From Rhizobium sp. NLR16a (GTDB lineage: Bacteria > Pseudomonadota > Alphaproteobacteria > Rhizobiales > Rhizobiaceae), in the NCBI RefSeq assembly GCF_017948245.1, contig NZ_CP072872.1, positions 6,084 to 70,083 on the forward strand: a stretch of DNA of 64,000 nt. The letters are read 5' to 3'. Below the pieces are notes generated by a model, which saw only the letters and a program-made list of their open reading frames with translations, was not told where the DNA came from and did no database searches. Both the position numbers and the translations under genes were made by a program. Shown in pieces: positions 1-64,000 of the stretch; within the stretch, counting starts at the first letter, position 1, and the number at the start of each line of letters is the position of its first letter.

Positions 1-84
1 GTTCAGCATCCTGTGTTTACGCAAGGAAGCTTGACGTCTCTGGGGCTGACGGACAAGGGCTTGCGCTTCATGGGCGAGATCTGA
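1..84 (+). CDS. 3' end of an unidentified gene entering from the left
   Basis: Frame 1 is open from the first base to a TGA at 82-84 and ends in the residues TDKGLRFMGEI. The other two forward frames read less like protein. Only 27 residues are visible, so no family can be named. It lies 59 nt upstream of the SOS box of the polymerase gene and could be part of the same DNA-damage cluster, but this is a guess. Confidence 0.35.
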   Translation, partial: VQHPVFTQGSLTSLGLTDKGLRFMGEI

Positions 85-142
85 TCGAAAATTCATATTG
101 CGCATAAGAAAATATTCCTCTTGACGACGAACACATGCGGGT

Positions 143-157
143 GTTCTGCTTTTGTTC
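143..157 (+). promoter_or_regulatory. Alphaproteobacterial SOS (LexA) box
   Basis: The sequence is GTTC, seven bases, GTTC, an exact match to the LexA operator consensus known from Rhizobiales and other alphaproteobacteria. It sits 19 bp before the ATG of the Y-family polymerase. A TTGACG hexamer at 121-126 could be the -35 element, which would place the box over the promoter. Confidence 0.8.
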
Positions 158-175
158 TACTCACCAGGAGCAAAC

Positions 176-1441
176 ATGCGCAAACCGGAGACGATCGAAC
201 GCCTCTATCTGGATTTCGATGGCTTCTTCGCGTCGGTCGAACAGCAATGCGACCGACGTTTGAGAGGTCGGCCGGTCGGCGTCGTTCCCTTCGAGGGAAC
301 GGACCGGACGGCCGTGATCGCATGCAGCCGTGAGGCCAAGGCATATGGCGTCAAGAATGTCATGCCGATCAACGAAGCGAAACGGCTTTGCCCTGAGCTC
401 GTTCTGGTTCCACAAAAGCCGGACCTCTATCGCCGGGCGCACAATGCGCTTCTGTCGGAAATCGAAACCGTTATTCCGATCGACACGGCCAAGTCGATCG
501 ACGAGCTGACGTGCCGCCTCGATGAGGCCGGCCGGGCGGATCCTCGCGGCCTGGCCGCCGCGATCAAGGCGACGATCGCGGAGAACGTCGGCCCGTGGAT
601 CACGTGCTCGATCGGCTTTGCCGCCAATCGCCAGCTCGCGAAAATCGCTTGCAAGGAAGGCAAGCGGAACGGAGGCCAATACGGGGACGGGCTCGCCATC
701 TGGCGGCCTGAAGACATGCCGGCGCCTTTGCTTGTGGTGGCAATGGAAGATATTCCGGGCGTCGGCGGCAATATGGCGAAGCGGCTTTACCGGTCGGCGA
801 TCTACACGACCGAACAGCTCTATAACCTTCAGCCGAAACACATGCGTAAGCTGTGGGGCAACGTCACCGGAGAACGGCTCTGGTACGCGTTGCACGGTTA
901 CGACATTCAGGCCCCGGCATCGAACCGCGGGATGTTCGGACATGGCCGCGTCCTTCCACCGGAGGCGCGGACGCTTGCCGGCGCACGCGAGATCTCGCGC
1001 CTGCTTCTGATTAAGGCGGCGCGGCGGCTGCGCCGGGAAAACTTCTATGCTGGCGGCTTGTGGTTATGGCTGTCGATCCGCGACGGCTCATGGATGGGCA
1101 AGCGTCATCTACAGGTTGTCAACGATGACCAGGCCATCCTTTCGGGACTGGCAGAACTGTGGAACCAGGTTCGCCGCGATCACCCGCGAGGAATAACGAT
1201 ATTCCGGATCGGGGTTACTCTTTACGATCTGTCTCCGTCGCACGAGCGGCAGCTCGACTTACTCCTCAATGACGATCGCACGCGTCGGCGCTGGGAAAAC
1301 GCCAGCAAGGCGACCGATAATCTGAATACGCGATACGCCGGCACGGTCGTCAGTCTCGGCCAGTGGCGGCCGCCGGCTGGCGGCCATGTCGGCGGCAAGA
1401 TCAGCTACACGCGCATTCCATCCGCGGAGGATTTCTGGTGA
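176..1441 (+). CDS. Y-family translesion DNA polymerase (DinB/UmuC/ImuB type)
   Basis: This 421-residue protein belongs to the error-prone polymerases that copy past DNA lesions. The palm motif LDFDGFFASVEQ near residue 12 and the SIDE motif near residue 110 hold the metal-binding acidic residues of active members, so it looks catalytic, unlike ImuB proteins that lost them. A CSIGFAANRQLAKIA segment and a helix-hairpin-helix (DIPGVGGNMAKRL) follow, then the little-finger domain. The ATG at 176 is preferred to the TTG at 152 because AGGAG lies five bases before it. The SOS box just upstream predicts induction by DNA damage. The next gene overlaps its stop codon. Mutagenic polymerases of this kind are common on conjugative plasmids. 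Confidence 0.85.
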   Translation: MRKPETIERLYLDFDGFFASVEQQCDRRLRGRPVGVVPFEGTDRTAVIACSREAKAYGVKNVMPINEAKRLCPELVLVPQKPDLYRRAHNALLSEIETVIPIDTAKSIDELTCRLDEAGRADPRGLAAAIKATIAENVGPWITCSIGFAANRQLAKIACKEGKRNGGQYGDGLAIWRPEDMPAPLLVVAMEDIPGVGGNMAKRLYRSAIYTTEQLYNLQPKHMRKLWGNVTGERLWYALHGYDIQAPASNRGMFGHGRVLPPEARTLAGAREISRLLLIKAARRLRRENFYAGGLWLWLSIRDGSWMGKRHLQVVNDDQAILSGLAELWNQVRRDHPRGITIFRIGVTLYDLSPSHERQLDLLLNDDRTRRRWENASKATDNLNTRYAGTVVSLGQWRPPAGGHVGGKISYTRIPSAEDFW

Positions 1442-1692
1442 AAAGCTGGAAGCAGAATATCCGTGTCGGCGATCTGGCCGACAATCAAAGGCTGGAAGCG
1501 CGCTGCAAGAAATGTGGCCACGTCCATTATCTGACGCGGGCGATCGTCTGCTCGTCGCCAGAGCGAGAATTTCTCTACATCGACGAGCTGGAGCGCGAAA
1601 CCGTGTGCAGGGCGCGCGGATGTCGCGGCGGAGTGCTCCTGTCGATGGTCCGCCTCGATGAGCTGACCGGGTTTGTCGGTGGACTTGCCTGA
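1438..1692 (+). CDS. Small zinc-ribbon protein coupled to the Y-family polymerase
   Basis: An 84-residue protein starts at a GTG that overlaps the polymerase stop (GTGA), so the two are probably translated together and induced together by the SOS response. CKKCGH near residue 23 and CRARGC near residue 62 form two cysteine pairs suited to binding one zinc ion. Charged segments lie between them. The likely role is a DNA- or protein-binding accessory of the polymerase, but I know of no named family. The function is open. Confidence 0.6.
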   Translation: MKSWKQNIRVGDLADNQRLEARCKKCGHVHYLTRAIVCSSPEREFLYIDELERETVCRARGCRGGVLLSMVRLDELTGFVGGLA

Positions 1693-1812
1693 TCGATCTT
1701 GCCCTCACGCCTGCTGTGAAGCATTCTCGCCATCGTGGCACCGAGGAGGAGGAGCGGGCGGAGATGGCTTTTCGACAGGATACGTTATCCGACTGGGGCG
1801 CATCGGAACGTT

Positions 1813-3009
1813 ATGACAGGCAATAATCATTACCCCGATTGTTCATGCGGATGGTGCGTCAATTACGGGCGATCAAGGATCAACAGGATCGATCTTACCG
1901 AGAGCATTCGGTATCGAGATGCAAAAGTGCTGTTAAAGCAGAGCGGCGCGAATTCCGTCTCCGCATGCTACGTCATTCCAAACGCTCGCTGCCCCGTTTG
2001 CAGAGAACCAGTCTTTTTCTACGCAAATACCGCCGGTAGCAGGGTTTTCTTCAATCACCCTGGTCCGCCGTGGCCAAAACACGGATGCACAGATAATTCG
2101 CGGCGCAAGATATTCGCTGCTGCAGTCGAAGCACCCGCCGTTCCTACGCGGCGGGCGCGAGGCCAAGTCATCGAGTTGCTCGACGCTGCGCAAATCGTGG
2201 GTTTATCCGGGCACAAAGTCTTCGGGCGAAGAAAGCCCGAAGAGTGGACACTCGTAGTCGTTCAATCCGTCGACAGGCGCGGCGACGAAAATAAGGTTGA
2301 GGGCGAGTTTCTCGACTCCGATACAGGCGAACAGTTTCGCTTTACATGCCGATCGGCAAAGCCGCTTTTTGAGGCAGGGGACTTTGTGAGCGTTCGCGGC
2401 AACCAGATTTCATTCGTTGATCGTGACACATTGCAGCCGGTTGCTTTCCTCTCCGGCGCGTGGGTCGAAACGACAGCAGAGCCTCCTCGGCAAAACCCCA
2501 CTTCACCTCCCATCGCCACGCCCAAGGCAGCGCCGAAATCGGCCAGAAGAACCGACCACGCGCAATTGATTCGAAAGAAGAAGAAGCCCGCAAGCAAAAC
2601 CGAAGCTTCAAAATACGACATGACGAAAGTGGAGATGGTTCACTTTGATACCAAAAAAGTGCCGTTTGCCGCGCTCTTTGGGAAGCTCGAGCCTATCGTG
2701 AAATCCTATGCGCGGGAGAGTACCCGAAAGCCAAGGGATGTGGCAGCGCGCCTTAACATTGATGGTCATCGGACGGCCGTGGGCGAAAAATGGACCCCGC
2801 GGCTTGTCTATTTCCTGTTGGCGTTGATGTTCAACGACTCGTCTGCTTCTTCGAATGAAAATGGCCATCGGAATGACGGGGAGCGGAGGAAGCCGGCTTG
2901 CCCAAAGCCTCAGCCGACAACTGCACCCCCCGAACCGTTAACCGCGGAGATTATGGCTGAACGGCTCTCCCGATTGGGCAGGGTGGTCCGGAGCGGAAAA
3001 GCGGGCTGA
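1813..3009 (+). CDS. Unknown protein with an N-terminal cysteine-rich region
   Basis: The 398-residue protein is counted from the ATG at 1813. The reading frame is open further upstream, but those residues look like non-coding sequence. The first 100 residues carry CSCGWC, a CPVC pair and a later HGC, which suggests bound zinc. The middle part (about residues 120-220) reads like a small beta-rich domain, and the segment around 240-300 is basic and proline-rich and probably disordered. It follows the polymerase cluster by 120 nt. No family is recognised. The ribosome site is weak (GGA six bases before), so the start is uncertain. Confidence 0.55.
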   Translation: MTGNNHYPDCSCGWCVNYGRSRINRIDLTESIRYRDAKVLLKQSGANSVSACYVIPNARCPVCREPVFFYANTAGSRVFFNHPGPPWPKHGCTDNSRRKIFAAAVEAPAVPTRRARGQVIELLDAAQIVGLSGHKVFGRRKPEEWTLVVVQSVDRRGDENKVEGEFLDSDTGEQFRFTCRSAKPLFEAGDFVSVRGNQISFVDRDTLQPVAFLSGAWVETTAEPPRQNPTSPPIATPKAAPKSARRTDHAQLIRKKKKPASKTEASKYDMTKVEMVHFDTKKVPFAALFGKLEPIVKSYARESTRKPRDVAARLNIDGHRTAVGEKWTPRLVYFLLALMFNDSSASSNENGHRNDGERRKPACPKPQPTTAPPEPLTAEIMAERLSRLGRVVRSGKAG

Positions 3010-3064
3010 CAGGTACATTCGGCTAGGTCCAGGAGACGTGGGTGCCCAAGTTGGAGCCCCGTCC

Positions 3065-3265
3065 TCAATGTGTGCTGCTGGTTGCCGGAAGGCCCGTTAG
3101 GCGACTGAATACATTGACCCAGAACTTATAGTCATCGTCTCGCCTTTCGGTCCAAGCATCGAGGGCGCAATACGCCACTGCGGTACCGGCCTCGTTGCCA
3201 AAAAGTTCGATCGCGGCTGTTGCCGCGCTCTCGGCGTCAAATGAATTTGCGAAGATACTCTTCAT
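3065..3265 (-). CDS. Small hypothetical protein
   Basis: A 66-residue reading frame beginning MKSIFANSFDAESAA, with an even amino-acid composition and a predicted helical pattern. It has no motif I can name. It lies alone between the unknown gene ending at 3009 and the next small minus-strand gene. Short acidic proteins of this type are frequent on rhizobial plasmids. Confidence 0.45.
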   Translation of the reverse strand: MKSIFANSFDAESAATAAIELFGNEAGTAVAYCALDAWTERRDDDYKFWVNVFSRLTGLPATSSTH

Positions 3266-3412
3266 ACCCGCGGACCCCCGACGAATTTTTGAAGCGAAGC
3301 GAAGTTACAAATGAGTTCCTTAAGGTTGACGCATAATACTGGCCTCTTCAACCAGCAATTTCAAGCATCAGCCACCGGGGCCACCCTGCTTTTGGCAGGG
3401 CGCAGCTTGCGG

Positions 3413-3610
3413 TCACTTCGGCTTGTTGTCGTTGTCGGCTTTCCCCTCGAACTGCACCTGATAGCTGACCTCGACCTTGGCGAGGAACGGAAGCGAGAAG
3501 GCGACGGAGATTTTCAACTGGCCCTTATGGGACAGTTTGGCGATTTGCCGATTGATGTACTGACGAAGGCGGCGGCCGGTCTTTTGGCAGAAGGTTACGA
3601 GCGTTTTCAT
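3413..3610 (-). CDS. Small hypothetical protein, 65 residues
   Basis: The start at 3610 is set by a strong AAGGAGGA ribosome site eight bases upstream. The frame is open further out to 3970, but that part runs through the low-complexity AGGAG repeat and is not credible as protein. The product begins MKTLVTFCQKTGRRLRQYI, then has a beta-like stretch and ends in the polar tail KADNDNKPK. The family is not recognised. Confidence 0.55.
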   Translation of the reverse strand: MKTLVTFCQKTGRRLRQYINRQIAKLSHKGQLKISVAFSLPFLAKVEVSYQVQFEGKADNDNKPK

Positions 3611-3705
3611 GAGGGTGATCCTCCTTAGTGGTTGTGCGTAATCGCGAAGCTCGAATACGGCTGGGACGGCCGAGTGCACCGCGAAGCGGTCGCAACGGAG
3701 CGAAG

Positions 3706-3740
3706 AGGAGAGGAGAGGAGAGGAGAGGAGAGGAGAGGAG
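3706..3740 (+). repeat. Tandem AGGAG repeat, seven copies
   Basis: Seven perfect copies of the pentamer AGGAG run head to tail. The tract is pure purine on the plus strand and lies 96 nt upstream of the small gene that starts at 3610. A five-base unit in seven copies is prone to slippage. Confidence 0.95.
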
Positions 3741-4025
3741 AACCCTTTAGGGTTGCACGCCAAGGCCGGCCCTGACGTATCGTGCGCAGCATCAGATTGC
3801 GGACAGCCACCTAAGGAGAGGCCGGAAAACGCGGCCTTCGTAGCCTCAGCCGCCGCCTTCGCCGTCAATCGGCAAGTCGCCATCCGGCCTTCAGGCCGGA
3901 TCTCGGTCGCGGTTTTGCTGTAGCGGGGTCCAGGTTGGCAACTGTGTTCGACGGCCGACAACGACAACAACGCGAAGTGAGCCGGCTCGTGACAGCGGGG
4001 CGGCCGCCGTGGATGGGGAGGGGAG

Positions 4026-4058
4026 TACGAGGGGAGGGGCTTCGGGGCTCCCCTCGTA
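4026..4058 (-). terminator. GC-rich hairpin downstream of the minus-strand gene block
   Basis: Two perfect 11-base arms (TACGAGGGGAG and CTCCCCTCGTA) enclose an 11-base loop. The hairpin lies 44 nt beyond the stop of the last gene of the 6634-4103 block, where a terminator would be expected. There is no T-run on the minus strand, so it may be a structural element or a weak intrinsic terminator. Confidence 0.4.
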
Positions 4059-4102
4059 TCAGCCTTGGTCCGCTCGATGCGGATCAGGCTGATTGAGGCG
4101 CG

Positions 4103-4318
4103 CTAACGGACAAGTCCAAGGCGTTTACCAAGGCTCGGCGGAGAAGGCGGCCCAGCTTCCTTGATCATTGCCAGTATCATTTCGCGCGTGAGGCCGTGAA
4201 CCTCGTAGCCTTGCACCCGCGCGGCTTCGATAATGGCTTCCAAGCTTGGATATTCCTCAAGAAACCCGCCCAGCCACAGGGCGCATTCGTCGGTTTCGCG
4301 GTCCGGAAACGCCTCCAA
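4103..4318 (-). CDS. Small hypothetical protein, end of gene block
   Basis: A 71-residue acidic protein, mostly helical, beginning MEAFPDRETDECALWLGG. It is 11 nt downstream of the next gene and is the last member of a same-strand series running from 6634. No domain is recognised. Its place among DUF3846-like and ArdC-associated types of genes points to a plasmid accessory role. Confidence 0.5.
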   Translation of the reverse strand: MEAFPDRETDECALWLGGFLEEYPSLEAIIEAARVQGYEVHGLTREMILAMIKEAGPPSPPSLGKRLGLVR

Positions 4319-4329
4319 AAAGAAGGTCC

Positions 4330-4689
4330 TTAAAGGCCGGTCATAGCCGATCGTGGCTTCCGGGTCGGCCTTGGTCGCGGATCACTGCAACAGTATAGCG
4401 GCTCAATGCTGGCTCCTGTCGTGGCCTGTTCGGTGAAGGCCGCGCCGTCGGCGCGGCCTCGTTCTGAAAAGCGGCATAGTCCCTGGTTGGTGAGGGCGGC
4501 TCGCTCCGCCTCGAAAGTGTAGCCATCCCAATCCTTCCAAGCCTCCCAACCGAGTGCGGGTGCGCGTCCGTACCAGACGCGCACCCGCACTCTATCGGCA
4601 GCAACCTCCTCGACAACGGAAACCGTGAAGCTTCCGCCCGTACCCGACGGCATGTCGAAAACGTCGACGCTGCGGCGCTCGAGTCGCAT
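4330..4689 (-). CDS. Hypothetical protein, 119 residues
   Basis: The first 60 residues read as a small beta-rich domain (SFTVSVVEEVAADRVRVRVW), followed by a tail rich in Arg, Pro and Ser. The ATG at 4689 has only a poor ribosome site; an inner ATG at 4653 is possible. It lies 11 nt after the preceding gene in the block. The family is not recognised. Confidence 0.5.
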   Translation of the reverse strand: MRLERRSVDVFDMPSGTGGSFTVSVVEEVAADRVRVRVWYGRAPALGWEAWKDWDGYTFEAERAALTNQGLCRFSERGRADGAAFTEQATTGASIEPLYCCSDPRPRPTRKPRSAMTGL

Positions 4690-4700
4690 GTCCGCGCCCC

Positions 4701-5147
4701 CTACAGCCGGAAGTGAGCGACAAGCGCCTGATTGGCGCGATGGCAGGCAAGGGCATAGGCGACAATTTGCGCCACCATGTCAGAATCGGTTGCACCCGCC
4801 CGTTTCGCCCTGTCGGCCATATCCTCTGCAAGGTCGCTATCGTCCTCGCCGACGTGCTTGTTGCCGACAATCCATGAAATCTGCCCGGTTGGCAGGTCGG
4901 GCCGTAGCTTGGCTGGAAGAGCGGAAATCCGCCCTTTCCGTGTGCTCGCTTCGGTTCCGGCCTGTTCTGCCTCCGTCGTGGTCGGATAATAGGCCGTGAC
5001 CAGTTTCCGGCGCTGCGCGTCGGCGGCGCTGATGAAAGCGTGCCCGCCGTCCTCGGTCTTGTAGACCGCCCAATCGGCAGCGGTTCCGCCGAAATAGGGG
5101 TCGCCCGTGCCATGAAACTCCATGACGAAATAGATTGCCTGGGTCAT
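4701..5147 (-). CDS. Hypothetical protein of the plasmid accessory block, 148 residues
   Basis: A GGAAGGA ribosome site precedes the ATG at 5147. The N-terminal half has aromatic and glycine residues (MEFHGTGDPYFGGTAADWAVY), and the C-terminal half is helical. Nothing suggests a membrane segment or a catalytic motif. It is the third gene of the minus-strand block, 33 nt after the 333-residue protein. Function unknown. Confidence 0.6.
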   Translation of the reverse strand: MTQAIYFVMEFHGTGDPYFGGTAADWAVYKTEDGGHAFISAADAQRRKLVTAYYPTTTEAEQAGTEASTRKGRISALPAKLRPDLPTGQISWIVGNKHVGEDDSDLAEDMADRAKRAGATDSDMVAQIVAYALACHRANQALVAHFRL

Positions 5148-5180
5148 CGGAATGTCCTTCCTTCGAATAGGGGCGGTTGA

Positions 5181-6182
5181 TCAGGCGGCGTTGGCGCCGC
5201 TGATCGTCTTCAACACGCGCTGGGCGGCGTAGCGTCCGGACTCGTTCAAGTGCCGTTGCCAAGCTCCTTGCGACGGCGACCAGCGGAAGCCGTTCGCCTT
5301 CAACACGCGTCGCGTCGGGTCGTCCGGCTTGCCGGGAAAGATCAACTGGATACGCGCGATATCGGCGTTCTCCTTGACCTCGACGGCTCCAGCGTCCGTC
5401 TCGACCTCCTGGCTTTGGGTGCCGCGCTCCTTCATCCTTGCGAGGACAGCAAGGCGCTGCTGCAGGCGGCGAAGCTCGGCACGGCTGTTGGTCGTGGTGA
5501 AACCGCGCCGGGACTGCCACGGTGCTAGTTTGACGCCGCTGGCTGCGGTTTCGGCGGAAAGTCCGGTGTTCGCGGCGACGGTGGCAATCATGTCCTCTTC
5601 GCTGGCGAGGTCCTTTTCCATCCGCCGGATGATCGCGTTCGCGGCTTTCATCCGGTCGATGGCAAGCGCCGTCTCCTCGATGCGCGTCATGATCCTCTGC
5701 AAGGCCACTGGATCTCCGGAACGGATCGGCTCATCATCGGTGCCATGCGGGAACGCCTTCCGCTTCACTGCCTTGCGGGCCGTCGCCTCGTGCGCCTTCA
5801 GGTCGGCGCGGCGCGCATCGGCAATCTTCATCCGCTTTTCATTGCGGGCGACGGGAAAGCGGGCAGGGCCGGTGACAAACCAGTTCATGCAACGGCCTTC
5901 CGCCGCCCAATAGCGCCGCGTCAATTCGACGTGACGGCGGGCGAAAGCTTCAATATCCGGTTCCGGAATCGGAACGCAGGCTTTGTCCCAAAGCTCGGCA
6001 ACGTAAGCGGCGAATTGGTTCAACCGCTCCGCAAGCTCTGAAAGCTCGGCCTTCGTGCGCCGGTCGGGAAAATGGGTGAGGGCGTGAAACTTCGCCTCGA
6101 TGTCCTCCGCCGCAATGGTTGCGGCGAAGGTTCCTGCGACGATGGCTAGGATGTTGTTTTCGAGTGCTGCGATTTTCATCAT
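5181..6182 (-). CDS. Plasmid accessory protein with a C-terminal FRWSPSxGAWQR domain
   Basis: A 333-residue, mainly helical protein. Residues of about 285-325 hold LIFPGKPDD followed by LKANGFRWSPSQGAWQRHL, a small domain that I know from plasmid and phage proteins, where it often accompanies DUF3560 or antirestriction-type domains. The middle region is rich in Lys, Glu and Arg and may be a coiled coil. The ATG at 6182 overlaps the stop of the upstream gene (ATGATG) and has GGAG before it, so the two are coupled. A role in the early life of the transferred plasmid is plausible but not shown. Confidence 0.65.
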   Translation of the reverse strand: MMKIAALENNILAIVAGTFAATIAAEDIEAKFHALTHFPDRRTKAELSELAERLNQFAAYVAELWDKACVPIPEPDIEAFARRHVELTRRYWAAEGRCMNWFVTGPARFPVARNEKRMKIADARRADLKAHEATARKAVKRKAFPHGTDDEPIRSGDPVALQRIMTRIEETALAIDRMKAANAIIRRMEKDLASEEDMIATVAANTGLSAETAASGVKLAPWQSRRGFTTTNSRAELRRLQQRLAVLARMKERGTQSQEVETDAGAVEVKENADIARIQLIFPGKPDDPTRRVLKANGFRWSPSQGAWQRHLNESGRYAAQRVLKTISGANAA

Positions 6183-6634
6183 GCCTCTCCTTCGACTAGG
6201 ACAGGCGCGCGGCGCTCGATGCGGCATTGCAGGCCTGCGAGCGCGCCGGCGATGATGATGCCACCGGCCGAAATCTCATCGGCCTTGGCAAACACCGGGT
6301 CCAGAACCGGGCGGCAGCATTTGAAATGCTTTGCCGCATCTTCAAGGCTGATGAGGGGGGAGGTGTACGGGGTGCTGCCATCGCCCCCCACGAGCACGAT
6401 CTTGCCGGCGATCGGCTGCGGGAAACCTTCAAAGATGGTGAAGGCGGTTAGCCCATCCCGCAATCCGTCCTCGTCGACGAAAAGCGTGTGCCGCTCGTCA
6501 AACCGTACGACTTCAAGCAGTCGGCAACCGATTAAGTCATAAATCGGCCGGATACCCGTATCGACCGGAAGCTCCACCGGCCTAAAAATCGTGGTCTGCG
6601 GGTCCAGCAGATAAGCAGTGTTCACGCGCATCAT
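6179..6634 (-). CDS. DUF3846-like protein
   Basis: The 151-residue product begins MMRVNTAYLLDPQ. Its YDLIGCRLLEVVRFDERHTLFVDEDGL segment matches the pattern of DUF3846 proteins of plasmids and phages, in which a short beta-strand region surrounds 'IGC..VEVVR'. The frame stays open to 7015, but that extension is a GC-rich repeat leader. The start at 6634 has AAGGGCTAG five bases before it, a leader motif found at other starts in this window. It is the first gene of the block ending at 4103. Function unknown. Confidence 0.65.
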   Translation of the reverse strand: MMRVNTAYLLDPQTTIFRPVELPVDTGIRPIYDLIGCRLLEVVRFDERHTLFVDEDGLRDGLTAFTIFEGFPQPIAGKIVLVGGDGSTPYTSPLISLEDAAKHFKCCRPVLDPVFAKADEISAGGIIIAGALAGLQCRIERRAPVLVEGEA

Positions 6635-6680
6635 TGTTCTAGCCCTTTCCTTTCCGCGAAGCGGTCTAGCGTCTGCCCGA

Positions 6681-6736
6681 GGGGCAGGAGCCCCGCTCCT
6701 GCTCCCCGAGTTCGCGCGGAGCAGCGGGAGAGAGGG
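6681..6736. repeat. 56-bp repeat, inverted copy at 32538-32593
   Basis: The reverse complement of these 56 bases matches 32538-32593 at 54 positions. The element includes the inverted repeat GCAGGAGC/GCTCCTGC. Both copies lie in the leader of a small plasmid gene. Confidence 0.85.
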
Positions 6737-7003
6737 AGGCAAGGGAACAAAACGGAGGGGGTTCGCCCGCCCGAGGCATGAGCCGAAGGGGCGACGCAAA
6801 ATCCGCACGTGCGGATCCGCGTCGATCCTGCACGGAGCGAGCCGAAGGCGAGGGGAGGAAGGACGGGGAGACCGTTTTTTCCCTTGTGAGGGAGAGAGGG
6901 CGGCGCCCTCTTTCCCTCCTTCAGGAAGACAGAGTCGGCCGCCGGGCCGCCATTTCAGATATGGAAAGGGCCGCCCTGCCTCATAGATCAGGACGGCCCC
7001 CGC

Positions 7004-7041
7004 GGTGCATGACAAGAAGGGCTAGCGACTTGTCATGCACC
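7004..7041. promoter_or_regulatory. Perfect 13-bp inverted repeat, putative operator or attenuator
   Basis: The arms are GGTGCATGACAAG and CTTGTCATGCACC with a 12-base loop that contains AAGGGCTAG. It lies between the divergent DUF3846-like gene and the XRE regulator. Either a dimeric repressor site or an RNA hairpin would fit. Confidence 0.55.
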
Positions 7042-7336
7042 AACCCGTGATTGGTGTTTTCTGGCAGGCAATATGCTGATTTTGAGGGGGTCTGTAAACG
7101 GGATTTAGAGGCAAATTGATGCAGTCAAGGAGGCGACTGCGTAGCGACTCTTGCGCAACCGATCGTTACCCGCACGGGCGAAGACCGCTTTTCAGCGGGC
7201 TTCGTGCCGCAGGCATAGAGCGGGCTCGCGTCAGCGATGCGCCAAATTGATTCCGTCTGTGGCGTTTTAGGGGCTCCCCAAATACAACCGTTTGGGTTAG
7301 AGAAATCCATACCTCTAGTTATAATCGGCAGGACGA

Positions 7337-7852
7337 ATGGCAGGGCCGTCTCTCGAGCAGTGGATTTTGGATCTCGGTTTACAGCAAATAGACGATCCTC
7401 TGATTGGCAAATCGATCTATCGCAAACCTTTCGACGGTCAGCCGAACGCAACGCCTGAGAAGATCAATCCTGTCGATGTTCACGTCGGCCGTCGCCTTCG
7501 CGCGCGGCGACTCGAAATGAAAATCTCACAGGAGAAGTTAGCCGACGCGATCGGTGTGACGTATCAGCAGGTGCAGAAATACGAAAAGGGCATCAATCAC
7601 GTGGGAGCAAGCCGCCTTCAACTGATCGCAGTTGCCCTGCAAGCCCCGGTTTCCCACTTTTTCGATGAGATGCCCGACGACGCCGGCGAGATCAGCGCCG
7701 ATCCGAAAGTCCTCCTCCACGCGGAAATCATAAAGTTCGCCACCAGCGATGAAGGGATTGAGCTCATTCGGACGTTCACTCGCATTGAGGATGCCACCGT
7801 TCGGAAACGGGCTCTTGGGGTCTTGAAGGCCCTCGGCGAAGGAATGGGATGA
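7337..7852 (+). CDS. XRE-family transcriptional regulator
   Basis: The 171-residue protein has a helix-turn-helix of the lambda-repressor type at about residues 48-108 (VHVGRRLRARRLEMKISQEKLADA, then QVQKYEKG as the recognition and following turn). A 45-residue N-terminal extension precedes it. The C-terminal part is helical and may dimerise. The ATG at 7337 has AGGA seven bases before it. It is divergent from the 6634-4103 block and may bind the 13-bp inverted repeat between them. A frameshifted relative is found at 49947-50362. Confidence 0.85.
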   Translation: MAGPSLEQWILDLGLQQIDDPLIGKSIYRKPFDGQPNATPEKINPVDVHVGRRLRARRLEMKISQEKLADAIGVTYQQVQKYEKGINHVGASRLQLIAVALQAPVSHFFDEMPDDAGEISADPKVLLHAEIIKFATSDEGIELIRTFTRIEDATVRKRALGVLKALGEGMG

Positions 7853-7947
7853 ATAGATCATCCCCTGCCTTTGCGACGAGCGCGCCGACTCCAAGCTTGC
7901 ATGATTCTACAATTGCCGGCCGCTGCAAGGGGTGATTTTATCGCCGC

Positions 7948-8151
7948 ATGGATACGAAACTCTCAGACTTGAAACTTAAACCTTGGCTCCTCACTGAGCT
8001 CAACCAGCTCGGATACGAGGTCGTTGACGACATGCAACACCTGTCTACAGTCGAGATTCTGCGGATACCTGGCATGGGCGGACTGGCCTGGCGGAAGATC
8101 GCAAAGGCAATGGGGCGGGACCCATTTCCTGACCTGAAAAAGCGCCGATAA
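7948..8151 (+). CDS. Small protein resembling the RNA polymerase alpha C-terminal domain
   Basis: The 67 residues hold a single helix-hairpin-helix-like domain: L-x-L-x-P-W-L-L-x-E-L-x-x-L-G-Y-x-V-V-x-D, then EILRIPGMGGLAWRKI. This is the pattern of the RNA polymerase alpha CTD, which contacts DNA and transcription factors. Here it stands alone. It may act on transcription or simply bind DNA. It lies 95 nt after the XRE regulator on the same strand. Confidence 0.6.
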   Translation: MDTKLSDLKLKPWLLTELNQLGYEVVDDMQHLSTVEILRIPGMGGLAWRKIAKAMGRDPFPDLKKRR

Positions 8152-8219
8152 ACGTTGTGTGAGCCTGGCGCCCAAATTTTCGCGCGACCGAGCGACATTT
8201 TCGAACGCGAGCTGACGGC

Positions 8220-8693
8220 TCACGGTACCTGTCGAAGCCTATCCGTCACGTCCATGACACCGGCAACTTCCCAGACGCCATCCCTTGCCAGGAATTTGTG
8301 GCTGTTGGTGTGAGCTATGTAGACGGCCTTTTCCTTGACCGTGGCGGCCGGAATCAGCGCTGCCCTGACGATCTGGTAGTCATCGTCGAATAGAACGACG
8401 GCGAGGACGTCGAAACCATCCAGGTCGCGGATCGCGGAGAGCTGCCGGGATTTGTTGCGCTGATGGATACGGCGGCCTTTCACCTGATATCTGATTCCAG
8501 CGCCGTCGAGCGCGTCATACCCCTTGACTGAATTCGCGGCCTGCTGCCAGCCGAAAGCGGCGCAGAAGAGGTATTCGGCCAGGTCCCCGGTCGGGTTGTT
8601 GGCGCTTCTGAGGACATTTCGGCCGCGCAGCTCTTCCATGATAGCCGCATGCATCGTCAACAGCTGGGCCGTGGTCTTTCCCTCGAATTCCAT
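8220..8693 (-). CDS. Putative nuclease-fold protein (DUF6998-like)
   Basis: A 157-residue protein begun at 8693, where GGGAG lies six bases before the ATG. Residues around 33-95 give GDLAEYLFCAAFGW, then D-A-L-D-G-A-G-I-R-Y-Q-V-K-G-R-R. The order Glu, Asp, Q-x-K is that of the PD-(D/E)xK nuclease fold, seen in restriction-related proteins. The rest contains FDVLAVVLFDDDYQIV, a strand pattern usual after the catalytic core. It is divergent from the zinc protein at 8749 and close to the Shedu gene, which supports a role in defence or DNA processing. Confidence 0.5.
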   Translation of the reverse strand: MEFEGKTTAQLLTMHAAIMEELRGRNVLRSANNPTGDLAEYLFCAAFGWQQAANSVKGYDALDGAGIRYQVKGRRIHQRNKSRQLSAIRDLDGFDVLAVVLFDDDYQIVRAALIPAATVKEKAVYIAHTNSHKFLARDGVWEVAGVMDVTDRLRQVP

Positions 8694-8748
8694 TTGCTCC
8701 CTTTCCGTCGCCTTGACACCCTGCCCGGATGCGAACAAATGTGGAACG

Positions 8749-9033
8749 ATGAAACACCGTCGCGGTATTGAGATCGGTCGGCCGAGAAGGGACGCGATCA
8801 CCTATATCGGGCCTGTGCAGGACCCGCTAGGGATGGCTATCGACGATCTGCCTCAGTGGAATGTCCTGGGTGGCAATTGCCCAGCTTGCGAGCGGGAAGG
8901 GTGGATTGACCGCCACGAGCTTCGTCGGAAATGGGGCAACGCCATTCTTCATTCCCTGCAACCCCGTTTGAGGTGTCTTGGATGCGGCAATAAGCAGGGA
9001 AACCGGTGGATACTGGGGCATCTACCACGATAG
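8749..9033 (+). CDS. Small zinc-ribbon protein
   Basis: The 94-residue product starts at 8749 (MKHRRGIEIGRP). It carries CPACEREGW and CLGCGNK, two CxxC pairs about 35 residues apart, flanked by basic residues. It resembles short DNA-associated ribbon proteins found on rhizobial plasmids. A longer upstream frame overlaps the divergent gene at 8693 and was discounted. It ends 69 nt before the Shedu gene. Confidence 0.55.
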   Translation: MKHRRGIEIGRPRRDAITYIGPVQDPLGMAIDDLPQWNVLGGNCPACEREGWIDRHELRRKWGNAILHSLQPRLRCLGCGNKQGNRWILGHLPR

Positions 9034-9102
9034 CGCTGGTTTTAGGCGGCAAAATCACCGGGCGTATGCTACAACCAGAGATAAATCCATTGGGTCTACA
9101 TC

Positions 9103-10275
9103 ATGAGCAGTGAAGAAGAAATATTTCACAACTCCCGCCCAGATAAGACGTATGCCAGTCCGGCTTTCAAGGATTATGCTGGGCGTAAACTGCGAATTGC
9201 GAACAAGGTGATAGACGGCGAGCCAGGATACGAGTTTGCAAAGGTAAAGGACGAACTTGTTCTGCGGCAGACCGAGGGTGGTCGATTTCAAATTAAGGCT
9301 AGTTTCCTAGAGGATGATCGGTCGTTCAGATCGGTTACGATCCAGAAGTTTACGTCGAAGGGCAATGCAAAGGAATATTTCGCCTTTGGCCCGCACGAGA
9401 TGACTGCTCTCCTCAAGTTTATGGCGAACATAAAGCGCATCCATTTTCCGGATGATGGTCGTCTCAACATATCCGACCGCGACCTTGAGAACCTATTGCT
9501 CAAGCCGGATCAGATGCGCAGGATCGCAGCCGACAATCAGCAGCTTTTAGCGGCCATTGCCCGGAACGAGATCACAACCGAGGACGTTGTCGCTCTCTCT
9601 TATAGGAAGAAGCAGCTCGCGCTTTTTCGGCGGCTGCTTGGAGATGATGCCTATTTCGATCAATGCGTGGCTCAACACGGTAAAGGACCTGAAACACTCT
9701 GGCAGCATTTCTTGGAGAGAAACCCTTGGATTCTCGGATACTCTCTGAGCCTGATCAATTTCGGCCCGCTGGACAATCGCAAGCTGGAACAGACCGTTCG
9801 CGGGCACGACCTGGAGGGGCCCGGGAAGCGGGTCGACGCCCTGCTTCGATCTCGGGCGATCCTCAACACTGCCGCATTCGTTGAGCTGAAGCATCATAGG
9901 ACAGAGCTGGTATCGCCCGACCAATATCGGTCAGGAATTTGGACACCCTCGAAAGAGCTTTGCGGGGCGGTCGCACAGGTGCAAGGAACAGTCGCTGCGG
10001 CACTAGAGCGTTGGAGTTCCACTGTCCATGTGACCGATAGAGATGGGGAACCGACGGGGGAGACAATTTTCACGACCGAGCCTCGTTCCTTCGTTGTTTG
10101 CGGGCGGCTTGCCGAATTCGAGAACGAGCACGGCGTCAATGAACGAAAGTTCGGATGCTTTGAACGGTTCAGGCGAAATTTGCTCCGACCGGAAGTGGTC
10201 ACGTTCGATGAGCTGTACGAGCGAGCGCGGCTAATCGTTTCCGCCAGCGATCAGAATCATTCCAACCAGCCATAA
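9103..10275 (+). CDS. sduA: Shedu immune nuclease SduA
   Basis: The 390-residue protein has the C-terminal DUF4263 nuclease region of Shedu, a single-gene anti-phage system. The core motif LWQHFLERNPWILG lies at residues 199-212. The PD-(D/E)xK residues follow as D245 in KRVDALL and E261-L-K263 in FVELKHH. A YRSGIWTPSKELCGAVAQVQ segment closes the core. Residues 1-190 form the divergent N-terminal regulatory part that differs between Shedu families. The gene stands alone on the plus strand, as usual. Expected action is DNA cleavage in the cytoplasm upon infection. Confidence 0.85.
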   Translation: MSSEEEIFHNSRPDKTYASPAFKDYAGRKLRIANKVIDGEPGYEFAKVKDELVLRQTEGGRFQIKASFLEDDRSFRSVTIQKFTSKGNAKEYFAFGPHEMTALLKFMANIKRIHFPDDGRLNISDRDLENLLLKPDQMRRIAADNQQLLAAIARNEITTEDVVALSYRKKQLALFRRLLGDDAYFDQCVAQHGKGPETLWQHFLERNPWILGYSLSLINFGPLDNRKLEQTVRGHDLEGPGKRVDALLRSRAILNTAAFVELKHHRTELVSPDQYRSGIWTPSKELCGAVAQVQGTVAAALERWSSTVHVTDRDGEPTGETIFTTEPRSFVVCGRLAEFENEHGVNERKFGCFERFRRNLLRPEVVTFDELYERARLIVSASDQNHSNQP

Positions 10276-10305
10276 AGCCCAGCCGAGGATTCGAAGTTAT
10301 CCGCC

Positions 10306-10959
10306 TTATCGGGTGGGATATGTGAAAGCGTTTTTCTTGCCACACGAATGACAGACAAGGCGATTCTTCAGGCTTTCCAGGGAGTGACCTATGCCGCGAA
10401 GTTGCTCCAATGCCGCTTGATCGAGCTGTCTTCGGGTGGAGCATCCACGGCAATAAACACCCATATTAAACCCAGAGTCGACCCAGGCTCCCAGCGATGA
10501 CGTGGCTTCGTCCGCCCGCTTATAATGATCGTTCAGCGCCAGCAGCTCTCGATAGGCTTCCTCGCTCACCTTGCTGGAGGCAAGAGGATAATTGCAACGC
10601 TTCAACTTGAACTTGACTTCCTCTGGCGTGCCCGGGCGTCCCATTTTGTATGCGGTGGTCGTGCTCCTGGCATGACGCTCGATAAAATCGAAGTCATCCC
10701 CTTGAACTGACTCGTAGTGAATGCCGACCCGCCAAGGTGACTCAGCCCCGAAATTTCCACTTGGTCCGCGTTTGTAAACTGTAATATCGATCTCAAAGGG
10801 GTAACCATCGGTATCGACCGACTTAGTAATAAAGAATTGCTGAACATACAGATCAGGAAATCCTTCATAAACAAAACCACTGTAGCGATAGCAACGCTGG
10901 ATGATTTCCTCGATTTCTCTGAGGGTCAAATCCCCCCAAATACGCTCTTCCTCGTTCAT
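10306..10959 (-). CDS. Hypothetical protein with a C-terminal zinc ribbon
   Basis: A 217-residue protein, acidic at the N-terminus (MNEEERIWGDLTLREIEEII). The central part is a mixed alpha-beta region. The last 50 residues have CRGC and CHSCGKK, a four-cysteine zinc site. It converges on the Shedu gene with a 30-nt gap and lies 91 nt downstream of the PIN gene on the same strand. No family is recognised. Confidence 0.55.
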   Translation of the reverse strand: MNEEERIWGDLTLREIEEIIQRCYRYSGFVYEGFPDLYVQQFFITKSVDTDGYPFEIDITVYKRGPSGNFGAESPWRVGIHYESVQGDDFDFIERHARSTTTAYKMGRPGTPEEVKFKLKRCNYPLASSKVSEEAYRELLALNDHYKRADEATSSLGAWVDSGFNMGVYCRGCSTRRQLDQAALEQLRGIGHSLESLKNRLVCHSCGKKNAFTYPTR

Positions 10960-11050
10960 CGCCCCAAACTTTCAATACACATTTCGGCTTGCGTTTTCGT
11001 TAGGTAGACAAGCTGCTTGTAGACCAAATCGGAAAACCAGTAGTCCCCAT

Positions 11051-12082
11051 TCAGGTGTCGAGGAAATCCCAGTCTGCCCCCAACACCCATCGGATCGCGC
11101 TTAGCTTCCCGTTGATCATGCCCCATTCGAAGTCATCCCATGGGCCAAGATTTTCCACGCCGACCTCATCTTCGGTCCGCTTTGCTGCTGCCAGTGCTGA
11201 CGCCCAGGTGTCGCGAGCAATAAGGCTCTGGGCGGGTCGCTTTGATAGATCGATCTCGTCCACCACCTTGGTTTCGCCGATGCTGATGCGATGGCGCAAG
11301 TTGTGGTGGCGATTGTACCAGACCTGGCGATATAGCAGGTTCTCCGCCTCCAGCAGCTCAGACAACGTCCGAGGCTCTTCCAGGAATTCGTCTCCCAACG
11401 TGAACTCATCGAGCAAATCGCTGGCGATGTCGCGGATTACATCTGCGATCTGTGTTGCATAAGCCGACTTTGGCTCAGTGAAGTGCGTCTCCAGATCGGG
11501 ATGCGGAAACTTCTTGTTCCCAATTGCAGTCGAGAAATCAGTTGTGTTGGAAGTCACGAGCACGAACCGTTTTTCCGGGTCGCCCTCCGCCGTCATCGCC
11601 TCAAGGTAAGTTTCTAGAATGATGGCGTCGGCGATGGAATTTTTTGATTGATGACACGGCGCCGTACGTGCAAGCGACCGATCAGCAGCGCGGAGCTTAA
11701 CACCGTCCGTCGTCGCAATAACTGGCGCTCCAACCATGAGCTTGAAAATGCGTTGGATGACGCTTTCACTCGTATCCGTCGACAGCGCCAGTTTGTGATT
11801 TATCGCGTCGACCGCTTCATAAGCCTTGTCACGGTCTGGGCCGGAATTGATTTGCGATAACGCTTCTCGAAAACGCTTGGCGGTGGAAAGGAGGCTAGCC
11901 TTCCGCGCGTCCTTTACCCTTCCCAAGTTCTTTTCGAACTCGAACATGACCTGCTCGGGCACGATGAGGGATACTTCCTCGCGAGAGACTAGCTCTTCGA
12001 CAGCAGTTAGAACTGGATCGAGACGCTGGTCCTTGAGGATATCCAGCCAGACGCTCGTGTCGATTAAAACGCGATAGATCAT
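11051..12082 (-). CDS. PIN-domain ribonuclease-like protein (DUF4935 type)
   Basis: A 343-residue protein. It begins MIYRVLIDTSVWLD, the first strand and first catalytic Asp of the PIN fold. SIADAIILE at about residue 145 and VTSNTTDFS at about 175 supply the further acidic residues, so all parts of the metal site are present. It is longer than PIN toxins of toxin-antitoxin pairs (about 130 residues), and the extra C-terminal half is helical. This matches the larger DUF4935 proteins. No antitoxin gene is next to it. The location beside Shedu suggests a defence island. Confidence 0.7.
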   Translation of the reverse strand: MIYRVLIDTSVWLDILKDQRLDPVLTAVEELVSREEVSLIVPEQVMFEFEKNLGRVKDARKASLLSTAKRFREALSQINSGPDRDKAYEAVDAINHKLALSTDTSESVIQRIFKLMVGAPVIATTDGVKLRAADRSLARTAPCHQSKNSIADAIILETYLEAMTAEGDPEKRFVLVTSNTTDFSTAIGNKKFPHPDLETHFTEPKSAYATQIADVIRDIASDLLDEFTLGDEFLEEPRTLSELLEAENLLYRQVWYNRHHNLRHRISIGETKVVDEIDLSKRPAQSLIARDTWASALAAAKRTEDEVGVENLGPWDDFEWGMINGKLSAIRWVLGADWDFLDT

Positions 12083-12283
12083 TTCACCCTCAAACTGCAG
12101 TCGGCCGCGAGTGTGACATTGCCACCTACATTTTTGGCAAACAATGATCCGACTTATTCATCCACGCAGAAGATTTCGGCACGCCGGATGGCGCACCCTG
12201 CCGCCAATGGACCAAGAGCCGCTCGGACGTTGGTGAGGTCTTGAGGCTGGTTCCCATGACATCAGTTGGCGAGCCCGCAATTT

Positions 12284-13345
12284 CTATCCCTCTAACTGGA
12301 AAACGTCTGCATTATCCTGGTGCTCGCGCAACCCTTTATAGGACGGATGCCGCAGCTTGCTGTCGGTTGTCCAACCCCGAAATTCGACTTCGGCAATAAG
12401 CGTCGGCTCAATCCACACGACCTTGCGCTCGCCTGAATATGGCACCGGCGGCTGCCTTCGCTTCCACGGCAGCTTGTCCATGGACGTGCGCAACGCGAGC
12501 GACGCCCGCTCTTTGAATCCAGTTCCTACGCTGCCCACGTAGCGCAGATCATCGCCTCGATAGGCCGCAAGTTGAAGAGAGCGGAAGCCGCCGAAAGCGC
12601 CGACGGAAGGCTCATACCCGACGATGAAGAATGCTTCGCTTTGGACGCATTTGCATTTGATCCAGTCGTCCGTTCTGCCGGATCGATAAACGCTGTCGCG
12701 TTTCTTCCCTACGATCCCTTCCAAGCCCAACCTGCAAGCGTGGTCCAGCAGCTCGACAGGATCAGCGTCGATCTCCTCAGAAAGCCGGATCGCGCTTTCC
12801 TTCCCCTGCAGCAGATCTTCGAGCAGATGGCGGCGAGAGCCGTATTCCAGCCCTCGCAGATCGTGGCCGTCGAAATAGATCAGGTCGAAGGCCATCATGG
12901 TTGCGGGCGATACGAGGTTGCCGCTCCGTCGGCCGACCGCACCCAGGCTGGATTGCAACAAGTTGAAATCCGAGCGGCCTTGTTCATCGAATAGGCAGGC
13001 CTCGCCGTCCAAAATCATTGACGCAGGTCCCAGTTCTCGAGCCGCGTCAACAATTGTGGGAAATCGATGCGACCAGTCGTATCCGCCTCTGGTTAGAACA
13101 CGGATCTGACCGGCCTCGACGTGGACGTGAATTCGATATCCGTCCCATTTGATTTCCCAGTTATAGCCTGTTGCCGGTGGGCGTTGCTTCAGCAAAGCCA
13201 GGGCGGGTTCCACGCGATCCGGCATGGGATCGAAGGGCAGGGCGGGTTGCGCCGGGTTCCGTTTCCAGACACGGCGACTTTGAAGCTGGCCGCTCTCATC
13301 GGTGAGGAGCGGTTTCGAGCGAGGCGGACGCGTGCCTTTTGCCAT
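12284..13345 (-). CDS. ATP-dependent DNA ligase, LigD ligase-domain type
   Basis: A 353-residue enzyme with the nucleotidyltransferase motif EIKWDGYR at about residue 63. The Lys forms the AMP adduct. The later motifs LDGEACLFDEQGR, MAFDLIYFDG, EGIVGKK and WIKCKC are all visible. The C-terminal OB domain holds VGSVGTGF and the terminal EVEFRGWT. It corresponds to the ligase part of LigD without polymerase or phosphoesterase domains. Rhizobia often carry such extra ligases on plasmids. It would seal nicks or take part in end joining with Ku, but no ku gene is seen here. Confidence 0.9.
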   Translation of the reverse strand: MAKGTRPPRSKPLLTDESGQLQSRRVWKRNPAQPALPFDPMPDRVEPALALLKQRPPATGYNWEIKWDGYRIHVHVEAGQIRVLTRGGYDWSHRFPTIVDAARELGPASMILDGEACLFDEQGRSDFNLLQSSLGAVGRRSGNLVSPATMMAFDLIYFDGHDLRGLEYGSRRHLLEDLLQGKESAIRLSEEIDADPVELLDHACRLGLEGIVGKKRDSVYRSGRTDDWIKCKCVQSEAFFIVGYEPSVGAFGGFRSLQLAAYRGDDLRYVGSVGTGFKERASLALRTSMDKLPWKRRQPPVPYSGERKVVWIEPTLIAEVEFRGWTTDSKLRHPSYKGLREHQDNADVFQLEG

Positions 13346-13429
13346 GCTCTCTATTTCAACAGCATTTGCTTAAAAGTATCCATATGAAAGTCCGGTTAGC
13401 CGCGGCCTAAACGGACGCGGACGCCCAGA

Positions 13430-14452
13430 TCATGTTCGTCGGCAATTATCAGGACTCGATAGAAACCGCTTCAGGCTCAAACCGGCCAACAGAATGTAGG
13501 GCGGCATGGCGAGCGAATAGTGCCCACAGTTTAATTCCAAAATATTTGGCCGAGCGCCGATGTCCTCCAGCTTCTGCATGAAACTCGCCGATAGCTCTGG
13601 CAACACCACCTTGTCTCTCTTGGCCAAGACAACGTGCAGAGCGAGATCCGACCGCGCCAGACGCTGTGCGCAATTCCCCAAATTGAGCGGCCCCCAAGCC
13701 CTTCGGAGATCGGTCAGATCAATCTCAGGCGCAAGACTGTCGCGTATTGCTCGTGTCGCGCGACCCGTCCAAACCATGTCGGCCAGGCTTCCCGCCGTCA
13801 GAAACAACGAGGCTTTTGACACGGCCGCGTCATGCGCTGCGATCAATCCAGCGACCCACGAACCCAAGCTCATACCGAGGACCGAAATGTCTCGATAGCC
13901 TTCGAGCTTCAACCAACGAATGAGCTTTCGGCCGTCCAATACTGCCTGCCTTACGGATTGGATCGTTCGACCAAGGTTGGCGCTAAGCATATAATCGGCA
14001 TGCACGGAGCCTGGCCGGGCGCGCTCGAAGTGATAGGGCATAGCAATCTCGACGACCGTGATGCCGCGCTTCGAGAAAAAGCTGGCGATCTGGCGATTTC
14101 GGGAGCTGGCATTCCAGTGGTGAAAAATCACCAATGCGCGATCGAAGGACCCGCTATCTGCTATTTTTGCCCAGACGATGTTGTTCTCTTCAACGTCCGT
14201 GGAAATGTCCGATGGAAATTTAAGCCATTCGCCTTGTTTTTCGAAACCCTGATCGCCGCCCTCCGGACAGTCGAAAAAGGCTGAGCCAGCCACGGCGTGG
14301 CCCGCAAGGACACAAAACTCCTCGAGACTTGTTATCTGCTCCGCACCTGGAAAGGCGCGTTCCGCGTCAAGGACGAGGGCCGTTCTTTCCTTTCCTTCTT
14401 CGCCGCGCCGCGCCCGCCGCTCGTCCCAACGATCAAGCCAACTATGATACAC
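13430..14452 (-). CDS. rcgR: Alpha/beta hydrolase of the RcgR family (putative lactone hydrolase)
   Basis: A 340-residue protein with the hydrolase elbow GMSLGSW (catalytic Ser) near residue 200 and a His in NCGHYSLAMPP near residue 315. It sits nine bases after the larger membrane-protein gene and on the same strand, as in rhizobial plasmids that carry the rcgA-rcgR pair. From memory, that pair was described on a rhizobial plasmid in connection with conjugation control, and annotation pipelines call this partner a putative quorum lactone hydrolase. I infer the family from fold, size and neighbour. The substrate is not shown. Confidence 0.6.
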   Translation of the reverse strand: MYHSWLDRWDERRARRGEEGKERTALVLDAERAFPGAEQITSLEEFCVLAGHAVAGSAFFDCPEGGDQGFEKQGEWLKFPSDISTDVEENNIVWAKIADSGSFDRALVIFHHWNASSRNRQIASFFSKRGITVVEIAMPYHFERARPGSVHADYMLSANLGRTIQSVRQAVLDGRKLIRWLKLEGYRDISVLGMSLGSWVAGLIAAHDAAVSKASLFLTAGSLADMVWTGRATRAIRDSLAPEIDLTDLRRAWGPLNLGNCAQRLARSDLALHVVLAKRDKVVLPELSASFMQKLEDIGARPNILELNCGHYSLAMPPYILLAGLSLKRFLSSPDNCRRT

Positions 14453-14461
14453 TCTGATTTC

Positions 14462-16051
14462 CTACCTCACTCGTTCGCCATGCCCAAACACTGGGTCAAA
14501 GAGGCCATATACCGCGAGGAGCACTCCGATACCTAAAAGGATCGAAAAGCCAGCGAATGCGCCGATCAAGAGATAGGCAACAACGAGCAAGCCTACGACC
14601 GCCGACATCTTCCACAAAAGCATACGATATCGACGTCCGACACTTAAACGGATGGAAGCAACGAGGAAGACGACGCAAGTTGAAATAGCAACAAGAAGGC
14701 TGCTGTAGTGTGTCGGCATTCTATAACTGAACCCGTTGCTAACATCTTTATGCACATACAAGGCTGATGACATATCGCCGACCAACCAATCCACGATGTT
14801 CTCTCCATTCGATGTCAGGTAAGAGCTTTGGGCCTTCATGCACATGGCGACTAGAATACCCAGCACAGTGCACCGAAAAATTTCGCGCATCACCCTGAGA
14901 CCAAGTTGATCGAGCTCGTGTCGATGTTCCACCTCCGGCCAGGCCTTCGATGCTTCCCCAATTTTCCAGAGATCATGGACCATCGTGTGAAGCAAAATGA
15001 GGCCTGCGAAGAACAGATAAAAGCATAGGCACATGTATAGATATGCGAGAGCCGTGAACACGATCGACATTGGCACCGATATAACTTCAGGGCGCACAAT
15101 AGCCAACGTGCCCCAACTCGTCGCGTAGTCATCACCACCGTTCATCAATGGGATCAAGCACACGCCGATCCACTGAAAAAGGCCGGCAAACAATACACAA
15201 ATCAAGAAAACCGCCCAAAATGTATACGAAGAAGCTTCGACGTTTCGCGCCCAATCATTTTCGCTTTCCATCATGCCGCCCTGGGCCATAAGCTCTAAGC
15301 GCGCCTCGTATCTCCAGAAGACCAACAGCTCTATTACGATCGCAAAAAACAGTGGCAAAAGCACCATGAAGAGGAATGTCCAATTCGGTGCCCAAAGAAA
15401 CCCAACCTGCTTCACGACGCCATCCGCCCGGACGTACGTGGCGCTGTGAATGCCCGTGATGTATGACAAGAAGCCAAGAGCGGTGGCGCCCGCAAATACC
15501 GACGCCGGTAAATTTAAGGGAGATCCGCGAGAAAAAAGCGCTTCCGATCTCAGCGCCAAGCCGAAACGCCGGTCCGGCCGCTTGATATCGGTCTCCCGTG
15601 CCAACTCAGCTCCCGAGCCAGTCACATCATCGACAGTCGCAGTCAATGGCCCTTCCGGAACACCGGGCGCAACGCTGCTTCTAGCATTCTTAGATTCTCG
15701 TCTCCTTGCCGCGAACCGGGATTGCGCATCGCTAAGCTCCATCTGCCATTCACTGGTGGCGACTGGATCATCGCACCCAAAAATCCTTGCCAGCCAACGA
15801 ATATTGGCTGTGCTGATGCCCTTCTCGTTCTCTTGAAACCAAAGCTGAACCGTTCGCAGATCCACGCCAGCCCGGTTCGAATCAATCTGTGAAATCGCCT
15901 CTGCAAGAAGCTCCGGCGTCCACGGCCCTGCAGGAAAACCATCGCTACCCAATGGTCGACCTGCTCCAGCCGCAGCCAATCGCTTGAATAATTCTTTGAA
16001 ATCACTTCCGTCGTTTGGCGGGGGGATAAAAAATTTTCCATTTTTTAACAA
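14462..16051 (-). CDS. rcgA: Membrane protein of the RcgA family (putative transporter)
   Basis: A 529-residue protein. Residues 40-130 form a cytoplasmic N-domain with VDLRTVQLWFQENEKGIS and ARIFGCDDP, a pattern that looks like a degenerate helix-turn-helix. After a basic linker come about nine hydrophobic segments from residue 190 to 520, among them WTFLFMVLLPLFFAIVIELL and VVGLLVVAYLLIGAFAGFSI. This layout is that of the rhizobial RcgA family. The gene is first in a two-gene operon with rcgR. Tandem GGTTTCGTTT repeats lie 16 bp upstream. What it transports, if anything, is unknown. Confidence 0.6.
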   Translation of the reverse strand: MLKNGKFFIPPPNDGSDFKELFKRLAAAGAGRPLGSDGFPAGPWTPELLAEAISQIDSNRAGVDLRTVQLWFQENEKGISTANIRWLARIFGCDDPVATSEWQMELSDAQSRFAARRRESKNARSSVAPGVPEGPLTATVDDVTGSGAELARETDIKRPDRRFGLALRSEALFSRGSPLNLPASVFAGATALGFLSYITGIHSATYVRADGVVKQVGFLWAPNWTFLFMVLLPLFFAIVIELLVFWRYEARLELMAQGGMMESENDWARNVEASSYTFWAVFLICVLFAGLFQWIGVCLIPLMNGGDDYATSWGTLAIVRPEVISVPMSIVFTALAYLYMCLCFYLFFAGLILLHTMVHDLWKIGEASKAWPEVEHRHELDQLGLRVMREIFRCTVLGILVAMCMKAQSSYLTSNGENIVDWLVGDMSSALYVHKDVSNGFSYRMPTHYSSLLVAISTCVVFLVASIRLSVGRRYRMLLWKMSAVVGLLVVAYLLIGAFAGFSILLGIGVLLAVYGLFDPVFGHGERVR

Positions 16052-16066
16052 AGGCTTACCAGATTC

Positions 16067-16086
16067 GGTTTCGTTTGGTTTCGTTT
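16067..16086. repeat. Two tandem GGTTTCGTTT repeats upstream of rcgA
   Basis: Two exact 10-bp copies lie head to tail and a decayed third begins at 16087. They are 16-35 bp upstream of the rcgA start, within the expected promoter, and could be an activator or repressor site. Confidence 0.7.
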
Positions 16087-16170
16087 GATTTCTTACCCTA
16101 TCGTGCCTCCGGCCTCAATCAATGCGTTTAATGCAACGAAAAAGCGCCTCTAAATTGGCGCGGACAACAG

Positions 16171-16662
16171 GTGGATATTGGGATGTCAATTTCAAATTCG
16201 CTTCGATCCCGTCGTAGCGAAATCTTGTCTTCCGGACTTCGCACGGCTTTGAGTGCGTTGGCTTCCGACGGTATCTCTTGTGTAGAAGTCGAGGGGCCTT
16301 CGGATCGGGCGCCACACGAAGTAGAGAGTAAGGCGGAAACTGCGGTTTCCCTGGATGAATTGATGGAACGGCATATCGCCGCGCATCTGGCGGCCGCAGA
16401 TGCCATTCGTTTCTGGGATCAACGGAGGATAGTTGGTGGGGCTGCGAGTGTCGCCAAAGCCAAAGGACTGCTGGATGTTGCGCGACACGAACAAGCTGGC
16501 CGGCTGGCGATCGTCGATTACTTGCCGCGGACCAATCGGGAATCAAGGCAAAAGCTGACCTACATGGCGGCTTACCTGATCGCGACTCGGGGTACTTTGG
16601 CGCCGCATGAGATGAATTCCGTCTTGGAGGGCCCTCGCGATTGGCCCGTATCGGTCTCCTGA
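16171..16662 (+). CDS. Hypothetical protein, paralogue of the gene at 32626
   Basis: A 163-residue protein whose last 105 residues closely match the product of 32626-32967: ETAVSLDELM(E/D)RHIAA, then A(D/G)xI-R-x-WD, EQAGRLAIVDY and KLTYMAAYLIAT. DNA identity between the two is also high. The first 55 residues are unique and low in complexity. An ATG at 16183 is an alternative start. The protein is helical, soluble and of unknown function. Duplication within a single window suggests recombination between plasmid segments. Confidence 0.55.
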   Translation: MDIGMSISNSLRSRRSEILSSGLRTALSALASDGISCVEVEGPSDRAPHEVESKAETAVSLDELMERHIAAHLAAADAIRFWDQRRIVGGAASVAKAKGLLDVARHEQAGRLAIVDYLPRTNRESRQKLTYMAAYLIATRGTLAPHEMNSVLEGPRDWPVSVS

Positions 16663-16802
16663 GTCCCTTCGTATTCCGACTGCACAATGATGTGCTCGAC
16701 CATAGTGCTGTCGGCTTTAACGGCGCTGGCGCAGCGAGCGTTTTGGGCCGCGGCAGCGGCGATGGAAACCGACGCTACCACGGCCTTAGTGCCAAGCTTC
16801 AT
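16572..16802 (-). CDS. Possible small exported peptide coupled to the upstream gene
   Basis: The ATG overlaps the TGA of the 264-residue gene (ATGA), a common sign of coupling. The first 25 residues (MKLGTKAVVASVSIAAAAA) look like a signal peptide. Against it, the frame overlaps the end of the opposite-strand gene at 16662 by 91 nt, and no close ribosome site is present. Treat as doubtful. Confidence 0.25.
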   Translation of the reverse strand: MKLGTKAVVASVSIAAAAAQNARCASAVKADSTMVEHIIVQSEYEGTQETDTGQSRGPSKTEFISCGAKVPRVAIR

Positions 16803-17593
16803 TGAGCTTCAACACACCCTTCATTGTGCCAAGCCACCTGTTCATCTTCTGCCGGGTGGATGTCCATCGGCGAGGCGCTGCAGGCGGGGCAGTGCCAAAG
16901 GTTTTTGGAGATCTGTGTCCCGGTAATTATCTGATCGCAATGGAAGCAAAACCACCGATCGGAACATGACTCGAATAACGGATGCTGCACTTTCCCATTG
17001 GCGTCAGGCACCGTTGATCGGCGAGGCCAGTCCGATGCAATCCGGGCGCGCACCTGCTCAGCGCGGATCTGGGCTACCCTGAGGGCCTTTTCTACAAAGC
17101 CCTCGTTTAGGATTGGGTTCGACTTAATCCTCCTATCGGTAACACTGGTTTCGGGTTTCGCTGACGGCGCCTCGGGAACAACTACCCGCCATCCGCGGCC
17201 TCGCATGAACACATCGTCACAGTCGACGCTGAGACTAAATTTGTGGCCATCGAGTTCGCCCAGTATCTCGTCAGCCGAGAAGGGGTCCTCTGGATCTCTC
17301 GCGATCGACGCAACTATCGTAGTACCTGGTACGGAATAAAGTGCGTCCAAACCCGCGGTGAAAGATTTTTGGGCTCTTAGAGGGTTCGCGGCGTCGACGA
17401 TCGCCCTTATCGCGTCGATCTGCTCCAAACTCGGTCGCCACCCCTTCTTGTGAGCTGACGTTAGAGCGTTCCAGTGTGGATAGCCCATTTGCTGGGCAGT
17501 CTCGTCGAGAGCAACGAATTGCTTAATACGTCGCGCGCGTGCGAGTTTCTTCGAAAGGGCCCTTATGAAGTTGAGGGATTCTGCCGTATCCAT
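16799..17593 (-). CDS. Hypothetical protein with a C-terminal zinc ribbon, 264 residues
   Basis: The N-terminus (ALSKKLARARRIKQFVALDETAQQMGYPHWNALT) is a helical module that I know from several plasmid and chromosome proteins of alphaproteobacteria, where it precedes different domains. The centre has no clear motif. Near residue 220, CFHCDQI and CPACSAS make a zinc ribbon. It is a single gene on the minus strand. Function unknown. Confidence 0.6.
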   Translation of the reverse strand: MDTAESLNFIRALSKKLARARRIKQFVALDETAQQMGYPHWNALTSAHKKGWRPSLEQIDAIRAIVDAANPLRAQKSFTAGLDALYSVPGTTIVASIARDPEDPFSADEILGELDGHKFSLSVDCDDVFMRGRGWRVVVPEAPSAKPETSVTDRRIKSNPILNEGFVEKALRVAQIRAEQVRARIASDWPRRSTVPDANGKVQHPLFESCSDRWFCFHCDQIITGTQISKNLWHCPACSASPMDIHPAEDEQVAWHNEGCVEAQ

Positions 17594-18147
17594 GATCCAT
17601 TCCTGAAAGACACGGATTCGACCATGTGCCCACTGCTAGTCAAATCCGCCCAATTGGGAACGGTTCAAAGTTGACCAGAATCGACGCACTGTCATTGCTT
17701 CGCATGGGTGGGCACACCGGCCTGTGCGCTAAGGCCACTGCTACTGTGAGCAAAAGCGAATGCCCCGTCAAGTCTCCTTGATGCGTCTCAAGTAGACGTA
17801 AACGTTTGAGTGCTATTGCATCATCGGCAGATTTGCAAAAACAGAGGACGTTATATATTTGCGGCATCAACTTACCGGCAACTGTGACCTTTAATCACGT
17901 CGCGTGTGAGCTGTCGCGGCGAGGTTGGCATGAAGCGCCCTACACAACGCGGGAAACCGCGCTCCAGCCCGCGACGCCGGCGCCTTAGATCTCAAGGGGT
18001 TCACGATCTCGACGGGACCGTTCAAGGTTTCGGTCTGTGTTGATGAATCGCTGCTGCGTCGTTAAGCGGGACTTCCCCGGTTCAATTGAGCCAAGAGCAT
18101 CGGTCATATAGCATGGCTGACGAGCATCGTTTTGGGGGAGGTGAATA
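17594..18147. other. 554-nt intergenic region upstream of the Rad50-like module
   Basis: No convincing gene, tRNA or repeat is seen. The small reading frames here have poor composition and no ribosome sites. It must hold the promoter of the 18148-20870 pair. Confidence 0.5.
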
Positions 18148-18372
18148 TTGGTTAGTTTTGATTTTTCACTCGATGAGGACTGGTCGACAAACATCGGCCA
18201 GCTGAGGGCGCATCTAGAGACAGTTGACGCCGAGTGCGCCAAAATCCTCTTCGAGAACCTCGCCATCTTGGAAGCCGGCGACAACAACGCGCGGCGGGAT
18301 TTCAATCAGAAGGTCCTTGAAGCCTTGGAGGTCGCCGCGGAGGCGGAGATAGACTCTCAGGGGGGCGAGTGA
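18148..18372 (+). CDS. Small partner protein of the Rad50-like ATPase
   Basis: A 74-residue acidic helical protein starting at a TTG five bases after GGGGGAGGT. Its stop overlaps the ATG of the ATPase gene (TGATG), so the two are coupled and probably interact. Small 'middle components' preceding SMC-like ATPases are known from ABC three-component systems, but I do not recognise this one as a named type. Confidence 0.6.
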   Translation: MVSFDFSLDEDWSTNIGQLRAHLETVDAECAKILFENLAILEAGDNNARRDFNQKVLEALEVAAEAEIDSQGGE

Positions 18373-20870
18373 TGCCCCGCTACTACCTGACCAAGCTCGG
18401 CGTCGAAGGGTTTCGAGGCATCAAGAATGAGGGAGATCCACTCACCCTTCGCTTCAGGGCAGACGCGGTCAATTCCATATATGCCCAGAACGGTATCGGC
18501 AAGACCTCGCTGTTCGAGGCCATCAGCTACGCCATCTTCGACAAGTTACCCAAACTCGACGGGCTCCAGCGGAGCGAACGGCCGGAAACATATTATGTGA
18601 ACCGCTTCCATACGGGCGGAGTCGGCTCCATCTCTTTGGAGTTCACACCTGACGACGGCACCACACCAGTCGAAATCCTCGTCCGGCGCACCGCCGTAGG
18701 TCAGCGTACCGTGACGAGCCCGACAGGACATGGCGATCCCGAAGCTTTTCTCGCCACGTTGGCCGAAGATTTCACGGTCGTGGATTACGCTAAATTCACC
18801 CGCTTTATCGATGATTCGCCCCTCGATCGAGGGCGTACCTTCTCCTCCTTGATCGGACTGGCCCGCTTCGCGCACCTCCGCCAACGGTTTGATCAAGCGA
18901 GCAACACACGGGCTTTCAACACCGATTTCCAGATGGCCGCGTTGAAGGCGAAGCTTGAAGCCGCAGAAAAGCTCGTGCGGGACCATCGGGCTGCGGCGTT
19001 GTCGTCTTATGAAGCCGTGACGGGAACGGCAATCCAGGACCTGTCGGCGGAAGTACAACGGGTCGCCGAAGTCACGGCTGCACTTGCTGACATTCCAACG
19101 CTCGCGCCTGTCTTCGCCGGAAAAGACATCCTCACGGTGGACATGGACGCCGCCCGCGCCGCCATCGTCGCGGCGGAGGGTGGCCCCGCGAAGGCCGAGT
19201 ATCAGAAGGTGCTGCGCAATATCGAGGCGCTTTCCCAAAGCGCCCCCACGCCGGAAGCGGCGGCCGACATCGGGACGCTTCTCGACCTAGCACGCCGCCA
19301 TGACGCGGCGGTCGCCTTCGCCGGCAGCAAGAGCCGGCAGGATCTTTTCGAGGCCGCCAAGGGCGTGGTCGAGGAAGCGGACTATAGCGATCCTCAACAA
19401 TGCCCGGTCTGCGACACGCATATCGAAGAGCCCATTGCCACGCGGATGGAGCGGCTGCTTGAGCGCTACCGTGAGGCGGACCAACTCGGCGAAGACCTCA
19501 AGCAGGCCATGACCGCAAGCACCTGGCTTGATTGGCTCAACAAGCTGGAAAGCTGTACCGCCCTGACCGTCCCAGACGACAAGAAACACCGGGCGAGCGT
19601 CCGACAGTTGGCGAGCGAAAGCCGCCTGACCGAGGGTCGCCTGCGGGAAGCCGTTGATAACGCGCAGCAGCTTGAAGAAGAGCGAAAGTCTATCCTAGAG
19701 GCGGCGCAAAAGCGGGAACAGGAGCTTCAGGCGGAATTGCCGCCGTCACTGGTCGCACTAACCCAGCAACTCGAGGCCGGAAGCCGATTCCGTGAAGCCA
19801 TCCTTGGACATCGTACGGCGGCAAAGGAAGCAGGCGCCTGCCGGTCGCACAAGAAATGGCGAGAGCGGTGGCAAACCTTCATCGGCGCCGCCGCCAAGAC
19901 CGTGGGCGAGGCGGAAAGTCGGCTGGCGACCCAGCGCATCAACGCGATCGAGGCGAGCTATCAAGACCTGTTTCGGGGTCTGGTGAGGGGCGGCGTGGAT
20001 ATGCGGCCCAAACTGGAGCGGTCGGCAGACAGCGAAGACGTGGATCTGAAGTTGGAGAACTTCTACGGCGAGACTGGTATCTCGGCACGGGCCGTCCTTT
20101 CCGAGAGCTACCGGAACGCCATAGCCGGCTCAATCTTCTTTGCAGCGGCCGTCAAGCAGAGCGGTCCCGCCCGCTTCATGGTGCTCGACGACATCACCTC
20201 CAGCTTTGACGGCGGCCACCAGTTCGCCTTGATGGAGGCCTTGCGCACCAAGTTGCAGGCTTCCGCGGCAGCCGACGGCCTTCAATTCATCGTGCTCAGC
20301 CACGACACGCTGCTGGAGAAGTATTTCGACAAGACGGCGAGCGAGCAGGTGGGTTGGCACCACCAGCGCCTGCAAGGCGCCGCGCCGACGGGGAACGTGT
20401 ACGCCAGCCAACTCGATGCGAACCGGCTAAAGATTCTCGCGACGACACATCTTCAGGCCGGTCAGGTGGACATCGGCCAGCCGTTCGTGCGGCAGTACCT
20501 GGAATTCAAGCTGTCGCAGATCATCTCCAAGCTGAAGATTCCCGTGCCGCCCGACTATGCCATCCGGAGCGACAACAAGACCGTCGGAAACGCCCTTGAT
20601 GCCATTACATCGGCCATCGACCTTTTCGATGGCGCCGGCAAGCTCGTACTGAGTGCGCAGCAGAAGACGGATTTCCGCAATCAGCATGTGCCGGCGATCA
20701 TCTCGAACTATGTCAGCCACTACGAGACCGGTGGCGGAACGCCAATCAACGCGCATGTGCTATTGGGCGTGCTGCAATCCGTCGACGATGTCGCCGAGTG
20801 CTTCCGCTACGATGATACCTCCAAGACTCCTCCAGAAAGGAGGTGGTATAGGAACCTCGGGCAGCGCTAG
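18372..20870 (+). CDS. Rad50/SMC-like AAA ATPase with zinc hook
   Basis: An 832-residue protein. The Walker A motif NGIGKTS lies at residues 40-46 after the GVEGFRGIKN strand typical of RecF/SMC heads. Long helical segments (about 180-240 and 350-540) frame the CPVC motif at residues 344-347, the zinc hook that joins two coiled coils in Rad50. Walker B and D-loop occur as FMVLDDITSSFDGG near residue 600. The last 130 residues are an extra domain. No nuclease of the Mre11/SbcD type lies next to it. The gene converges on the five-gene restriction-like operon with a 56-nt gap, which suggests a common defence locus. Confidence 0.8.
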   Translation: MPRYYLTKLGVEGFRGIKNEGDPLTLRFRADAVNSIYAQNGIGKTSLFEAISYAIFDKLPKLDGLQRSERPETYYVNRFHTGGVGSISLEFTPDDGTTPVEILVRRTAVGQRTVTSPTGHGDPEAFLATLAEDFTVVDYAKFTRFIDDSPLDRGRTFSSLIGLARFAHLRQRFDQASNTRAFNTDFQMAALKAKLEAAEKLVRDHRAAALSSYEAVTGTAIQDLSAEVQRVAEVTAALADIPTLAPVFAGKDILTVDMDAARAAIVAAEGGPAKAEYQKVLRNIEALSQSAPTPEAAADIGTLLDLARRHDAAVAFAGSKSRQDLFEAAKGVVEEADYSDPQQCPVCDTHIEEPIATRMERLLERYREADQLGEDLKQAMTASTWLDWLNKLESCTALTVPDDKKHRASVRQLASESRLTEGRLREAVDNAQQLEEERKSILEAAQKREQELQAELPPSLVALTQQLEAGSRFREAILGHRTAAKEAGACRSHKKWRERWQTFIGAAAKTVGEAESRLATQRINAIEASYQDLFRGLVRGGVDMRPKLERSADSEDVDLKLENFYGETGISARAVLSESYRNAIAGSIFFAAAVKQSGPARFMVLDDITSSFDGGHQFALMEALRTKLQASAAADGLQFIVLSHDTLLEKYFDKTASEQVGWHHQRLQGAAPTGNVYASQLDANRLKILATTHLQAGQVDIGQPFVRQYLEFKLSQIISKLKIPVPPDYAIRSDNKTVGNALDAITSAIDLFDGAGKLVLSAQQKTDFRNQHVPAIISNYVSHYETGGGTPINAHVLLGVLQSVDDVAECFRYDDTSKTPPERRWYRNLGQR

Positions 20871-20926
20871 TTTGGTTGCCGATGCGACCGGTCAGGGGCA
20901 GAACCACGAGTTTGACTATTCGGGCA

Positions 20927-23902
20927 TCACATGCTCACCTCGGCCAGAGAGGTGACGACGGCGTAATCGACTCCAATCGATTCAAAGTGCTTGCGGCCAC
21001 AGGCGATCTTCTGGTTTTCCTTGGTGCGGCGCTCCTCGGAATCCACGGTGCTCTTGGTTTCGCGCACAAAGTAGAGTTTCTCCTCGCGCTCGGTGACGAA
21101 GGCCCAATCTGGATTGTAGGAGCCGATGGGCGTGTCGATCTTGAACCAGGACGGCAGCTTGACGAACAGCTTGACGTTCTCGTTGCTATCGAGGTCGCGG
21201 GCAAACTTCTTCTCGACTTCCGACTCGTACTCAATCGCATCAAACAGGGATTTCTCTCGGTTCTGCACCTCGTAGAGATTGCTCAGGTAGCGAACGATCC
21301 CTTCCTCGGCGTCCTGCTCGATGCGGCTTTGCTCCCAATGAGCCCCGGCAACCTTCTCGTACTTGATGCCCTCCAGCATCAGGTCGTGAAGTGCGCGCGA
21401 GATTTCCTTCGCGACCGCCGCCATAAATGCCTGGGGATTCATCTTGAACTCGCCGAGCCTGCCCGAGCGCTTCAATATCTCCGCAAGGGTGTGCCGGGTC
21501 AGCTCCGTTTCCTTTTGCAGGAAGGCGAGGATGTCCGGCAGCATTTTGACCGGCTCGGCCTCGCGAACGCGGGTCGCGATCTGTCTGTCCGCCGAGACGC
21601 CCGCGTCAGTGATATCCACCTCGACGACAGTCGTCGCGACGCGCGGCCCTTTGATCGGCTCGATCTGCTTGATGCGGGCGAGCGCCCTTTCGATGAGGTC
21701 GGGCGTAGCAAAGGTCACGCGGTAACGGGTGCGGTGTTTGATCTTGTCCCACAGCTTCTGGAAATCCTCGCTCAGATGGACTTCCTTGCGGAATTTCAGC
21801 TCGCGCCGGTCGCGGGCGTTGACGATGCGATTTTTGAAGACCTTGCGGTTAACCTCATCGACGATCTCCGCGCGAAGATCCGCGAATGCGTCCGACACTT
21901 TCAATTCGAAATGCGGGTTCTTGGGGTCGAACTTGTCCAGGATGTCGCCGACGGTGTTGAGATAGCCGCCCGCCACCAGCTCGGCCCAGATCTTGGCCGA
22001 TTCATCCTGCCCGATCTCACTTTCCGTCCCGTCTTCGGCCTTGCGCACGAGCTTCGCGAACGCGATCTTCTCGACCTTGCCGAAGCGGATGCCGAAATCC
22101 TCCTCGAACTCACTCTGAAGCGCCCGGGCGAAATCCTCATACGATTCATTGGCGATGACGGTCAGCCGGTTTACGGTTTCGTCGTGAACGCGCTCACCCC
22201 GCTTCTCGCCCATGCCATAGACAGGAAGCCGCAATCCGCGACCGATTTCCTGGCGTTTCCTGTCGGCGGACTGCGTTTCATTGAGGGTGCATATCTGGAA
22301 GACGTTGGGATTATCCCACCCCTCGCGCAGGGCGGAGTGCGAGAAAATAAAGCGCAAAGCGACTTCAGGATCGAGCAGCCGCTCCTTGTCGCGCATGATC
22401 AGATTGAAAACGTCTTCGTCTGCGGCTAGCTGCGTCTTGCCGGAATGCACATCTTCAAAGGGAGTGACTACCTTCTTGTCCTGCGAGAAATACCCGTTGT
22501 GCACCTCCAACACATTGAAAGAGATCAGCCCCTTGTAGATCGGCTTCGCCGTCAGCTCGCGGTAGGCCTCTTCAAACCACTGACCGATCTTGCCAAGGCT
22601 GGTCGTGCCGTCGTCGTTGTAGATGCGGTAATTGGCGACGCGGTCGATGAAGAAAAGCGAGAGCACCTTGATGCCCTTGCCCTTGAGCGCGCGCTCCTTC
22701 TTGAGGTGTTGCTCAACGGTCTCATAGACCTGTGCCTTCATGATGTCGTCGGCAAGGCCACCGGTTTCCTGCCCAAGTTCCAGGAAGCGGCCCTGATTGA
22801 ACTCGACATATTCGGAGCCGGGAGTGCAGTCGATGTTTTGGACAATGTAGCCGTTGCGATACGCGTCACGCTCGTCGGACTTCACATACAGGTCATCGCC
22901 CTGCTTGACCCATAGCTTGGTAGCTTTCGGCCCCGCCTTGCCCTCTTTGTGAATCTCAAGCCGCGCCCTGATGCCGTTCTCGTTGTCCGTCGCGATCAGC
23001 TTCACATAGGCGTCGTTGAAATTCTCGTCCGAGCGGACGGAAGCGACTTCGATCCGCTTCACAAGCCGGAGATCATAGGCCCTCACCGGATCCAGCTTAT
23101 AGACAAGATTGTACGGGTTCTTGTGCGTCGCGCTGTAGCGCAGCGTCACCATCGGGTTGAGATTGCCGATCGCCTTACGCGATTTCTCGGTCGTATCGAC
23201 GCTCTGCGGCTCGTCGATGATGACGATGGGATTGGCGGCCTGAATGAACTCGATGGGCCGCCGCCCGGACATGCGGTCGTTTTCGCGGTTTATAACGTTG
23301 AGCTTCTTCAGCTCGTCCTCGGTCATCTCCGACAAATCCTTGTCCGCAACATCCTTCTGGAAGGACTGGATGTTGATGACCATGATCTGAATCTGGTTGC
23401 TGGACGCGAACTGCCGCACCTTTCCGAGGCGCTTGCTGTCATAAACAAAGTGATCGAATGGCGCCTTGTCGTAGAGCGTCTGGAAGTGCTCTTTCATCGT
23501 TTCGATGCTCTTAAGCACGCCCTCTCGGATGGCGACGCTCGGCACGACGATGATGAATTTCTTGAAGCCGTAGGTTTTGTTCAGCTCGAAGACCGAACGC
23601 AGATAAACATACGTTTTGCCGGTGCCGGTCTCCATTTCGACGGAGAACTCGCGGCCCGCAAGCGCCGCGACCTTCTCGATGTCGTTGGCTTCCTGAATCC
23701 GGTTGACGTTCTTGAGAAGCTCGTCATCCGGCAGGCCAAGCCGGTTTCCCATGCCCAGTTCGGTCTGGAACAGCCCGCCGATCTGGAGCGACTGGAAGGC
23801 CATTGCCCCCGTCTGCGCGAATGGCTGCCCGTCGAACACGCCGACGACTGCATTGATGGCATCCTGCTGATATTGAAGGGAGGGGTCGAACTTGAGCTTC
23901 AT
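20927..23902 (-). CDS. Type III restriction Res-like helicase-nuclease
   Basis: A 991-residue superfamily 2 helicase. Walker A is METGTGKT (90-97), Walker B is DEPQ (230-233), then LRYSATH and the late motif RQEIGRGLRLPV. Near the C-terminus the PD-(D/E)xK nuclease is seen as PDWAFV (931) and E948-T-K950. This is the build of type III Res subunits, which translocate on DNA and cut after contact with a Mod partner. Its ATG overlaps the stop of the DUF262-HNH gene (ATGA). It is the last gene of the operon that begins at 30255. Confidence 0.85.
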   Translation of the reverse strand: MKLKFDPSLQYQQDAINAVVGVFDGQPFAQTGAMAFQSLQIGGLFQTELGMGNRLGLPDDELLKNVNRIQEANDIEKVAALAGREFSVEMETGTGKTYVYLRSVFELNKTYGFKKFIIVVPSVAIREGVLKSIETMKEHFQTLYDKAPFDHFVYDSKRLGKVRQFASSNQIQIMVINIQSFQKDVADKDLSEMTEDELKKLNVINRENDRMSGRRPIEFIQAANPIVIIDEPQSVDTTEKSRKAIGNLNPMVTLRYSATHKNPYNLVYKLDPVRAYDLRLVKRIEVASVRSDENFNDAYVKLIATDNENGIRARLEIHKEGKAGPKATKLWVKQGDDLYVKSDERDAYRNGYIVQNIDCTPGSEYVEFNQGRFLELGQETGGLADDIMKAQVYETVEQHLKKERALKGKGIKVLSLFFIDRVANYRIYNDDGTTSLGKIGQWFEEAYRELTAKPIYKGLISFNVLEVHNGYFSQDKKVVTPFEDVHSGKTQLAADEDVFNLIMRDKERLLDPEVALRFIFSHSALREGWDNPNVFQICTLNETQSADRKRQEIGRGLRLPVYGMGEKRGERVHDETVNRLTVIANESYEDFARALQSEFEEDFGIRFGKVEKIAFAKLVRKAEDGTESEIGQDESAKIWAELVAGGYLNTVGDILDKFDPKNPHFELKVSDAFADLRAEIVDEVNRKVFKNRIVNARDRRELKFRKEVHLSEDFQKLWDKIKHRTRYRVTFATPDLIERALARIKQIEPIKGPRVATTVVEVDITDAGVSADRQIATRVREAEPVKMLPDILAFLQKETELTRHTLAEILKRSGRLGEFKMNPQAFMAAVAKEISRALHDLMLEGIKYEKVAGAHWEQSRIEQDAEEGIVRYLSNLYEVQNREKSLFDAIEYESEVEKKFARDLDSNENVKLFVKLPSWFKIDTPIGSYNPDWAFVTEREEKLYFVRETKSTVDSEERRTKENQKIACGRKHFESIGVDYAVVTSLAEVSM

Positions 23903-25170
23903 CCGGCGACCTCGGCAAAATCAGGGTGCGTGTTGTTTTTGATCAGGTTGCAGGTCGGGCAAGCGACCTGTCCGTTCGACACGGTGGTCTGCCCGCCTTT
24001 GGAATGCGGCACCTTGTGGTCGGCATGCCAGTCGGCCCAGCCGAGCTTCTCCCCGCCGCAATGCGTACGGATTTGGCAGCGTCCGTCGTCCTTGCGGTAG
24101 ATCGCGAGCCTCTGCTCCGGCGTGAAAACGCGGATGACATCGATGGTCGGAATGTCGGGGCAAGCGAGGAAGAAACGCTTTTGCAGATATTCGAGCCTTC
24201 CCCTGATCGATTCCTCGCCGTCCGTCGAATAGCTCGTGAGGCGGCGATATTCGACCAGCGTAGCGTCCCGCTTCTCCTCATCGAGTTCTTCCTGCGCCCG
24301 GCGCTCTGTCTCGAAGGCAATAAACCATTTCGCCAGCGCCTCTTCCGTGCCCGCATGGACATAGTTTTCAAGAAGCGTCGAGGCGAGGCAGTACAGTGTG
24401 ATGACGTTGTACCGCTCAAGCTCGGGCGTTTTCTCGGGGAACGCCCGCAGCAGGTAGTCGAGGACGCGGCGAACCTTTTTCGCCACCTTGCCGCCGGCGT
24501 CAAAGGTAACATGGTCGTCGTACATGCGGTTGAGGTCAGCATCGCGGACGCTTGTCGGCCCGTTTGCCATCTCAAGACACACAATCTGCGCCGCAATCTG
24601 GTCGAAGGTGAATCGCTTGTTGCTGAACTTGCAGTTCTCGAAGAATTTGTGCTGGGCAAGCGCCTTCACAAAGTCGCGCATCTGCCCCGGCTTCGCATTG
24701 CGCTTTTCCTGCGCTTTCAGGGTCGTGCCGTTCTGAAGCCGCAGGAACATATCGCGGACTTCATCCTCCTCGTCGTTCTGCACGGCGTCATCGACGATGA
24801 CCACGTCCACCGGATACGCATCGAAGATCGTGCTGACATCGAGGTCGAGCTGATCGTAGGTCTTCCCCGCGCAGGGGAACCCGTTCACCGGATCGGTATC
24901 GCGAGCCAGGGCAAACTCGCCCGACCGGAACTCCCAGATCGTCCGCAGACGCTGCTGCCCGTCAATGACCTCGTACCTCACACCATCGTCACGATTGACG
25001 GCGCGCCAGTACATCTTCGGAATGTCGAATTCGCGAAGAATGGAATCGATCAAAAGCTGCTTCTGCTTCCGCGACCAGGCGGGAGGGCGCTGATAATCAG
25101 GCGTGGGATCGACCTTCTTCTGCCAAGCGCAAATCGTCGAGATCGGAAGGGGTTTTTTGCTCATTCTCAT
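23899..25170 (-). CDS. DUF262 (GmrS/ParB-like) protein with C-terminal HNH nuclease
   Basis: A 423-residue protein. The DUF262 motif D70-G-Q-Q-R74 within YEVIDGQQRLRTIWEF marks the ParB-like NTPase fold shared with GmrS and similar type IV restriction proteins. A helical region (about 100-350) follows. The last 65 residues are an HNH nuclease: GRCQIR, WHADHKVPHSKGG, CPTCN. GmrSD-type enzymes cut modified DNA, but here the gene lies inside an operon with a methyltransferase and a Res subunit. MSK two codons in (25164) is an alternative start. The family assignment is firm and the substrate is open. Confidence 0.85.
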   Translation of the reverse strand: MRMSKKPLPISTICAWQKKVDPTPDYQRPPAWSRKQKQLLIDSILREFDIPKMYWRAVNRDDGVRYEVIDGQQRLRTIWEFRSGEFALARDTDPVNGFPCAGKTYDQLDLDVSTIFDAYPVDVVIVDDAVQNDEEDEVRDMFLRLQNGTTLKAQEKRNAKPGQMRDFVKALAQHKFFENCKFSNKRFTFDQIAAQIVCLEMANGPTSVRDADLNRMYDDHVTFDAGGKVAKKVRRVLDYLLRAFPEKTPELERYNVITLYCLASTLLENYVHAGTEEALAKWFIAFETERRAQEELDEEKRDATLVEYRRLTSYSTDGEESIRGRLEYLQKRFFLACPDIPTIDVIRVFTPEQRLAIYRKDDGRCQIRTHCGGEKLGWADWHADHKVPHSKGGQTTVSNGQVACPTCNLIKNNTHPDFAEVAG

Positions 25171-25182
25171 CGGTCAGCCCCC

Positions 25183-27204
25183 TCAAACCGTCTTGAAGAC
25201 GATTTCGGATTCCTCGGCCTCGGCCCTCGCCCGGAAGGTCTGAACCGCGTTCGCCTTCAACTGATCATTGCCCCTGAAGCCTTCGTCCAGGCAGATGACC
25301 TGCAACGGGTCGGCTTCCGCCAGCGCATCGATCAGTTCCGGGGTGATCTCCTTCTCAAGGCAAATGAGCAGCGCGCCATCCTCGATGGAAAAAACTTCGT
25401 TGCCCGCAAGCTTTGTCGCCTGAACCTTCGTCGTCAGAGGGAATCCCGCCTTGAGCAGCAACTCGTAAAGCACGTCTTCGGAGCTACTGGAGCCCGACAA
25501 GTGATCGACGTGCATCTCAAGCTGCTCGGCGATGTCTTCTGCCTGCCCAAGGTCGCCCGTCCAAACTCGGAAATTTGAGCGTTGCAGGGCAAAGGCGCGA
25601 AACCCCATGACCGGAATCTGTGCGTCGTCGAGTAAAAGCTCGTCGTCTTTCGTGGGCTTGGCCATCGCCTGACAGGCATTCTTTAGGCGTGTTCTCCCAA
25701 TGTCAGAGATCGCGCGAAACCCGGCTTTGTAAGCCTTTGAATCGACATCTGTTCGTTCGGGTAGTTGGACAATAATGAAGTTCACGGCCTTACCTAGTTG
25801 CGCTGAGAGATGCAGCGCCGCATGACCGGTAGTGGCTGATCCACCAAAGAAGTCGAGGACGGTATCTCCTGGTTTGCAAACCAGAGAAATTAAATCGGCG
25901 ATTACCTCTTTGTTTTTTGGGAACGGGAAAATTCCCTCACCGACCAGCTCTTCGACTTCGAGCGTGGCAGAGCGTCCATCGACGTAAAAGACGGACGAAA
26001 ATGGCTCCTCGGCAATTTCGTGAAGATAGCTCTTTCGGTTCGGTATAGTTGTTTCATCCGGGCCGAAATGAATACGTGGCGGATCCTCCGCCAATGCCCA
26101 TTTGGTCTTTTTCTCATCCCACCGCCAGCCGGTGGAGGGCTTTTGGCACGGCTTCTTGGTCACTGGATGGAAGATGTCATGGCGCGGCCGGTTCTTCCGA
26201 CCGTCGTCTGGGCCGGCAAAGTTGTCCGGGAAGTACAGGCCGCGATTATCAGACCAGTTGTAGTGCTTGTGGGCTTTGCGCGGGTCGGAATTAGGCATCT
26301 TTCGATACCACTCCATCATGTGCTGCCTTATCAACTCATGATCGTTGTTTAGCGTCTCGCGAAGGCGCTGGTAGTGAGCCAACACCTCGTCCGCTCCGGG
26401 CTTTGGTTTACGCCACGGGCCGGCTGCGAGGCTGTCCTCTTTGCTCTTCGTATATACGAGGATGTACTCGTGAATGTTGCCGATCGTCTTTGAGTCGCCT
26501 TTCTTTGATCGTTGCCATACGATCTGAGCTATGAAGTTCTCCTCTCCGAAAATTTCGTCGAGGAGATTGCGGAGATGCGGCGCCTCCACGTCGTTGATGC
26601 TCACGAAAATCACGCCGTCGTTCTTCAGGAGATTGCGAGCGAGATATAGCCGTGGATACATCATGCTCAACCAGCGTGTGTGATACCGGCCAGCAGTGTC
26701 CGAGTTCGTAGAGAAGCGACGCCCCTCTTCGTCCGCCTGATTTGTATATGAGAGATAGGTTTCGAGCGTCTCTGCGTACTTGTCCGGGTATATGAACTCG
26801 TTTCCGGTATTGTAAGGCGGATCGATGTAAATCATCTTTATTTTGCCGAAATACGCCTTCTGAAGAAGCTTCAGCACTTCAAGGTTGTCACCTTCGATAA
26901 ACAAATTATCGGTTTCATCAAAGTTGACCGACTCCTCCCGCGCGGGTTTGAGCGTCGCCACGCTCGGCTGCTGAATGATCTTCATGCACTCGGCTTTGCC
27001 GGGCCAGTTGAGGCCGAACCGTTCCTTGCCCGGATCGACCCATTCGCCGAGGACGCGCTTGAGCTGATCGAAGTCGATAGCTCCTTCGGCAAATACCTCC
27101 GGGAACGCTTCTCCAAGGCGGTGTTTCAACTCGTCCCGCTTCTCCTGCGCCACATCCATGGAGGCAAGATCAAACTTCTCCGGTTTGGCTTCCGGCTTAT
27201 TCAT
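25183..27204 (-). CDS. Site-specific DNA N6-adenine methyltransferase (type III Mod-like)
   Basis: A 673-residue enzyme. The catalytic motif DPPY is at residues 128-131 (MIYIDPPYNTG), and the cofactor motif DFFGGSATTGH follows near residue 450. DPPY before the cofactor loop is the beta-class order, as in Mod of type III systems. Between them lies an insert that probably recognises the target. The C-terminal 150 residues are unusual and may contact partners. The ATG at 27204 is preferred to the GTG at 27219 because GGG lies just before it. It follows the SNF2 gene with an 11-nt gap. Expected role: methylation of host DNA as self marking. Confidence 0.85.
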   Translation of the reverse strand: MNKPEAKPEKFDLASMDVAQEKRDELKHRLGEAFPEVFAEGAIDFDQLKRVLGEWVDPGKERFGLNWPGKAECMKIIQQPSVATLKPAREESVNFDETDNLFIEGDNLEVLKLLQKAYFGKIKMIYIDPPYNTGNEFIYPDKYAETLETYLSYTNQADEEGRRFSTNSDTAGRYHTRWLSMMYPRLYLARNLLKNDGVIFVSINDVEAPHLRNLLDEIFGEENFIAQIVWQRSKKGDSKTIGNIHEYILVYTKSKEDSLAAGPWRKPKPGADEVLAHYQRLRETLNNDHELIRQHMMEWYRKMPNSDPRKAHKHYNWSDNRGLYFPDNFAGPDDGRKNRPRHDIFHPVTKKPCQKPSTGWRWDEKKTKWALAEDPPRIHFGPDETTIPNRKSYLHEIAEEPFSSVFYVDGRSATLEVEELVGEGIFPFPKNKEVIADLISLVCKPGDTVLDFFGGSATTGHAALHLSAQLGKAVNFIIVQLPERTDVDSKAYKAGFRAISDIGRTRLKNACQAMAKPTKDDELLLDDAQIPVMGFRAFALQRSNFRVWTGDLGQAEDIAEQLEMHVDHLSGSSSSEDVLYELLLKAGFPLTTKVQATKLAGNEVFSIEDGALLICLEKEITPELIDALAEADPLQVICLDEGFRGNDQLKANAVQTFRARAEAEESEIVFKTV

Positions 27205-27215
27205 TTGCTGCCCTT

Positions 27216-30065
27216 TCACTGAATTTCAAACCTTATTGCGAACAGCTCCTCGTCGGTCACGCTCTGACCGAGCCGTTCTTCCACCTGATCCAGAAGGCCG
27301 TCCTTCTGAACCTCAATCTCTTTCGCGGCGGCGTCATAGGCGCGCCACGCTTCATCCCGCTTCGTTTCCAGCGTCCGCGCCTGCCGTTGCAGCGCGAGCT
27401 TGGCCGGCAGGTTGCCGGTCTGGCGGATTTCCTTCTTGAGCGCCTTGATCTGCTCGTCCAGCTCCTTCAAATCCGCCTTGAGCCCCGCGCGCTTGTCCTC
27501 GGCCCAGTTGTCGAGCTTTTCCATTTCCTCGTCGAACCACGCGGACTGCCGCGCGGCCATCTCGTCGAGGATGGACTTGCGCTCCTTCTCCACGGCCTGT
27601 TTAACCGGGTCGGGCAGTGTCAGCTCTGCCGTTCCGTCCATGCGAGCAGGAAGCTCGAACAGGCGCATCGCGGCCTTCGGATCGAGGCGCGCGCCGTCAT
27701 CGGTCATCGCGGCGAGGATGATATGATCCTGGTCATCGGAACCGCGCACCGAGAGCTTGTGCGCGACAAGCGTTCCGGCCTTGCCGACAAGCGGCTCGAT
27801 GGCCACTGCCTTCTGCCGCCATGCTGTGTAGTCGAATGCGATCGACGCGCCGTTCAGCTTGCGCGATCCGGCCATCGAGAGGAGGTGCTGTGCCAGCGGA
27901 TGCCCCAGCCGATAACGATGCCCGTCAATGCCATGGCGAGACATGAAATAACTGCCGGGCGCGACATTGATGCCGGCAGGCGCATCCTTCAGCATGAAGG
28001 TGAAATAATCGTCGTCGAACTTCGCCTGCTTGCAGAGTTCGTGCTTGGTGACCGCCCAAAGCATCCGCGCATAGCGGTCGAGATATTCCTTGCTCTGGGA
28101 CATGTTCACCTTAAGGCGGTCATGCACCTCGGCGTCGAAATTCTCTAACAGCTTGCGACGCGTGTCCTCCATCGTGACGGAGATGTTCGTTTCCATTTCC
28201 TCGCGCAGCCGCTCGAACTGCTCCTCGATCTCTTCGGTCGAGCGACAGTTCTGATAGATGGAAACGATGCGTTTTTCGAACTCGACGCCGGATTCGATAG
28301 CGCCGAGCACCTCGTCACTCGCTCCGAAGACGCCTGAGAAGAGCTTGAACTTTTCGGCAAGCAGTTCATAGACGCGCTGATCGGCGGCGTTGTTCTTGTT
28401 GAGGAAGTTGACAACGACCACGTCGTAGCGCTGACCGTAGCGATGGCAGCGCCCGATGCGCTGCTCGATACGCTGCGGATTCCAGGGTAGGTCGTAATTG
28501 ACCACCATGGAGCAGAATTGAAGGTTGATGCCCTCGGCGGCAGCCTCGGTCGCGATCATGATCGAGGCCGTCTCTCGGAAATAATCGACGAGCGCCGCCC
28601 GCATATCGGCGGTACGCGATCCGGTCACGCGGTCGGTGCCTTTGTGGTGTTCCACCCACGCCTCATAGATGGCCTTCGATTGCGCGTCCGAGTTCGATCC
28701 GTTGAAGAGGACGAGCTTGCCGTCGTAGCCGTTCGCGCAGAGCAGGCGGACGAGATATTCCTGCGTACGGCGGGATTCCGTGAAGATGATGGTCTTCTCG
28801 GCGCCGCCCAGCTCCATTGCCTTCGCAAAGCCGGCGCGGAGCGCACTGAGCAGCGCCACGCCCTTCGCGTTTTCCGAGATTGAAACTGCAAGGTCGCGGA
28901 AAGCCCGCAGGTCGGCGATTTCCTGCTCGATGTTGGCTATGTCATCGGCGGTGAGAAGTTCCTGCTCGCCGCCGTCCTCTTCCCATTCGTCGGCGATTTC
29001 CTCGAATTCTTCGTAGTCCTCGGCGATCTCCTCCTCCAGCTTCTGGCGAAGGTTCGTATCGTCGCGAAGCTGGCGCTCCAGCTTGCGAGCGAGGGAATCG
29101 AGCGCCCCGGCGATGGCGAAGGTCGAGGATGCGAGCAGCTTGCGCATGATGAGCGTCATCAGCGTGCGCTGGCTTGAGGGCAGCGCCTGCAACGAGGGCC
29201 GCCGCAGATAGTCGGACACCATATCGTACAGGGTCTGCTCGGCGTCGGTGGGCACGAACTCCTGCGTGATCGGAATGCGGTTGGTGTAGCGGATATATTC
29301 GAGCACCTGCCGCCGCAGCGTCCGGTGGCAAACGGGCTTCAGCCGGCCCTTCAGCTCGTCGAACTGGCCGTCTCCGGAAAGCCGGGCGTATTGGGCGCGG
29401 AAGCTTTTCGCGTCGCCGAAAGCGTAATCGTCGATCAGGCTGACAAGCCCGTAAAGCTCCATCAGGGAGTTCTGAAGCGGCGTGGCCGTGAGCAGCACCT
29501 TGGGCGCATTCGCAAGCGCCCCCTTGAGCGCCCTGCCGATGCGGTTATCCGGCCGATAGACGTTGCGCAGCCTGTGCGCCTCGTCGATGACGACCAAATC
29601 CCACGGAATCACCATCAGCTCTTCGGCATGGCGCGCGGCGAACTGAAAGGAGCAAATGACAAGCGCCTTTTGTTCGAACGGGCGGCGGATGCCGTCCTTC
29701 GCCATCTTGTTGTAGTTGCGGGCCTCAAGGATGACCGTGGGAAGGAAGAACTTTTCGGCGATCTCCTGCGCCCATTGCTTGCGGAGGTTGGCGGGGGTGA
29801 TGACAAGGATGCGCCGGCGTCCTTCCGTCCATTTCTGGGCGAGCACCAGCCCGGCCTCGATGGTTTTTCCGAGACCTACCTCGTCAGCGAGGATCGCGCC
29901 TTTCGACAGCGGCGACTTGAAAGCGAACAGGGCTGCCTCGACCTGATGCGGATTCAAATCAACCTGTGCATCGAGAAGTGTGCCGGCCAACTTCGCGGCA
30001 TCCGCCACAGAATGCCGCCTGCTCAACTCATGAGCGAATAGCTTGGCGTGGTATTCGGTGATCAC
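27216..30065 (-). CDS. SNF2/RapA-type helicase of a defence locus
   Basis: A 949-residue SF2 translocase. GLGKT (64-68) and DEAH (161-164) form the ATP site. The second RecA domain carries IIFTESRRTQEYL, ATEAAAEGINLQ and QRIGRCHRYGQ. Residues 370-410 are a strongly acidic insert. The last 200 residues form a long coiled coil. Such SNF2 proteins accompany methyltransferases in DISARM and in type III-like clusters. DISARM is excluded because drmA, drmB and drmC are absent. The start overlaps the end of the HTH gene by 38 nt. It probably moves on duplex DNA and brings the nuclease subunits to unmodified targets. Confidence 0.85.
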   Translation of the reverse strand: MITEYHAKLFAHELSRRHSVADAAKLAGTLLDAQVDLNPHQVEAALFAFKSPLSKGAILADEVGLGKTIEAGLVLAQKWTEGRRRILVITPANLRKQWAQEIAEKFFLPTVILEARNYNKMAKDGIRRPFEQKALVICSFQFAARHAEELMVIPWDLVVIDEAHRLRNVYRPDNRIGRALKGALANAPKVLLTATPLQNSLMELYGLVSLIDDYAFGDAKSFRAQYARLSGDGQFDELKGRLKPVCHRTLRRQVLEYIRYTNRIPITQEFVPTDAEQTLYDMVSDYLRRPSLQALPSSQRTLMTLIMRKLLASSTFAIAGALDSLARKLERQLRDDTNLRQKLEEEIAEDYEEFEEIADEWEEDGGEQELLTADDIANIEQEIADLRAFRDLAVSISENAKGVALLSALRAGFAKAMELGGAEKTIIFTESRRTQEYLVRLLCANGYDGKLVLFNGSNSDAQSKAIYEAWVEHHKGTDRVTGSRTADMRAALVDYFRETASIMIATEAAAEGINLQFCSMVVNYDLPWNPQRIEQRIGRCHRYGQRYDVVVVNFLNKNNAADQRVYELLAEKFKLFSGVFGASDEVLGAIESGVEFEKRIVSIYQNCRSTEEIEEQFERLREEMETNISVTMEDTRRKLLENFDAEVHDRLKVNMSQSKEYLDRYARMLWAVTKHELCKQAKFDDDYFTFMLKDAPAGINVAPGSYFMSRHGIDGHRYRLGHPLAQHLLSMAGSRKLNGASIAFDYTAWRQKAVAIEPLVGKAGTLVAHKLSVRGSDDQDHIILAAMTDDGARLDPKAAMRLFELPARMDGTAELTLPDPVKQAVEKERKSILDEMAARQSAWFDEEMEKLDNWAEDKRAGLKADLKELDEQIKALKKEIRQTGNLPAKLALQRQARTLETKRDEAWRAYDAAAKEIEVQKDGLLDQVEERLGQSVTDEELFAIRFEIQ

Positions 30066-30255
30066 CGCTGCTGCCCCCCCGTTGCTCCTCGACCTTCCGC
30101 TTTATCCAGTTTGCAATTTCTTGTCGCTCAAAACGCCACGACCCTCCGACCTTGAAGCCGGGAATTTTTCCGGCAGCGGTTAGCTTGTAGGCCGTCTTCT
30201 CATTGATCTTGAGAAGCTCGGCCACCTCCCGCACTGTCAGAATTTCGTCGGTCAT
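30028..30255 (-). CDS. Excisionase-like (MerR-type) HTH protein, first gene of the defence operon
   Basis: A 75-residue DNA-binding protein. Residues 5-55 (ILTVREVAELLKINEKTAYKL, then IPGFKVGGSWRFERQEIANWI) are the winged-helix module called 'excisionase family' in annotation. GGAAAG lies before the ATG at 30255. It leads the operon and overlaps the SNF2 gene, so it is more likely an autoregulator or DNA-recognition subunit than a true phage excisionase. No integrase is next to it. Confidence 0.75.
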   Translation of the reverse strand: MTDEILTVREVAELLKINEKTAYKLTAAGKIPGFKVGGSWRFERQEIANWIKRKVEEQRGGSSGDHRIPRQAIRS

Positions 30256-30443
30256 TCGCTTTCCAGGAATCGCCCCCAACTGTCTTATAGGGGAGAAATT
30301 GGAGAAAATCAGAGAGAAAGTTGGAAGTGTCCAAAAGGAACTTGCTTGCAAGGATCCTATTTGGGGCCAATGGCGGTGGTGAGGTGGCTCATTTGGGTAG
30401 GTTCGCGCGGTATAGCTCATTAGAGTTGTCGATTGCTTTTTTG

Positions 30444-30472
30444 AGCTAGGCGCATAAGCTAGGCTTCATGAA
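30444..30472. repeat. Direct AGCTAGGC repeats and a TTCATGAA palindrome upstream of the resolvase
   Basis: AGCTAGGC occurs at 30444-30451 and 30457-30464, and is followed at 30465 by TTCATGAA. The cluster is 31-59 bp upstream of the resolvase start. It could be a res subsite or an operator of the resolvase. Confidence 0.6.
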
Positions 30473-30502
30473 GTATACTCTATTTGGCTACAGGGAGCGG
30501 CA

Positions 30503-31129
30503 ATGAGGATCGCCCGGGTTTATCTGCGCGTGAGTACACAAGGGCAGGATCTCGATCGCCAAGAGGCGATCATCGATCAGGCGAAGCAGGCGGGCTATTA
30601 CGTCGCCGGCGTCTACCGCGAAAAAGCGTCTGGCGCTCGCGCCGATCGGCCGGAACTACTGCGCCTGGTCGCCGATCTTCAACCGGGCGAAGTCGTGATT
30701 GCCGAAAAGATCGATCGCATTAGCCGCCTGCCATTGCCTGAAGCCGAAAAGCTGGTCGCGACGATCCGGGGGAAGGGCGCCCGTCTCGCCCTGCCCGGCG
30801 TGGTCGATCTCAGCGACCTGGCCGCCGGCGCAGACGGCACTGCCAAGATCGTGCTCGAGTCGGTGCAGGACATGCTCTTGAAACTGGCGCTGCAAATGGC
30901 TCGAGACGATTTCGAGGATCGGCGCGAACGCCAGCGGCAGGGCATCGATCTGGCGAAGTCGGGTGGTAAGTACGTCGGCCGACAGGCGGACACCGCGACA
31001 CACGAGCGAGTAATCGCGTTACGATCGGGCGGAAATAGCATCGCCCGGACAGCAAAGCTGGCCGGCTGCAGCGTCAGCCAGGTCAAGCGGGTTTGGGCCG
31101 CGTTCGTGGCGCAAGCGACGGCTCAATGA
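30503..31129 (+). CDS. Serine recombinase (resolvase/invertase family)
   Basis: A 208-residue protein. It begins MRIARVYLRVSTQGQDLDRQ, in which the Ser of RVST is the nucleophile. The later EKIDRISR segment fits the conserved arginine region, and the C-terminal helix-turn-helix (NSIARTAKLAGCSVSQVKRV) binds DNA. The length is that of small resolvases such as those of Tn3 elements or plasmid multimer resolution. No transposase or terminal repeats are nearby, so dimer resolution for plasmid upkeep is the simpler reading. GGGAG precedes the ATG. Confidence 0.9.
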   Translation: MRIARVYLRVSTQGQDLDRQEAIIDQAKQAGYYVAGVYREKASGARADRPELLRLVADLQPGEVVIAEKIDRISRLPLPEAEKLVATIRGKGARLALPGVVDLSDLAAGADGTAKIVLESVQDMLLKLALQMARDDFEDRRERQRQGIDLAKSGGKYVGRQADTATHERVIALRSGGNSIARTAKLAGCSVSQVKRVWAAFVAQATAQ

Positions 31130-31192
31130 AGAAGGCAGCGTCTACAGCTCAGTGATTGCAACTTCGGCGGTTGACTGGCACAAAGTCAAACT

Positions 31193-31978
31193 ATGGCAAC
31201 TGACAACGTACCGGCCCTCGCACTGCTGATCGATGGCGACAACGCGTCCCCAAAGGTCGTCACCGGCCTGCTCGCCGAAATTGCCAATTACGGGGTGGCG
31301 AGCGTCAAGCGCATCTATGGCGACTGGACCGGACCAAATCTTAAAGGATGGAAGGAGTGCCTGCTTGAGCACTCCATCCAGCCGATCCAGCAATTCGCGT
31401 ACACGACCGGAAAGAACGCCACCGACGGTGCGATGATCATCGATGCCATGGACCTTCTTTATACCGGCCGTTTCTCAGGCTTCTGTATCGTATCCAGCGA
31501 CAGTGACTTCGCAAGGCTGGCGGCCCGCCTGCGGGAACAGGGCGTTACCGTCTATGGTTTCGGAGAGCGAAAAACCCCTCGTCCATTCATCACCGCTTGC
31601 GACAAGTTCGTCTATTTCGACGTGCTCAGTGCCGCTACACCGGAAGCGTCTGAGCCGGCCGTCCCGGCGTCGAAACCGAAGAAGCCTGTTGTTGATGCCG
31701 CGCCGGCTAACAAGTCTGCCGCGACGAAGCCGGCGCTGGACAAGGCCGCGCTCGATATGTTGGTCAAGGCCGTAACCGCCTCGGCCGATGAAGACGGACG
31801 CGCCAATCTTGCTCGCGTCGGCGCACATCTGGCAAAGCAAGCACCGGATTTCGACGCTCGTAATTATGGCTTTCCTCGTCTTAGCGACTTGGCCGAAGCG
31901 TCTGGCATCGTCGACGTCGAGCGCACCGGAGAGAATCCCAAGATCGTCATGGTGAGACTGCGGAAAGATCGCCGTTGA
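31193..31978 (+). CDS. NYN-domain nuclease with C-terminal LOTUS (OST-HTH) domain
   Basis: A 261-residue protein. Residues 8-150 are a NYN (PIN-like) domain: LLIDGDNASP, NATDGAMIIDAMDLL and CIVSSDSDFARLA carry the metal-binding acidic residues. A Pro/Ala/Lys-rich linker (about 150-185) leads to a LOTUS domain near 190-258 (MLVKAVTASADEDGRANLARVG ... ), which binds RNA. The family (LabA/YaiI-DUF88-like) is presumed to act on RNA. No strong ribosome site precedes the ATG. It follows the resolvase by 63 nt on the same strand. Confidence 0.8.
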   Translation: MATDNVPALALLIDGDNASPKVVTGLLAEIANYGVASVKRIYGDWTGPNLKGWKECLLEHSIQPIQQFAYTTGKNATDGAMIIDAMDLLYTGRFSGFCIVSSDSDFARLAARLREQGVTVYGFGERKTPRPFITACDKFVYFDVLSAATPEASEPAVPASKPKKPVVDAAPANKSAATKPALDKAALDMLVKAVTASADEDGRANLARVGAHLAKQAPDFDARNYGFPRLSDLAEASGIVDVERTGENPKIVMVRLRKDRR

Positions 31979-31984
31979 TAAACC

Positions 31985-32149
31985 CTACTGAGGCGGATCT
32001 GCGCTGATCAGCGCATCGAATGCAGCCTCTTCCTGCTGGTGCTGCGCAATTGCCCGCTCCAGCTCAGCCGCGATCTGCTGACGCTCGCCGGCGTCGATCG
32101 ATGCCGCCAACTCGGCGCGCAATTCCTGAATGTGATCGTATGTGGTCAT
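31985..32149 (-). CDS. Small acidic protein, 54 residues
   Basis: The frame begins MTTYDHIQELRAELAASID with GAGGAG eight bases before the ATG. It is a single amphipathic helix-rich peptide with many Gln, Glu and Ala and could be a coiled coil. It ends three codons from the opposite-strand stop of the NYN-LOTUS gene, with which it converges. No family is recognised. Confidence 0.5.
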   Translation of the reverse strand: MTTYDHIQELRAELAASIDAGERQQIAAELERAIAQHQQEEAAFDALISADPPQ

Positions 32150-32625
32150 CGTCAGCTCCTCTGATTGAAAACAGAGGCTCAGCCCCGAGCTGATGGGATT
32201 GGGTCAATGACCGCCTTGGCGGCCCGAAGGGCAGATGGGGGAACCGATTTTGTCGCTTGCGGCAAAATTGGGGGAAACCGTCTGTCGTTGATGCAGGCCC
32301 GTCAGCTCGGTACGCTCGACTTATGTTGAGAGAGAGAAAATACCTGTCCGTATGGCACCGTATTTCGGCCGAAGGCCAATAGATTCAAGTCACTGAGAGG
32401 GGAGAAAGAGCGCTGCCCTCTCTCCCCCACAAGCACTAAACCGGTCTCCCCATGCTTCGGCCGATGGCCTGCAGCACCAGCCGGCTGTCCCGACTGGCCC
32501 TGCGGGTGGGTGATCCCCCTCCGGTTTAGCGCTTGTCCCCCTCTCTTCCGCTGCTCCGCGCGAACTCGGGGAGCAGGAGCGGGGCTCCTGCCCTCCCTTT
32601 CGATTTGGGAGGCCAAGGAGTGACC
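32150..32625. other. 476-nt leader region with repeats
   Basis: It holds GATTTTGTCGC/GCGGCAAAAT arms at about 32247-32270 flanked by GGGGGAACCG and GGGGGAAACCG, a purine-pyrimidine hairpin near 32400-32430 and the inverted copy of the 56-bp repeat at 32538-32593. No credible gene was seen. Confidence 0.5.
32538..32593. repeat. 56-bp repeat, inverted copy of 6681-6736
   Basis: It differs from the reverse complement of 6681-6736 at two positions. It ends 32 bp before the start of the downstream gene. Confidence 0.85.
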
Positions 32626-32967
32626 GTGGAACCTGGGATTGAGGTTGCTATGACGGAAGAGAGCTGGGCGGAAACTGCGGTTTCCCTTGATGAGTTGATG
32701 GATCGGCATATAGCGGCGCAACTGGCAACCGCGGATGCCGTTCGTGTGTGGGATGAACGCAGGGCGGCCGGCGAGGCAACAAGCGTCACCTATGCAAACG
32801 GACTGTTTGGTGTTGCGCAAGACGAAGAAGCCAGCCGACTGGCGATCGTCAATTATAGGCCACAGGGAGACCGGGAATTGAGGATGAAGCTGACCTACAT
32901 GGCGGCTTACCTGATCGCCACATGCGGCACCCTGGACGCCAATGAGATGAATTCGATCTTGGAATAG
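32626..32967 (+). CDS. Hypothetical protein, paralogue of the gene at 16171
   Basis: The 113-residue protein starts at a GTG with AAGGAG five bases before it. It matches the last 105 residues of the 16171-16662 product over its whole length after residue 15. It is helical, with the conserved WDxRR and KLTYMAAYLIAT segments, and lacks Cys pairs or membrane spans. A perfect bidirectional terminator follows at 33007. Function unknown. Confidence 0.6.
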   Translation: MEPGIEVAMTEESWAETAVSLDELMDRHIAAQLATADAVRVWDERRAAGEATSVTYANGLFGVAQDEEASRLAIVNYRPQGDRELRMKLTYMAAYLIATCGTLDANEMNSILE

Positions 32968-33006
32968 GGTGGCTCCTTCAGTCGCCCTTTCGAGATCTAG
33001 GAAGCG

Positions 33007-33031
33007 AAAAGCCCGCGTTCAGCGGGCTTTT
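33007..33031. terminator. Bidirectional intrinsic terminator
   Basis: AAAAGCCCGC and GCGGGCTTTT form a perfect 10-base stem around a five-base loop, with T-runs on both strands. It lies between the convergent genes ending at 32967 and 33038. Confidence 0.9.
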
Positions 33032-33037
33032 CTATGA

Positions 33038-33454
33038 CTAGTTTATTGTCGCGATCCACTCGCCGGATGCTGATTTGGCAAAGCCGACAATCCTTTCGAT
33101 GGGCTGCGCCTCAGGCGACATTTTGACTGAGGTCATGCAGGCTACGCCTGGGCCTGAACCGGCTTTGTCGCATTGTCCGAGTGCCACGGAAATTTCCGGC
33201 ATATTGTTCCTGTCCCAAACGAGGGGAGACGCCGCGTGAGCTTTGCGGTAGGCCGCTGTTGCTTCGGCCTCCGACGGCGCCTCGACTGTCGGGATCGGGC
33301 AGAGGGATGGGTCGGCGGAGATAGCGGCGACCAATTCGGCCTTTGAAATAGCCTGAGCTTCCACCTTTGGCTCTGCTGTCGCCAGATAGGTGCCCCCAGC
33401 TCCGGCCACGAGGCCGACGCTCGCCGCGGCCGCCAACAGAATATTTTGGTTCAT
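33038..33454 (-). CDS. Exported or membrane-anchored hypothetical protein, 138 residues
   Basis: The N-terminus (MNQNILLAAAASVGLVAGAGG) is a signal anchor. The exported part has a Cys in SLCPIP, and further Cys in GQCDKAG and VACMTS, which could form disulfides. It is the last gene of the minus-strand series from 36285 and 11 nt after its neighbour. The operon is divergent from the VirB locus, so a role at the cell surface in conjugation is likely but not shown. Confidence 0.6.
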   Translation of the reverse strand: MNQNILLAAAASVGLVAGAGGTYLATAEPKVEAQAISKAELVAAISADPSLCPIPTVEAPSEAEATAAYRKAHAASPLVWDRNNMPEISVALGQCDKAGSGPGVACMTSVKMSPEAQPIERIVGFAKSASGEWIATIN

Positions 33455-33465
33455 AGGCCTCCCCC

Positions 33466-34047
33466 TTAGGTTCTGAGATTAAACCAGAAGCGCTCTTTGA
33501 CACCCTTGTCGTTTGGAATGTCAAAAAACCAGGGATCTGCCCGACGGGGCCGGGGCGAAGTAATTCTTACCTTGCAGCCGTTGTCGCGGCGCCAGGAATC
33601 GTCAGCGCGGCCGTTGCGAATGACCTCGAGCGTGATTCGGCTCTGCTCATTGGCTTCATCGTTTCCATATAGGCGATGGAATTCGGAGCGATCCTTGCAC
33701 TTGTCTACGATCCGGATGCACAGATCCTTTTCATCGCGGAAGGCATGATCATCTCCATTGCTGCTCGAGGCGGGTTGAGAGCCGGCAGGGCATTCCTCGA
33801 AGACTTCCCGGCCAGGTTCTCCGGCTTTCGCCTCGTGGCAAATAGGCCAATCGAACCCAGGCTTTGACATTGCGGAGATGAGCTTTTTCATTGGCGGGAC
33901 GCAGTAGGGAACGCCTTGCCACGACGGGTTTTGTGAGGCGGCGCAAAGCAGCACTTGGCAGCCCCAGGAAGCATCCTCAGCCTTTGCACCTGTTGACCCG
34001 AAAGCGAGAGCGGTAAGACCGGCAGCGGCATAAAGCAGACGTTTCAT
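33466..34047 (-). CDS. Exported cysteine-rich protein of the conjugation region
   Basis: A 193-residue protein with a clear signal peptide (MKRLLYAAAGLTALAFGSTGAKA). The mature part has GCQVLLCAASQNPSW and PYCVPPMKKL, with more Cys later, so disulfide bonds in the periplasm are expected. The CQVLLC...PYCVPPM pattern is shared with other plasmid-borne exported proteins, as far as I recall, but the function is not known. Its ATG overlaps the stop of the membrane protein gene upstream (ATGA). Confidence 0.65.
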   Translation of the reverse strand: MKRLLYAAAGLTALAFGSTGAKAEDASWGCQVLLCAASQNPSWQGVPYCVPPMKKLISAMSKPGFDWPICHEAKAGEPGREVFEECPAGSQPASSSNGDDHAFRDEKDLCIRIVDKCKDRSEFHRLYGNDEANEQSRITLEVIRNGRADDSWRRDNGCKVRITSPRPRRADPWFFDIPNDKGVKERFWFNLRT

Positions 34048-34454
34048 ATCAGTTGGTCCTCATTGATCGTTGCGGCTGAAGAAGCCCGACCGACGAACAG
34101 CTTGTCGGTCGGAGCGACGTGTTGCACCTGATCCCCGGCGGCATAGATGACGGCAGCGATGAGCGCGAAGACTGAGAACCAGAATATCCCGATCCGAAAG
34201 AGAAGCGGCTGATTGGGGATGTCCCGGCATAGCGGCGGAAAGGCGAAGAGACCGACCAGGAAGCAGTCGAGTGCCATATGACGTTGATCGAGAAAGAGGA
34301 TTGATACGATCAGAAGCCCCACGGCCAATGGTGCGTGCACCCACCAGATTTTTTCCGAGACGGCGATCAGCGCGAACGACAGCGGAATGGCGAGCAGCAG
34401 GCTCGCCAGCGGATCCGTTGCGAACGAGTTCGCAATATGAACCAAGTCGGGCAA
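34044..34454 (-). CDS. Integral membrane protein, 136 residues
   Basis: Four hydrophobic stretches are seen: LASLLLAIPLSFALIAV, HAPLAVGLLIVSILFL, ALDCFLVGLFAFPPL and IGIFWFSVFALIAAVIY. The start is a TTG directly after the TAG of the small upstream gene, with AGAGGA about 12 bases before it. It lies inside the operon of exported proteins. A TrbC- or TraQ-like role is not supported by motifs. Function unknown. Confidence 0.6.
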   Translation of the reverse strand: MPDLVHIANSFATDPLASLLLAIPLSFALIAVSEKIWWVHAPLAVGLLIVSILFLDQRHMALDCFLVGLFAFPPLCRDIPNQPLLFRIGIFWFSVFALIAAVIYAAGDQVQHVAPTDKLFVGRASSAATINEDQLI

Positions 34455-34640
34455 CTATCGGTCTGTCCTCTTAGGCTTCCTGCGTGCGTCGATGAAGGGA
34501 GGTGAAATCTCGCTTTCGCGCTCTGCGAGGAGGTTGGCATCGGCGATCGGCTGGCGCTCCAACGTTTTGTCCACAGCCTTGCGTCGCCATTCGTTCATGT
34601 CGAGGACATAGGTGGCCCACATGCCATAGCGAGCCGCCAT
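34455..34640 (-). CDS. Small hypothetical protein, 61 residues
   Basis: The product begins MAARYGMWATYVLDMNEWRR and is basic and hydrophilic. Its stop abuts the TTG start of the next gene, which supports translation of both. A 12-nt gap separates it from the upstream nuclease-like gene. No motif is recognised. Confidence 0.45.
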   Translation of the reverse strand: MAARYGMWATYVLDMNEWRRKAVDKTLERQPIADANLLAERESEISPPFIDARRKPKRTDR

Positions 34641-34652
34641 TGCGTATCGCTG

Positions 34653-35147
34653 CTAGGCTAGATACTGGCTGTTGTAAGAGTGAGGGGACGCGACACGCGC
34701 CCAGCCGACGCGAAGCATTTCCACCGCGACGTCGCGCCCGCCTGATGTGCAACGCGCCTGCGGGATTCCGTCATTGCCATAAGATACAACGCTGCATTCG
34801 ACCGGTTTGTTACCTATGGTCCTTTTTAGCCAGGCTTTGGCGAGCGGGCCGCAGGGGACCGGCGAAGGTGCCTTCTGCCGTTCGCGGTTCAGCCATTTTG
34901 GATCAAGAGCCCATTGGGGGAGCTCGCACGCATCGATGTCGACGAGGCGCACGCGCTGCGCATATTGAGGATACCATAGGGTTCGGCCATCCATGACCGC
35001 AACCCGTCCTTTGTAGACGGGATATGCCGGAACATCGGACCAATCCTGCTGCTGCCTGGTCGCGGCCGGATTCTCGACGAGATCAGCTGCCGTAGCGGGT
35101 TGGACGATCGCTGTAAGAACCGCGGCTGCGGACAGGTATCGCTTCAT
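34653..35147 (-). CDS. Exported staphylococcal-nuclease-like protein, degenerate
   Basis: A 164-residue protein with signal peptide (MKRYLSAAAVLTAIVQPATA). The fold signature is seen in MDGRTL, RVRLVDIDACELPQW and ARCTSGGRDVAVEMLRVGWA. The first catalytic Arg (RL) and the Glu of DACE may be kept, but the arginine usual before ARC in thermonucleases is absent. It overlaps the next paralogue by ATGA. Of the three related proteins in the operon it is the closest to an active enzyme. Confidence 0.7.
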   Translation of the reverse strand: MKRYLSAAAVLTAIVQPATAADLVENPAATRQQQDWSDVPAYPVYKGRVAVMDGRTLWYPQYAQRVRLVDIDACELPQWALDPKWLNRERQKAPSPVPCGPLAKAWLKRTIGNKPVECSVVSYGNDGIPQARCTSGGRDVAVEMLRVGWARVASPHSYNSQYLA

Positions 35148-35680
35148 GGGCTTGCCTTCTTGTTTCGTGCATTCACCTCACGGCTCAGGAGAATGGCCGG
35201 GTGCTGCACGTCTTCAAATTGCCAGAGGCCTGCTCGCTTATCCCGAGCAAGTTGTTCGGCCACGGCATAAGGTACGTGATAGGGCAAGCCCTCACCGTTG
35301 AGGGCTGCGAAGGCGTATCCACTTGTGATCAGGACGTTCGCGAGGTCGAGCCGTTGTTTTCCGACGGTGGCGTAGCAGACGACGTAGGCGGTATCATCCT
35401 TCTTCGCCACCGGGGCGCAAACAGGTTTGGTGTCCTTGATGTATGCAGCAAACACGGCAAGGGAGGCATCGCCGCAATCGCGCTTCTGCCCGTGTTTGTC
35501 GGTATATGAAGTGCCGCGCAAACATGATTGAACTCCATAGAGCCGGAAGCGCTTGCCGTCCGAGGTCCACGTATCGCCGGTTTCCAAGGTGACGCCGGGC
35601 AGCAGATCAAAATATCCATCGGGCGCGGCCATGGCGGTAGTTGTCAAGAGAGCCGAGAGAAGGAGAAGAGCCCTTCTCAT
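35144..35680 (-). CDS. Exported staphylococcal-nuclease-like protein without catalytic residues
   Basis: A 178-residue protein with signal peptide (MRRALLLLSALLTTTAMA). ETGDTW, FRLYGVQSCLRG, and QRLDLANVLITSGYAFA follow the thermonuclease pattern. The pattern's catalytic Glu is replaced (QSCLRG in place of D-x-P-E) and the second Arg is missing, so it should not cut DNA. Four Cys may form disulfides. The ends overlap those of both neighbours by four bases. Confidence 0.7.
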   Translation of the reverse strand: MRRALLLLSALLTTTAMAAPDGYFDLLPGVTLETGDTWTSDGKRFRLYGVQSCLRGTSYTDKHGQKRDCGDASLAVFAAYIKDTKPVCAPVAKKDDTAYVVCYATVGKQRLDLANVLITSGYAFAALNGEGLPYHVPYAVAEQLARDKRAGLWQFEDVQHPAILLSREVNARNKKASP

Positions 35681-36285
35681 TGGCCCTTAACCCTCGGATC
35701 GGCCCACATTCCAAATGAGCCCTCCCGGCCGATTTCCTCGGCCTTGGTGAGATCTGGACGAACAGGCGTTCCGTCTGGCTTCTTTGAGAGGCGGAGTGCA
35801 CCGAGTGACAGAAGCTGCTCTTCGAACATGTCGACGGAATCGAGACTACCGGGAAAATTATAGTAGCCGTAGCAAGTCGCGTTCTGGACCGGGGCACCTT
35901 GCTCGCTCACGAAGGCGCGGCAAAATACGACCTTGGGGTTTTGCAGCATGATTTGAAGCTGCTGCTGCGCAAAGTCAGTGCAGGTCCCGGCGAAGTCTTC
36001 GCTGCGATTGACCATCTCGCCTTTGCAAGGCTCAAGCCCGTAAAGGTGCAGTGTCGTTTTCTCGTCTACGCGGAAGTCAGTCGGCGAAACAGCCTTGAAG
36101 CCGGCTGTTGTTGCATAGCCTTTGCGGTCGCCGACTTTGCCGCTCCCGTCATAATACTCGATCACCAGCACGGTCTTTCCCGGTGCTGCCAGGGACTTGA
36201 TGTAGTCCTTGTTGATGTCCGTAACGGACAAGGCGGGTGTTGCCATTAAGCAACTTGCTACTGCGGCAATTATCATCCGTTTCAT
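35677..36285 (-). CDS. Exported, most diverged staphylococcal-nuclease-like protein
   Basis: A 202-residue protein with signal peptide (MKRMIIAAVASCLMATPALS). TTLHLYGLEPCKGE and QNATCYGYYNF match the corresponding positions of its two downstream neighbours. The first catalytic Arg is lost (LHL). The end LSLGALRL fits the closing helix of the fold. The ATG is preceded by AAGGGCTAG four bases away. It is the first gene of the operon and divergent from the VirB operon with a 159-nt gap. Confidence 0.6.
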   Translation of the reverse strand: MKRMIIAAVASCLMATPALSVTDINKDYIKSLAAPGKTVLVIEYYDGSGKVGDRKGYATTAGFKAVSPTDFRVDEKTTLHLYGLEPCKGEMVNRSEDFAGTCTDFAQQQLQIMLQNPKVVFCRAFVSEQGAPVQNATCYGYYNFPGSLDSVDMFEEQLLSLGALRLSKKPDGTPVRPDLTKAEEIGREGSFGMWADPRVKGQ

Positions 36286-36444
36286 TTTCTAGCCCTTACC
36301 CATATTGCTTCCGTCTATTGCCCCGCGAAAAGGGGTTTAAGTGTGCAGCCAAAAAGTGTATCGCTGAACCAAATCGATGTCACACGTTCACCAACTTAAT
36401 CAGTTTTTGTGTCAATCACAACACCGCAAGTTTGGCGGGGACCG
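36286..36444. promoter_or_regulatory. Divergent promoter region between the exported-protein operon and the VirB operon
   Basis: The gap is unusually AT-rich for the window. A CCCC/GGGG hairpin lies at about 36321-36335, and a TTGTG-TCAAT-CACAA inverted repeat at 36407-36421, 24 bp before the first VirB-operon start. Both operons probably share regulation through this stretch. Confidence 0.5.
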
Positions 36445-37404
36445 ATGGAAAAAAGGGCTAGAATTGCAGGCAGTTCGGGCAAGGCCGCGTTGGCGGGGAC
36501 TGCCCTTTTGACCATGTTCCTGGGCGGGATAAGTCACGCCCAAGACGGTCATAAAAATGGAAATATTGCTGATAATAAAGGCACTTGGCAAACTAAGAGT
36601 AATGCTGAGTTTGCAACGAACTTTGAGGAACGATGGAATGGGCCTGAAAAGGAGTTCGTTCTTGGCTTTGATGGGGTCGTAAAGCAGACCGACAACGCAG
36701 ATGAAAACCAACCGAAATTTAGGGGTTTGAATCAAATTGATGCAGCCTTAGGCTATTCTGCTACCAGCAGTGGCGCAGCACAAAATGCTGAAAATGTGCA
36801 ACTTCCGACAGGCTCAATAACGCAATTTGATGCAGATTTTCAGGCGAACAGCGGCACCAAGGAAGTGCATGAATGTGGTCCGTCTCCGCTAAACACTGAC
36901 GAAATTAAGTCTTTGGTCGTCCAGACGGCGCGGAAGTACAGCGTCGATGAAGTCTTCGCGGCGGCAATCGCCTGGGCAGAGAGTGGCTTTGATCAAAGCC
37001 GCAACTCGCCCAAGGGTGCTCGCGGGCCGATGCAGCTCATGCCGGCTACGGCCGCTCGCTTTGGCGTCAAGGATGTCTGTGATCCGGCACAGAACATCGA
37101 GGGTGGCATAAAGTATCTGCGGGTACTGCTCGACGAGTTCCAAAACCCCCTACTCGTCGCGGCCGCCTACAACAGCGGCGAACAGCGGATCTATGAGCAC
37201 GGTGGCATCCCGCCCTTCCAAGAAACGGTCGGATACGTCGCCAAGGTCGTGAACTATCAGCTCGGGCTGCCCATGCCGGCGGCAAAAGGCAAATCCAGAA
37301 AGCCCGCTCAGCAAGCGGTCTCGGATGCGAGTGACAGCGGGGACGCTGGTGTCATCGCTGTGAAGAAAACCGGCGCGTTTGTCGGCGGTGTGATGCACTT
37401 TTGA
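36445..37404 (+). CDS. virB1: VirB1-like lytic transglycosylase
   Basis: A 319-residue exported enzyme, started at the ATG 36445 (MEKRARIAG...) because this gives a proper signal peptide ending ISHA. A 120-residue Asn/Gln/Thr-rich region precedes the SLT domain at about residues 150-275. AIAWAESGFD supplies the catalytic Glu. GARGPMQLMPATAARFGV and AAYNSG are the usual companion motifs. It opens peptidoglycan so that the channel can pass. Its codon and base use before the SLT domain is more AT-rich than in the neighbours. First gene of the operon; a second transglycosylase lies at 40524. Confidence 0.85.
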   Translation: MEKRARIAGSSGKAALAGTALLTMFLGGISHAQDGHKNGNIADNKGTWQTKSNAEFATNFEERWNGPEKEFVLGFDGVVKQTDNADENQPKFRGLNQIDAALGYSATSSGAAQNAENVQLPTGSITQFDADFQANSGTKEVHECGPSPLNTDEIKSLVVQTARKYSVDEVFAAAIAWAESGFDQSRNSPKGARGPMQLMPATAARFGVKDVCDPAQNIEGGIKYLRVLLDEFQNPLLVAAAYNSGEQRIYEHGGIPPFQETVGYVAKVVNYQLGLPMPAAKGKSRKPAQQAVSDASDSGDAGVIAVKKTGAFVGGVMHF

Positions 37405-37415
37405 AGGAGAGAAGT

Positions 37416-37763
37416 ATGCAGATTGCAATGCAAACGGGGAAGTCTCAGGCTGTAAAGCTTGCGGCTCTGTTCGGTCTCGTGGCCGCTATCCAAATCGTTG
37501 GCGCCGATATCGCCTTTGCGCAGGCTGCCGGAGGAGGCGCCTTCGCGCCGCTTCAAACCGCGGTCCAGATGATCGTCGATTTCATCACCGGTCCCTTCGG
37601 CCGCCTGATGGCGATCATTGCCGTCATCGGACTTGGCTTCCTCGCCTTTGCCGGCCGTCTTTCATGGTTCACGGCGGGCGCGGTCGTCATTGGCATTGGT
37701 CTTGTGTTCGGTGCGCCGTCGATCGTTGACCAAATGATTTCGTCCGTCGGCGGCGGCAACTGA
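37416..37763 (+). CDS. virB2: VirB2-like major pilin
   Basis: A 115-residue propilin. A long signal peptide ends at about residue 35 (ADIAFAQA). Two hydrophobic helices follow (GPFGRLMAIIAVIGLGFLAFAG and AGAVVIGIGLVFGAPSIV) with a short basic loop, the usual VirB2 hairpin. AAGGAG lies nine bases before the ATG. The pilin is inserted in the inner membrane and later built into the conjugative pilus. Confidence 0.9.
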   Translation: MQIAMQTGKSQAVKLAALFGLVAAIQIVGADIAFAQAAGGGAFAPLQTAVQMIVDFITGPFGRLMAIIAVIGLGFLAFAGRLSWFTAGAVVIGIGLVFGAPSIVDQMISSVGGGN

Positions 37764-37765
37764 TC

Positions 37766-38065
37766 ATGAGCGAGTTTCAGGACGAAAAGCCATCTCTGAC
37801 GCCGCTGGTGATCGGGTTAACCCGGTCCCCAACGCTTTGGGGTGTGCCTTATATGGCGGTAGTGCTGATCGTTGGCATCACCATCATCGGCTGGCTGGCA
37901 ACGAACCATCTTTTGGCGTTGCTCATCGCTCCAGTCGCCTACCTTGTCCTGTTCTCGCTCTGCGCCTGGGACAACAAGATCCTCGAGGTGCTGCAGGTGA
38001 CGTCTCGCAAGACCCCGCGCACGCCCAACAAGCGCTTTTGGGGCACTAACTCCTACGGACCGTAA
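37766..38065 (+). CDS. virB3: VirB3-like inner-membrane component
   Basis: A 99-residue protein. LTRSPTLWGVPYMAVVLIVGI is the typical VirB3 start (R-P-x-x-x-G-V), followed by a hairpin of two membrane helices and a C-terminal cytoplasmic tail. It begins two bases after virB2 and ends two bases before virB4. VirB3 docks on VirB4 at the inner membrane. Confidence 0.9.
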   Translation: MSEFQDEKPSLTPLVIGLTRSPTLWGVPYMAVVLIVGITIIGWLATNHLLALLIAPVAYLVLFSLCAWDNKILEVLQVTSRKTPRTPNKRFWGTNSYGP

Positions 38066-38067
38066 CC

Positions 38068-40527
38068 ATGCTGAAAGTTGTCAAAGAAGAGCTTGGGTTT
38101 GGCCGGGTCGCTGGAAACGAGCGGCCCATGTCGACTCATATTCCGTATCTGCGCCACGTCTCTGATACGGTTATCGGGCTGGAGAACGGCTCACTTATGA
38201 GCGTCATCAAACTTGATGGCCTGTTCTTCCAAACGGAAGACCAGGCTGAGCTCAACATGCGATCGGTCGTACAAAACACGATGATCCGAGCCTTGGGATC
38301 CAGCCGCTATTCTCTTTGGTCGACCGTAATCCGCCGAGAGGTCGAAACGGAGATTGGCGGCGCCTATGACTCATCGTTCTGCGATCTTTTGAACAAGCGC
38401 TATATGGAACAGCTGCGCCATAAGCGCATGTTCACGAACGAGATTTACCTGACCATCGTGCGCTCCGGCATGCGGGGTGCACTTGGCGTCGGCGACACGC
38501 TGAAAAGGATCTTCGACCGGGCCAACAAAGACGCTCGGGTCCAGCAAACGCGCGAAGACGTTACAGAGCTTGAAGAGCTGATCGGCAACATCGTGCGCGA
38601 TCTCCACAAATATGGAGCCCGGGCGCTCGGCATTACCTATCGTCGCAGGAACGATCACGAGGCCAAGATCGAAGGACAGGAGGAGACGGAAAGGGGCGAG
38701 CCCTACTCCGAGCCCTGCGAATTCTTCAATACGATCCTGACATGCGGCGTGCCGCGTAAAATGCGCCTACCACGCATGGGTATCCGCAATTACGTGGGCA
38801 CGTCGCGACTGCATTTCAGCAAACGGACCATGCAGGCTCAAGCGGCGGTAGATGAAGACAGCCGCTTTGGCGCGCTCCTGTCGATCAAGGAATACCCGCC
38901 CTTTACCGGCCCGGGCATGCTCGATGGCTTGTTGCAGGTGAACCACGAATTCATCCTGACGCAATCCTTCACCATCGCCGACAAGCCGATTGCGCAAGAG
39001 CGTATTAGCCGCCTGCAGCGGCAAATCCGGGCATCGGACGAATCCGGCAGTTCGGTCGAGCAGGATATCGACTTTGCGCTCAATAGCCTGATGAACCAGG
39101 AAGCCGTGTTCGGCTTCCACCATCTTTCGCTTTTGTGCTTGTCCCGCGATTTGCAGGGCATAAGCCGCACGGTTTCCGAACTCGGCGCCTGCCTCACCGA
39201 CATGAACATCAACTGGCTTCGTGAGGATTTGAACCTCGAGGCCGCGTTTTGGGCGCAGCTCCCCGGCAACCACAGCTACATTTCCCGCAAGGCGATGCTT
39301 TCTAGCGCAAATTTCTCCGGCCTCTCCTCAATGCACAATTTCGCGACGGGGCAGGCTGATCGCACTCATTGGGGACTGCCGATCACCATTCTCGAAACCA
39401 CGTCGCAAACGCCGTATTGGTTCAACTTCCATCGCCGCGACATCGGCCACTTCCTTGTTACCGGCCCCACTGGCTCCGGCAAGACGGTCGCGTTGACGTT
39501 CTTGTTGGCGCAGGCGATGCGAGTTTCGCCCACGCCAAGGGCCGTGTTCTTCGACAAAGACCGAGGGGCGGAAATCTTCGTAAGGGCGATCGGCGGTTCG
39601 TATGAGGTGCTGTCGCCGGGGACGCCAACCGGCTTCAACCCGCTTCAGCTCGACAATACCGGCCCCAATCGCGAATTCTTGCTGCGGCTCTTGAAGGCAA
39701 TGCTGCGCTCAGGTGATCGCAACGACTTTACCCAAGAAGACGAGGATACGCTTGAAAGAGCGATCGTTCGTCTGATGCAGGAACCTGCCGCGGAACGCAA
39801 TTTGCCAAATCTCGCCGGTCTGCTGGTGGGCCGGTCGCGGGCGGATGCCAATGACCTTCATTCCCGCCTCCGCCCTTGGATCGACGGCGAAAAGGCGTGG
39901 CTGTTCAACGCTCAGCATGACGTCCTCTCCTTCTCTGGTCGCAGCGTCTTCGGGTTCGACATGACGAACATCCTCGGCAACGAGGATCTTCGCACGCCGG
40001 CGCTGATGTACCTCTATCACCGTTTGGACGAGCTGCTGGACGGCAACCCGGTCATGTTCTTCATGGACGAGGGTTGGCAGCTCCTCATGGACGAGACCTT
40101 TTCGGCCTTCATCGTCGATAAGATGAAGACCATCCGTAAGCTCAACGGCATTGTCGGTTTCGGCACTCAGTCCGCCGCAGATATCGCCAAGGCGAAAGCT
40201 TCGCATACTCTGATCGAGCAATCGGCGACCAATATTCATTTTCCAAACCCTCGGGCCGATGAAGACAGCTACATCAAGCGCTTCGGCCTGACGGTGAAGG
40301 AATTCAACTTCATCAAGAACACCCCGCCCGAAAAGCGAACCTTCCTGATCAAACACGGCAATGACTCGGTAATCGCCCGGCTCGATCTCTCCACTATGCC
40401 CGATCTCGTGAAGGTGCTTTCCGGACGAAAGGAGACTGTCGAGGAGTGTGCGGCACTTCGGGAAAAATATGGCGACGAGCCCGAAAAATGGCTGGCTGAT
40501 TTTTGCGGATGGGAGAAGGCCGAATGA
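38068..40527 (+). CDS. virB4: VirB4-like T4SS ATPase
   Basis: An 819-residue ATPase, the usual VirB4 length. Walker A is VTGPTGSGKTVAL near residue 470 and Walker B is VMFFMDEGWQLL near residue 665, followed by GFGTQSAADIAKA. The N-terminal domain (residues 1-400) has no membrane segment. It powers pilus assembly and substrate transfer at the cytoplasmic face. The last codon overlaps the next start (ATGA). Confidence 0.95.
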   Translation: MLKVVKEELGFGRVAGNERPMSTHIPYLRHVSDTVIGLENGSLMSVIKLDGLFFQTEDQAELNMRSVVQNTMIRALGSSRYSLWSTVIRREVETEIGGAYDSSFCDLLNKRYMEQLRHKRMFTNEIYLTIVRSGMRGALGVGDTLKRIFDRANKDARVQQTREDVTELEELIGNIVRDLHKYGARALGITYRRRNDHEAKIEGQEETERGEPYSEPCEFFNTILTCGVPRKMRLPRMGIRNYVGTSRLHFSKRTMQAQAAVDEDSRFGALLSIKEYPPFTGPGMLDGLLQVNHEFILTQSFTIADKPIAQERISRLQRQIRASDESGSSVEQDIDFALNSLMNQEAVFGFHHLSLLCLSRDLQGISRTVSELGACLTDMNINWLREDLNLEAAFWAQLPGNHSYISRKAMLSSANFSGLSSMHNFATGQADRTHWGLPITILETTSQTPYWFNFHRRDIGHFLVTGPTGSGKTVALTFLLAQAMRVSPTPRAVFFDKDRGAEIFVRAIGGSYEVLSPGTPTGFNPLQLDNTGPNREFLLRLLKAMLRSGDRNDFTQEDEDTLERAIVRLMQEPAAERNLPNLAGLLVGRSRADANDLHSRLRPWIDGEKAWLFNAQHDVLSFSGRSVFGFDMTNILGNEDLRTPALMYLYHRLDELLDGNPVMFFMDEGWQLLMDETFSAFIVDKMKTIRKLNGIVGFGTQSAADIAKAKASHTLIEQSATNIHFPNPRADEDSYIKRFGLTVKEFNFIKNTPPEKRTFLIKHGNDSVIARLDLSTMPDLVKVLSGRKETVEECAALREKYGDEPEKWLADFCGWEKAE

Positions 40528-41612
40528 GGAAAAGTCCTGCATTAGGGGCAATTTCAGCGCTGTGGCTTGGCGTTGCTGGACCGGCTGTTTCTCAGGTGCC
40601 CGTCATCGACGGAAAAGTGCTCGAGACCGACATAAAACGCGACGCGACAACCACGGAAATCGAAAAGACGGACAGCGACCGTCACACGGTCAGCAAAAGT
40701 GTGACCTGCTCGATGTATCGCCCAGGCCGAAGCGGCGATGCAGCCTCAGCGGCCACGGCAAATCCGGAGATTACCGGTCTGGTGAAGCGTGTCGCCCAAG
40801 AGGAAGGCGTCGATGAAAACCTCTTCATGGCGCTTGTCTATCAAGAAAGCCGCTTCAATCCTTGTGCGAAATCGCCGGTCGGCGCGATCGGGCTTTCTCA
40901 ACTCATGCCTGGTACGGCAAAAGATCTCGGGGTCGATCCGCACAATATCGAAGACAATCTCCGCGGCGGGGCGCGCTACCTGAAGCAACAACTTCGCCGG
41001 TTCAACGGCAACACCAATCTGGCGTTGGCCGCCTACAATGCGGGACCCGGCAACGTACAGAAGTATGGCGGGATTCCTCCATTCAAGGAAACGCAAGGGT
41101 ATGTCGCGAACATCACCCAAAAGTGGCTCCCGGCCTTCGGGGGTTCCGATGTTGCCAATATCCCGGTGAACTATGGCGGCGGATCGACGTCCTTTACCGG
41201 CATGCGGGATTCTACCATCAATTCCATGGCGACGTCGCAGGCGATCGGCGAAGGCGGCGGCAACGTCGCATCGTGGCTGCAACAGTTAGGTGCGATGTCC
41301 AGCGGCACTATCCAGGACAGTTGGGACCACAACTCCGGTGCCCGCAACGCCAATCTCGAAATGATGAACCAAGTCATCCGCCTCGGCACAACGATGGCGG
41401 ATCTGATGAACTCCCGTAACGCGGTTGATCTCAGCGGCCTGTCCGGGTCCTCGCGCACCAGCGATTTCAAGGATGATGACGATAAGGAGGATCGCGAAAC
41501 GACCGGTTTGTGCGATCCGCGCCAGGAGCTCGAATGGAGCCCGGTGGAGAAGGCTTGCGTCCAAAAACGGGAACGCGAGGACAACGTAGAACTGATGTTG
41601 AACGCTCAATGA
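40524..41612 (+). CDS. Second lytic transglycosylase of the T4SS, with a long C-terminal region
   Basis: A 362-residue exported protein with signal peptide to about residue 28. SLT motifs lie at residues 95-215: ALVYQESRFN (catalytic Glu), GAIGLSQLMPGTAKDLGV, ALAAYNAGPGNV. After the signal it has QVPVIDG, the same heptamer that opens mature VirB5 of the next gene. The C-terminal 140 residues are not part of the SLT fold and include the acidic run DFKDDDDKED. It replaces or supplements VirB1. The gene sits between virB4 and virB5. Confidence 0.85.
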   Translation: MRKSPALGAISALWLGVAGPAVSQVPVIDGKVLETDIKRDATTTEIEKTDSDRHTVSKSVTCSMYRPGRSGDAASAATANPEITGLVKRVAQEEGVDENLFMALVYQESRFNPCAKSPVGAIGLSQLMPGTAKDLGVDPHNIEDNLRGGARYLKQQLRRFNGNTNLALAAYNAGPGNVQKYGGIPPFKETQGYVANITQKWLPAFGGSDVANIPVNYGGGSTSFTGMRDSTINSMATSQAIGEGGGNVASWLQQLGAMSSGTIQDSWDHNSGARNANLEMMNQVIRLGTTMADLMNSRNAVDLSGLSGSSRTSDFKDDDDKEDRETTGLCDPRQELEWSPVEKACVQKREREDNVELMLNAQ

Positions 41613-41623
41613 GGAGAACTGCC

Positions 41624-42328
41624 ATGAAACGTTTGATTTTGACGGCGTATTCGGTGGCCGCCCTTGCGTCCTCGGCTTTGGCGCAAGTTCCGGTTATCGA
41701 CGGTGCCAATCTTGAGATTGCGCAGCGAACGTCGAAGACGACCGATGATATCCTTGGCACTAACAAGGAAGTGCTGAAAACGGTCCAGGAAACCCTTCAA
41801 GCGGTGACCGGCGACCGCGGAAGCGATGCCAACCAGATGCAAAATCTTGCCGTTGGCAATGGCTTCAGCGTCTCACAGATGCCGTCGTTCGATAGCCTGA
41901 TGTCGGGTGGCGTTCCAAACTTCGGCGGTATGGGCGGCGATGTCGCCAAGGTCGCAACGACCTTCATCAACGGCCTGCAGCTAGTGAAAAATCTGTCCGG
42001 CCAGTCGGGCAGCTCCTTTTCCGGCGACAAGTCCTATGAGGAGATGGTGAACACCGTTCTTGGCGTCGCTGCTCTCGTCACCGGTTCACAGCAGGCCGTC
42101 CAGACTCGCCGCTCGTCTTTCGAGCAGGCTGGCGCAAATATCGGCCAAGCCAAGGACATTAAGGGCTCGATCGATCAGAACACTCAGCTTCAGGTGCAAG
42201 CCGGGCTGACGATCAACGAGCTGATCGGCGTGATGAACGGGGCCGTATCGTCGCTCCAGGCCGACAACCAAAGACGCCTGACCGACATCTCTAATTCTAA
42301 GAAGGCTCTCAGCTACAGTGACCAGTAA
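41624..42328 (+). CDS. virB5: VirB5-like minor pilin
   Basis: A 234-residue exported protein. The start at 41624 has AGGAG eight bases before it and gives the signal peptide MKRLILTAYSVAALASSALA. The mature part opens QVPVIDGANLEIAQ and is then helical, as in VirB5/TraC proteins located at the pilus tip. It has no membrane segment after the signal. The stop overlaps the next reading frame slightly. Confidence 0.85.
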   Translation: MKRLILTAYSVAALASSALAQVPVIDGANLEIAQRTSKTTDDILGTNKEVLKTVQETLQAVTGDRGSDANQMQNLAVGNGFSVSQMPSFDSLMSGGVPNFGGMGGDVAKVATTFINGLQLVKNLSGQSGSSFSGDKSYEEMVNTVLGVAALVTGSQQAVQTRRSSFEQAGANIGQAKDIKGSIDQNTQLQVQAGLTINELIGVMNGAVSSLQADNQRRLTDISNSKKALSYSDQ

Positions 42329-42335
42329 AATCACC

Positions 42336-42545
42336 ATGCCAGCAAAGGTGCTTTTTCCTTTCTTGATCGTAGCCGGTCTCGCCGGCTGCGGCACGGCGGC
42401 GAAGGAAAAGACCGCTCCTTGCAAGAGGCCTGCGAACCTGACCTCCTATGCGTCAGATCCTCGCCTCGAATGTGGGCCGATGACAAGTGTCAACGGCAAC
42501 GCAGCCGACGCCTTCGCTGCTATTGACGCCATGACGGCGAATTAA
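42336..42545 (+). CDS. Small outer-membrane lipoprotein, VirB7- or entry-exclusion-like
   Basis: A 69-residue protein with lipobox LAGC at about residues 15-18, so the mature form is a lipoprotein of about 52 residues with two further Cys. The position between virB5 and virB6 is where several systems carry either VirB7 or an entry-exclusion lipoprotein. A GTG at 42318 would add six residues. Neither start has a good ribosome site. Confidence 0.65.
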   Translation: MPAKVLFPFLIVAGLAGCGTAAKEKTAPCKRPANLTSYASDPRLECGPMTSVNGNAADAFAAIDAMTAN

Positions 42546-42557
42546 GGACGGTTGGCG

Positions 42558-43586
42558 ATGAACGACTTCCTTGGAGCGTTGCTGGAAAGAATTGAACAGA
42601 CCGGAGCGAATTTCTCGTCGCGAGCCTACGGGATCGTCGGCAATGAGGTCGTGCCGCTGCTGACGATCATGTTCATCGCATATGTGGGCTTTTACGGCCT
42701 CCAACTGTTCATGGGAACCGCTCGCGTCAGCGTCAGCGAGATTATCGGTCGGGTGGCGCGTATGTTGATCATCCTCGCGCTGGTGAGGAATTGGGACTAT
42801 TTTAACACCCTCTTCTATTCTTGGCTGAACGACACTCCGGAGGACGTTGGCCGAGCTATCCTCACCGCCACAGGGACCGGTATCACGGAACCGACAAACG
42901 GCCTGTCGATGATCTGGAGAACTGCCAACGAGGCAGCTTCAGCCTTCGCGGAACAGTCAGGCTATTTTTCGGTGTTGCCCTCGATGGTCGGTTTTCTGAT
43001 CATGTTCGCCGTCGCTGTTTTTATTGCGGTAGCATTGGCCATCCTTCTGCTTGCAAAGGTGATGATGTGGGTCTTGATCGGGACGGCTCCCATCTTCATC
43101 GGTTGCATGCTTTTCGACCAGACGAGGGGTTTGGGCGTCGCCTGGTTCCAACAGGTGCTGATGTATGCATTGATCCCGCTGTTCGTTTATGTCGTTGCGG
43201 CATTCCTTATTGCAGCAATGGACCCGGAACTGACCAAGGTCAGCAGCGCTGCAAGCCAAAGGCGCCTTCAGCTCAGTGACATTTCCGCTTTTTTGCTGCT
43301 CTGCGCCGCCGGCGCTTTTGTCCTCTTTAATATTCAGGTTCTCGCGCAAGGGATTACCGGTGGTGTGGCTGCCGGTCTCGGCAATGTCGCGCGCGCAGTC
43401 GGGCGATTTGCTGGCATATCGGCACCCATTTCGGCCTTGTCCGGAGGGCAGCGCCTCACGGGAGCAGCAGGCAACGCGGGAATGCAAGCCAGGGCGCGCA
43501 CGCAAGAAGGCATGCGAGCCAACATACGAAACGCCAGCGCTGAGGCGATGCAGAACCGCATCAGCAACAACAGCACGCCTCGTTGA
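42558..43586 (+). CDS. virB6: VirB6-like polytopic inner-membrane protein
   Basis: A 342-residue protein with at least five membrane helices, such as VPLLTIMFIAYVGFYGLQLF, MVGFLIMFAVAVFIAVALAILLL and ISAFLLLCAAGAFVLF. The central W-V-L-I-G-T-A-P-I-F-I-G segment is the conserved core of VirB6. The cytoplasmic tail is rich in Ala, Gly, Arg and Asn. The ATG at 42558 follows AAGGA. It forms the inner-membrane channel part. Confidence 0.85.
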   Translation: MNDFLGALLERIEQTGANFSSRAYGIVGNEVVPLLTIMFIAYVGFYGLQLFMGTARVSVSEIIGRVARMLIILALVRNWDYFNTLFYSWLNDTPEDVGRAILTATGTGITEPTNGLSMIWRTANEAASAFAEQSGYFSVLPSMVGFLIMFAVAVFIAVALAILLLAKVMMWVLIGTAPIFIGCMLFDQTRGLGVAWFQQVLMYALIPLFVYVVAAFLIAAMDPELTKVSSAASQRRLQLSDISAFLLLCAAGAFVLFNIQVLAQGITGGVAAGLGNVARAVGRFAGISAPISALSGGQRLTGAAGNAGMQARARTQEGMRANIRNASAEAMQNRISNNSTPR

Positions 43587-43597
43587 GGCGCGAAAGT

Positions 43598-43619
43598 AAG
43601 GGCTAGGTTTAAGGGCTAG
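43598..43619 (+). promoter_or_regulatory. Double AAGGGCTAG leader before virB8
   Basis: Two copies of AAGGGCTAG at 43598 and 43611 precede the virB8 ATG. The second is four bases from the start and must serve as ribosome site. The same nine bases stand before the starts at 6634 and 36285. Confidence 0.7.
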
Positions 43620-43623
43620 ACGA

Positions 43624-44319
43624 ATGGCAGAAACAAATGAAGCAGTTCTTCGGAGCTATTTTCAAGACGGCGATCGGTGGGAACAGGAAATCGTAAAGAA
43701 GGCCAAGCGGTCTCGCACGCTCGCATGGTTCGTCACCACGATTTTCGGCGCGATAACCTTGCTTTCCTTAACCGCGCTGGTGATGCTCGTACCGCTGAAG
43801 AGCTTTGAACCCTACATCGTCGAGGTCGACAAGAACACCGGATACATGGAGATCAAAACCGGTCTCACACGCTCGGCGAATCTCACAGATCAACAGGCGG
43901 TCACCCAGGCCAACGTCGTGCGCTATATTCGCTCGCGTGAGGGATACGACCCCTTTGCGATTGAGCAGAATTTCGGCATTGCCGCCCTGCTCTCCACGGG
44001 CGACGCTGCCCGTGAGCTGCAGGAACTCTATAGCGCGGCAAATCCCAACAATCCTGCACGGGCTTTGGGGAAGAACAAGAGTGTGACCGTCGATATTAAA
44101 TCCGTCACCTTTTCTAATGCCAGCACGGCCCTAGTGCGGTTTTCGACTACAGAGAAAACGGACACGGATTCTATCACCCGGCATTACATTTCGGTCGTCC
44201 GCTATCGCTATACGGACACTCCATCGACCAATGAATGGCGCTTCGAAAACCCGCTGGGCTTCCAGGTCTACAACTACCGTCGCGATCAAGAGACGGTGAC
44301 GCCTGGAGACGAGAAATGA
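43624..44319 (+). CDS. virB8: VirB8-like inner-membrane assembly factor
   Basis: A 231-residue bitopic protein. A short cytoplasmic part, a single membrane helix (TLAWFVTTIFGAITLLSLTALVML) and a periplasmic NTF2-like domain that begins SFEPYIVEVDKNTGYMEIK. The late PSTNEWRFENPLGFQVYNYR is the family's closing motif. VirB8 nucleates the channel by contacts with VirB9 and VirB10. The stop overlaps the next ATG (ATGA). Confidence 0.95.
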   Translation: MAETNEAVLRSYFQDGDRWEQEIVKKAKRSRTLAWFVTTIFGAITLLSLTALVMLVPLKSFEPYIVEVDKNTGYMEIKTGLTRSANLTDQQAVTQANVVRYIRSREGYDPFAIEQNFGIAALLSTGDAARELQELYSAANPNNPARALGKNKSVTVDIKSVTFSNASTALVRFSTTEKTDTDSITRHYISVVRYRYTDTPSTNEWRFENPLGFQVYNYRRDQETVTPGDEK

Positions 44320-45125
44320 TCAAACGCCTCCTGCTTTCTGCGACCGTCATGGCCGCGACGATGACTCACGTCCACGCTGCGCAGGCGCCACGGCCCGGCT
44401 CGCTCGATTCGCGTGTCACCAGCGTCGTCTACCAGCCGAACAATGTGGTGAAAGTTTCTGCCACCTACGGCATCTCCACCATGATCATCTTTGATGAGGA
44501 CGAAAAATTCGAAACGATATCGCTCGGCGACACAGATAGTTGGCAGGTTGCCCCGTCTGAAAAGGGCAATATCCTGTTCGTCAAGCCGATTGCGAAGAGC
44601 GTCGCCACCAACATGAACGTCGTGACCACCAAGAGGATCTATTTCCTCGAGCTCAACGACCATGCTCCGACCGATGGCAAGGAGATCTTCGGAATCCGGT
44701 TCGTCTATCCTGAGAAGGATCTGAATGCTTCGCTGCGCAAGGAAGCGGAGTACCGGGCTGCAAACCCGAATATGTCAAATCTCGACAAGGCCAACGTCAA
44801 TATCGACTATTCGTTTTCAGGCGACCCAGCGCTGAAGCCTACGATGATTTTCGATGACGGGAAAAAAACCTTCTTCAAGTTCGGCAGCCGCGTTCCCGCG
44901 ATTTTTGCCGTGCAGTCGGACTTCTCCGAGACGCTGCGCAATTTTCGCAAGGAGGGCGAATACATCGTCGTCGACGGTGTGGCGACGCAATATACGCTCC
45001 GCGATGGCAACCAGTGGACATGCATCTTCAACCTTCGCAAGCCTGACTTCGGCGCTCCGGATCCGGACATTCTCGGTCCGGCTCATGACACCAAGGCGAC
45101 GGAACGTAGGAGGAGCGGCAACTAA
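44316..45125 (+). CDS. virB9: VirB9-like outer-membrane core component
   Basis: A 269-residue exported protein with signal peptide to HVHA. The pattern RVTSVVYQPNNVVKVSATYGIST and ETISLGDTDSWQV opens the N-terminal VirB9 domain, and NFRKEGEYIVVDGVATQYTLRDG closes the C-terminal domain that binds VirB7 and VirB10. Its stop overlaps the virB10 start by one base (TAATG). Confidence 0.95.
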   Translation: MIKRLLLSATVMAATMTHVHAAQAPRPGSLDSRVTSVVYQPNNVVKVSATYGISTMIIFDEDEKFETISLGDTDSWQVAPSEKGNILFVKPIAKSVATNMNVVTTKRIYFLELNDHAPTDGKEIFGIRFVYPEKDLNASLRKEAEYRAANPNMSNLDKANVNIDYSFSGDPALKPTMIFDDGKKTFFKFGSRVPAIFAVQSDFSETLRNFRKEGEYIVVDGVATQYTLRDGNQWTCIFNLRKPDFGAPDPDILGPAHDTKATERRRSGN

Positions 45126-46330
45126 TGAAGCGCAGTCCCGAACTTGAAGCCATGACGACGGCCGACGAAACGGCGGTCAGCAATCGCAATGCTGGACGAA
45201 ACCAAACTCTCGGTATGGCCGCCCTTCTCCTGGGCGGCGCCGTGGCCGCCTATTTCGTTCTTGCGACCGCGAACGAAAAGCCACGCGATGTTGCTGACAG
45301 CGACGAAGAGTTTCAGACCACAACATTCCGGCCGCCGTCCTTTGTTCGCGACGAACAAAAGCGGGAACCGGAGCCCGAACAAGAAGTCATCAAACTGCCG
45401 ACGCCACCTGAAGCTGTTGAGGAAACCGTCGATACGACTGAGTTCAAGGTTCCAGCGCCGCCAGAGGCCGTTGAAGAGACGCCCGAAGCTGCGCCGGTGG
45501 AAGTGTTCCCCGAGCGTTACAAGTCGGGCCTGATCAAGCTCGATCAAAAAGGAAACGGAAGCGGAAACGGAAGCCTGACAGGCGAGAGCGATTCCGGGCT
45601 GAGCGTTGCCGGTGAGGACCGCAACAGCAAGTACCTGGCTGCGGCCGCGGGCCTTGCCGATCGGAGCGCCAAGGCCCGGCAGATCGAGCGTATCGACGCG
45701 ATGATACCGGAGGGAACCTTGATCCCCGGCATCCTCGAGACGGCTATTAACAGCGACCTGCCCGGCCAGATTCGTGCCATTACCTCCCAAGATGTCTATT
45801 CCTTCGACGGCCGGCGTATTCTGATCCCGACCGGAACGCGCCTCATTGGCGAATATCAGTCGGAGGTGACGCGCGGACAAAAGCGCATCTTCGTCATCTG
45901 GACCAGGCTCATTCGCGATGATGGCGTTTCCGTGCGCCTTAACTCGATCGGCACGGACAGCCTGGGCCGATCTGGCTTGACCGGGCATGTCGACAATAAG
46001 TTCCGCGAACGATTTGGAGCGTCGATCATGCTTTCTATCGTCGGCGGCGCTGCCAGCTATCTGACCGGATATGGCAGTCAGGAGGCCTCCAACAACAGCG
46101 ACGATGCCGCACGAGGCGAAGAGATCGCACGGGAGACGATCGCGCAGACCTTTAGCGACATGGCGAATACGGTACTCAGTGAAAACCTCCGTATTCCTCC
46201 CACCATCAGCGTCAGCCAAGGCGAGCGAATCTTTGTCTACGTGCGCCAGGACCTCGATTTCAGTGCCATGTACGACGATCCGGTTACCGAAGCGATGAAG
46301 GAGATTCAACGTGAACGTCGCGGCAAGTAA
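45125..46330 (+). CDS. virB10: VirB10-like core scaffold
   Basis: A 401-residue protein with a short cytoplasmic part, one membrane helix (TLGMAALLLGGAVAAYFVLA), a Pro/Glu-rich periplasmic segment (about residues 75-130) with the repeat PPEAVEET twice, and the TrbI/VirB10 beta-barrel domain from residue 190 (IPGILETAINSDLPGQIRA, GTRLIGEYQ). It spans both membranes and senses ATP energy. The next gene begins 20 bases before its stop. Confidence 0.95.
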   Translation: MKRSPELEAMTTADETAVSNRNAGRNQTLGMAALLLGGAVAAYFVLATANEKPRDVADSDEEFQTTTFRPPSFVRDEQKREPEPEQEVIKLPTPPEAVEETVDTTEFKVPAPPEAVEETPEAAPVEVFPERYKSGLIKLDQKGNGSGNGSLTGESDSGLSVAGEDRNSKYLAAAAGLADRSAKARQIERIDAMIPEGTLIPGILETAINSDLPGQIRAITSQDVYSFDGRRILIPTGTRLIGEYQSEVTRGQKRIFVIWTRLIRDDGVSVRLNSIGTDSLGRSGLTGHVDNKFRERFGASIMLSIVGGAASYLTGYGSQEASNNSDDAARGEEIARETIAQTFSDMANTVLSENLRIPPTISVSQGERIFVYVRQDLDFSAMYDDPVTEAMKEIQRERRGK

Positions 46331-47333
46331 CACGATCAAACGCGATCCGCACTACTTCCTCAATCGCGCGCTCGAACCGATCAAACAGTTCCTTGATGAC
46401 CCAAAGGTGGTCGAAATCGCCGCCAATAAGCCGGGCCACGTCTATGTGGAGCGGTTCGGCGCCGATCATATGGAACACCATTTCATCGACGCCCTGACGA
46501 CCGATGAAATCCAGAACATCGGCGAGCGTGTTGCGGCGGCGACCAATCAATTCATCAGCCGTGCCAAGCCGATTCTGAGCGCGGCGCTTCCGACTGGCGA
46601 ACGTATTCAGATCGTCCTACCGCCGGCGGCCCCTGACGGTGGCTCGATCTCGATCCGCAAGCAGGTCGTGAACAACTTCACGCTCGAGGAGTATCGCGAC
46701 AACGGTTCGCTCGACAAAGTATCTGTGGCCGTCGGCGGCCTCAGCGACATCGACCGGGAATTGATCGGACACCTGCGCGCAGGCCGGATTTACGATTTCA
46801 TCCACACCGCTATCACCAAACGAGTCTCTATCCTCATCAGTGGCGGCACCTCATCCGGCAAGACGACCTTCCTTAACGCCTGCCTGAAAAGTGTGGATCC
46901 TCATGAGCGGATCATCACGCTCGAGGACACACGCGAGCTATTCCCGCCGCAGGCGAACACGGTTCACCTGATCGCGTCGAAGGGTCATCAGGGCACTGCA
47001 GACGTGACCATTCAAAACTTGCTCGAGTCGTCGTTGCGCATGCGTCCCGACCGTTTGTTCGTCGGCGAGATTCGTGGCGCGGAGGCATTCTCCTTCCTGC
47101 GCGCGATCAACACCGGCCATCCGGGCAGCATGTCCACCGTTCACGCCGATACGCCGATGGGCGCCTATGAACAGCTCGCAATGATGATGCAGCAAGCCGG
47201 CATGTCAGCGGGTTTTTCCAAGCAGGATCTCATGTCGTATATCCAGATGGTGATCCCGATCGTCATCCAGCTCCGCCGTGACGGCGGCAAGCGCGGCGTC
47301 TCCGAAATCTTCTTCGCCCGGGATGAACCATGA
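46311..47333 (+). CDS. virB11: VirB11-like hexameric ATPase
   Basis: A 340-residue ATPase starting at a GTG inside the end of virB10. Walker A is SGGTSSGKTTFLNACL near residue 180. Asp box TLEDTRELFPPQANTVHL, Walker B RMRPDRLFVGEIRG and the His box TGHPGSMSTVHAD follow in order. The protein forms a hexamer at the base of the channel and switches it between pilus growth and DNA transfer. Stop overlaps virD4 (ATGA). Confidence 0.95.
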   Translation: MNVAASNTIKRDPHYFLNRALEPIKQFLDDPKVVEIAANKPGHVYVERFGADHMEHHFIDALTTDEIQNIGERVAAATNQFISRAKPILSAALPTGERIQIVLPPAAPDGGSISIRKQVVNNFTLEEYRDNGSLDKVSVAVGGLSDIDRELIGHLRAGRIYDFIHTAITKRVSILISGGTSSGKTTFLNACLKSVDPHERIITLEDTRELFPPQANTVHLIASKGHQGTADVTIQNLLESSLRMRPDRLFVGEIRGAEAFSFLRAINTGHPGSMSTVHADTPMGAYEQLAMMMQQAGMSAGFSKQDLMSYIQMVIPIVIQLRRDGGKRGVSEIFFARDEP

Positions 47334-49432
47334 CCAAGGAGCTCCAGGCGTTCTATCTGCTCTTTTGCGTCGGGATAGCGTTCGTTGTCTGGATGCTTGG
47401 CTACGGCCTGGGTCTTCAGCTCTTCTACAAGGATGGACGGGTTCTCGAAACGACGATCACGAGCAACCCCTTTGTTCCAATTCAGCAGTTCTGGATTTAT
47501 CGCTCGAGCCCTGCTCTGCAGAAGGTCGCGCTTGGTTCGATGGTTCCGGCACTGATCGTCGCCGGCCTGGTCGCATACATCGGCCTGAAGCCGACGAGCA
47601 ACCCCTTGGGCGACGCGGCGTTTCAGGACATCGCCTCGCTTAGGCGCGGCAAATGGTTCCGCAAACACGGCCATATTTTCGGCCGCGTAGGGCGCAACAT
47701 TCTCCGCACGAAGGACGATCGGCATCATTTGATCATTGGTCCGACGCGCTCCGGTAAGGGCGCGGGCTATGTCATCCCCAATGCGCTCATGCACGAAGGC
47801 TCGATGATCGTCACTGACCTCAAAGGCGAGGTTTTCAAGGCAACCGCGGGCTATCGCCGACAGAACGGCAGCCAGGTCTTCCTGTTCGCGCCGGGCTCGG
47901 AAAAGACCAATCGCTATAATCCGCTCGATTTCGTTCGGACGGAGCGGGGCAACCGCACCACTGACATCCAAAACATCGCTGGCATTTTGGTGCCCGAAAA
48001 CACGGCATCGGAAAACTCCGTTTGGCAAGCGACGGCGCAACAAGTCCTTGCCGGCGTGATCAGCTACATCACCGAAAGCCCCTTCTATCGTGATCGCCGC
48101 AACCTCGGCGAGGTCAATTCCTTCTTCAACAGCGGCGTCGATGTGCAGGCGCTGATGAAGTACATCAAGGAAAAAGAACCCTACCTGTCCAAGTTCACAC
48201 TTGAGAGCTTCAATTCCTATATCGCTTTATCCGAACGCGCGGCCGCTTCCGCGCTTATGGATATCCAGAAGGCCATGCGGCCTTTTAAAAATGAGCGGAT
48301 CGTCGCGGCAACCAATGTCACCGACATGGATCTGCGGGCGATGAAGCGTCGGCCGATGTCGATCTATCTGGCGCCGAACATCACGGACATAACCCTGCTT
48401 CGCCCTCTCCTCACCCTGTTCGTACAGCAGGTAATGGATATCCTCACTCTGGAGCACGATCCCAATTCTCTTCCAGTCTATTTCCTCCTCGACGAATTCC
48501 GGCAGTTGAAGCGGATGGACGAAATCATGACGAAGCTGCCCTATGTGGCAGGCTATAACATCAAGCTCGCCTTCATCATCCAGGACCTGAAAAATCTCGA
48601 TGAGATCTACGGCGAAACCTCCCGGCATTCGCTGCTCGGTAATTGCGGCTATCAACTCGTCCTTGGTGCCAACGACCAGGCCACTGCCGAGTATGCGTCG
48701 CGGGCCCTCGGAAAGCGCACGATCCGCTACCAGTCGGAATCCCGCACGATCGAGCTGATGGGTCTGCCACGCCGCACCAAGGTAGAGCAGATTCGCGAAC
48801 GTGATCTGATGATGCCGCAGGAGGTCCGGCAAATGCCGGAGAACAAGATGATCCTGCTCATCGAAGGGCAAAGACCGATCTTCGGGGAGAAGCTTCGGTT
48901 CTTTAAAACGAACCCGTTCAAATCGGCTGAAGAATTTTCGCAGGCCAATATCCCGCAGGTGCCGGAGGTCGAATATCTGCCCCCGAAAGCCATTCCCGCA
49001 ACCACTCCGGAGTATGCCAAGGGCGGAGTTCCTTCCATCGCAACAACCTCGGCGGCGCCCACAATAGAAGAGAGGCCGGCCGCGGCCGCGATGATTACGT
49101 CTGCTCCGGCAAACCAGGACGCGACCGTAGCTGAGGAGGAAACGACTACTACCGCCAGACGAACCGTCAACAAAAAGGCGCTGCAGCCGAAGCCGAAGCC
49201 GAAGCCGGCGACTGCGAAGGCCGATGCGGTAGCATCCGCAAGCCTTGCCGCCATGGAAGCTCGGATAAAGGCGATTGAGGAAGGCCTGACTCCAAAGGCT
49301 GCGCAGCTCAAAGCAACTGTCGAAGCGAAAGCCGAAAAGCTCGGCGATAAACCAGCCGCGCGCCGCAATTTCATGGACATCTTCAACACGACGGTTCCTG
49401 ATCCCGTCGAGGTTGGGGTGGCAGCCGTATAG
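47330..49432 (+). CDS. virD4: VirD4/TraG-type coupling protein
   Basis: A 700-residue protein. Two N-terminal membrane helices are followed by Walker A (IIGPTRSGKGAGYVIPNAL, near 140), TDLKGEVFKATAGYR and Walker B (LPVYFLLDEFRQL, near 385). The last 170 residues are a low-complexity tail rich in Ala, Pro, Thr and Lys that ends in a conserved-looking MDIFNTTVPDP. It recruits the relaxase-bound strand and hands it to the VirB channel. It closes the operon. Confidence 0.95.
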   Translation: MTKELQAFYLLFCVGIAFVVWMLGYGLGLQLFYKDGRVLETTITSNPFVPIQQFWIYRSSPALQKVALGSMVPALIVAGLVAYIGLKPTSNPLGDAAFQDIASLRRGKWFRKHGHIFGRVGRNILRTKDDRHHLIIGPTRSGKGAGYVIPNALMHEGSMIVTDLKGEVFKATAGYRRQNGSQVFLFAPGSEKTNRYNPLDFVRTERGNRTTDIQNIAGILVPENTASENSVWQATAQQVLAGVISYITESPFYRDRRNLGEVNSFFNSGVDVQALMKYIKEKEPYLSKFTLESFNSYIALSERAAASALMDIQKAMRPFKNERIVAATNVTDMDLRAMKRRPMSIYLAPNITDITLLRPLLTLFVQQVMDILTLEHDPNSLPVYFLLDEFRQLKRMDEIMTKLPYVAGYNIKLAFIIQDLKNLDEIYGETSRHSLLGNCGYQLVLGANDQATAEYASRALGKRTIRYQSESRTIELMGLPRRTKVEQIRERDLMMPQEVRQMPENKMILLIEGQRPIFGEKLRFFKTNPFKSAEEFSQANIPQVPEVEYLPPKAIPATTPEYAKGGVPSIATTSAAPTIEERPAAAAMITSAPANQDATVAEEETTTTARRTVNKKALQPKPKPKPATAKADAVASASLAAMEARIKAIEEGLTPKAAQLKATVEAKAEKLGDKPAARRNFMDIFNTTVPDPVEVGVAAV

Positions 49433-49489
49433 CGATCAGGAACTAAAACCGAATGACAGCGGGCTTCTGTAGGGTGAACAAATGGGGAA

Positions 49490-49840
49490 ATGGGGTTGCA
49501 AAGAAGACTCTGGAACTCTTTGCATTTGCGGGCGAACACAGCGAAGGCGTTGCATGCGTACCGGCAGGCCGAGGCGCGCTTTCATGAGCTTCAGCAACAG
49601 AAGGATGCGCTGGACGCCGAGGAGCGGGTCATTCTGCATATATGGACGGAGAAGCTGTCGAGGGCTTCACTCAGGCCGGGCGATCACGAAGGATTCCAAT
49701 CCGCATACCTGTCGCTTGGTCAGCGACGCGCTGAGCTGTTCGAGTCTTGGCAGATGGCAAACGCGAACCTGGCATCGGCCTATGAACAGGCGCGACGTGT
49801 GTTGCGGGAGTTTGGGTTCACGTCTCCGCTTGACGACTGA
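49490..49840 (+). CDS. Small helical hypothetical protein
   Basis: A 116-residue protein starting after GGGGAA. It is almost wholly helical with heptad-like Leu, Ala and Glu spacing (AYRQAEARFHELQQQKDALDAEERVI), suggesting a coiled coil. It follows virD4 by 57 nt and could be the last cotranscribed gene of the transfer operon. The family is not recognised. Confidence 0.5.
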   Translation: MGLQRRLWNSLHLRANTAKALHAYRQAEARFHELQQQKDALDAEERVILHIWTEKLSRASLRPGDHEGFQSAYLSLGQRRAELFESWQMANANLASAYEQARRVLREFGFTSPLDD

Positions 49841-49946
49841 TGTACTACATTGCGCATTCACAGATGAAGTCGTAACGCAGAGCCGACCATAGTTTACCTT
49901 CTCACTGCGCTGTGCATTCCATTGGCTGCGCAAACAATTTGAGGCC

Positions 49947-50362
49947 ATGATGCTCCATAAACCGCAGACCAAAACTCCGAATGCTATCGATATTCATGTC
50001 GGCAGCCGCATCCGCTTGCAACGAACGCTAATGGGATTCAAACGACCCTGGCAGCAGGGCTCGGGATCACTTTCCAGGAGGTACAGAAATATGAGAAGGG
50101 CACAAATCGGGTCGGCTCTAGCCGGCTCCAAGCCATCGCAAACATTCTCGGCGTCCCGGTTGCATGGTTTTTCGAGGAGGGGCATGGGGGCTCTTCCAGT
50201 CCGCTAGAGCCGGAGCCGGGAGCCGGCAGGGAAATCACGCAGTTCCTGAATTCCGTCGAGGGGCTGGCTCTCAATCGCGCCTTTGTGAAGATTGAGGACG
50301 AAAAGATCCGGCGGAAGCTCGTCAACCTGGTGAAAGCGCTGGCAAAAGAGGCTTCGGAGTAA
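49947..50362 (+). pseudogene. Frameshifted XRE-family regulator
   Basis: The first 30 codons give IDIHVGSRIRLQRTLMGF, matching the HTH start of the regulator at 7337 (VDVHVGRRLRARRLEMK). After about 50037 the match continues in another frame: QTTLAAGLGITFQEVQKYEKGT and on to a stop at 50362 (NLVKALAKEASE). About four bases appear to be missing at the junction. With the frame restored, the protein would be about 138 residues, close to the relative. It may be a broken conjugation repressor, or a sequencing error. Confidence 0.75.
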
Positions 50363-50421
50363 GACCCCGCTGATACGAAGTCAGCATGTTTTATGCCGGC
50401 CTCTTAAAATGAGCCCCGCCA

Positions 50422-50634
50422 TTAGAAGGGCCAGAAGCTTCCTAGATAGGTCGCTGTCTCGTTCACCCAATCCATCGAGTCACGATACCAAGCCATCACC
50501 GTTTCCGATGCCACCTGGACGCAGCCGAGAAAAAATACAAATACGATAACAACGGCGAAGAACTTGCCAAACCCCTCGTCGCCTTTCGGGTCATTGCTCT
50601 GGATGACGTATTGTTGCCGGTTATCCTTCAACAT
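50422..50634 (-). CDS. Small membrane protein behind the relaxase
   Basis: A 70-residue protein with one membrane helix (FFAVVIVFVFFLGCVQVA) and an aromatic C-terminus (MDWVNETATYLGSFWPF). It begins five bases after the relaxase stop, so it is the third gene of the mobC operon. A link to transfer or entry exclusion is possible. The family is not recognised. Confidence 0.55.
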   Translation of the reverse strand: MLKDNRQQYVIQSNDPKGDEGFGKFFAVVIVFVFFLGCVQVASETVMAWYRDSMDWVNETATYLGSFWPF

Positions 50635-50639
50635 ATCCC

Positions 50640-53600
50640 TTAACGGTCCCGATCGTCGTGGTCGCGTTCCCTCTGTTCCATTTGTTCCCGCTCAAGCTCC
50701 TCAAGGCGAGGAACGTGCTGTTGGGCGGGGTCAGTCCGTGTGGTATCTCCGCTGCGGTGATCAGCTTCACTCTCTTTATTTAGACGATTAGTAGCGTCCA
50801 CCGTCGAAGCTAGTTCGTGGGCTTTCCGAGCATCGTCCTCACGGTCGGGCTCAGCTTCGGGGTCAAACTCCCTCTGCATCTCAGCTAAGTAGGCGGCTTC
50901 ATCAATCGGCGCCGGCTCGACGGCCTTGAAGCTGGTATCGACGACAACGCCATGTACTTTCAATTGCTCCAATTGAGGAGCAACACTTTCGACATGGCCC
51001 TCATGCTCTCGCCTATCCCTTTCGATCTCGGGCTCATATTCGAGCCCGCTCATGCGAGCCGAATCCGCGTCCTCATCATCGTAACCATAGTCAACCTCGG
51101 TCCGCGAGAGATCAAGAACCTCATCCGGGCCGAGCCTATCGAGCTGAGCACTCATGTGCGACAGGAATTGACGTTCGGCACTGGCCTCGCTTCGCGTCGC
51201 GTAGCTATCTTCTGAGATGAAATTCGGCGAATCCTGGCTGTTCAAACGCTCGTCAAGTCGATCGATCCGCTCGACTATCACGCCCTGCACTCCCTTTATG
51301 ACCTCTTCGCGGTCATCGTTGCGCGACGGAACATTGTTTTCCGCCTGATCGATCAACCGTTGTAGATCGGGATCCTCCTTGGCAATCTCTCGAACGTAGC
51401 TGTTCCCAGCGATAGCCAATTCCGCGGCACGCTGCATCGCCTGATCAAGCCCGGCCTGCATTGCCTCCTTACCGTCGGCTGAAAACTCCCCTGCTTCGAT
51501 CCGATCGAGCCCCTCGCGGTAGTGGTCGACGTCAATCATGGCATCATTACCGGCCTCGACGACAGCCTCGCCGTGTTTGGCGACTGCTGATCCCCACGCG
51601 TCATTGATAGGATCACGTGAGGAATTGCGAGCAGCTTCGGCGTATTGCTTGAGAACGCCGTCCTCAATCTCAAAACTCCGTTCGCTTATATATGCCTTGC
51701 TAAAGCCCTCTGCTTTGAGCCGGCCGATCTCAGCCTCAACGGCGCGCGCAAACTCCTCCTCGGGCATTTGCGATTGCTCCATTCCGTCCATCCTTCCGTC
51801 GGGCGAAATGACTTCTGTCAGCTCTTCACGGCTCTGCGTAGCCTGCATTTCGTTGCGCTTTTCATATAGCTCTACCAGCTCACGTTTCTGGTTGACGAAG
51901 TCACGGGCCAAGCCCGCTACCTCATCAAAGTCGGCTCGGTCATCTGCGGCCACGGTGCGCTCCAGCTTGAACAACGCCGTTTCCACCTTCTTCTCATAAG
52001 CCTCGAACTCTGCTCGTGACGTTTCGCGCAACTCTTGACCCTCCAAAACCATTTCCTGCAACGTAACCAAATTGGCGCGGAAATTCGATCCGAAATCTGC
52101 GTGAATGATATTGGCGCCGGCGTCCTTCGTTGCCTCCGAAAGCCCAGCTTCTAAGTATTCTCGGTGCTGTGTAGCATAGACAATGGTCTGACGATCACCG
52201 CTCGCAAGGGCGACCTTCTGCCACGATTCCTGCGCCTTTATGATGTATTGTCGGCTCCTGTCGCTTTTCGCGACCGCGCGCCGGCCGCTGCGCTTGGCGT
52301 CATACCGCGCCTGCGCTGGCTCGCTCGTCCCGACATGCTCCGTGCGACCGTTGCGGCTCACCGGCCGAACCTGCGTCCGCGTGAAGGCGGGCGGAGTGGC
52401 AAACTCTCGCCGATCGGTCATTTCCATTTCTATGCCATGTTCCCGCGCCTTCTCGGCCATGACCGATCGCCATTCGCGAAACACGGCCGGAGTCGTCTCT
52501 ATGCGATCGCCGGCATCCGATCTCATGGCGATGATCGCATGCGCATGAACGTGCGGTCGCTTGCCCCCCTCCCCAGCCTCTTTCGGATCGCTGGCAGGAT
52601 CGTGCATGGCGAAGACATAACGATGGCCCGCAAACTGGTGCGCTAGAAAATCGCGCACGGCACCCTCGAAAGTCGCTGCATCCGTTCCGGCCCGTGCCGA
52701 CATGATGACGTGCATCACGTCGCGGCTCCTTCGGCTGTGCAGATCACCGCGCCATTCCCTTTGTACCAGATCCCCTGCAGCCTTCTCGCCAGATACTGAC
52801 CGGCCCCGATCGTCGCGAACATCCTGATACTGGTCGACCAGGTCGCGCAAACGGATGGCGCCGAACTCGACACCGTTCCCATACCCATGAAACGAGAACA
52901 TCGCGCCGGCCTCGCTGGCGAACGCACTGGCATCATACCGCCCCTGGATGATATCGGCCGCTTTAGCGTCTCCTGTCAGCCGCTCCCCCTGCCCGCTTCG
53001 GAGCACCACCAGCCCTTGAACCGAGACTGAACCGTCCTGATGCTTCTCGACCGCATAGGCATAGCGGCGATCGCCAAAGCCACTTGATAAGGTGCTCCGT
53101 ACCAACTCGTGCAAAGCGTCGTCGGACGTAAGCCTAGAGCCCGTTATCTCGACGCTGAAACTCCCGATGTCGCGGCTTTCGGCACGGTTCTGGAAAAGGT
53201 GATCCCAATCACCGCGCACCCTGGCCAATTCCTCGCGGCCCTCAAGGATCCTGCCGTTTTCGTCCTCAACCTTCAGTTCTCCGGATCGGGACACGTAGTT
53301 CAACATTGCCCCTACTCGCGCACCGCCCCCATAAGACGCCATTTTGACGACGGCCGGCTGGCTTCCCTTGGCGACGGCAGCAAGCCGCGTCTCCATCGGC
53401 CGGCTTGATGGTGTCGCCGTCGCTTGGTCTCGAGGAGCCCACTGGCTCCTCGATCCGGCGCGCTCTCCACGAGAAGCGCCGCCAGAACCTCCTCCACCGC
53501 CTGCGCCGAGCTGAGCCAGCTGCTTCAGGCGCTTCCGCATTTCTTCCTCGGCCGCGGCACCACGTCCACCAGACGTCATCTCATGCACCAGCGCTGCGCG

Positions 53601-53645
53601 CCGCTGCTCCCATTCGCTGGTGAATGCGCCGAAGAAGATTTCCAA
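50640..53645 (-). CDS. Relaxase (MobA/VirD2-type, MOBP-like)
   Basis: A 1001-residue protein. A disordered N-terminus rich in Gly, Ser and Arg (residues 1-100) precedes the relaxase domain at about 100-430. VGAMLNYVSRSGEL fits the N-terminal motif with Tyr. KRPHVHAHAIIAM is the three-His metal motif. The remaining 550 residues are a charged, helical extension with several coiled coils and no helicase or primase motif. It should nick oriT and lead the strand through the T4SS. The nearby TATCCTGCC core is of the IncP/VirD2 nic type, which fits. Tight behind mobC. Confidence 0.8.
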   Translation of the reverse strand: MEIFFGAFTSEWEQRRAALVHEMTSGGRGAAAEEEMRKRLKQLAQLGAGGGGGSGGASRGERAGSRSQWAPRDQATATPSSRPMETRLAAVAKGSQPAVVKMASYGGGARVGAMLNYVSRSGELKVEDENGRILEGREELARVRGDWDHLFQNRAESRDIGSFSVEITGSRLTSDDALHELVRSTLSSGFGDRRYAYAVEKHQDGSVSVQGLVVLRSGQGERLTGDAKAADIIQGRYDASAFASEAGAMFSFHGYGNGVEFGAIRLRDLVDQYQDVRDDRGRSVSGEKAAGDLVQREWRGDLHSRRSRDVMHVIMSARAGTDAATFEGAVRDFLAHQFAGHRYVFAMHDPASDPKEAGEGGKRPHVHAHAIIAMRSDAGDRIETTPAVFREWRSVMAEKAREHGIEMEMTDRREFATPPAFTRTQVRPVSRNGRTEHVGTSEPAQARYDAKRSGRRAVAKSDRSRQYIIKAQESWQKVALASGDRQTIVYATQHREYLEAGLSEATKDAGANIIHADFGSNFRANLVTLQEMVLEGQELRETSRAEFEAYEKKVETALFKLERTVAADDRADFDEVAGLARDFVNQKRELVELYEKRNEMQATQSREELTEVISPDGRMDGMEQSQMPEEEFARAVEAEIGRLKAEGFSKAYISERSFEIEDGVLKQYAEAARNSSRDPINDAWGSAVAKHGEAVVEAGNDAMIDVDHYREGLDRIEAGEFSADGKEAMQAGLDQAMQRAAELAIAGNSYVREIAKEDPDLQRLIDQAENNVPSRNDDREEVIKGVQGVIVERIDRLDERLNSQDSPNFISEDSYATRSEASAERQFLSHMSAQLDRLGPDEVLDLSRTEVDYGYDDEDADSARMSGLEYEPEIERDRREHEGHVESVAPQLEQLKVHGVVVDTSFKAVEPAPIDEAAYLAEMQREFDPEAEPDREDDARKAHELASTVDATNRLNKESEADHRSGDTTRTDPAQQHVPRLEELEREQMEQRERDHDDRDR

Positions 53646-53648
53646 CGG

Positions 53649-54050
53649 CTACTTCTCCCCTCGACGCTGATAACCAGCCCGTCGCGACATAGAGCGAAGC
53701 TCGCTCATCACCGCCGCCTGAATGCGTTGCACGTTTTCGAGGTTGATATTCAGCTCGCTTGGATGGACGCCCCGGCCACTGTTGAGCGCCCTTGCAACCT
53801 GGTTGAGGTTGATTCCAATCATCCGCATGTCTTCGAGCAAAGCCGCCATCACTAGGCGGTCATCCCCCGTCAGGATCGGCCGGACGCCTGCCCCCTCCAA
53901 TAGCAGCGACCGGAAAAAGCTGGATACCGTCATGCCGGCATCCTCGGCCGCCTTCTCGATCCCCGCATGTTCGTCAACCGTGACACGCACATGCACAGTG
54001 CGATCCTTCTTGGCCGGCTCAAGGAGAGCGTTGAATTTCCCGTCATCCAT
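53649..54050 (-). CDS. mobC: MobC-like relaxosome accessory protein
   Basis: A 133-residue protein. The N-terminal half is a ribbon-helix-helix (RTVHVRVTVDEHAGIEKAAEDAGMTVSSFFRSLLLEGAG). The C-terminal half holds the MobC signature MIGINLNQVARALNSG. MobC proteins bind oriT and open it for the relaxase. The gene is directly in front of the relaxase, and its start is 37 nt from the putative oriT hairpin. Confidence 0.9.
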   Translation of the reverse strand: MDDGKFNALLEPAKKDRTVHVRVTVDEHAGIEKAAEDAGMTVSSFFRSLLLEGAGVRPILTGDDRLVMAALLEDMRMIGINLNQVARALNSGRGVHPSELNINLENVQRIQAAVMSELRSMSRRAGYQRRGEK

Positions 54051-54087
54051 TTGGCCGTTGGCCCCCTACTGGCGCTTGCGTCAGGTG

Positions 54088-54147
54088 ATCGAGGGCTCGT
54101 CCCTCGATTGTAGGAAAACGGCGTAGCACATTTTTCCGTATCCTGCC
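54088..54147. other. oriT: Origin of transfer (oriT) with nic-like core
   Basis: TATCCTGCC at 54139-54147 matches the ATCCTG/C nic core of IncP oriT and Ti-plasmid border-type sites. Upstream is a perfect 8-base inverted repeat (ATCGAGGG/CCCTCGAT, 54088-54108) and GGAAAA/TTTTCC arms at 54113-54118 and 54132-54137. A further perfect ACGAGT/ACTCGT hairpin lies at 54184-54198. The site is between mobC and the VirC1-like gene, the normal place for oriT. Confidence 0.7.
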
Positions 54148-54222
54148 AGCCTCACTACGGGGAAAATCAACGAGACAGCACTACGAGTTTGACTCGTTTC
54201 GCTCGCCATTTTGATTTTTAGA

Positions 54223-54249
54223 ACCGGGACTTCGCCCGGGTTGTTTTTC
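54223..54249 (+). terminator. Terminator-like hairpin beside oriT
   Basis: CCGGG and CCCGG arms with a six-base loop, extended by AA/TT around a bulge and followed by five T. It reads as an intrinsic terminator on the plus strand, although no plus-strand gene ends just before it, so it may instead be a structural part of oriT. Confidence 0.4.
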
Positions 54250-54440
54250 GTAGGAACGCTCACCAGGGTTCACCTCCGAAATCCGCTCCTGAAGGCCTTT
54301 GTCCGACCCTCGTACTCAGCCGCAAGGGACGCTTCGCTCTTCGCACCTTGCCGCTTCCGTGCGAGCGTCAGAGCCGGCCTTACGCGGCTCCGGGGTTCAC
54401 TGATCTGCCGGCGCTTCAGGCGCATCTTGCGGCCACCATA

Positions 54441-54624
54441 TCGTGTGAATATTCCACACGAGTTAGCAACACTGACTCTCCACACGATGTAGTCACATGA
54501 AACTATCGACACATCACGTGGATGATTATTCACATGATGCAGGCTTGGTCTAATGGCAGAGATCGTCTACACCGTATGGTAGCAGCATGTTGCGACACCG
54601 TGTGAGCGATTGCTCACATCATGT
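54441..54624. promoter_or_regulatory. Array of CACAC/CACAT palindromes upstream of the VirC1-like gene
   Basis: The region holds a 21-bp near-palindrome TCGTGTG-AATATTC-CACACGA (54441-54461), CACACGATGTAGTCACATGA (from 54481), CACATCACGTGGATG and TCACATGATG (54508-54539), a perfect TGTGAGC-GATT-GCTCACA (54601-54618) and CACAT-C-ATGTG (54614-54624). Together they look like repeated binding sites for a dimeric DNA-binding protein. Confidence 0.6.
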
Positions 54625-54706
54625 GTGCGCTCACGACATGGGACAGCCGCACGAACACCCAGCTAGCCGCCGAGATACTCATCGGCTAAAAAAGGAGATG
54701 CCACAT

Positions 54707-55420
54707 ATGCCTCTATGCATTTCGGCCGTGAGCGGCAAAGGGGGAGCAGGGAAGACAACGGCGGCAATCTTGATTGCCGGGGAATATGCGCTTCAGGGAA
54801 AGCGTGTCCTTCTCATTGATGCAGACGGCCGCCAAAATCTGCAGGAATGGTGGAAGCGCTGTGAAGCAAAGGACAACCTGCCTGATAACATCGAGCTCAT
54901 AACGGCTGCCCGTCAAACTACCGTCCAGCAGGTCCTGGAAAACGAGGCGAACAAATTCGATGTCGTTTTGATGGACACGCCCGGTCAAGACACCGTCCTG
55001 AGGGACACCATTATCGCCGGGTCCCATGTTGTGCTGACGCCAATTCAGCCAAACCAAGATGAGATCAAGGCGGCGGGCCAGGCCGCGACCGACACGGCCA
55101 ATATCTCCGACAAAATTGGGCGGGTGATCCCGCACGCCAACTTTGTCACCAGGATCACGTTGCCAGCCAAAATGCTGGAAGCGTATCGGCTGATCAGGCC
55201 CTTTGTGCAGAATTTAAAGGAAGGTGGTTATGACTCCTACCTGCTCGATACTGAACTCATGGAGCGAAATTGCTACCGCGAGATTCGAAACGGTTACGGC
55301 ACTCTGCAGATGCTGGAACTCACGAATCCCGTAAAAAAAGCGCGAGCGGAAGTGATGAGCCTAGTTCAGAACATTGAAGGACTGCTCTTGGGACAGAAAG
55401 AGGTAGCGGCCAATGGCTAA
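54707..55420 (+). CDS. VirC1-like ParA-family ATPase
   Basis: A 237-residue protein. The deviant Walker A SGKGGAGKTTA lies at residues 8-18, with VLLIDADGRQNLQEWW and VLMDTPGQD as later motifs. Sequence and size fit VirC1 of Agrobacterium better than plasmid-partition ParA, and RepA already serves partition. VirC1 binds near T-DNA borders, raises relaxosome numbers and brings them to the coupling protein at the cell pole. The start at 54707 is nine bases after AAAGGAG; ATG 54698 overlaps that site. The location next to oriT supports the role. Confidence 0.75.
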   Translation: MPLCISAVSGKGGAGKTTAAILIAGEYALQGKRVLLIDADGRQNLQEWWKRCEAKDNLPDNIELITAARQTTVQQVLENEANKFDVVLMDTPGQDTVLRDTIIAGSHVVLTPIQPNQDEIKAAGQAATDTANISDKIGRVIPHANFVTRITLPAKMLEAYRLIRPFVQNLKEGGYDSYLLDTELMERNCYREIRNGYGTLQMLELTNPVKKARAEVMSLVQNIEGLLLGQKEVAANG

Positions 55421-55835
55421 GGGGCAAACAACGGTATCTGATTTTGCAGTCGCGCCGCGGCGTAGCCGTCCGATAAACCAGTCGACTGCGGAGGACACTG
55501 CTACATTGGCTCCCAGCGTGCCGACAGAAGATGCGAGGATTGAAAATCAGCCTCTGTCGCATAGTGTTGACCCACCTGCGAGCCATCTCATTGCGCCGAC
55601 TGAAGAGGCCCGACGCGAGCGGGCAGTGAGCAAAGCATTGCAGCGTGAGGATTCTAGAGTTCGCTTGCGTGACCTGAAGAGGGCACGCGATCGCGAATCC
55701 AAGCACTACGTCAACTGCCCGTTGGATTACGAGACGAAGAAACGGTTGGAGAAAGCCGCTATCGAGAACGACGTGAAGATGACCGTCATCATGAAGGCCG
55801 CAATTGATCAGTTCCTCAAAGACAACGGATATTGA
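55413..55835 (+). CDS. VirC2-like ribbon-helix-helix partner
   Basis: A 140-residue protein overlapping the VirC1-like gene by eight bases. Residues 1-90 are polar and probably disordered. Residues 95-138 (HYVNCPLDYETKKRLEKAAI, then KMTVIMKAAIDQFLK) are a ribbon-helix-helix DNA-binding domain. VirC2 has this fold and works with VirC1 at the overdrive element. Here it probably binds the array or oriT upstream. Confidence 0.65.
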   Translation: MAKGQTTVSDFAVAPRRSRPINQSTAEDTATLAPSVPTEDARIENQPLSHSVDPPASHLIAPTEEARRERAVSKALQREDSRVRLRDLKRARDRESKHYVNCPLDYETKKRLEKAAIENDVKMTVIMKAAIDQFLKDNGY

Positions 55836-55938
55836 TCGATGATTGGCCGTCGCCTCGCCTCAGCCGTCCGACTGCCGCCATGAGAGTGATCTCAGAAACC
55901 ATTTTGCCTGAAGTAAATGGCGCCATGCGACATCCGGT

Positions 55939-57249
55939 TTAACCCACCTGCCGTCTGACGGAACTGTTAGCGCGGACAAGCGACATGAGCATTGGGCCAA
56001 TCGCAAATTCTCCGGCTTCGGTGCGCCGTGTCAGATCACGCAGGTATCCACCCGCCGAGTTGATGTGGCCGCCGCGCTCGAGGATGCAGGCCATCACGGT
56101 CGCTGCGTTCTCCGGTCCCATTGCCGAGCAGGCATCCTGATAGGCCGAGGGGCTGACGCCGAGCATCGATCGGACAACAACGGCGGCCGACATCAGCTCT
56201 CGCCAGTTGCCCACATGTCCACCTGGGCCGTAGTCGGAGATTTGAGGGCAAGCCTGCAGGACCAATCCGAGCGGGAACGATTTCAGTTCACCATCCTCAC
56301 CTAGCGGTCGCTTGCACCTTCCGGCTCGCAACTCCCCTCCCCTTGCCCCCTCAGGGGTAGCCGATATTACTTGGTCATCCAGCGGCACGCTCTGCTGCCC
56401 GATGCGAGCCGCCAACTTTGCCCCCTGCTTCGTTTCGGAAGCTGGTTCAAGATCAGAAATGGATTCGGGGTTTGAATTCTGTATGTGGCGCTCAATTTGA
56501 GACTCTTTGGCGTCTATTTTTTTCACATTCGTGAGCGTTTCCAACTGATTGACGATCTCTTCACGAAGCAGCGACATATCATCGAGTACCGAAGTCAGAT
56601 GCTCAATCCCGGGAGCCCGAGGAAGGCGTGCTACGATCTCACGAAATATGCAGGTAATCTTCTCCCAATCACCTGCAGCGCCCTCATCGAGGGCGGCGGA
56701 AATGAGCTTGGCGACGTCGCGGCGGCAAATTGTCAGGCGCTCCCGTGTGATCCTCATCAGCTCGCGATCAGCAACCGCCTGGGCTGCCAAGGCCTCTATC
56801 TCGGCCGCCCGCGCAAGCAAGGGGGCCAACGAGAAGCCGAAAGCCTCTGAGACCGCCCCTGCCCTGTCTCGGCGTGCGTAACGTTTCCCGTTGGCGCTGT
56901 CCTTTCGAACGATCAACCCGGCTTCTACCAGGCCAGCCAGGTGCCGTCTTAGCGTGGCTGCAGTCATGCCTTTGGCGCGGATCGAGAGCTGTGCGTTCGA
57001 CGGGAACACGATCAGCCCGCGATCCTCTGACAGCTCATTGTCCGGATAGAACGTCAGCAAAGCGTCGAGGACGTTCAAGGCGCGATCCGTAACGCCAAGC
57101 GCTGGCCGTGCTTCGCAAATCGCCCTGAACAGTTTCCACTTGTTCCGGGTCGTTCCGGGTTCGATAGTCTCCGCAATCTGTTGGCTTGCCAACATGCCAA
57201 GCGTCATCGCCCGCCGCCCAAACGGCGTCGTCACACTTCCACTCTCCAT
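55939..57249 (-). CDS. repC: RepC replication initiator
   Basis: A 436-residue protein of the RepC family limited to alphaproteobacteria. It begins VTTPFGRRAMTLGMLASQQ, the usual opening. A winged helix lies near residues 90-160 (IVFPSNAQLSIRAKGMTAATLRRHLAGLVEAGLIVRKDS). The C-terminal domain ends GGHINSAGGYLRDLTRRTEAGEF, a highly conserved RepC segment. The origin of replication of repABC plasmids lies inside repC; the AT-rich stretch near 56500-56530 is a candidate. Last gene of repABC. Confidence 0.95.
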   Translation of the reverse strand: MESGSVTTPFGRRAMTLGMLASQQIAETIEPGTTRNKWKLFRAICEARPALGVTDRALNVLDALLTFYPDNELSEDRGLIVFPSNAQLSIRAKGMTAATLRRHLAGLVEAGLIVRKDSANGKRYARRDRAGAVSEAFGFSLAPLLARAAEIEALAAQAVADRELMRITRERLTICRRDVAKLISAALDEGAAGDWEKITCIFREIVARLPRAPGIEHLTSVLDDMSLLREEIVNQLETLTNVKKIDAKESQIERHIQNSNPESISDLEPASETKQGAKLAARIGQQSVPLDDQVISATPEGARGGELRAGRCKRPLGEDGELKSFPLGLVLQACPQISDYGPGGHVGNWRELMSAAVVVRSMLGVSPSAYQDACSAMGPENAATVMACILERGGHINSAGGYLRDLTRRTEAGEFAIGPMLMSLVRANSSVRRQVG

Positions 57250-57345
57250 CTTCCTTCACCTTTTTAGAAGGCAAAAGAAATCAGCTCGCCAAAATGACGC
57301 TCAAGGACTCTTGACTGCGATTCGTGGAAATGCGATTCTCGATCT

Positions 57346-57397
57346 TGCTACAGATATGAGGAAGGCTTCCACGACTTGGTCGTTTGGGGGCCTTTTT
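57346..57397 (+). ncRNA. Counter-transcribed RNA (ctRNA) of the repB-repC gap
   Basis: Opposite to repABC, a TTGACT at 57311 and GATTCT at 57334 are spaced by 17 bases. They predict a short RNA ending in the hairpin AAGGC...ACGAC-TTG-GTCGT...GCCTT with a T-run at 57393. Position, strand and length of about 50 nt agree with the incompatibility RNA of repABC plasmids, which lowers RepC synthesis. Confidence 0.75.
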
Positions 57398-57408
57398 CTT
57401 TTGCGGGT

Positions 57409-58395
57409 CTACCTTTCATCAGTCTTGGTTGATGACAAAAACTCTTGGTGCAATCGCTCCAAATTGTCCGCGATAAAGCGGCCGAACTTGCCAGCCTCAT
57501 CGGACTTGAGGGCGATTGAATAGCTCTTGCCGGTCCCTTTGAACTCTGCTCTCACCGACGCATCCGTTGCCCGCCATTCGCCCTTATCGGCTGGCTCCCT
57601 TGGCAACTGTTCGGCCTTCTTAATCTCCGCCACGAGGAGTTCAAAACGGGCGTCCGATTCGAGAGTGCTGAACTTCTCTTCATCGACAAATTTGCCGACT
57701 AGCGCCTTCGTCGATGGCTTCTCGATCCGTTGAGCGAAATCAATCCAACGATCCCGGCCGATGGATTTAGCGGGGCCGATCTTCAAGGCCACCGCTTCCG
57801 GAACCCGGCTGGATACCGATAGCATGCGTGTCAGCATCGGAGCGTCGGTTGCAAGAGCGGACTGAATCGTGGATTTGTCGTAGCCGAGATCGAGCAAGCG
57901 CTGAGCAAACAAGGCTCTCTCGATGAACGACAGGTTCTGCCGAGCTGAGTTCTCCTGGCCCTGGGCAATAACGTGATCGGCGTCTGAGATTTCCTTGACG
58001 ACTGCACGAACTTTCCGGCCGAGGTCTTTTGCTGCCCTGGCGCGACGGTGACCAAAAACGATCTGGTATCGGCCGTCATGCGAAGGGTGAGGGCGCACCA
58101 GTATGGGCGAATCCTGTCCGCGATCTCGCATGGCTTCAACAAGCTCTATATAGGCAGCATCGTCGTCAGCCATGCGATCCGAAACGAACGAGCTGTCGAG
58201 GTCCGCCGTATCCAGTTCGACAACAAGCTCGCCCGCAAGATTCTGGTCCACGCGGGCGGCTTTCTCAGCCAGCTCGTTCAATGAGCTAATCATCGACCGG
58301 GAGGCACCCCGCGCCGCGTATTCAGGCTTCGCCTTTCGCTCCTGAACCTCGCTCTGAGGCGAGGTGATATTTGCAAAAACATCCCTTCGAGCCAT
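57409..58395 (-). CDS. repB: RepB partition protein (ParB family)
   Basis: A 328-residue protein (ATG 58395; a GTG lies one codon before). The ParB box is seen as ILVRPHPSHDGRYQIVFGHRRARAAKDLG near residue 105. The HTH lies near 170-200 (LSFIERALFAQRLLDLGYDKSTIQSAL). The C-terminal part dimerises. It binds parS sites, which I could not locate with certainty. It follows repA by 63 nt, a gap that holds a small GCCGT/ACGGC inverted repeat. Confidence 0.95.
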   Translation of the reverse strand: MARRDVFANITSPQSEVQERKAKPEYAARGASRSMISSLNELAEKAARVDQNLAGELVVELDTADLDSSFVSDRMADDDAAYIELVEAMRDRGQDSPILVRPHPSHDGRYQIVFGHRRARAAKDLGRKVRAVVKEISDADHVIAQGQENSARQNLSFIERALFAQRLLDLGYDKSTIQSALATDAPMLTRMLSVSSRVPEAVALKIGPAKSIGRDRWIDFAQRIEKPSTKALVGKFVDEEKFSTLESDARFELLVAEIKKAEQLPREPADKGEWRATDASVRAEFKGTGKSYSIALKSDEAGKFGRFIADNLERLHQEFLSSTKTDER

Positions 58396-58461
58396 CACGG
58401 ATTCCTACGTTTGTTGATTTCATTGAAGAAAATTGCCGTTTGTACGGCTGACAATTTCTTC

Positions 58462-59649
58462 CTATCCATCTCGACGCCCCCAGGCCTTGTGCAGCAACCC
58501 AATCACTTCGGCGTTCACTGCGTCCATTGATTCCCGGGCGCGGTCATAGGTAGAAGGCGTGAATTGAGAGCGTTCGACTTCGTAAAGGGTTTGCTTGGTC
58601 AGCCCGGCGTCTGAGATCGCCGTAGACTTGACCATCTGATGCCTCATCATCTGGGCGGCGAACATGCTTTGCATAAACCCGACCATCTGCTGTTGCGGAA
58701 TGTCCGTCGGCTCGTAGCGGGTTACCAGGTAGCGAAACCAGTCGAGCGAGACGTTCACGCCGACTGCTTCGACGCTTTTCAAAATATTGCCGAGCATCAG
58801 GAGGAACTGCGACATAGACATGATGTCGAGCATTTGCGGGTGAACCGTGATCAGCACGGACGTAGCCGCCGTCAAGGCCGTCAGCGTCAGGTAGCCGAGC
58901 TGGGGAGGGCAATCGATCACGACGACATCGTAGCGATCATCGACCTCGGCGAGTGCGTCACCGATTCTCGTGTAGAAGAGCTTGCCCGCGCTCGAATCCT
59001 TTCGCTGCATGGCGATAGGCGTCTCGTACTCGTATTCCTGGAGTTCGAGATTTGCAGGAACGATGTCCAAAGTCGGAAAATTCGTCGGCTGGATTACCTC
59101 CGTGATCGACCGGCGCTCGTCGTCGTAGCGCAGTGCCTCATAGAGAGACGCCTTCTCATCGAGCTCCGGCTGGATGCCATAGAGCGCCGTCAATGAAGCC
59201 TGCGGATCGAGATCGACGGCAAGGACGCGGTAACCACGCAATGCCAGATACTGAGCCAGGTGCGCAGACGTGGTGGTCTTCCCGCTGCCCCCCTTAAAAT
59301 TCACTACCGCTATTACCTGTAGCCGTTCATGTTCCTTGCGGTGAGGCACTCGATCGAGCAGGGTCCGGAGCTCATTTATCTGGTCGGCGGTATAGTATCG
59401 CCGCCCCGTCGAGGTCGTGGTCGGCTCAACACCCTTGCCCTTTAGGTGAAGCTTCTTAAGATAGCTTTGGGAGACACCGACGAAATCGGCAACCTCGGCC
59501 AAGGAAAACTGGCGCAAAGATTTCTGTGCGTTCGGCGGGAACTTCTCCCGCCGCAGCATGTCAAGCTTCGACGAGATGTCGCCACCTTGTTCAAGGATTG
59601 TATCGGCAAAACCCGGCACTTTCTCGGAAGTGGCCATTTTCACGTTCAT
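58462..59649 (-). CDS. repA: RepA partition ATPase (ParA family)
   Basis: A 395-residue protein. A MerR-like DNA-binding domain (residues 45-100) with SLAEVADFVGVSQSYLKKLHL precedes the ATPase part. KGGSGKTTT at 119-127 is the ParA Walker motif, with VLAVDLDPQASLTALYG next. RepA partitions the plasmid and represses the operon through its N-domain. First gene of repABC. Confidence 0.95.
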   Translation of the reverse strand: MNVKMATSEKVPGFADTILEQGGDISSKLDMLRREKFPPNAQKSLRQFSLAEVADFVGVSQSYLKKLHLKGKGVEPTTTSTGRRYYTADQINELRTLLDRVPHRKEHERLQVIAVVNFKGGSGKTTTSAHLAQYLALRGYRVLAVDLDPQASLTALYGIQPELDEKASLYEALRYDDERRSITEVIQPTNFPTLDIVPANLELQEYEYETPIAMQRKDSSAGKLFYTRIGDALAEVDDRYDVVVIDCPPQLGYLTLTALTAATSVLITVHPQMLDIMSMSQFLLMLGNILKSVEAVGVNVSLDWFRYLVTRYEPTDIPQQQMVGFMQSMFAAQMMRHQMVKSTAISDAGLTKQTLYEVERSQFTPSTYDRARESMDAVNAEVIGLLHKAWGRRDG

Positions 59650-59666
59650 TTCGGAATCCGCTCTTA

Positions 59667-59705
59667 GTCACGATAATTTTGTAAAATGGCATCAATTATC
59701 GTGAC
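59667..59705. promoter_or_regulatory. RepA operator candidate, 12-bp inverted repeat
   Basis: GTCACGATAATT and AATTATCGTGAC are perfect arms around 15 bases, 18 bp before the repA start. Autorepression of repABC by RepA acts at such an upstream palindrome. Confidence 0.7.
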
Positions 59706-59718
59706 AATGCCCCGATTC

Positions 59719-59759
59719 CCTATTTGTCGCAAGGAAAATAGGATTAACAAAAGGTTAAT
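59719..59759. repeat. Two further inverted repeats upstream of repA
   Basis: CCTATTT/AAATAGG (arms of seven, 59719-59742) is directly followed by ATTAAC/GTTAAT (arms of six, 59743-59759). They may belong to the promoter or to a partition site. Confidence 0.55.
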
Positions 59760-59956
59760 GAGTTTTGGTTGCGGCAATGCACGATGGTTCTACAGTCGGA
59801 GGAAAGAAGTCCCACTGAAGTTCCACCGGTGATATTCACCTGCTAAAAAGCTCCAATTGTGCCGTAGCTCCATGCCTATGCACCTTCCCAGACACGTCTT
59901 ACAACGCGCCGCTGCATAGCTGCAGCACGCCAACTGCGGCCTTTGCCACACGGAAA

Positions 59957-60364
59957 ATGGAAAAGTCATCGATGATCGGTCGCGGTTTTTTGCTCGGCGT
60001 AGCTTTCGGCTGCGTGCTCGGTGTCTATATTGCGCCTCACCTCGGCCGCCCGGCCGCCCGGAAAGGAGACATTTCTGAAACCATTTTGCCTCAACTGAAG
60101 ATCGTGCAGGCCGAAGCCGAAAAGGCTACATGGCCGACCGACGATGAAGCCAAAGCCCAGCTGTTCGACTTATCCAAATGGGACTTAAAAAAGCATGGCA
60201 TTGGTTCAAAGGTGAGCGTTAACCGCTGTATCCGAATTTCGCAGGGCGAGATGGCTTGCGCGCTGATGGCACGGCTCGACTGGATCGAAGGCGAAACGCA
60301 AATTGAAGCGGTTTTTCAAGCGAAGTCAGATGGTTGGAAGATGGTAGCCGTGAAAAATCGCTAA
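59957..60364 (+). CDS. Membrane-anchored hypothetical protein
   Basis: A 135-residue protein with one N-terminal membrane helix (GRGFLLGVAFGCVLGVYIA) and an exported, mixed alpha-beta domain. It has two Cys (NRCIRI, MACALM). The MIGRGF codon at 59972 is an alternative start. No family is recognised. It is transcribed away from repA and may be part of a plasmid-upkeep set. Confidence 0.55.
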   Translation: MEKSSMIGRGFLLGVAFGCVLGVYIAPHLGRPAARKGDISETILPQLKIVQAEAEKATWPTDDEAKAQLFDLSKWDLKKHGIGSKVSVNRCIRISQGEMACALMARLDWIEGETQIEAVFQAKSDGWKMVAVKNR

Positions 60365-60582
60365 TTGCCTTTTTGCGTTTTGCGGACAATGTTAGGAAAC
60401 CACATCCAGGCATGCCTTGAAGCATTTCGATTCACTGCCTCTGGGAACTCGCATTTTAATAATTCCCCCAAATAGGTAGGAAAAACCGCTGTGATTCAGG
60501 AGGAGGGGGGTGTGCCAAATTGCTTCAATTTGGTGCATAGTGGCCGCTGAGGGCGGTATTTCATACAATAAAGGTAAGGATC

Positions 60583-61053
60583 GTGATTGATCTAAGCAGC
60601 TACAAAAGCGCACGGGGTTTAATTGAAACAAACGATCCGGAATTAGAGAGGCCGGTCTATCGGAAGTCCGGCTTCGACGGCATCCAAACCGCAAAAGAAA
60701 TGGACGAACGGATCTCGAATTTTCTCAAGGACATTCGTGAATCCAAAAATCTCTCCCGAGCGGAATTGGCTCATTTGCTCGGTCTTTCCGTGTCCGTTTA
60801 TGGGCGGTATGAGCGCGCGGAATCGCGCATGACCGTTCCCCGCCTGATTCATCTCTGTGAGCTCATGGGCTTCATGCCCATAGACATGATCTTTGAAGCT
60901 GCGCCGCACCTTTGGGGTAAGACGCCGGAAGAGGCGGAAGAGCGTCGAACGTTGACGATGCTAATTGAACGACTGCCACCGGACACCACGCGCGATCTGA
61001 TCCGCCTCTTGAAGCGCATGACGCCTGGGGAGCAAGCGGCAGAGGTTTTGTAA
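60583..61053 (+). CDS. XRE-family transcriptional regulator
   Basis: A 156-residue protein from a GTG with AAGGA four bases away. HTH at about residues 42-100: RISNFLKDIRESKNLSRAELAHLLGLSVSVYGRYERAESRM. The C-terminal half is helical. Its domain order recalls regulators such as TrbR that repress transfer genes of rhizobial plasmids, but the link is not proven. It converges with ardC with a 15-nt gap. Confidence 0.8.
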   Translation: MIDLSSYKSARGLIETNDPELERPVYRKSGFDGIQTAKEMDERISNFLKDIRESKNLSRAELAHLLGLSVSVYGRYERAESRMTVPRLIHLCELMGFMPIDMIFEAAPHLWGKTPEEAEERRTLTMLIERLPPDTTRDLIRLLKRMTPGEQAAEVL

Positions 61054-61068
61054 ACTGAGCGAAGGCCG

Positions 61069-61953
61069 CTAGGCGACCTTGCTCTGCTGCAGCGATTGCA
61101 GACCGGTGAGGAAATCAGCGGCCGCTTGGGCCTTCGCGGCTGCTGTGACGATCGCCCTCTTGTCGTTCTTCAGCACCTTGAGCCAGCTCTCAAGGTAAGT
61201 TGCTGTAATGTCGCGAGGATCGTGCGCGACACCAAGATCAGCGCACAGGAACGAAGCGGAAAGCTCGGCAACGAGCTCCTCGAGCGCGTAGCTCTCACTG
61301 CCGAATCGGCCACTCAGGTCACGGTCTAGGCGAGTCTTTGCGCCTGACCAGTGTGAAATTTCGTGCAGCAAGGTCGAGTAAAGGTGAACTTCGCTCGCGA
61401 ACCGTGCCCGGTCCGGCATGAGGATATCGTCGACTGCGGGACGGAAGCAAGCCATTGTTCCGCCGTATGTGACCGCGGCGCCGGTTTTGCGGACGAATGT
61501 TTCGACGGTTTCCAGAAGCGGTATCGTCGTTGCCTGCATCTCCTCAGCTGGGCGGTAGAACCGCTCCGGCAGATTCTCGATCTGCTCGACGTTAAAAACC
61601 GTGTAGCCTTTGAGATAGGGGATTGAGCGCTCGTCATCATCTTCGCGCGCCTTCGGGGTGAAAGTGCCGTATTTGACGACGAGGGCTCCTTTCTCGTTCT
61701 TTCGGACTTGGCCGCCGAGATCCTGAGCTTGGCGATATGTGATCCAGGTGCTTTCCTCGTAGCCGGCAAGCTCGCTTGCGAGCCACAGCATCAGGACGTT
61801 GATTCCGCGATAGGCTTCGCCGGTTGCGCGGCGCGGAATGAGGGAGCCGCGGCTGTTTCCGCGCCAGGGACGGATCCACGGTTTGGTGCCGGCTTCAAGC
61901 TGCTCAATGATGGCGTCTGTGATGCGCTGGTAGGTGTCCTTGATGTTCTGCAC
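61069..61953 (-). CDS. ardC: ArdC-type antirestriction protein (zincin fold)
   Basis: A 294-residue protein. The GTG at 61953 is chosen because GGAAGGAG lies six bases before it and because VQNIKDTYQRITDAII is the family's opening. The N-terminal ssDNA-binding domain covers residues 1-135. The zinc-binding HEISH is at 197-201, with a further Glu in LEELVAELSASFL. ArdC protects incoming plasmid DNA against host restriction. The plasmid also carries its own restriction-like locus. It is in the same-strand group with fic and DUF736 genes. Confidence 0.9.
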   Translation of the reverse strand: MQNIKDTYQRITDAIIEQLEAGTKPWIRPWRGNSRGSLIPRRATGEAYRGINVLMLWLASELAGYEESTWITYRQAQDLGGQVRKNEKGALVVKYGTFTPKAREDDDERSIPYLKGYTVFNVEQIENLPERFYRPAEEMQATTIPLLETVETFVRKTGAAVTYGGTMACFRPAVDDILMPDRARFASEVHLYSTLLHEISHWSGAKTRLDRDLSGRFGSESYALEELVAELSASFLCADLGVAHDPRDITATYLESWLKVLKNDKRAIVTAAAKAQAAADFLTGLQSLQQSKVA

Positions 61954-62167
61954 TGCCGTCTCCTTCCGTTGGTTGACGGCAAAAAACGGAGATAGCCGAA
62001 GCGAGCCCATGCACCCAAAGGGCCGCAACGAAGTGGAGGACTGCGTCAGCGGTTGCGTGGGGGAGGGGCTATCGTAGCTTGTCCGTCAATCATCCGACGG
62101 AAAGGGAGGGCGCAGAACTGGACGCCTCCCGAATAGATAGCATCTTGCAGCTTGAACCCGGAGTTCG

Positions 62168-63220
62168 TCACCGGCCGCGGTCGCCGTCATCGCGCTCAGG
62201 GCTTCGCTGTGCCGCCATTTGCGCCTCGATCGCCTTGAGCTCCGGGTTATTGTCCTGCTGCAGCTGCCTGGCGGGTTGCTGCTGCGATTGCGGCTCCTGG
62301 GCCGGTTCCGCACGCTCCAGCCGGGAAAAGTCCGAACGAGCAGTGATGGTGATCTCTTCGCCCTCATTCGGCAGGCGCTCGGGCAAGTCTGCGCGATCCG
62401 CAGCAACAATACCCTGATCGGTTACGAAGGTGACTATGCGATTGTCGTGTCCGAGAACCTGGCCGCTGATTTCCTCGCCGGCGCGGGCGGTGCGTATATT
62501 GTGCTCGAAAGGTTTCTCACCAAGCTCTTTAAGGTCGGCAAAGGCCGCGCGCAAGGCTTCCCGTCGGTTCGGATTGATAGCATCCTCGAGCACATGTTTC
62601 ATTGCTGGACTCGACGGATCGTTGGTGGTCTCAATCGACGCCTCGATCATGCGTGGCTTGCTGATGACGGTGAAATCGATCTCGTGCCCGTATCGGCGGC
62701 CGAGCTCCGAAACGAAGGCCTCTTGCGTGCGCCCGTTTCCCTCTCGGAACGGATGCACATAGTTTAGCTCGGAGAGAACCTTCGCGGCTCTGTCGGCGAA
62801 TTCCTCTGGAGCTGCATTGCGAAGGGCTTGCGGATCTCGAATCGGCTTCAGGGCCTCATCCAGGCCCATTTCTATTCGCGAACCGGGCAGGAACGAGGTG
62901 CCGCCTTTGGACAGGCCTCCAATCGGCTCCACGCGCTGGCCGTCAACGATCGGAGTTTCGTTGCGTGTGTGGCCGGCCCACTCGTAGACGTCCTGAAAAA
63001 TGTAGCCGTGAATTGCCTTCAGGTGCTGCTTGTCGAAATTTCCGGACGGGCCATCACCTTCGGCGATTTCCGCCATACGGAAAGCCGCCGCACGGTACTC
63101 TTCGGTGCGCAGCTCCGAGTGCGACTGGATACCGAACTTGTTGCGCAGCACATCCCTCCGATCCGGATCATCGGAGGTGTTGGGATAGGTATAGGCGCCT
63201 TTGGACTGCTCGTCTGCCAT
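62168..63220 (-). CDS. fic: Fic-domain protein (AMP transferase), VbhT-like without BID domain
   Basis: A 350-residue protein. The Fic core lies at residues 60-210 with HPFREGNGRTQ at 156-166; the His is catalytic. The flap is TSFLPGSRIE. Residues 230-290 (ISGQVLGHDNRIVTFVTDQGI) form an OB-like domain as in VbhT and Bartonella Bep proteins. The C-terminal secretion domain (BID) of those proteins is absent; a Gln- and Glu-rich tail ends the protein. It should AMPylate a target such as DNA gyrase in the cytoplasm. No clear ribosome site precedes the ATG. Confidence 0.85.
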   Translation of the reverse strand: MADEQSKGAYTYPNTSDDPDRRDVLRNKFGIQSHSELRTEEYRAAAFRMAEIAEGDGPSGNFDKQHLKAIHGYIFQDVYEWAGHTRNETPIVDGQRVEPIGGLSKGGTSFLPGSRIEMGLDEALKPIRDPQALRNAAPEEFADRAAKVLSELNYVHPFREGNGRTQEAFVSELGRRYGHEIDFTVISKPRMIEASIETTNDPSSPAMKHVLEDAINPNRREALRAAFADLKELGEKPFEHNIRTARAGEEISGQVLGHDNRIVTFVTDQGIVAADRADLPERLPNEGEEITITARSDFSRLERAEPAQEPQSQQQPARQLQQDNNPELKAIEAQMAAQRSPERDDGDRGR

Positions 63221-63234
63221 GGCCAAGGTCAACG

Positions 63235-63265
63235 AAAAGCCGCCTGCAGTAAGCAGGCGGCTTTT
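63235..63265. terminator. Strong bidirectional hairpin between antitoxin and fic
   Basis: AAAAGCCGCCTGC and GCAGGCGGCTTTT form a perfect 13-base stem with a five-base loop and T-runs on both strands. It stands between the end of the VbhA-like gene and the start of fic, on the same transcript path. Confidence 0.85.
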
Positions 63266-63289
63266 CGCCTTTAGAGGGTTGAAAGGAGT

Positions 63290-63493
63290 TTATTGTGCAG
63301 GAGCGCGCACGACGCGTAAACGGTACTCCTCGCGCGTGATCTCGCCAGCGACGTAGGCGGCGGTAGCATCTTCGAGGACAGGATCGTAGGTGTAACCCTG
63401 CCGGATGTTGGCAGCTCGCGCCTGATCGGTGGCTTTCTTTCGCCTTGCCACGGCTTCCGGGGAACGATCCGGACGGCGGGAATGAACGTTCAT
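63290..63493 (-). CDS. VbhA-like antitoxin of the Fic protein
   Basis: A 67-residue protein from ATG 63493 with GGAG nine bases upstream. The order 'AANIRQGYTYDP', then AAYVAGEITREEY matches VbhA (in which SxxxEG is followed by L-E-P-D-P and V-x-G-E-L). VbhA blocks Fic by placing Glu of the motif in the ATP site. At that position this protein has Gln (Q32), and the Ser is Ala (A28). It may therefore inhibit weakly. A terminator separates it from fic. Confidence 0.7.
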   Translation of the reverse strand: MNVHSRRPDRSPEAVARRKKATDQARAANIRQGYTYDPVLEDATAAYVAGEITREEYRLRVVRAPAQ

Positions 63494-63613
63494 CGTCAAA
63501 TCTCCAGTTACCGGCCACCCTATCAGGAAAAATGCTGGAAATCCAGCACTTTGCGGGGTTTTCCGGCCTTTCGATGGTGAGCGCCCGGCTGGTCGCCGGG
63601 CGCTTTGCGCGGG

Positions 63614-63946
63614 TCAATCGCGGGGTTCCCATTCGATGATCGCCTGCAGCGTGGGATCGTCCTGGCCTGGGAACCGGCCCAAATTGGCGTTAAAGCCGAG
63701 GCGCCGGATCGAAAGGGTGTAGTAGGACTTACCGTCCTGGTTCTTCTTCTTCCAGATGCCGCCGACCTCGATGTCATGGCCGCGCGGTGACTTGGCGTAA
63801 ACGCGGTGCGTCGGGGCCTTTTCATTGTCGGACGTGAACGGGACAGCCTTGATGTCCAGGTCGCGGTCGATCGTGGAGATGAGGCCTGCGCCTTTTGCGG
63901 TGTCGAGGTTGTCGGCGTCGAACTGGATGTAGTTGGTGGTGGTCAT
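63614..63946 (-). CDS. DUF736 family protein
   Basis: A 110-residue protein from the ATG 63946, eight bases after AGGAG. The segments THRVYAKSPRGHDIEVGGIWKKK and YYTLSIRRLGFNANLGRFPGQ are the DUF736 signature, a small basic beta-rich domain found on many rhizobial plasmids, often near ArdC and Fic genes. Its function is unknown; an OB-like, nucleic-acid-related role is possible. Confidence 0.85.
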   Translation of the reverse strand: MTTTNYIQFDADNLDTAKGAGLISTIDRDLDIKAVPFTSDNEKAPTHRVYAKSPRGHDIEVGGIWKKKNQDGKSYYTLSIRRLGFNANLGRFPGQDDPTLQAIIEWEPRD

Positions 63947-64000
63947 GTCAGTCACTCCTCTTTGGTGGTTGCGATGATCGTTCCAAGGGCACGGCAGAAA

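Follow-up and report, generated by a model that had tools for sequence, protein, structure and literature searches.

The closest described relatives of the locus studied here are found in a third group of type III restriction–modification (R-M) systems, in which an additional gene for a helicase-like ATPase lies 5' of mod and res, as in Eco86II and BspHIV (Murray et al., 2021; PMC8259958). In that paper the SNF2–Mod–Res group is reported from more than 500 genomes, and the third gene has no assigned role. The same work reports that Mod alone suffices for methylation in Eco86II and BspHIV, that both are examples of m4C methylation, and that the third protein gave no peptides in the Eco86II preparation, which cut DNA (partly) in vitro.

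The window, a stretch of 64,000 nucleotides of Rhizobium DNA, contains at positions 18148–30255 seven open reading frames (Table 1), which a first-pass annotation had described as a defence-like locus matching no system that could be named. All seven frames are present and their family assignments were confirmed by profile searches. The locus is, however, composed of a five-gene SNF2-associated type III operon and an adjoining, separate two-gene module, and the seven genes are not one new system. We estimate a probability of about 80% that the operon (30255–20927) is an SNF2-associated type III R-M system that also has an HTH regulator and a single passenger nuclease, and from which the SMC-like pair is separate.

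Table 1. Genes of the locus, with positions in the window.
Gene product	Position	Strand	Remarks
HTH_17 (excisionase/MAD1-like) protein, 75 aa	30028..30255	-	probable operon regulator; optional part
SNF2-family ATPase, 949 aa	27216..30065	-	the 'third gene' beside type III Mod–Res
Type III Mod, beta-class methyltransferase, 678 aa	25183..27219	-	Pfam, PADLOC, EcoP15I match, motifs
DUF262-HNH protein, 423 aa	23899..25170	-	Mod–Res passenger; predicted to be a type IV-like nuclease that depends on NTP
Type III Res, 991 aa	20927..23902	-	SF2 ATPase and C-terminal PD-(D/E)XK endonuclease
Small protein, 74 aa	18148..18372	+	partner of SMC-like ATPase, separate module
SMC/Rad50-like ATPase, 833 aa	18369..20870	+	separate two-gene module, convergent with operon

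The operon and its type III core

The SNF2, Mod, DUF262-HNH and Res genes form a tightly packed single operon. Junctions of at most 12 nt had been claimed throughout; this is true of three of them (SNF2 overlaps Mod, and DUF262-HNH overlaps Res, by 4 nt each, and 12 nt separate Mod from DUF262-HNH), but the HTH and SNF2 genes overlap by 38 nt, with a GTG start at 30065. On the other side, Res converges on the SMC-like gene across a gap of 56 nt. The locus is defence-like, as had been suggested, and the proposed likeness of its parts to enzymes of type III, of DISARM and of type IV was borne out as well.

The Mod protein matches Pfam N6_N4_Mtase and, with 607 bits, the PADLOC model MTase_III. 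Its alignment with EcoP15I Mod (270 bits) covers residues 37–516 of 678, and the motif DPPY at residue 133 precedes FGGSATTG at 458, which is the beta-class order. The Res protein contains the Pfam domains ResIII and RE_endonuc (residues 883–984), scores 973 bits with PADLOC REase_III, and aligns with EcoP15I Res (198 bits) over residues 55–562 and 885–977 of 991; its motifs are GTGKT at 93, DEPQ at 230 and PD at 931, the subsequent ETK having been read by eye. A beta-class Mod homologous to that of EcoP15I is present, as is a Res that combines an SF2 ATPase with a PD-(D/E)XK nuclease, and judging from sequence the two are an EcoP15I-like type III R-M pair.

The HTH protein was scored on a longer frame (30028–30420), where it matched Pfam HTH_17 (1.9e-16) and, at 71.9 bits against a cut-off of 80, came near NCBIfam MAD1. 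An HTH gene lies upstream of SNF2 in 15/81 loci, as counted with a model that was built from 16 HTH sequences, most of the 15 hits among them, and that also scored in 4/405 random stretches. Its presence at these 15 loci only rules it out as a core gene; it is probably the regulator of the operon.

The small plasmid-like contig and the rarity of the operon in its class, where full-length SNF2 genes were found in 5/289 genomes (five copies), could suggest a plasmid-borne remnant that has decayed or fallen silent. However, every frame is open throughout, the motifs are intact and the junctions are coupled, and we regard decay or silence as very improbable.

The SNF2 family and its Mod–Res partners

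The SNF2 protein shows the Pfam domains SNF2-rel_dom and Helicase_C and the motifs GLGKT, DEAH, LLTATP and QRIGRCHR. Over 970 columns it shares 46% identity with the product of an Escherichia coli NCTC86 gene located beside the Mod–Res of that strain, in the order SNF2–Mod–Res; by strain, gene order and description, this is the third gene of Murray et al. (2021). An ATPase gene homologous to that of Eco86II therefore lies 5' of mod also in the window, and the core of the locus, far from being nameless, belongs to the type III group that Murray et al. (2021) distinguish by a helicase-like ATPase gene before Mod–Res.

Loci for comparison were picked by SNF2 similarity alone. Set A comprised 91 loci. 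In 77 of them the SNF2 protein has 840 aa or more, and the 63 among these with 6 kb or more of downstream sequence were considered testable. Set B consisted of the best 53 of 69 SNF2 loci from a viral collection (viral_contigs). Mod and Res were found on the SNF2 strand in 54/63 testable loci of set A, with the order SNF2, Mod, Res in 52 of the 54, and likewise in 28/36 testable loci of set B; the genome-scan part alone gave 45/53 and spans 12 named phyla. The pair was not found at 9/63 loci of set A (two with a Mod-like frame only, seven with neither) and 8/36 of set B. This SNF2 family widely accompanies type III Mod–Res pairs. The 69 loci in viral_contigs may be proviruses or mislabelled plasmids; in phage records, no SNF2 match reached 80% query coverage.

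Mod–Res also occurs without this SNF2. Among about ten Mod–Res loci without window-type SNF2, several of which end at contig ends, three (G084, with Res at 62–63%, G158 and G034) gave no match to any SNF2 over the 20 kb examined, and at four others (L260, L261, L262 and L264) window-type Mod–Res is accompanied by a distant SNF2 in place of the window type. These loci rule out this SNF2 as an obligatory partner of window-type Mod–Res.

One and the same SNF2 family was found with two very different Mod–Res classes, as assigned by the best-matching reference. On a quickly built SNF2 tree of 65 rows with a single support measure, from which L100 (a fused 1801-aa frame) is left out, the fewest class changes are six, one of which may hang on the long-branched pair L105/L107, whose members differ in class. 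Because one motor family goes with two Mod–Res classes, SNF2 may act through something common to both, most simply DNA.

Such re-pairing would also be expected if SNF2 were the centre of the system, a DrmD-like motor that recruits an available methyltransferase–nuclease pair and an effector and works in the manner of DISARM or BREX; at least six class changes on the quick 65-row tree, and matches of the SNF2 protein to NCBIfam DISARM_DrmD_b (713 bits, cut-off 950) and PADLOC BrxHI|BrxHII (228 bits), point in this direction. In contrast, Murray et al. (2021) report that Eco86II methylation does not require the third protein, and describe a cutting preparation in which that protein was undetected; moreover, no DrmB, DrmC, PglZ or BrxC is among the matches listed for the window proteins scanned. 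We consider a system centred on SNF2 quite unlikely.

In the SNF2-associated type III system that we favour, a Mod dimer would recognize a short asymmetric site and methylate one strand, and Mod and Res would together cut DNA with unmethylated sites after ATP-triggered sliding, as is established for EcoP15I. The SNF2 protein would act as a RapA/DrmD-type DNA motor and most likely aids restriction in vivo, for example by stripping proteins from the DNA in front of Res. Neither methylation nor in vitro cleavage is likely to require it, because its counterpart is not needed for methylation by Eco86II Mod and was undetected in the preparation that cut DNA; this absence would also fit a role of SNF2 outside restriction. 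The DUF262-HNH protein is probably an NTP-dependent nuclease that attacks phage DNA protected from the type III enzyme by base modifications, and would stand beside the type III core as BrxU stands beside BREX.

Passenger genes and the SMC-like pair

The DUF262-HNH protein matches Pfam GmrSD_N (66 bits) and HNH (37 bits, residues 370–413) and PADLOC NsnA (99 bits), and contains DGQQR at residue 70. The HNH call comes from Pfam and from reading by eye, our own fixed-spacing HNH pattern having found no match in the protein; a PDB search was likewise without a match. GmrSD proper was rejected as an identification: the DUF262 domain is there, but an HNH domain (PF01844) was found where DUF1524 (GmrSD_C) would be expected, and the target of the nuclease may differ from that of GmrSD.

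The position between Mod and Res is filled in 11/52 ordered loci of set A. If the SNF2–Mod position is included, extra same-strand frames occur in 32/52 ordered loci of set A and 11/28 of set B. The genes in both positions are varied and often of defence type. A set of 68 passenger proteins, window included, matched 331 PADLOC models, versus 43 for 68 length-matched upstream frames; these are counts of models, not proteins, and a single family is often represented in PADLOC by many variant models. The passengers derive from 71 extra frames, five of which were left out (an IS256 transposase, three minus-strand frames and one 148-aa frame), while the annotated AIPR gene of L020 and the window gene were added and one L025 frame was shortened to its annotated start; loci with Mod but no Res are included, so that this set differs from the 52 frames counted at ordered loci. 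The controls are 68 of 332 candidate upstream frames from 45 loci, with at most two per locus. Unannotated loci were tiled mechanically, and false frames are possible in both sets.

At the locus with the nearest SNF2 relative (G168, 77%), the Mod–Res position is also occupied by a DUF262 protein, which was barely aligned to that of the window by BLASTP (24.3 bits). DUF262 relatives occur in G104, G266 and G053, where the stretches examined gave no match to SNF2, Mod or Res. At L260, where the SNF2 is distant, a 344-aa frame lies between Mod and Res, and passengers in this position are therefore not confined to loci with window-type SNF2. The DUF262-HNH gene is an exchangeable passenger between Mod and Res.

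A broader proposal is that SNF2 and a type III Mod–Res pair are a general chassis with two slots (SNF2–Mod and Mod–Res) for swapped stand-alone defence genes (AIPR, Schlafen-AlbA, AAA with DUF4276, SIR2, Abi, RhuM, Fic, kinase, GmrSD-like and SMC-like), and that SNF2 couples failed restriction to activation of the slot gene. We offer this as a tentative and rather unlikely idea.

The SMC-like protein matches Pfam AAA_23 and, in PADLOC, LmuB (67 bits), mad3 (47 bits) and mad8 (26 bits). For its 74-aa partner, searches of Pfam, PADLOC and NCBIfam at E 0.001 gave no family. Lamassu/ABC-three-component systems combine an SMC-like LmuB with partners that include an effector; here, LmuB was matched at 67 bits only and no effector gene was identified. 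Relatives of the SMC-like protein were found in 18 plasmid records, and frames of 70–74 aa abut five of six relatives of its gene, two of the five (L026 and L027) being alike by eye and the other three ambiguous. SMC-like ATPases with small partner frames were also seen as passengers after SNF2 at L037, L060, L071 and L111. Scans of viral_contigs gave no close relatives of either the SMC-like or the DUF262-HNH protein, and a phage origin was discarded.

These observations bear on the proposal that all seven genes work together as a single defence system, in which the sensor would be the SMC-like ATPase and the effector the DUF262-HNH protein. The packing is tight, the convergent neighbour is only 56 nt away, and the four loci with SMC-like passengers are in keeping with such a system. 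However, with E 1e-20 and at most three candidates scored per genome, the SMC gene was found in 1/289 genomes of the class, namely the window's own, against five full-length copies of SNF2 and 13 genomes with Res. In none of the six SMC regions read on other plasmids (0/6) was SNF2, Mod or Res matched. Relatives of DUF262 are also found apart from the other genes, and the seven-gene set is repeated at no set A locus within flanks of at most 10–14 kb. The single system is rejected on this co-occurrence of the SMC, SNF2, Res and DUF262 genes across genomes and loci; it is largely refuted, and we give it hardly any credence. The first-pass annotation had named independent occurrence of the genes as a ground for refutation, and such occurrence was now seen for the DUF262-HNH gene and for the SMC-like pair; Mod–Res, too, occurs without this SNF2. 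The 74-aa and SMC-like proteins are an independent, defence-like module and no part of the operon's system.

The loci gathered make the role of the third (SNF2) gene easier to test, and the passenger positions provide a way to seek defence genes by place instead of sequence. In the window operon itself, an enzyme that targets unmodified DNA is joined by a candidate for the attack on modified DNA.

Comparison with known systems

EcoP15I is an m6A enzyme that is not known to be accompanied by an SNF2, HTH or passenger gene. The window has homologues of its Mod and Res (PDB 4zcf). With the group of Murray et al. (2021) the window shares the order SNF2-like ATPase, Mod, Res and a related SNF2 protein; NCTC86 Mod, however, is only 27% identical over 399 columns and Res could not be aligned by BLASTP, and the window operon adds the HTH and DUF262-HNH genes. 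The two examples of Murray et al. (2021) are m4C systems; the window Mod is EcoP15I-like and may make either m4C or m6A. Window-type Mod and Res are present at the SNF2–DUF4391–Mod–Res loci (DUF4391 checked at L260, L261 and L264; L262 assigned by layout), which also have the helicase gene upstream, but their SNF2 is larger and distant (1065–1164 aa) and a DUF4391 gene is added.

The likeness to class 1 DISARM lies in SNF2, which is related to DrmD (706 bits in PADLOC, 713 bits with NCBIfam DrmD_b) but stays below the NCBIfam cut-off of 950; for DrmA there was no more than a helicase cross-match, which SNF2 gave at 108 bits. DrmB and DrmC were not among the PADLOC matches listed for 17 window proteins (the best 25 of 49 families for SNF2 and 25 of 32 for Mod), which agrees with the earlier claim that the DISARM core is absent and excludes membership by the DrmA, DrmB and DrmC set. 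BREX membership was rejected too: neither PglZ nor BrxC is among the matches listed for the window proteins scanned, and SNF2 matches BrxHI|BrxHII at 228 bits. MADS comprises eight mad genes, of which the locus shows a MAD1-like HTH protein and the weak mad3 and mad8 matches only, and was rejected as well.

Type IV enzymes of the GmrSD/BrxU kind share the DUF262 N-terminal domain, and BrxU too is found in a methylation-based defence island (PMC12707154); the C-terminal domain of the window protein differs, being HNH (PF01844) and not DUF1524. BREX and BREX-related loci (PMC12839542) similarly have a core based on modification to which different nucleases are added, including some of the GmrSD family, but that core has PglZ, BrxC or DUF499, none of which was seen among the window proteins scanned. 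The predicted R-M operons linked to MORC (PMC2292703, 2008) contain type III-like helicase-nucleases, or SWI2/SNF2 helicases with HNH nucleases; they are defined by MORC ATPases, whereas profile searches of the window locus named none. The SNF2–Mod–Res core is already known, and what appears to be new, as far as the literature was searched, is that the passenger is exchangeable and that SNF2 has been re-paired with different Mod–Res classes.

Gene content and setting of the operon

All seven open frames claimed by the first-pass annotation exist, and the families given in the table were assigned by domain searches. Within the operon, 38 nt are shared by the HTH and SNF2 genes, 4 nt by SNF2 and Mod, and 4 nt by DUF262-HNH and Res, while Mod and DUF262-HNH are 12 nt apart; a convergent gap of 56 nt separates the operon from the SMC-like pair.

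Genes of the locus (window coordinates)
Feature	Coordinates	Strand	Position
HTH_17 protein, 75 aa	30028-30255	-	first gene of operon
SNF2 ATPase, 949 aa		-	second gene of operon
Beta-class methyltransferase (Mod), 678 aa		-	third gene of operon
DUF262-HNH protein, 423 aa		-	fourth gene of operon
Res, 991 aa		-	fifth gene of operon
74-aa protein and 833-aa SMC-like ATPase	18148-20870	+	convergent with operon

SNF2, Mod and Res retain their motifs intact, and so does DUF262 with DGQQR; in Res, ETK was seen by eye after PD931. It should be noted that a fixed-spacing HNH pattern of our own design found no match in the DUF262-HNH protein, though an HNH domain is called there by Pfam. EcoP15I Mod is the best PDB match of the window Mod, EcoP15I Res is the sole PDB match of the window Res, and PADLOC assigns both to type III; judging from these matches, the two are predicted to be an ordinary type III enzyme pair.

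The window represents most of a 70-kb contig containing a VirB-type transfer region. Among named backbones, the closest is that of a conjugative Rhizobium plasmid (93% identity across 73% of the 24 kb compared). This contig carries another, separate defence gene, Shedu SduA (9103-10275, plus strand; PADLOC 520 bits, Pfam SduA_C). The minus-strand gene run at 10306-17593 is possibly another module, of no named kind; besides a PIN_12 protein and an ATP-dependent DNA ligase, it encodes five proteins (217, 340, 529, 190 and 264 aa) without Pfam or PADLOC match. Divergent from the operon lie a serine resolvase and then a protein with NYN domain and OST-HTH (30503-31978, plus strand).

Association of the SNF2 gene with Mod and Res

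A set of 91 loci (set A) was chosen by SNF2 similarity alone, comprising 8 plasmid records selected from 40 listed, 3 of the 5 Alphaproteobacteria genomes with a full-length SNF2 copy, and the best 80 of 562 SNF2 matches from a scan of 84,980 species genomes. A locus was considered testable if its SNF2 frame had at least 840 aa (77/91) and at least 6 kb downstream (63 of these 77). Mod and Res were found on the same strand in 54 of the 63 testable loci, in the order SNF2, Mod, Res in 52; in L081 and L093, Mod-Res precedes SNF2. The genome-scan part alone (best 80 of 562 matches) gave a same-strand Mod-Res in 45/53 loci, with 12 named phyla, and set B, made of 53 of 69 loci from a viral collection, gave Mod-Res beside SNF2 in 28/36 testable loci. 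The pair was absent from 9/63 testable set A loci: two contain a Mod-like frame but no Res, and seven contain neither, four of these seven having a shorter SNF2 from Myxococcota. Therefore, the association is real and wide, but not absolute.

Mod-Res pairs were sorted into a short and a long class by their best-matching reference, and the classes of Mod and Res within one locus were never in conflict. At least 6 class changes are needed on a quick SNF2 tree with 65 rows (well-supported branches alone force 6), compared with an average of 19.7 in shuffles; the class thus mostly descends together with SNF2, with occasional exchanges. Both classes occur in the four-member SNF2 clade of the window, where the SNF2 of genome G138 is 74-75% identical to the window's and is accompanied by a long pair.

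A second architecture was observed in L260, L261, L262 and L264, where a distant SNF2 helicase of 1065-1164 aa (frame incomplete in the L260 stretch) replaces the window-type SNF2 beside window-type Mod-Res. A gene of 226-257 aa follows this helicase in the four genomes (DUF4391 in L260, L261 and L264), and a frame of about 750 aa follows Res in L261 and L264, the 749-aa frame of L261 matching no Pfam family. In L260, a 344-aa frame with no Pfam match lies between Mod and Res; a Mod-Res insert is not exclusive to loci with the window-type SNF2. Three further genomes (G084, G158, G034) contain Mod-Res with no SNF2 match in 20 kb.

Passenger genes and the convergent pair

Extra genes inside the SNF2-Mod-Res operon, here called passengers, were counted as same-strand frames of at least 140 aa; that of the window, DUF262-HNH, lies between Mod and Res. 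At least one passenger is present in 32 of the 52 ordered set A loci (27 in the SNF2-Mod position, 11 in the Mod-Res position, 6 in both) and none in 20, the corresponding figures for set B being 11 and 17 of 28. With 25 of 52 Pfam families listed, the commonest among 68 passengers, window included, are AAA_21 (11), AIPR (7), Schlafen-AlbA_2 (6), DUF4276 (5) and GmrSD_N (5), and rarer ones include RhuM (3), SIR2_2 (3), Abi_2 (2), Fic (2), HerA (DUF87; 2) and protein kinase (1). At 1e-10, these 68 passengers hit 331 PADLOC models, of which the most frequent occurs in 12 members; for 68 length-matched control frames upstream of SNF2, the figures are 43 models and 2 members.

The genome with the closest SNF2 relative (G168) has in the Mod-Res position a 601-aa DUF262 protein that barely aligns to the window's (BLASTP 24.3 bits), and L042 has a recognisable DUF262-HNH relative between SNF2 and Mod. 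Two E. coli genomes carry SNF2 genes that each share 96.6% identity with a Salmonella query. Downstream of SNF2, one has Abi and AIPR, and the other has Abi and a frame of 206 aa, possibly a truncated AIPR. DUF262-HNH relatives were found in 14 of the 289 class genomes, the window's own included, and match over most of the length in two others, G104 (37%) and G053 (29%); the 17-20 kb around the relatives of G104, G266 and G053 showed no match to SNF2, Mod or Res. A DUF262 and DUF3696 gene pair lies upstream of a Cupriavidus HTH-SNF2-Mod-Res operon (L018, 4671-6922).

Relatives of the convergent SMC-like protein were found in 18 plasmid records, and in none of the 289 class genomes outside the window's own (at most three candidates scored per genome). 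Six SMC-like regions from other plasmids gave no SNF2, Mod or Res match; in five of them a frame of 70-74 aa abuts the SMC-like start, two of these frames resembling the window's 74-aa protein by eye. The two genes look like a module of their own. Such a frame, paired with a roughly 830-aa SMC-like ATPase, occurs on plasmids of Rhizobiaceae, Rhodobacterales and Actinomycetota (L026-L030), and no system name was found for it. Against a profile built from five SMC-like passengers, the window protein scores 57 bits, and it may accordingly be a distant cousin of passengers in other SNF2-type III operons. SMC-like passengers of 767-807 aa follow SNF2 in L037, L060, L071 and L111, each preceded by its own frame of 63-87 aa that by eye does not resemble the 74-aa protein of the window; in L111, the passenger is followed only by a Mod-like frame of 66 aa.

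Relation to published systems and possible roles

Murray et al. (2021; PMC8259958) describe Eco86II and BspHIV as type III systems in which an additional conserved gene, for a helicase-like ATPase, lies on the 5' side of mod; this gene is found near Mod-Res in > 500 genomes. The ATPase is not required for methylation, was undetected in partly purified Eco86II, and is assigned no role. We located the SNF2-Mod-Res locus of E. coli NCTC86. Compared with the window proteins, its SNF2 shows 46% identity over 970 columns and its Mod 27% over 399, and its Res gave no alignment (best 24.6 bits). The SNF2-Mod-Res core has therefore been published before, and the first-pass view that the locus matches no nameable system does not hold for it. 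Nor was its grouping of all seven genes into one system upheld: the window operon is a type III system of the published group with an exchangeable passenger gene. One Salmonella SNF2 gene gave BLASTN matches in 248/5426 complete E. coli genomes, 29 covering at least 80% of the gene.

An earlier paper (PMC2292703) reports operons linked to MORC that carry type III-like helicases, as well as others that carry SWI2/SNF2 helicases and HNH nucleases. No description of an exchangeable passenger in SNF2-type III operons was found in searches of the open-licence literature or in passages of PMC12839542, PMC12458937, PMC2292703, PMC11090510, PMC8259958 and PMC12707154. RefSeq names the HTH gene next to such loci 'mads1' (E. 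coli L179 and L180; cf. the window HTH gene); no other MADS genes are annotated in these two regions, and the name may be misleading.

For the window operon, the evidence consists of families, motifs, gene order and recurrence. In type III enzymes, Mod places methyl groups on a single strand of an asymmetric recognition site; once ATP has triggered sliding, Mod-Res cleaves the DNA between sites that lack this methylation. SNF2 probably clears or remodels cellular DNA and thereby lets the sliding continue, which would fit both its use with the two Mod-Res classes and the failure to detect it in the Eco86II preparation; alternatively, its role may lie outside restriction. DUF262-HNH probably cuts modified phage DNA that escapes the type III enzyme, much as BrxU does beside BREX (PMC12707154).
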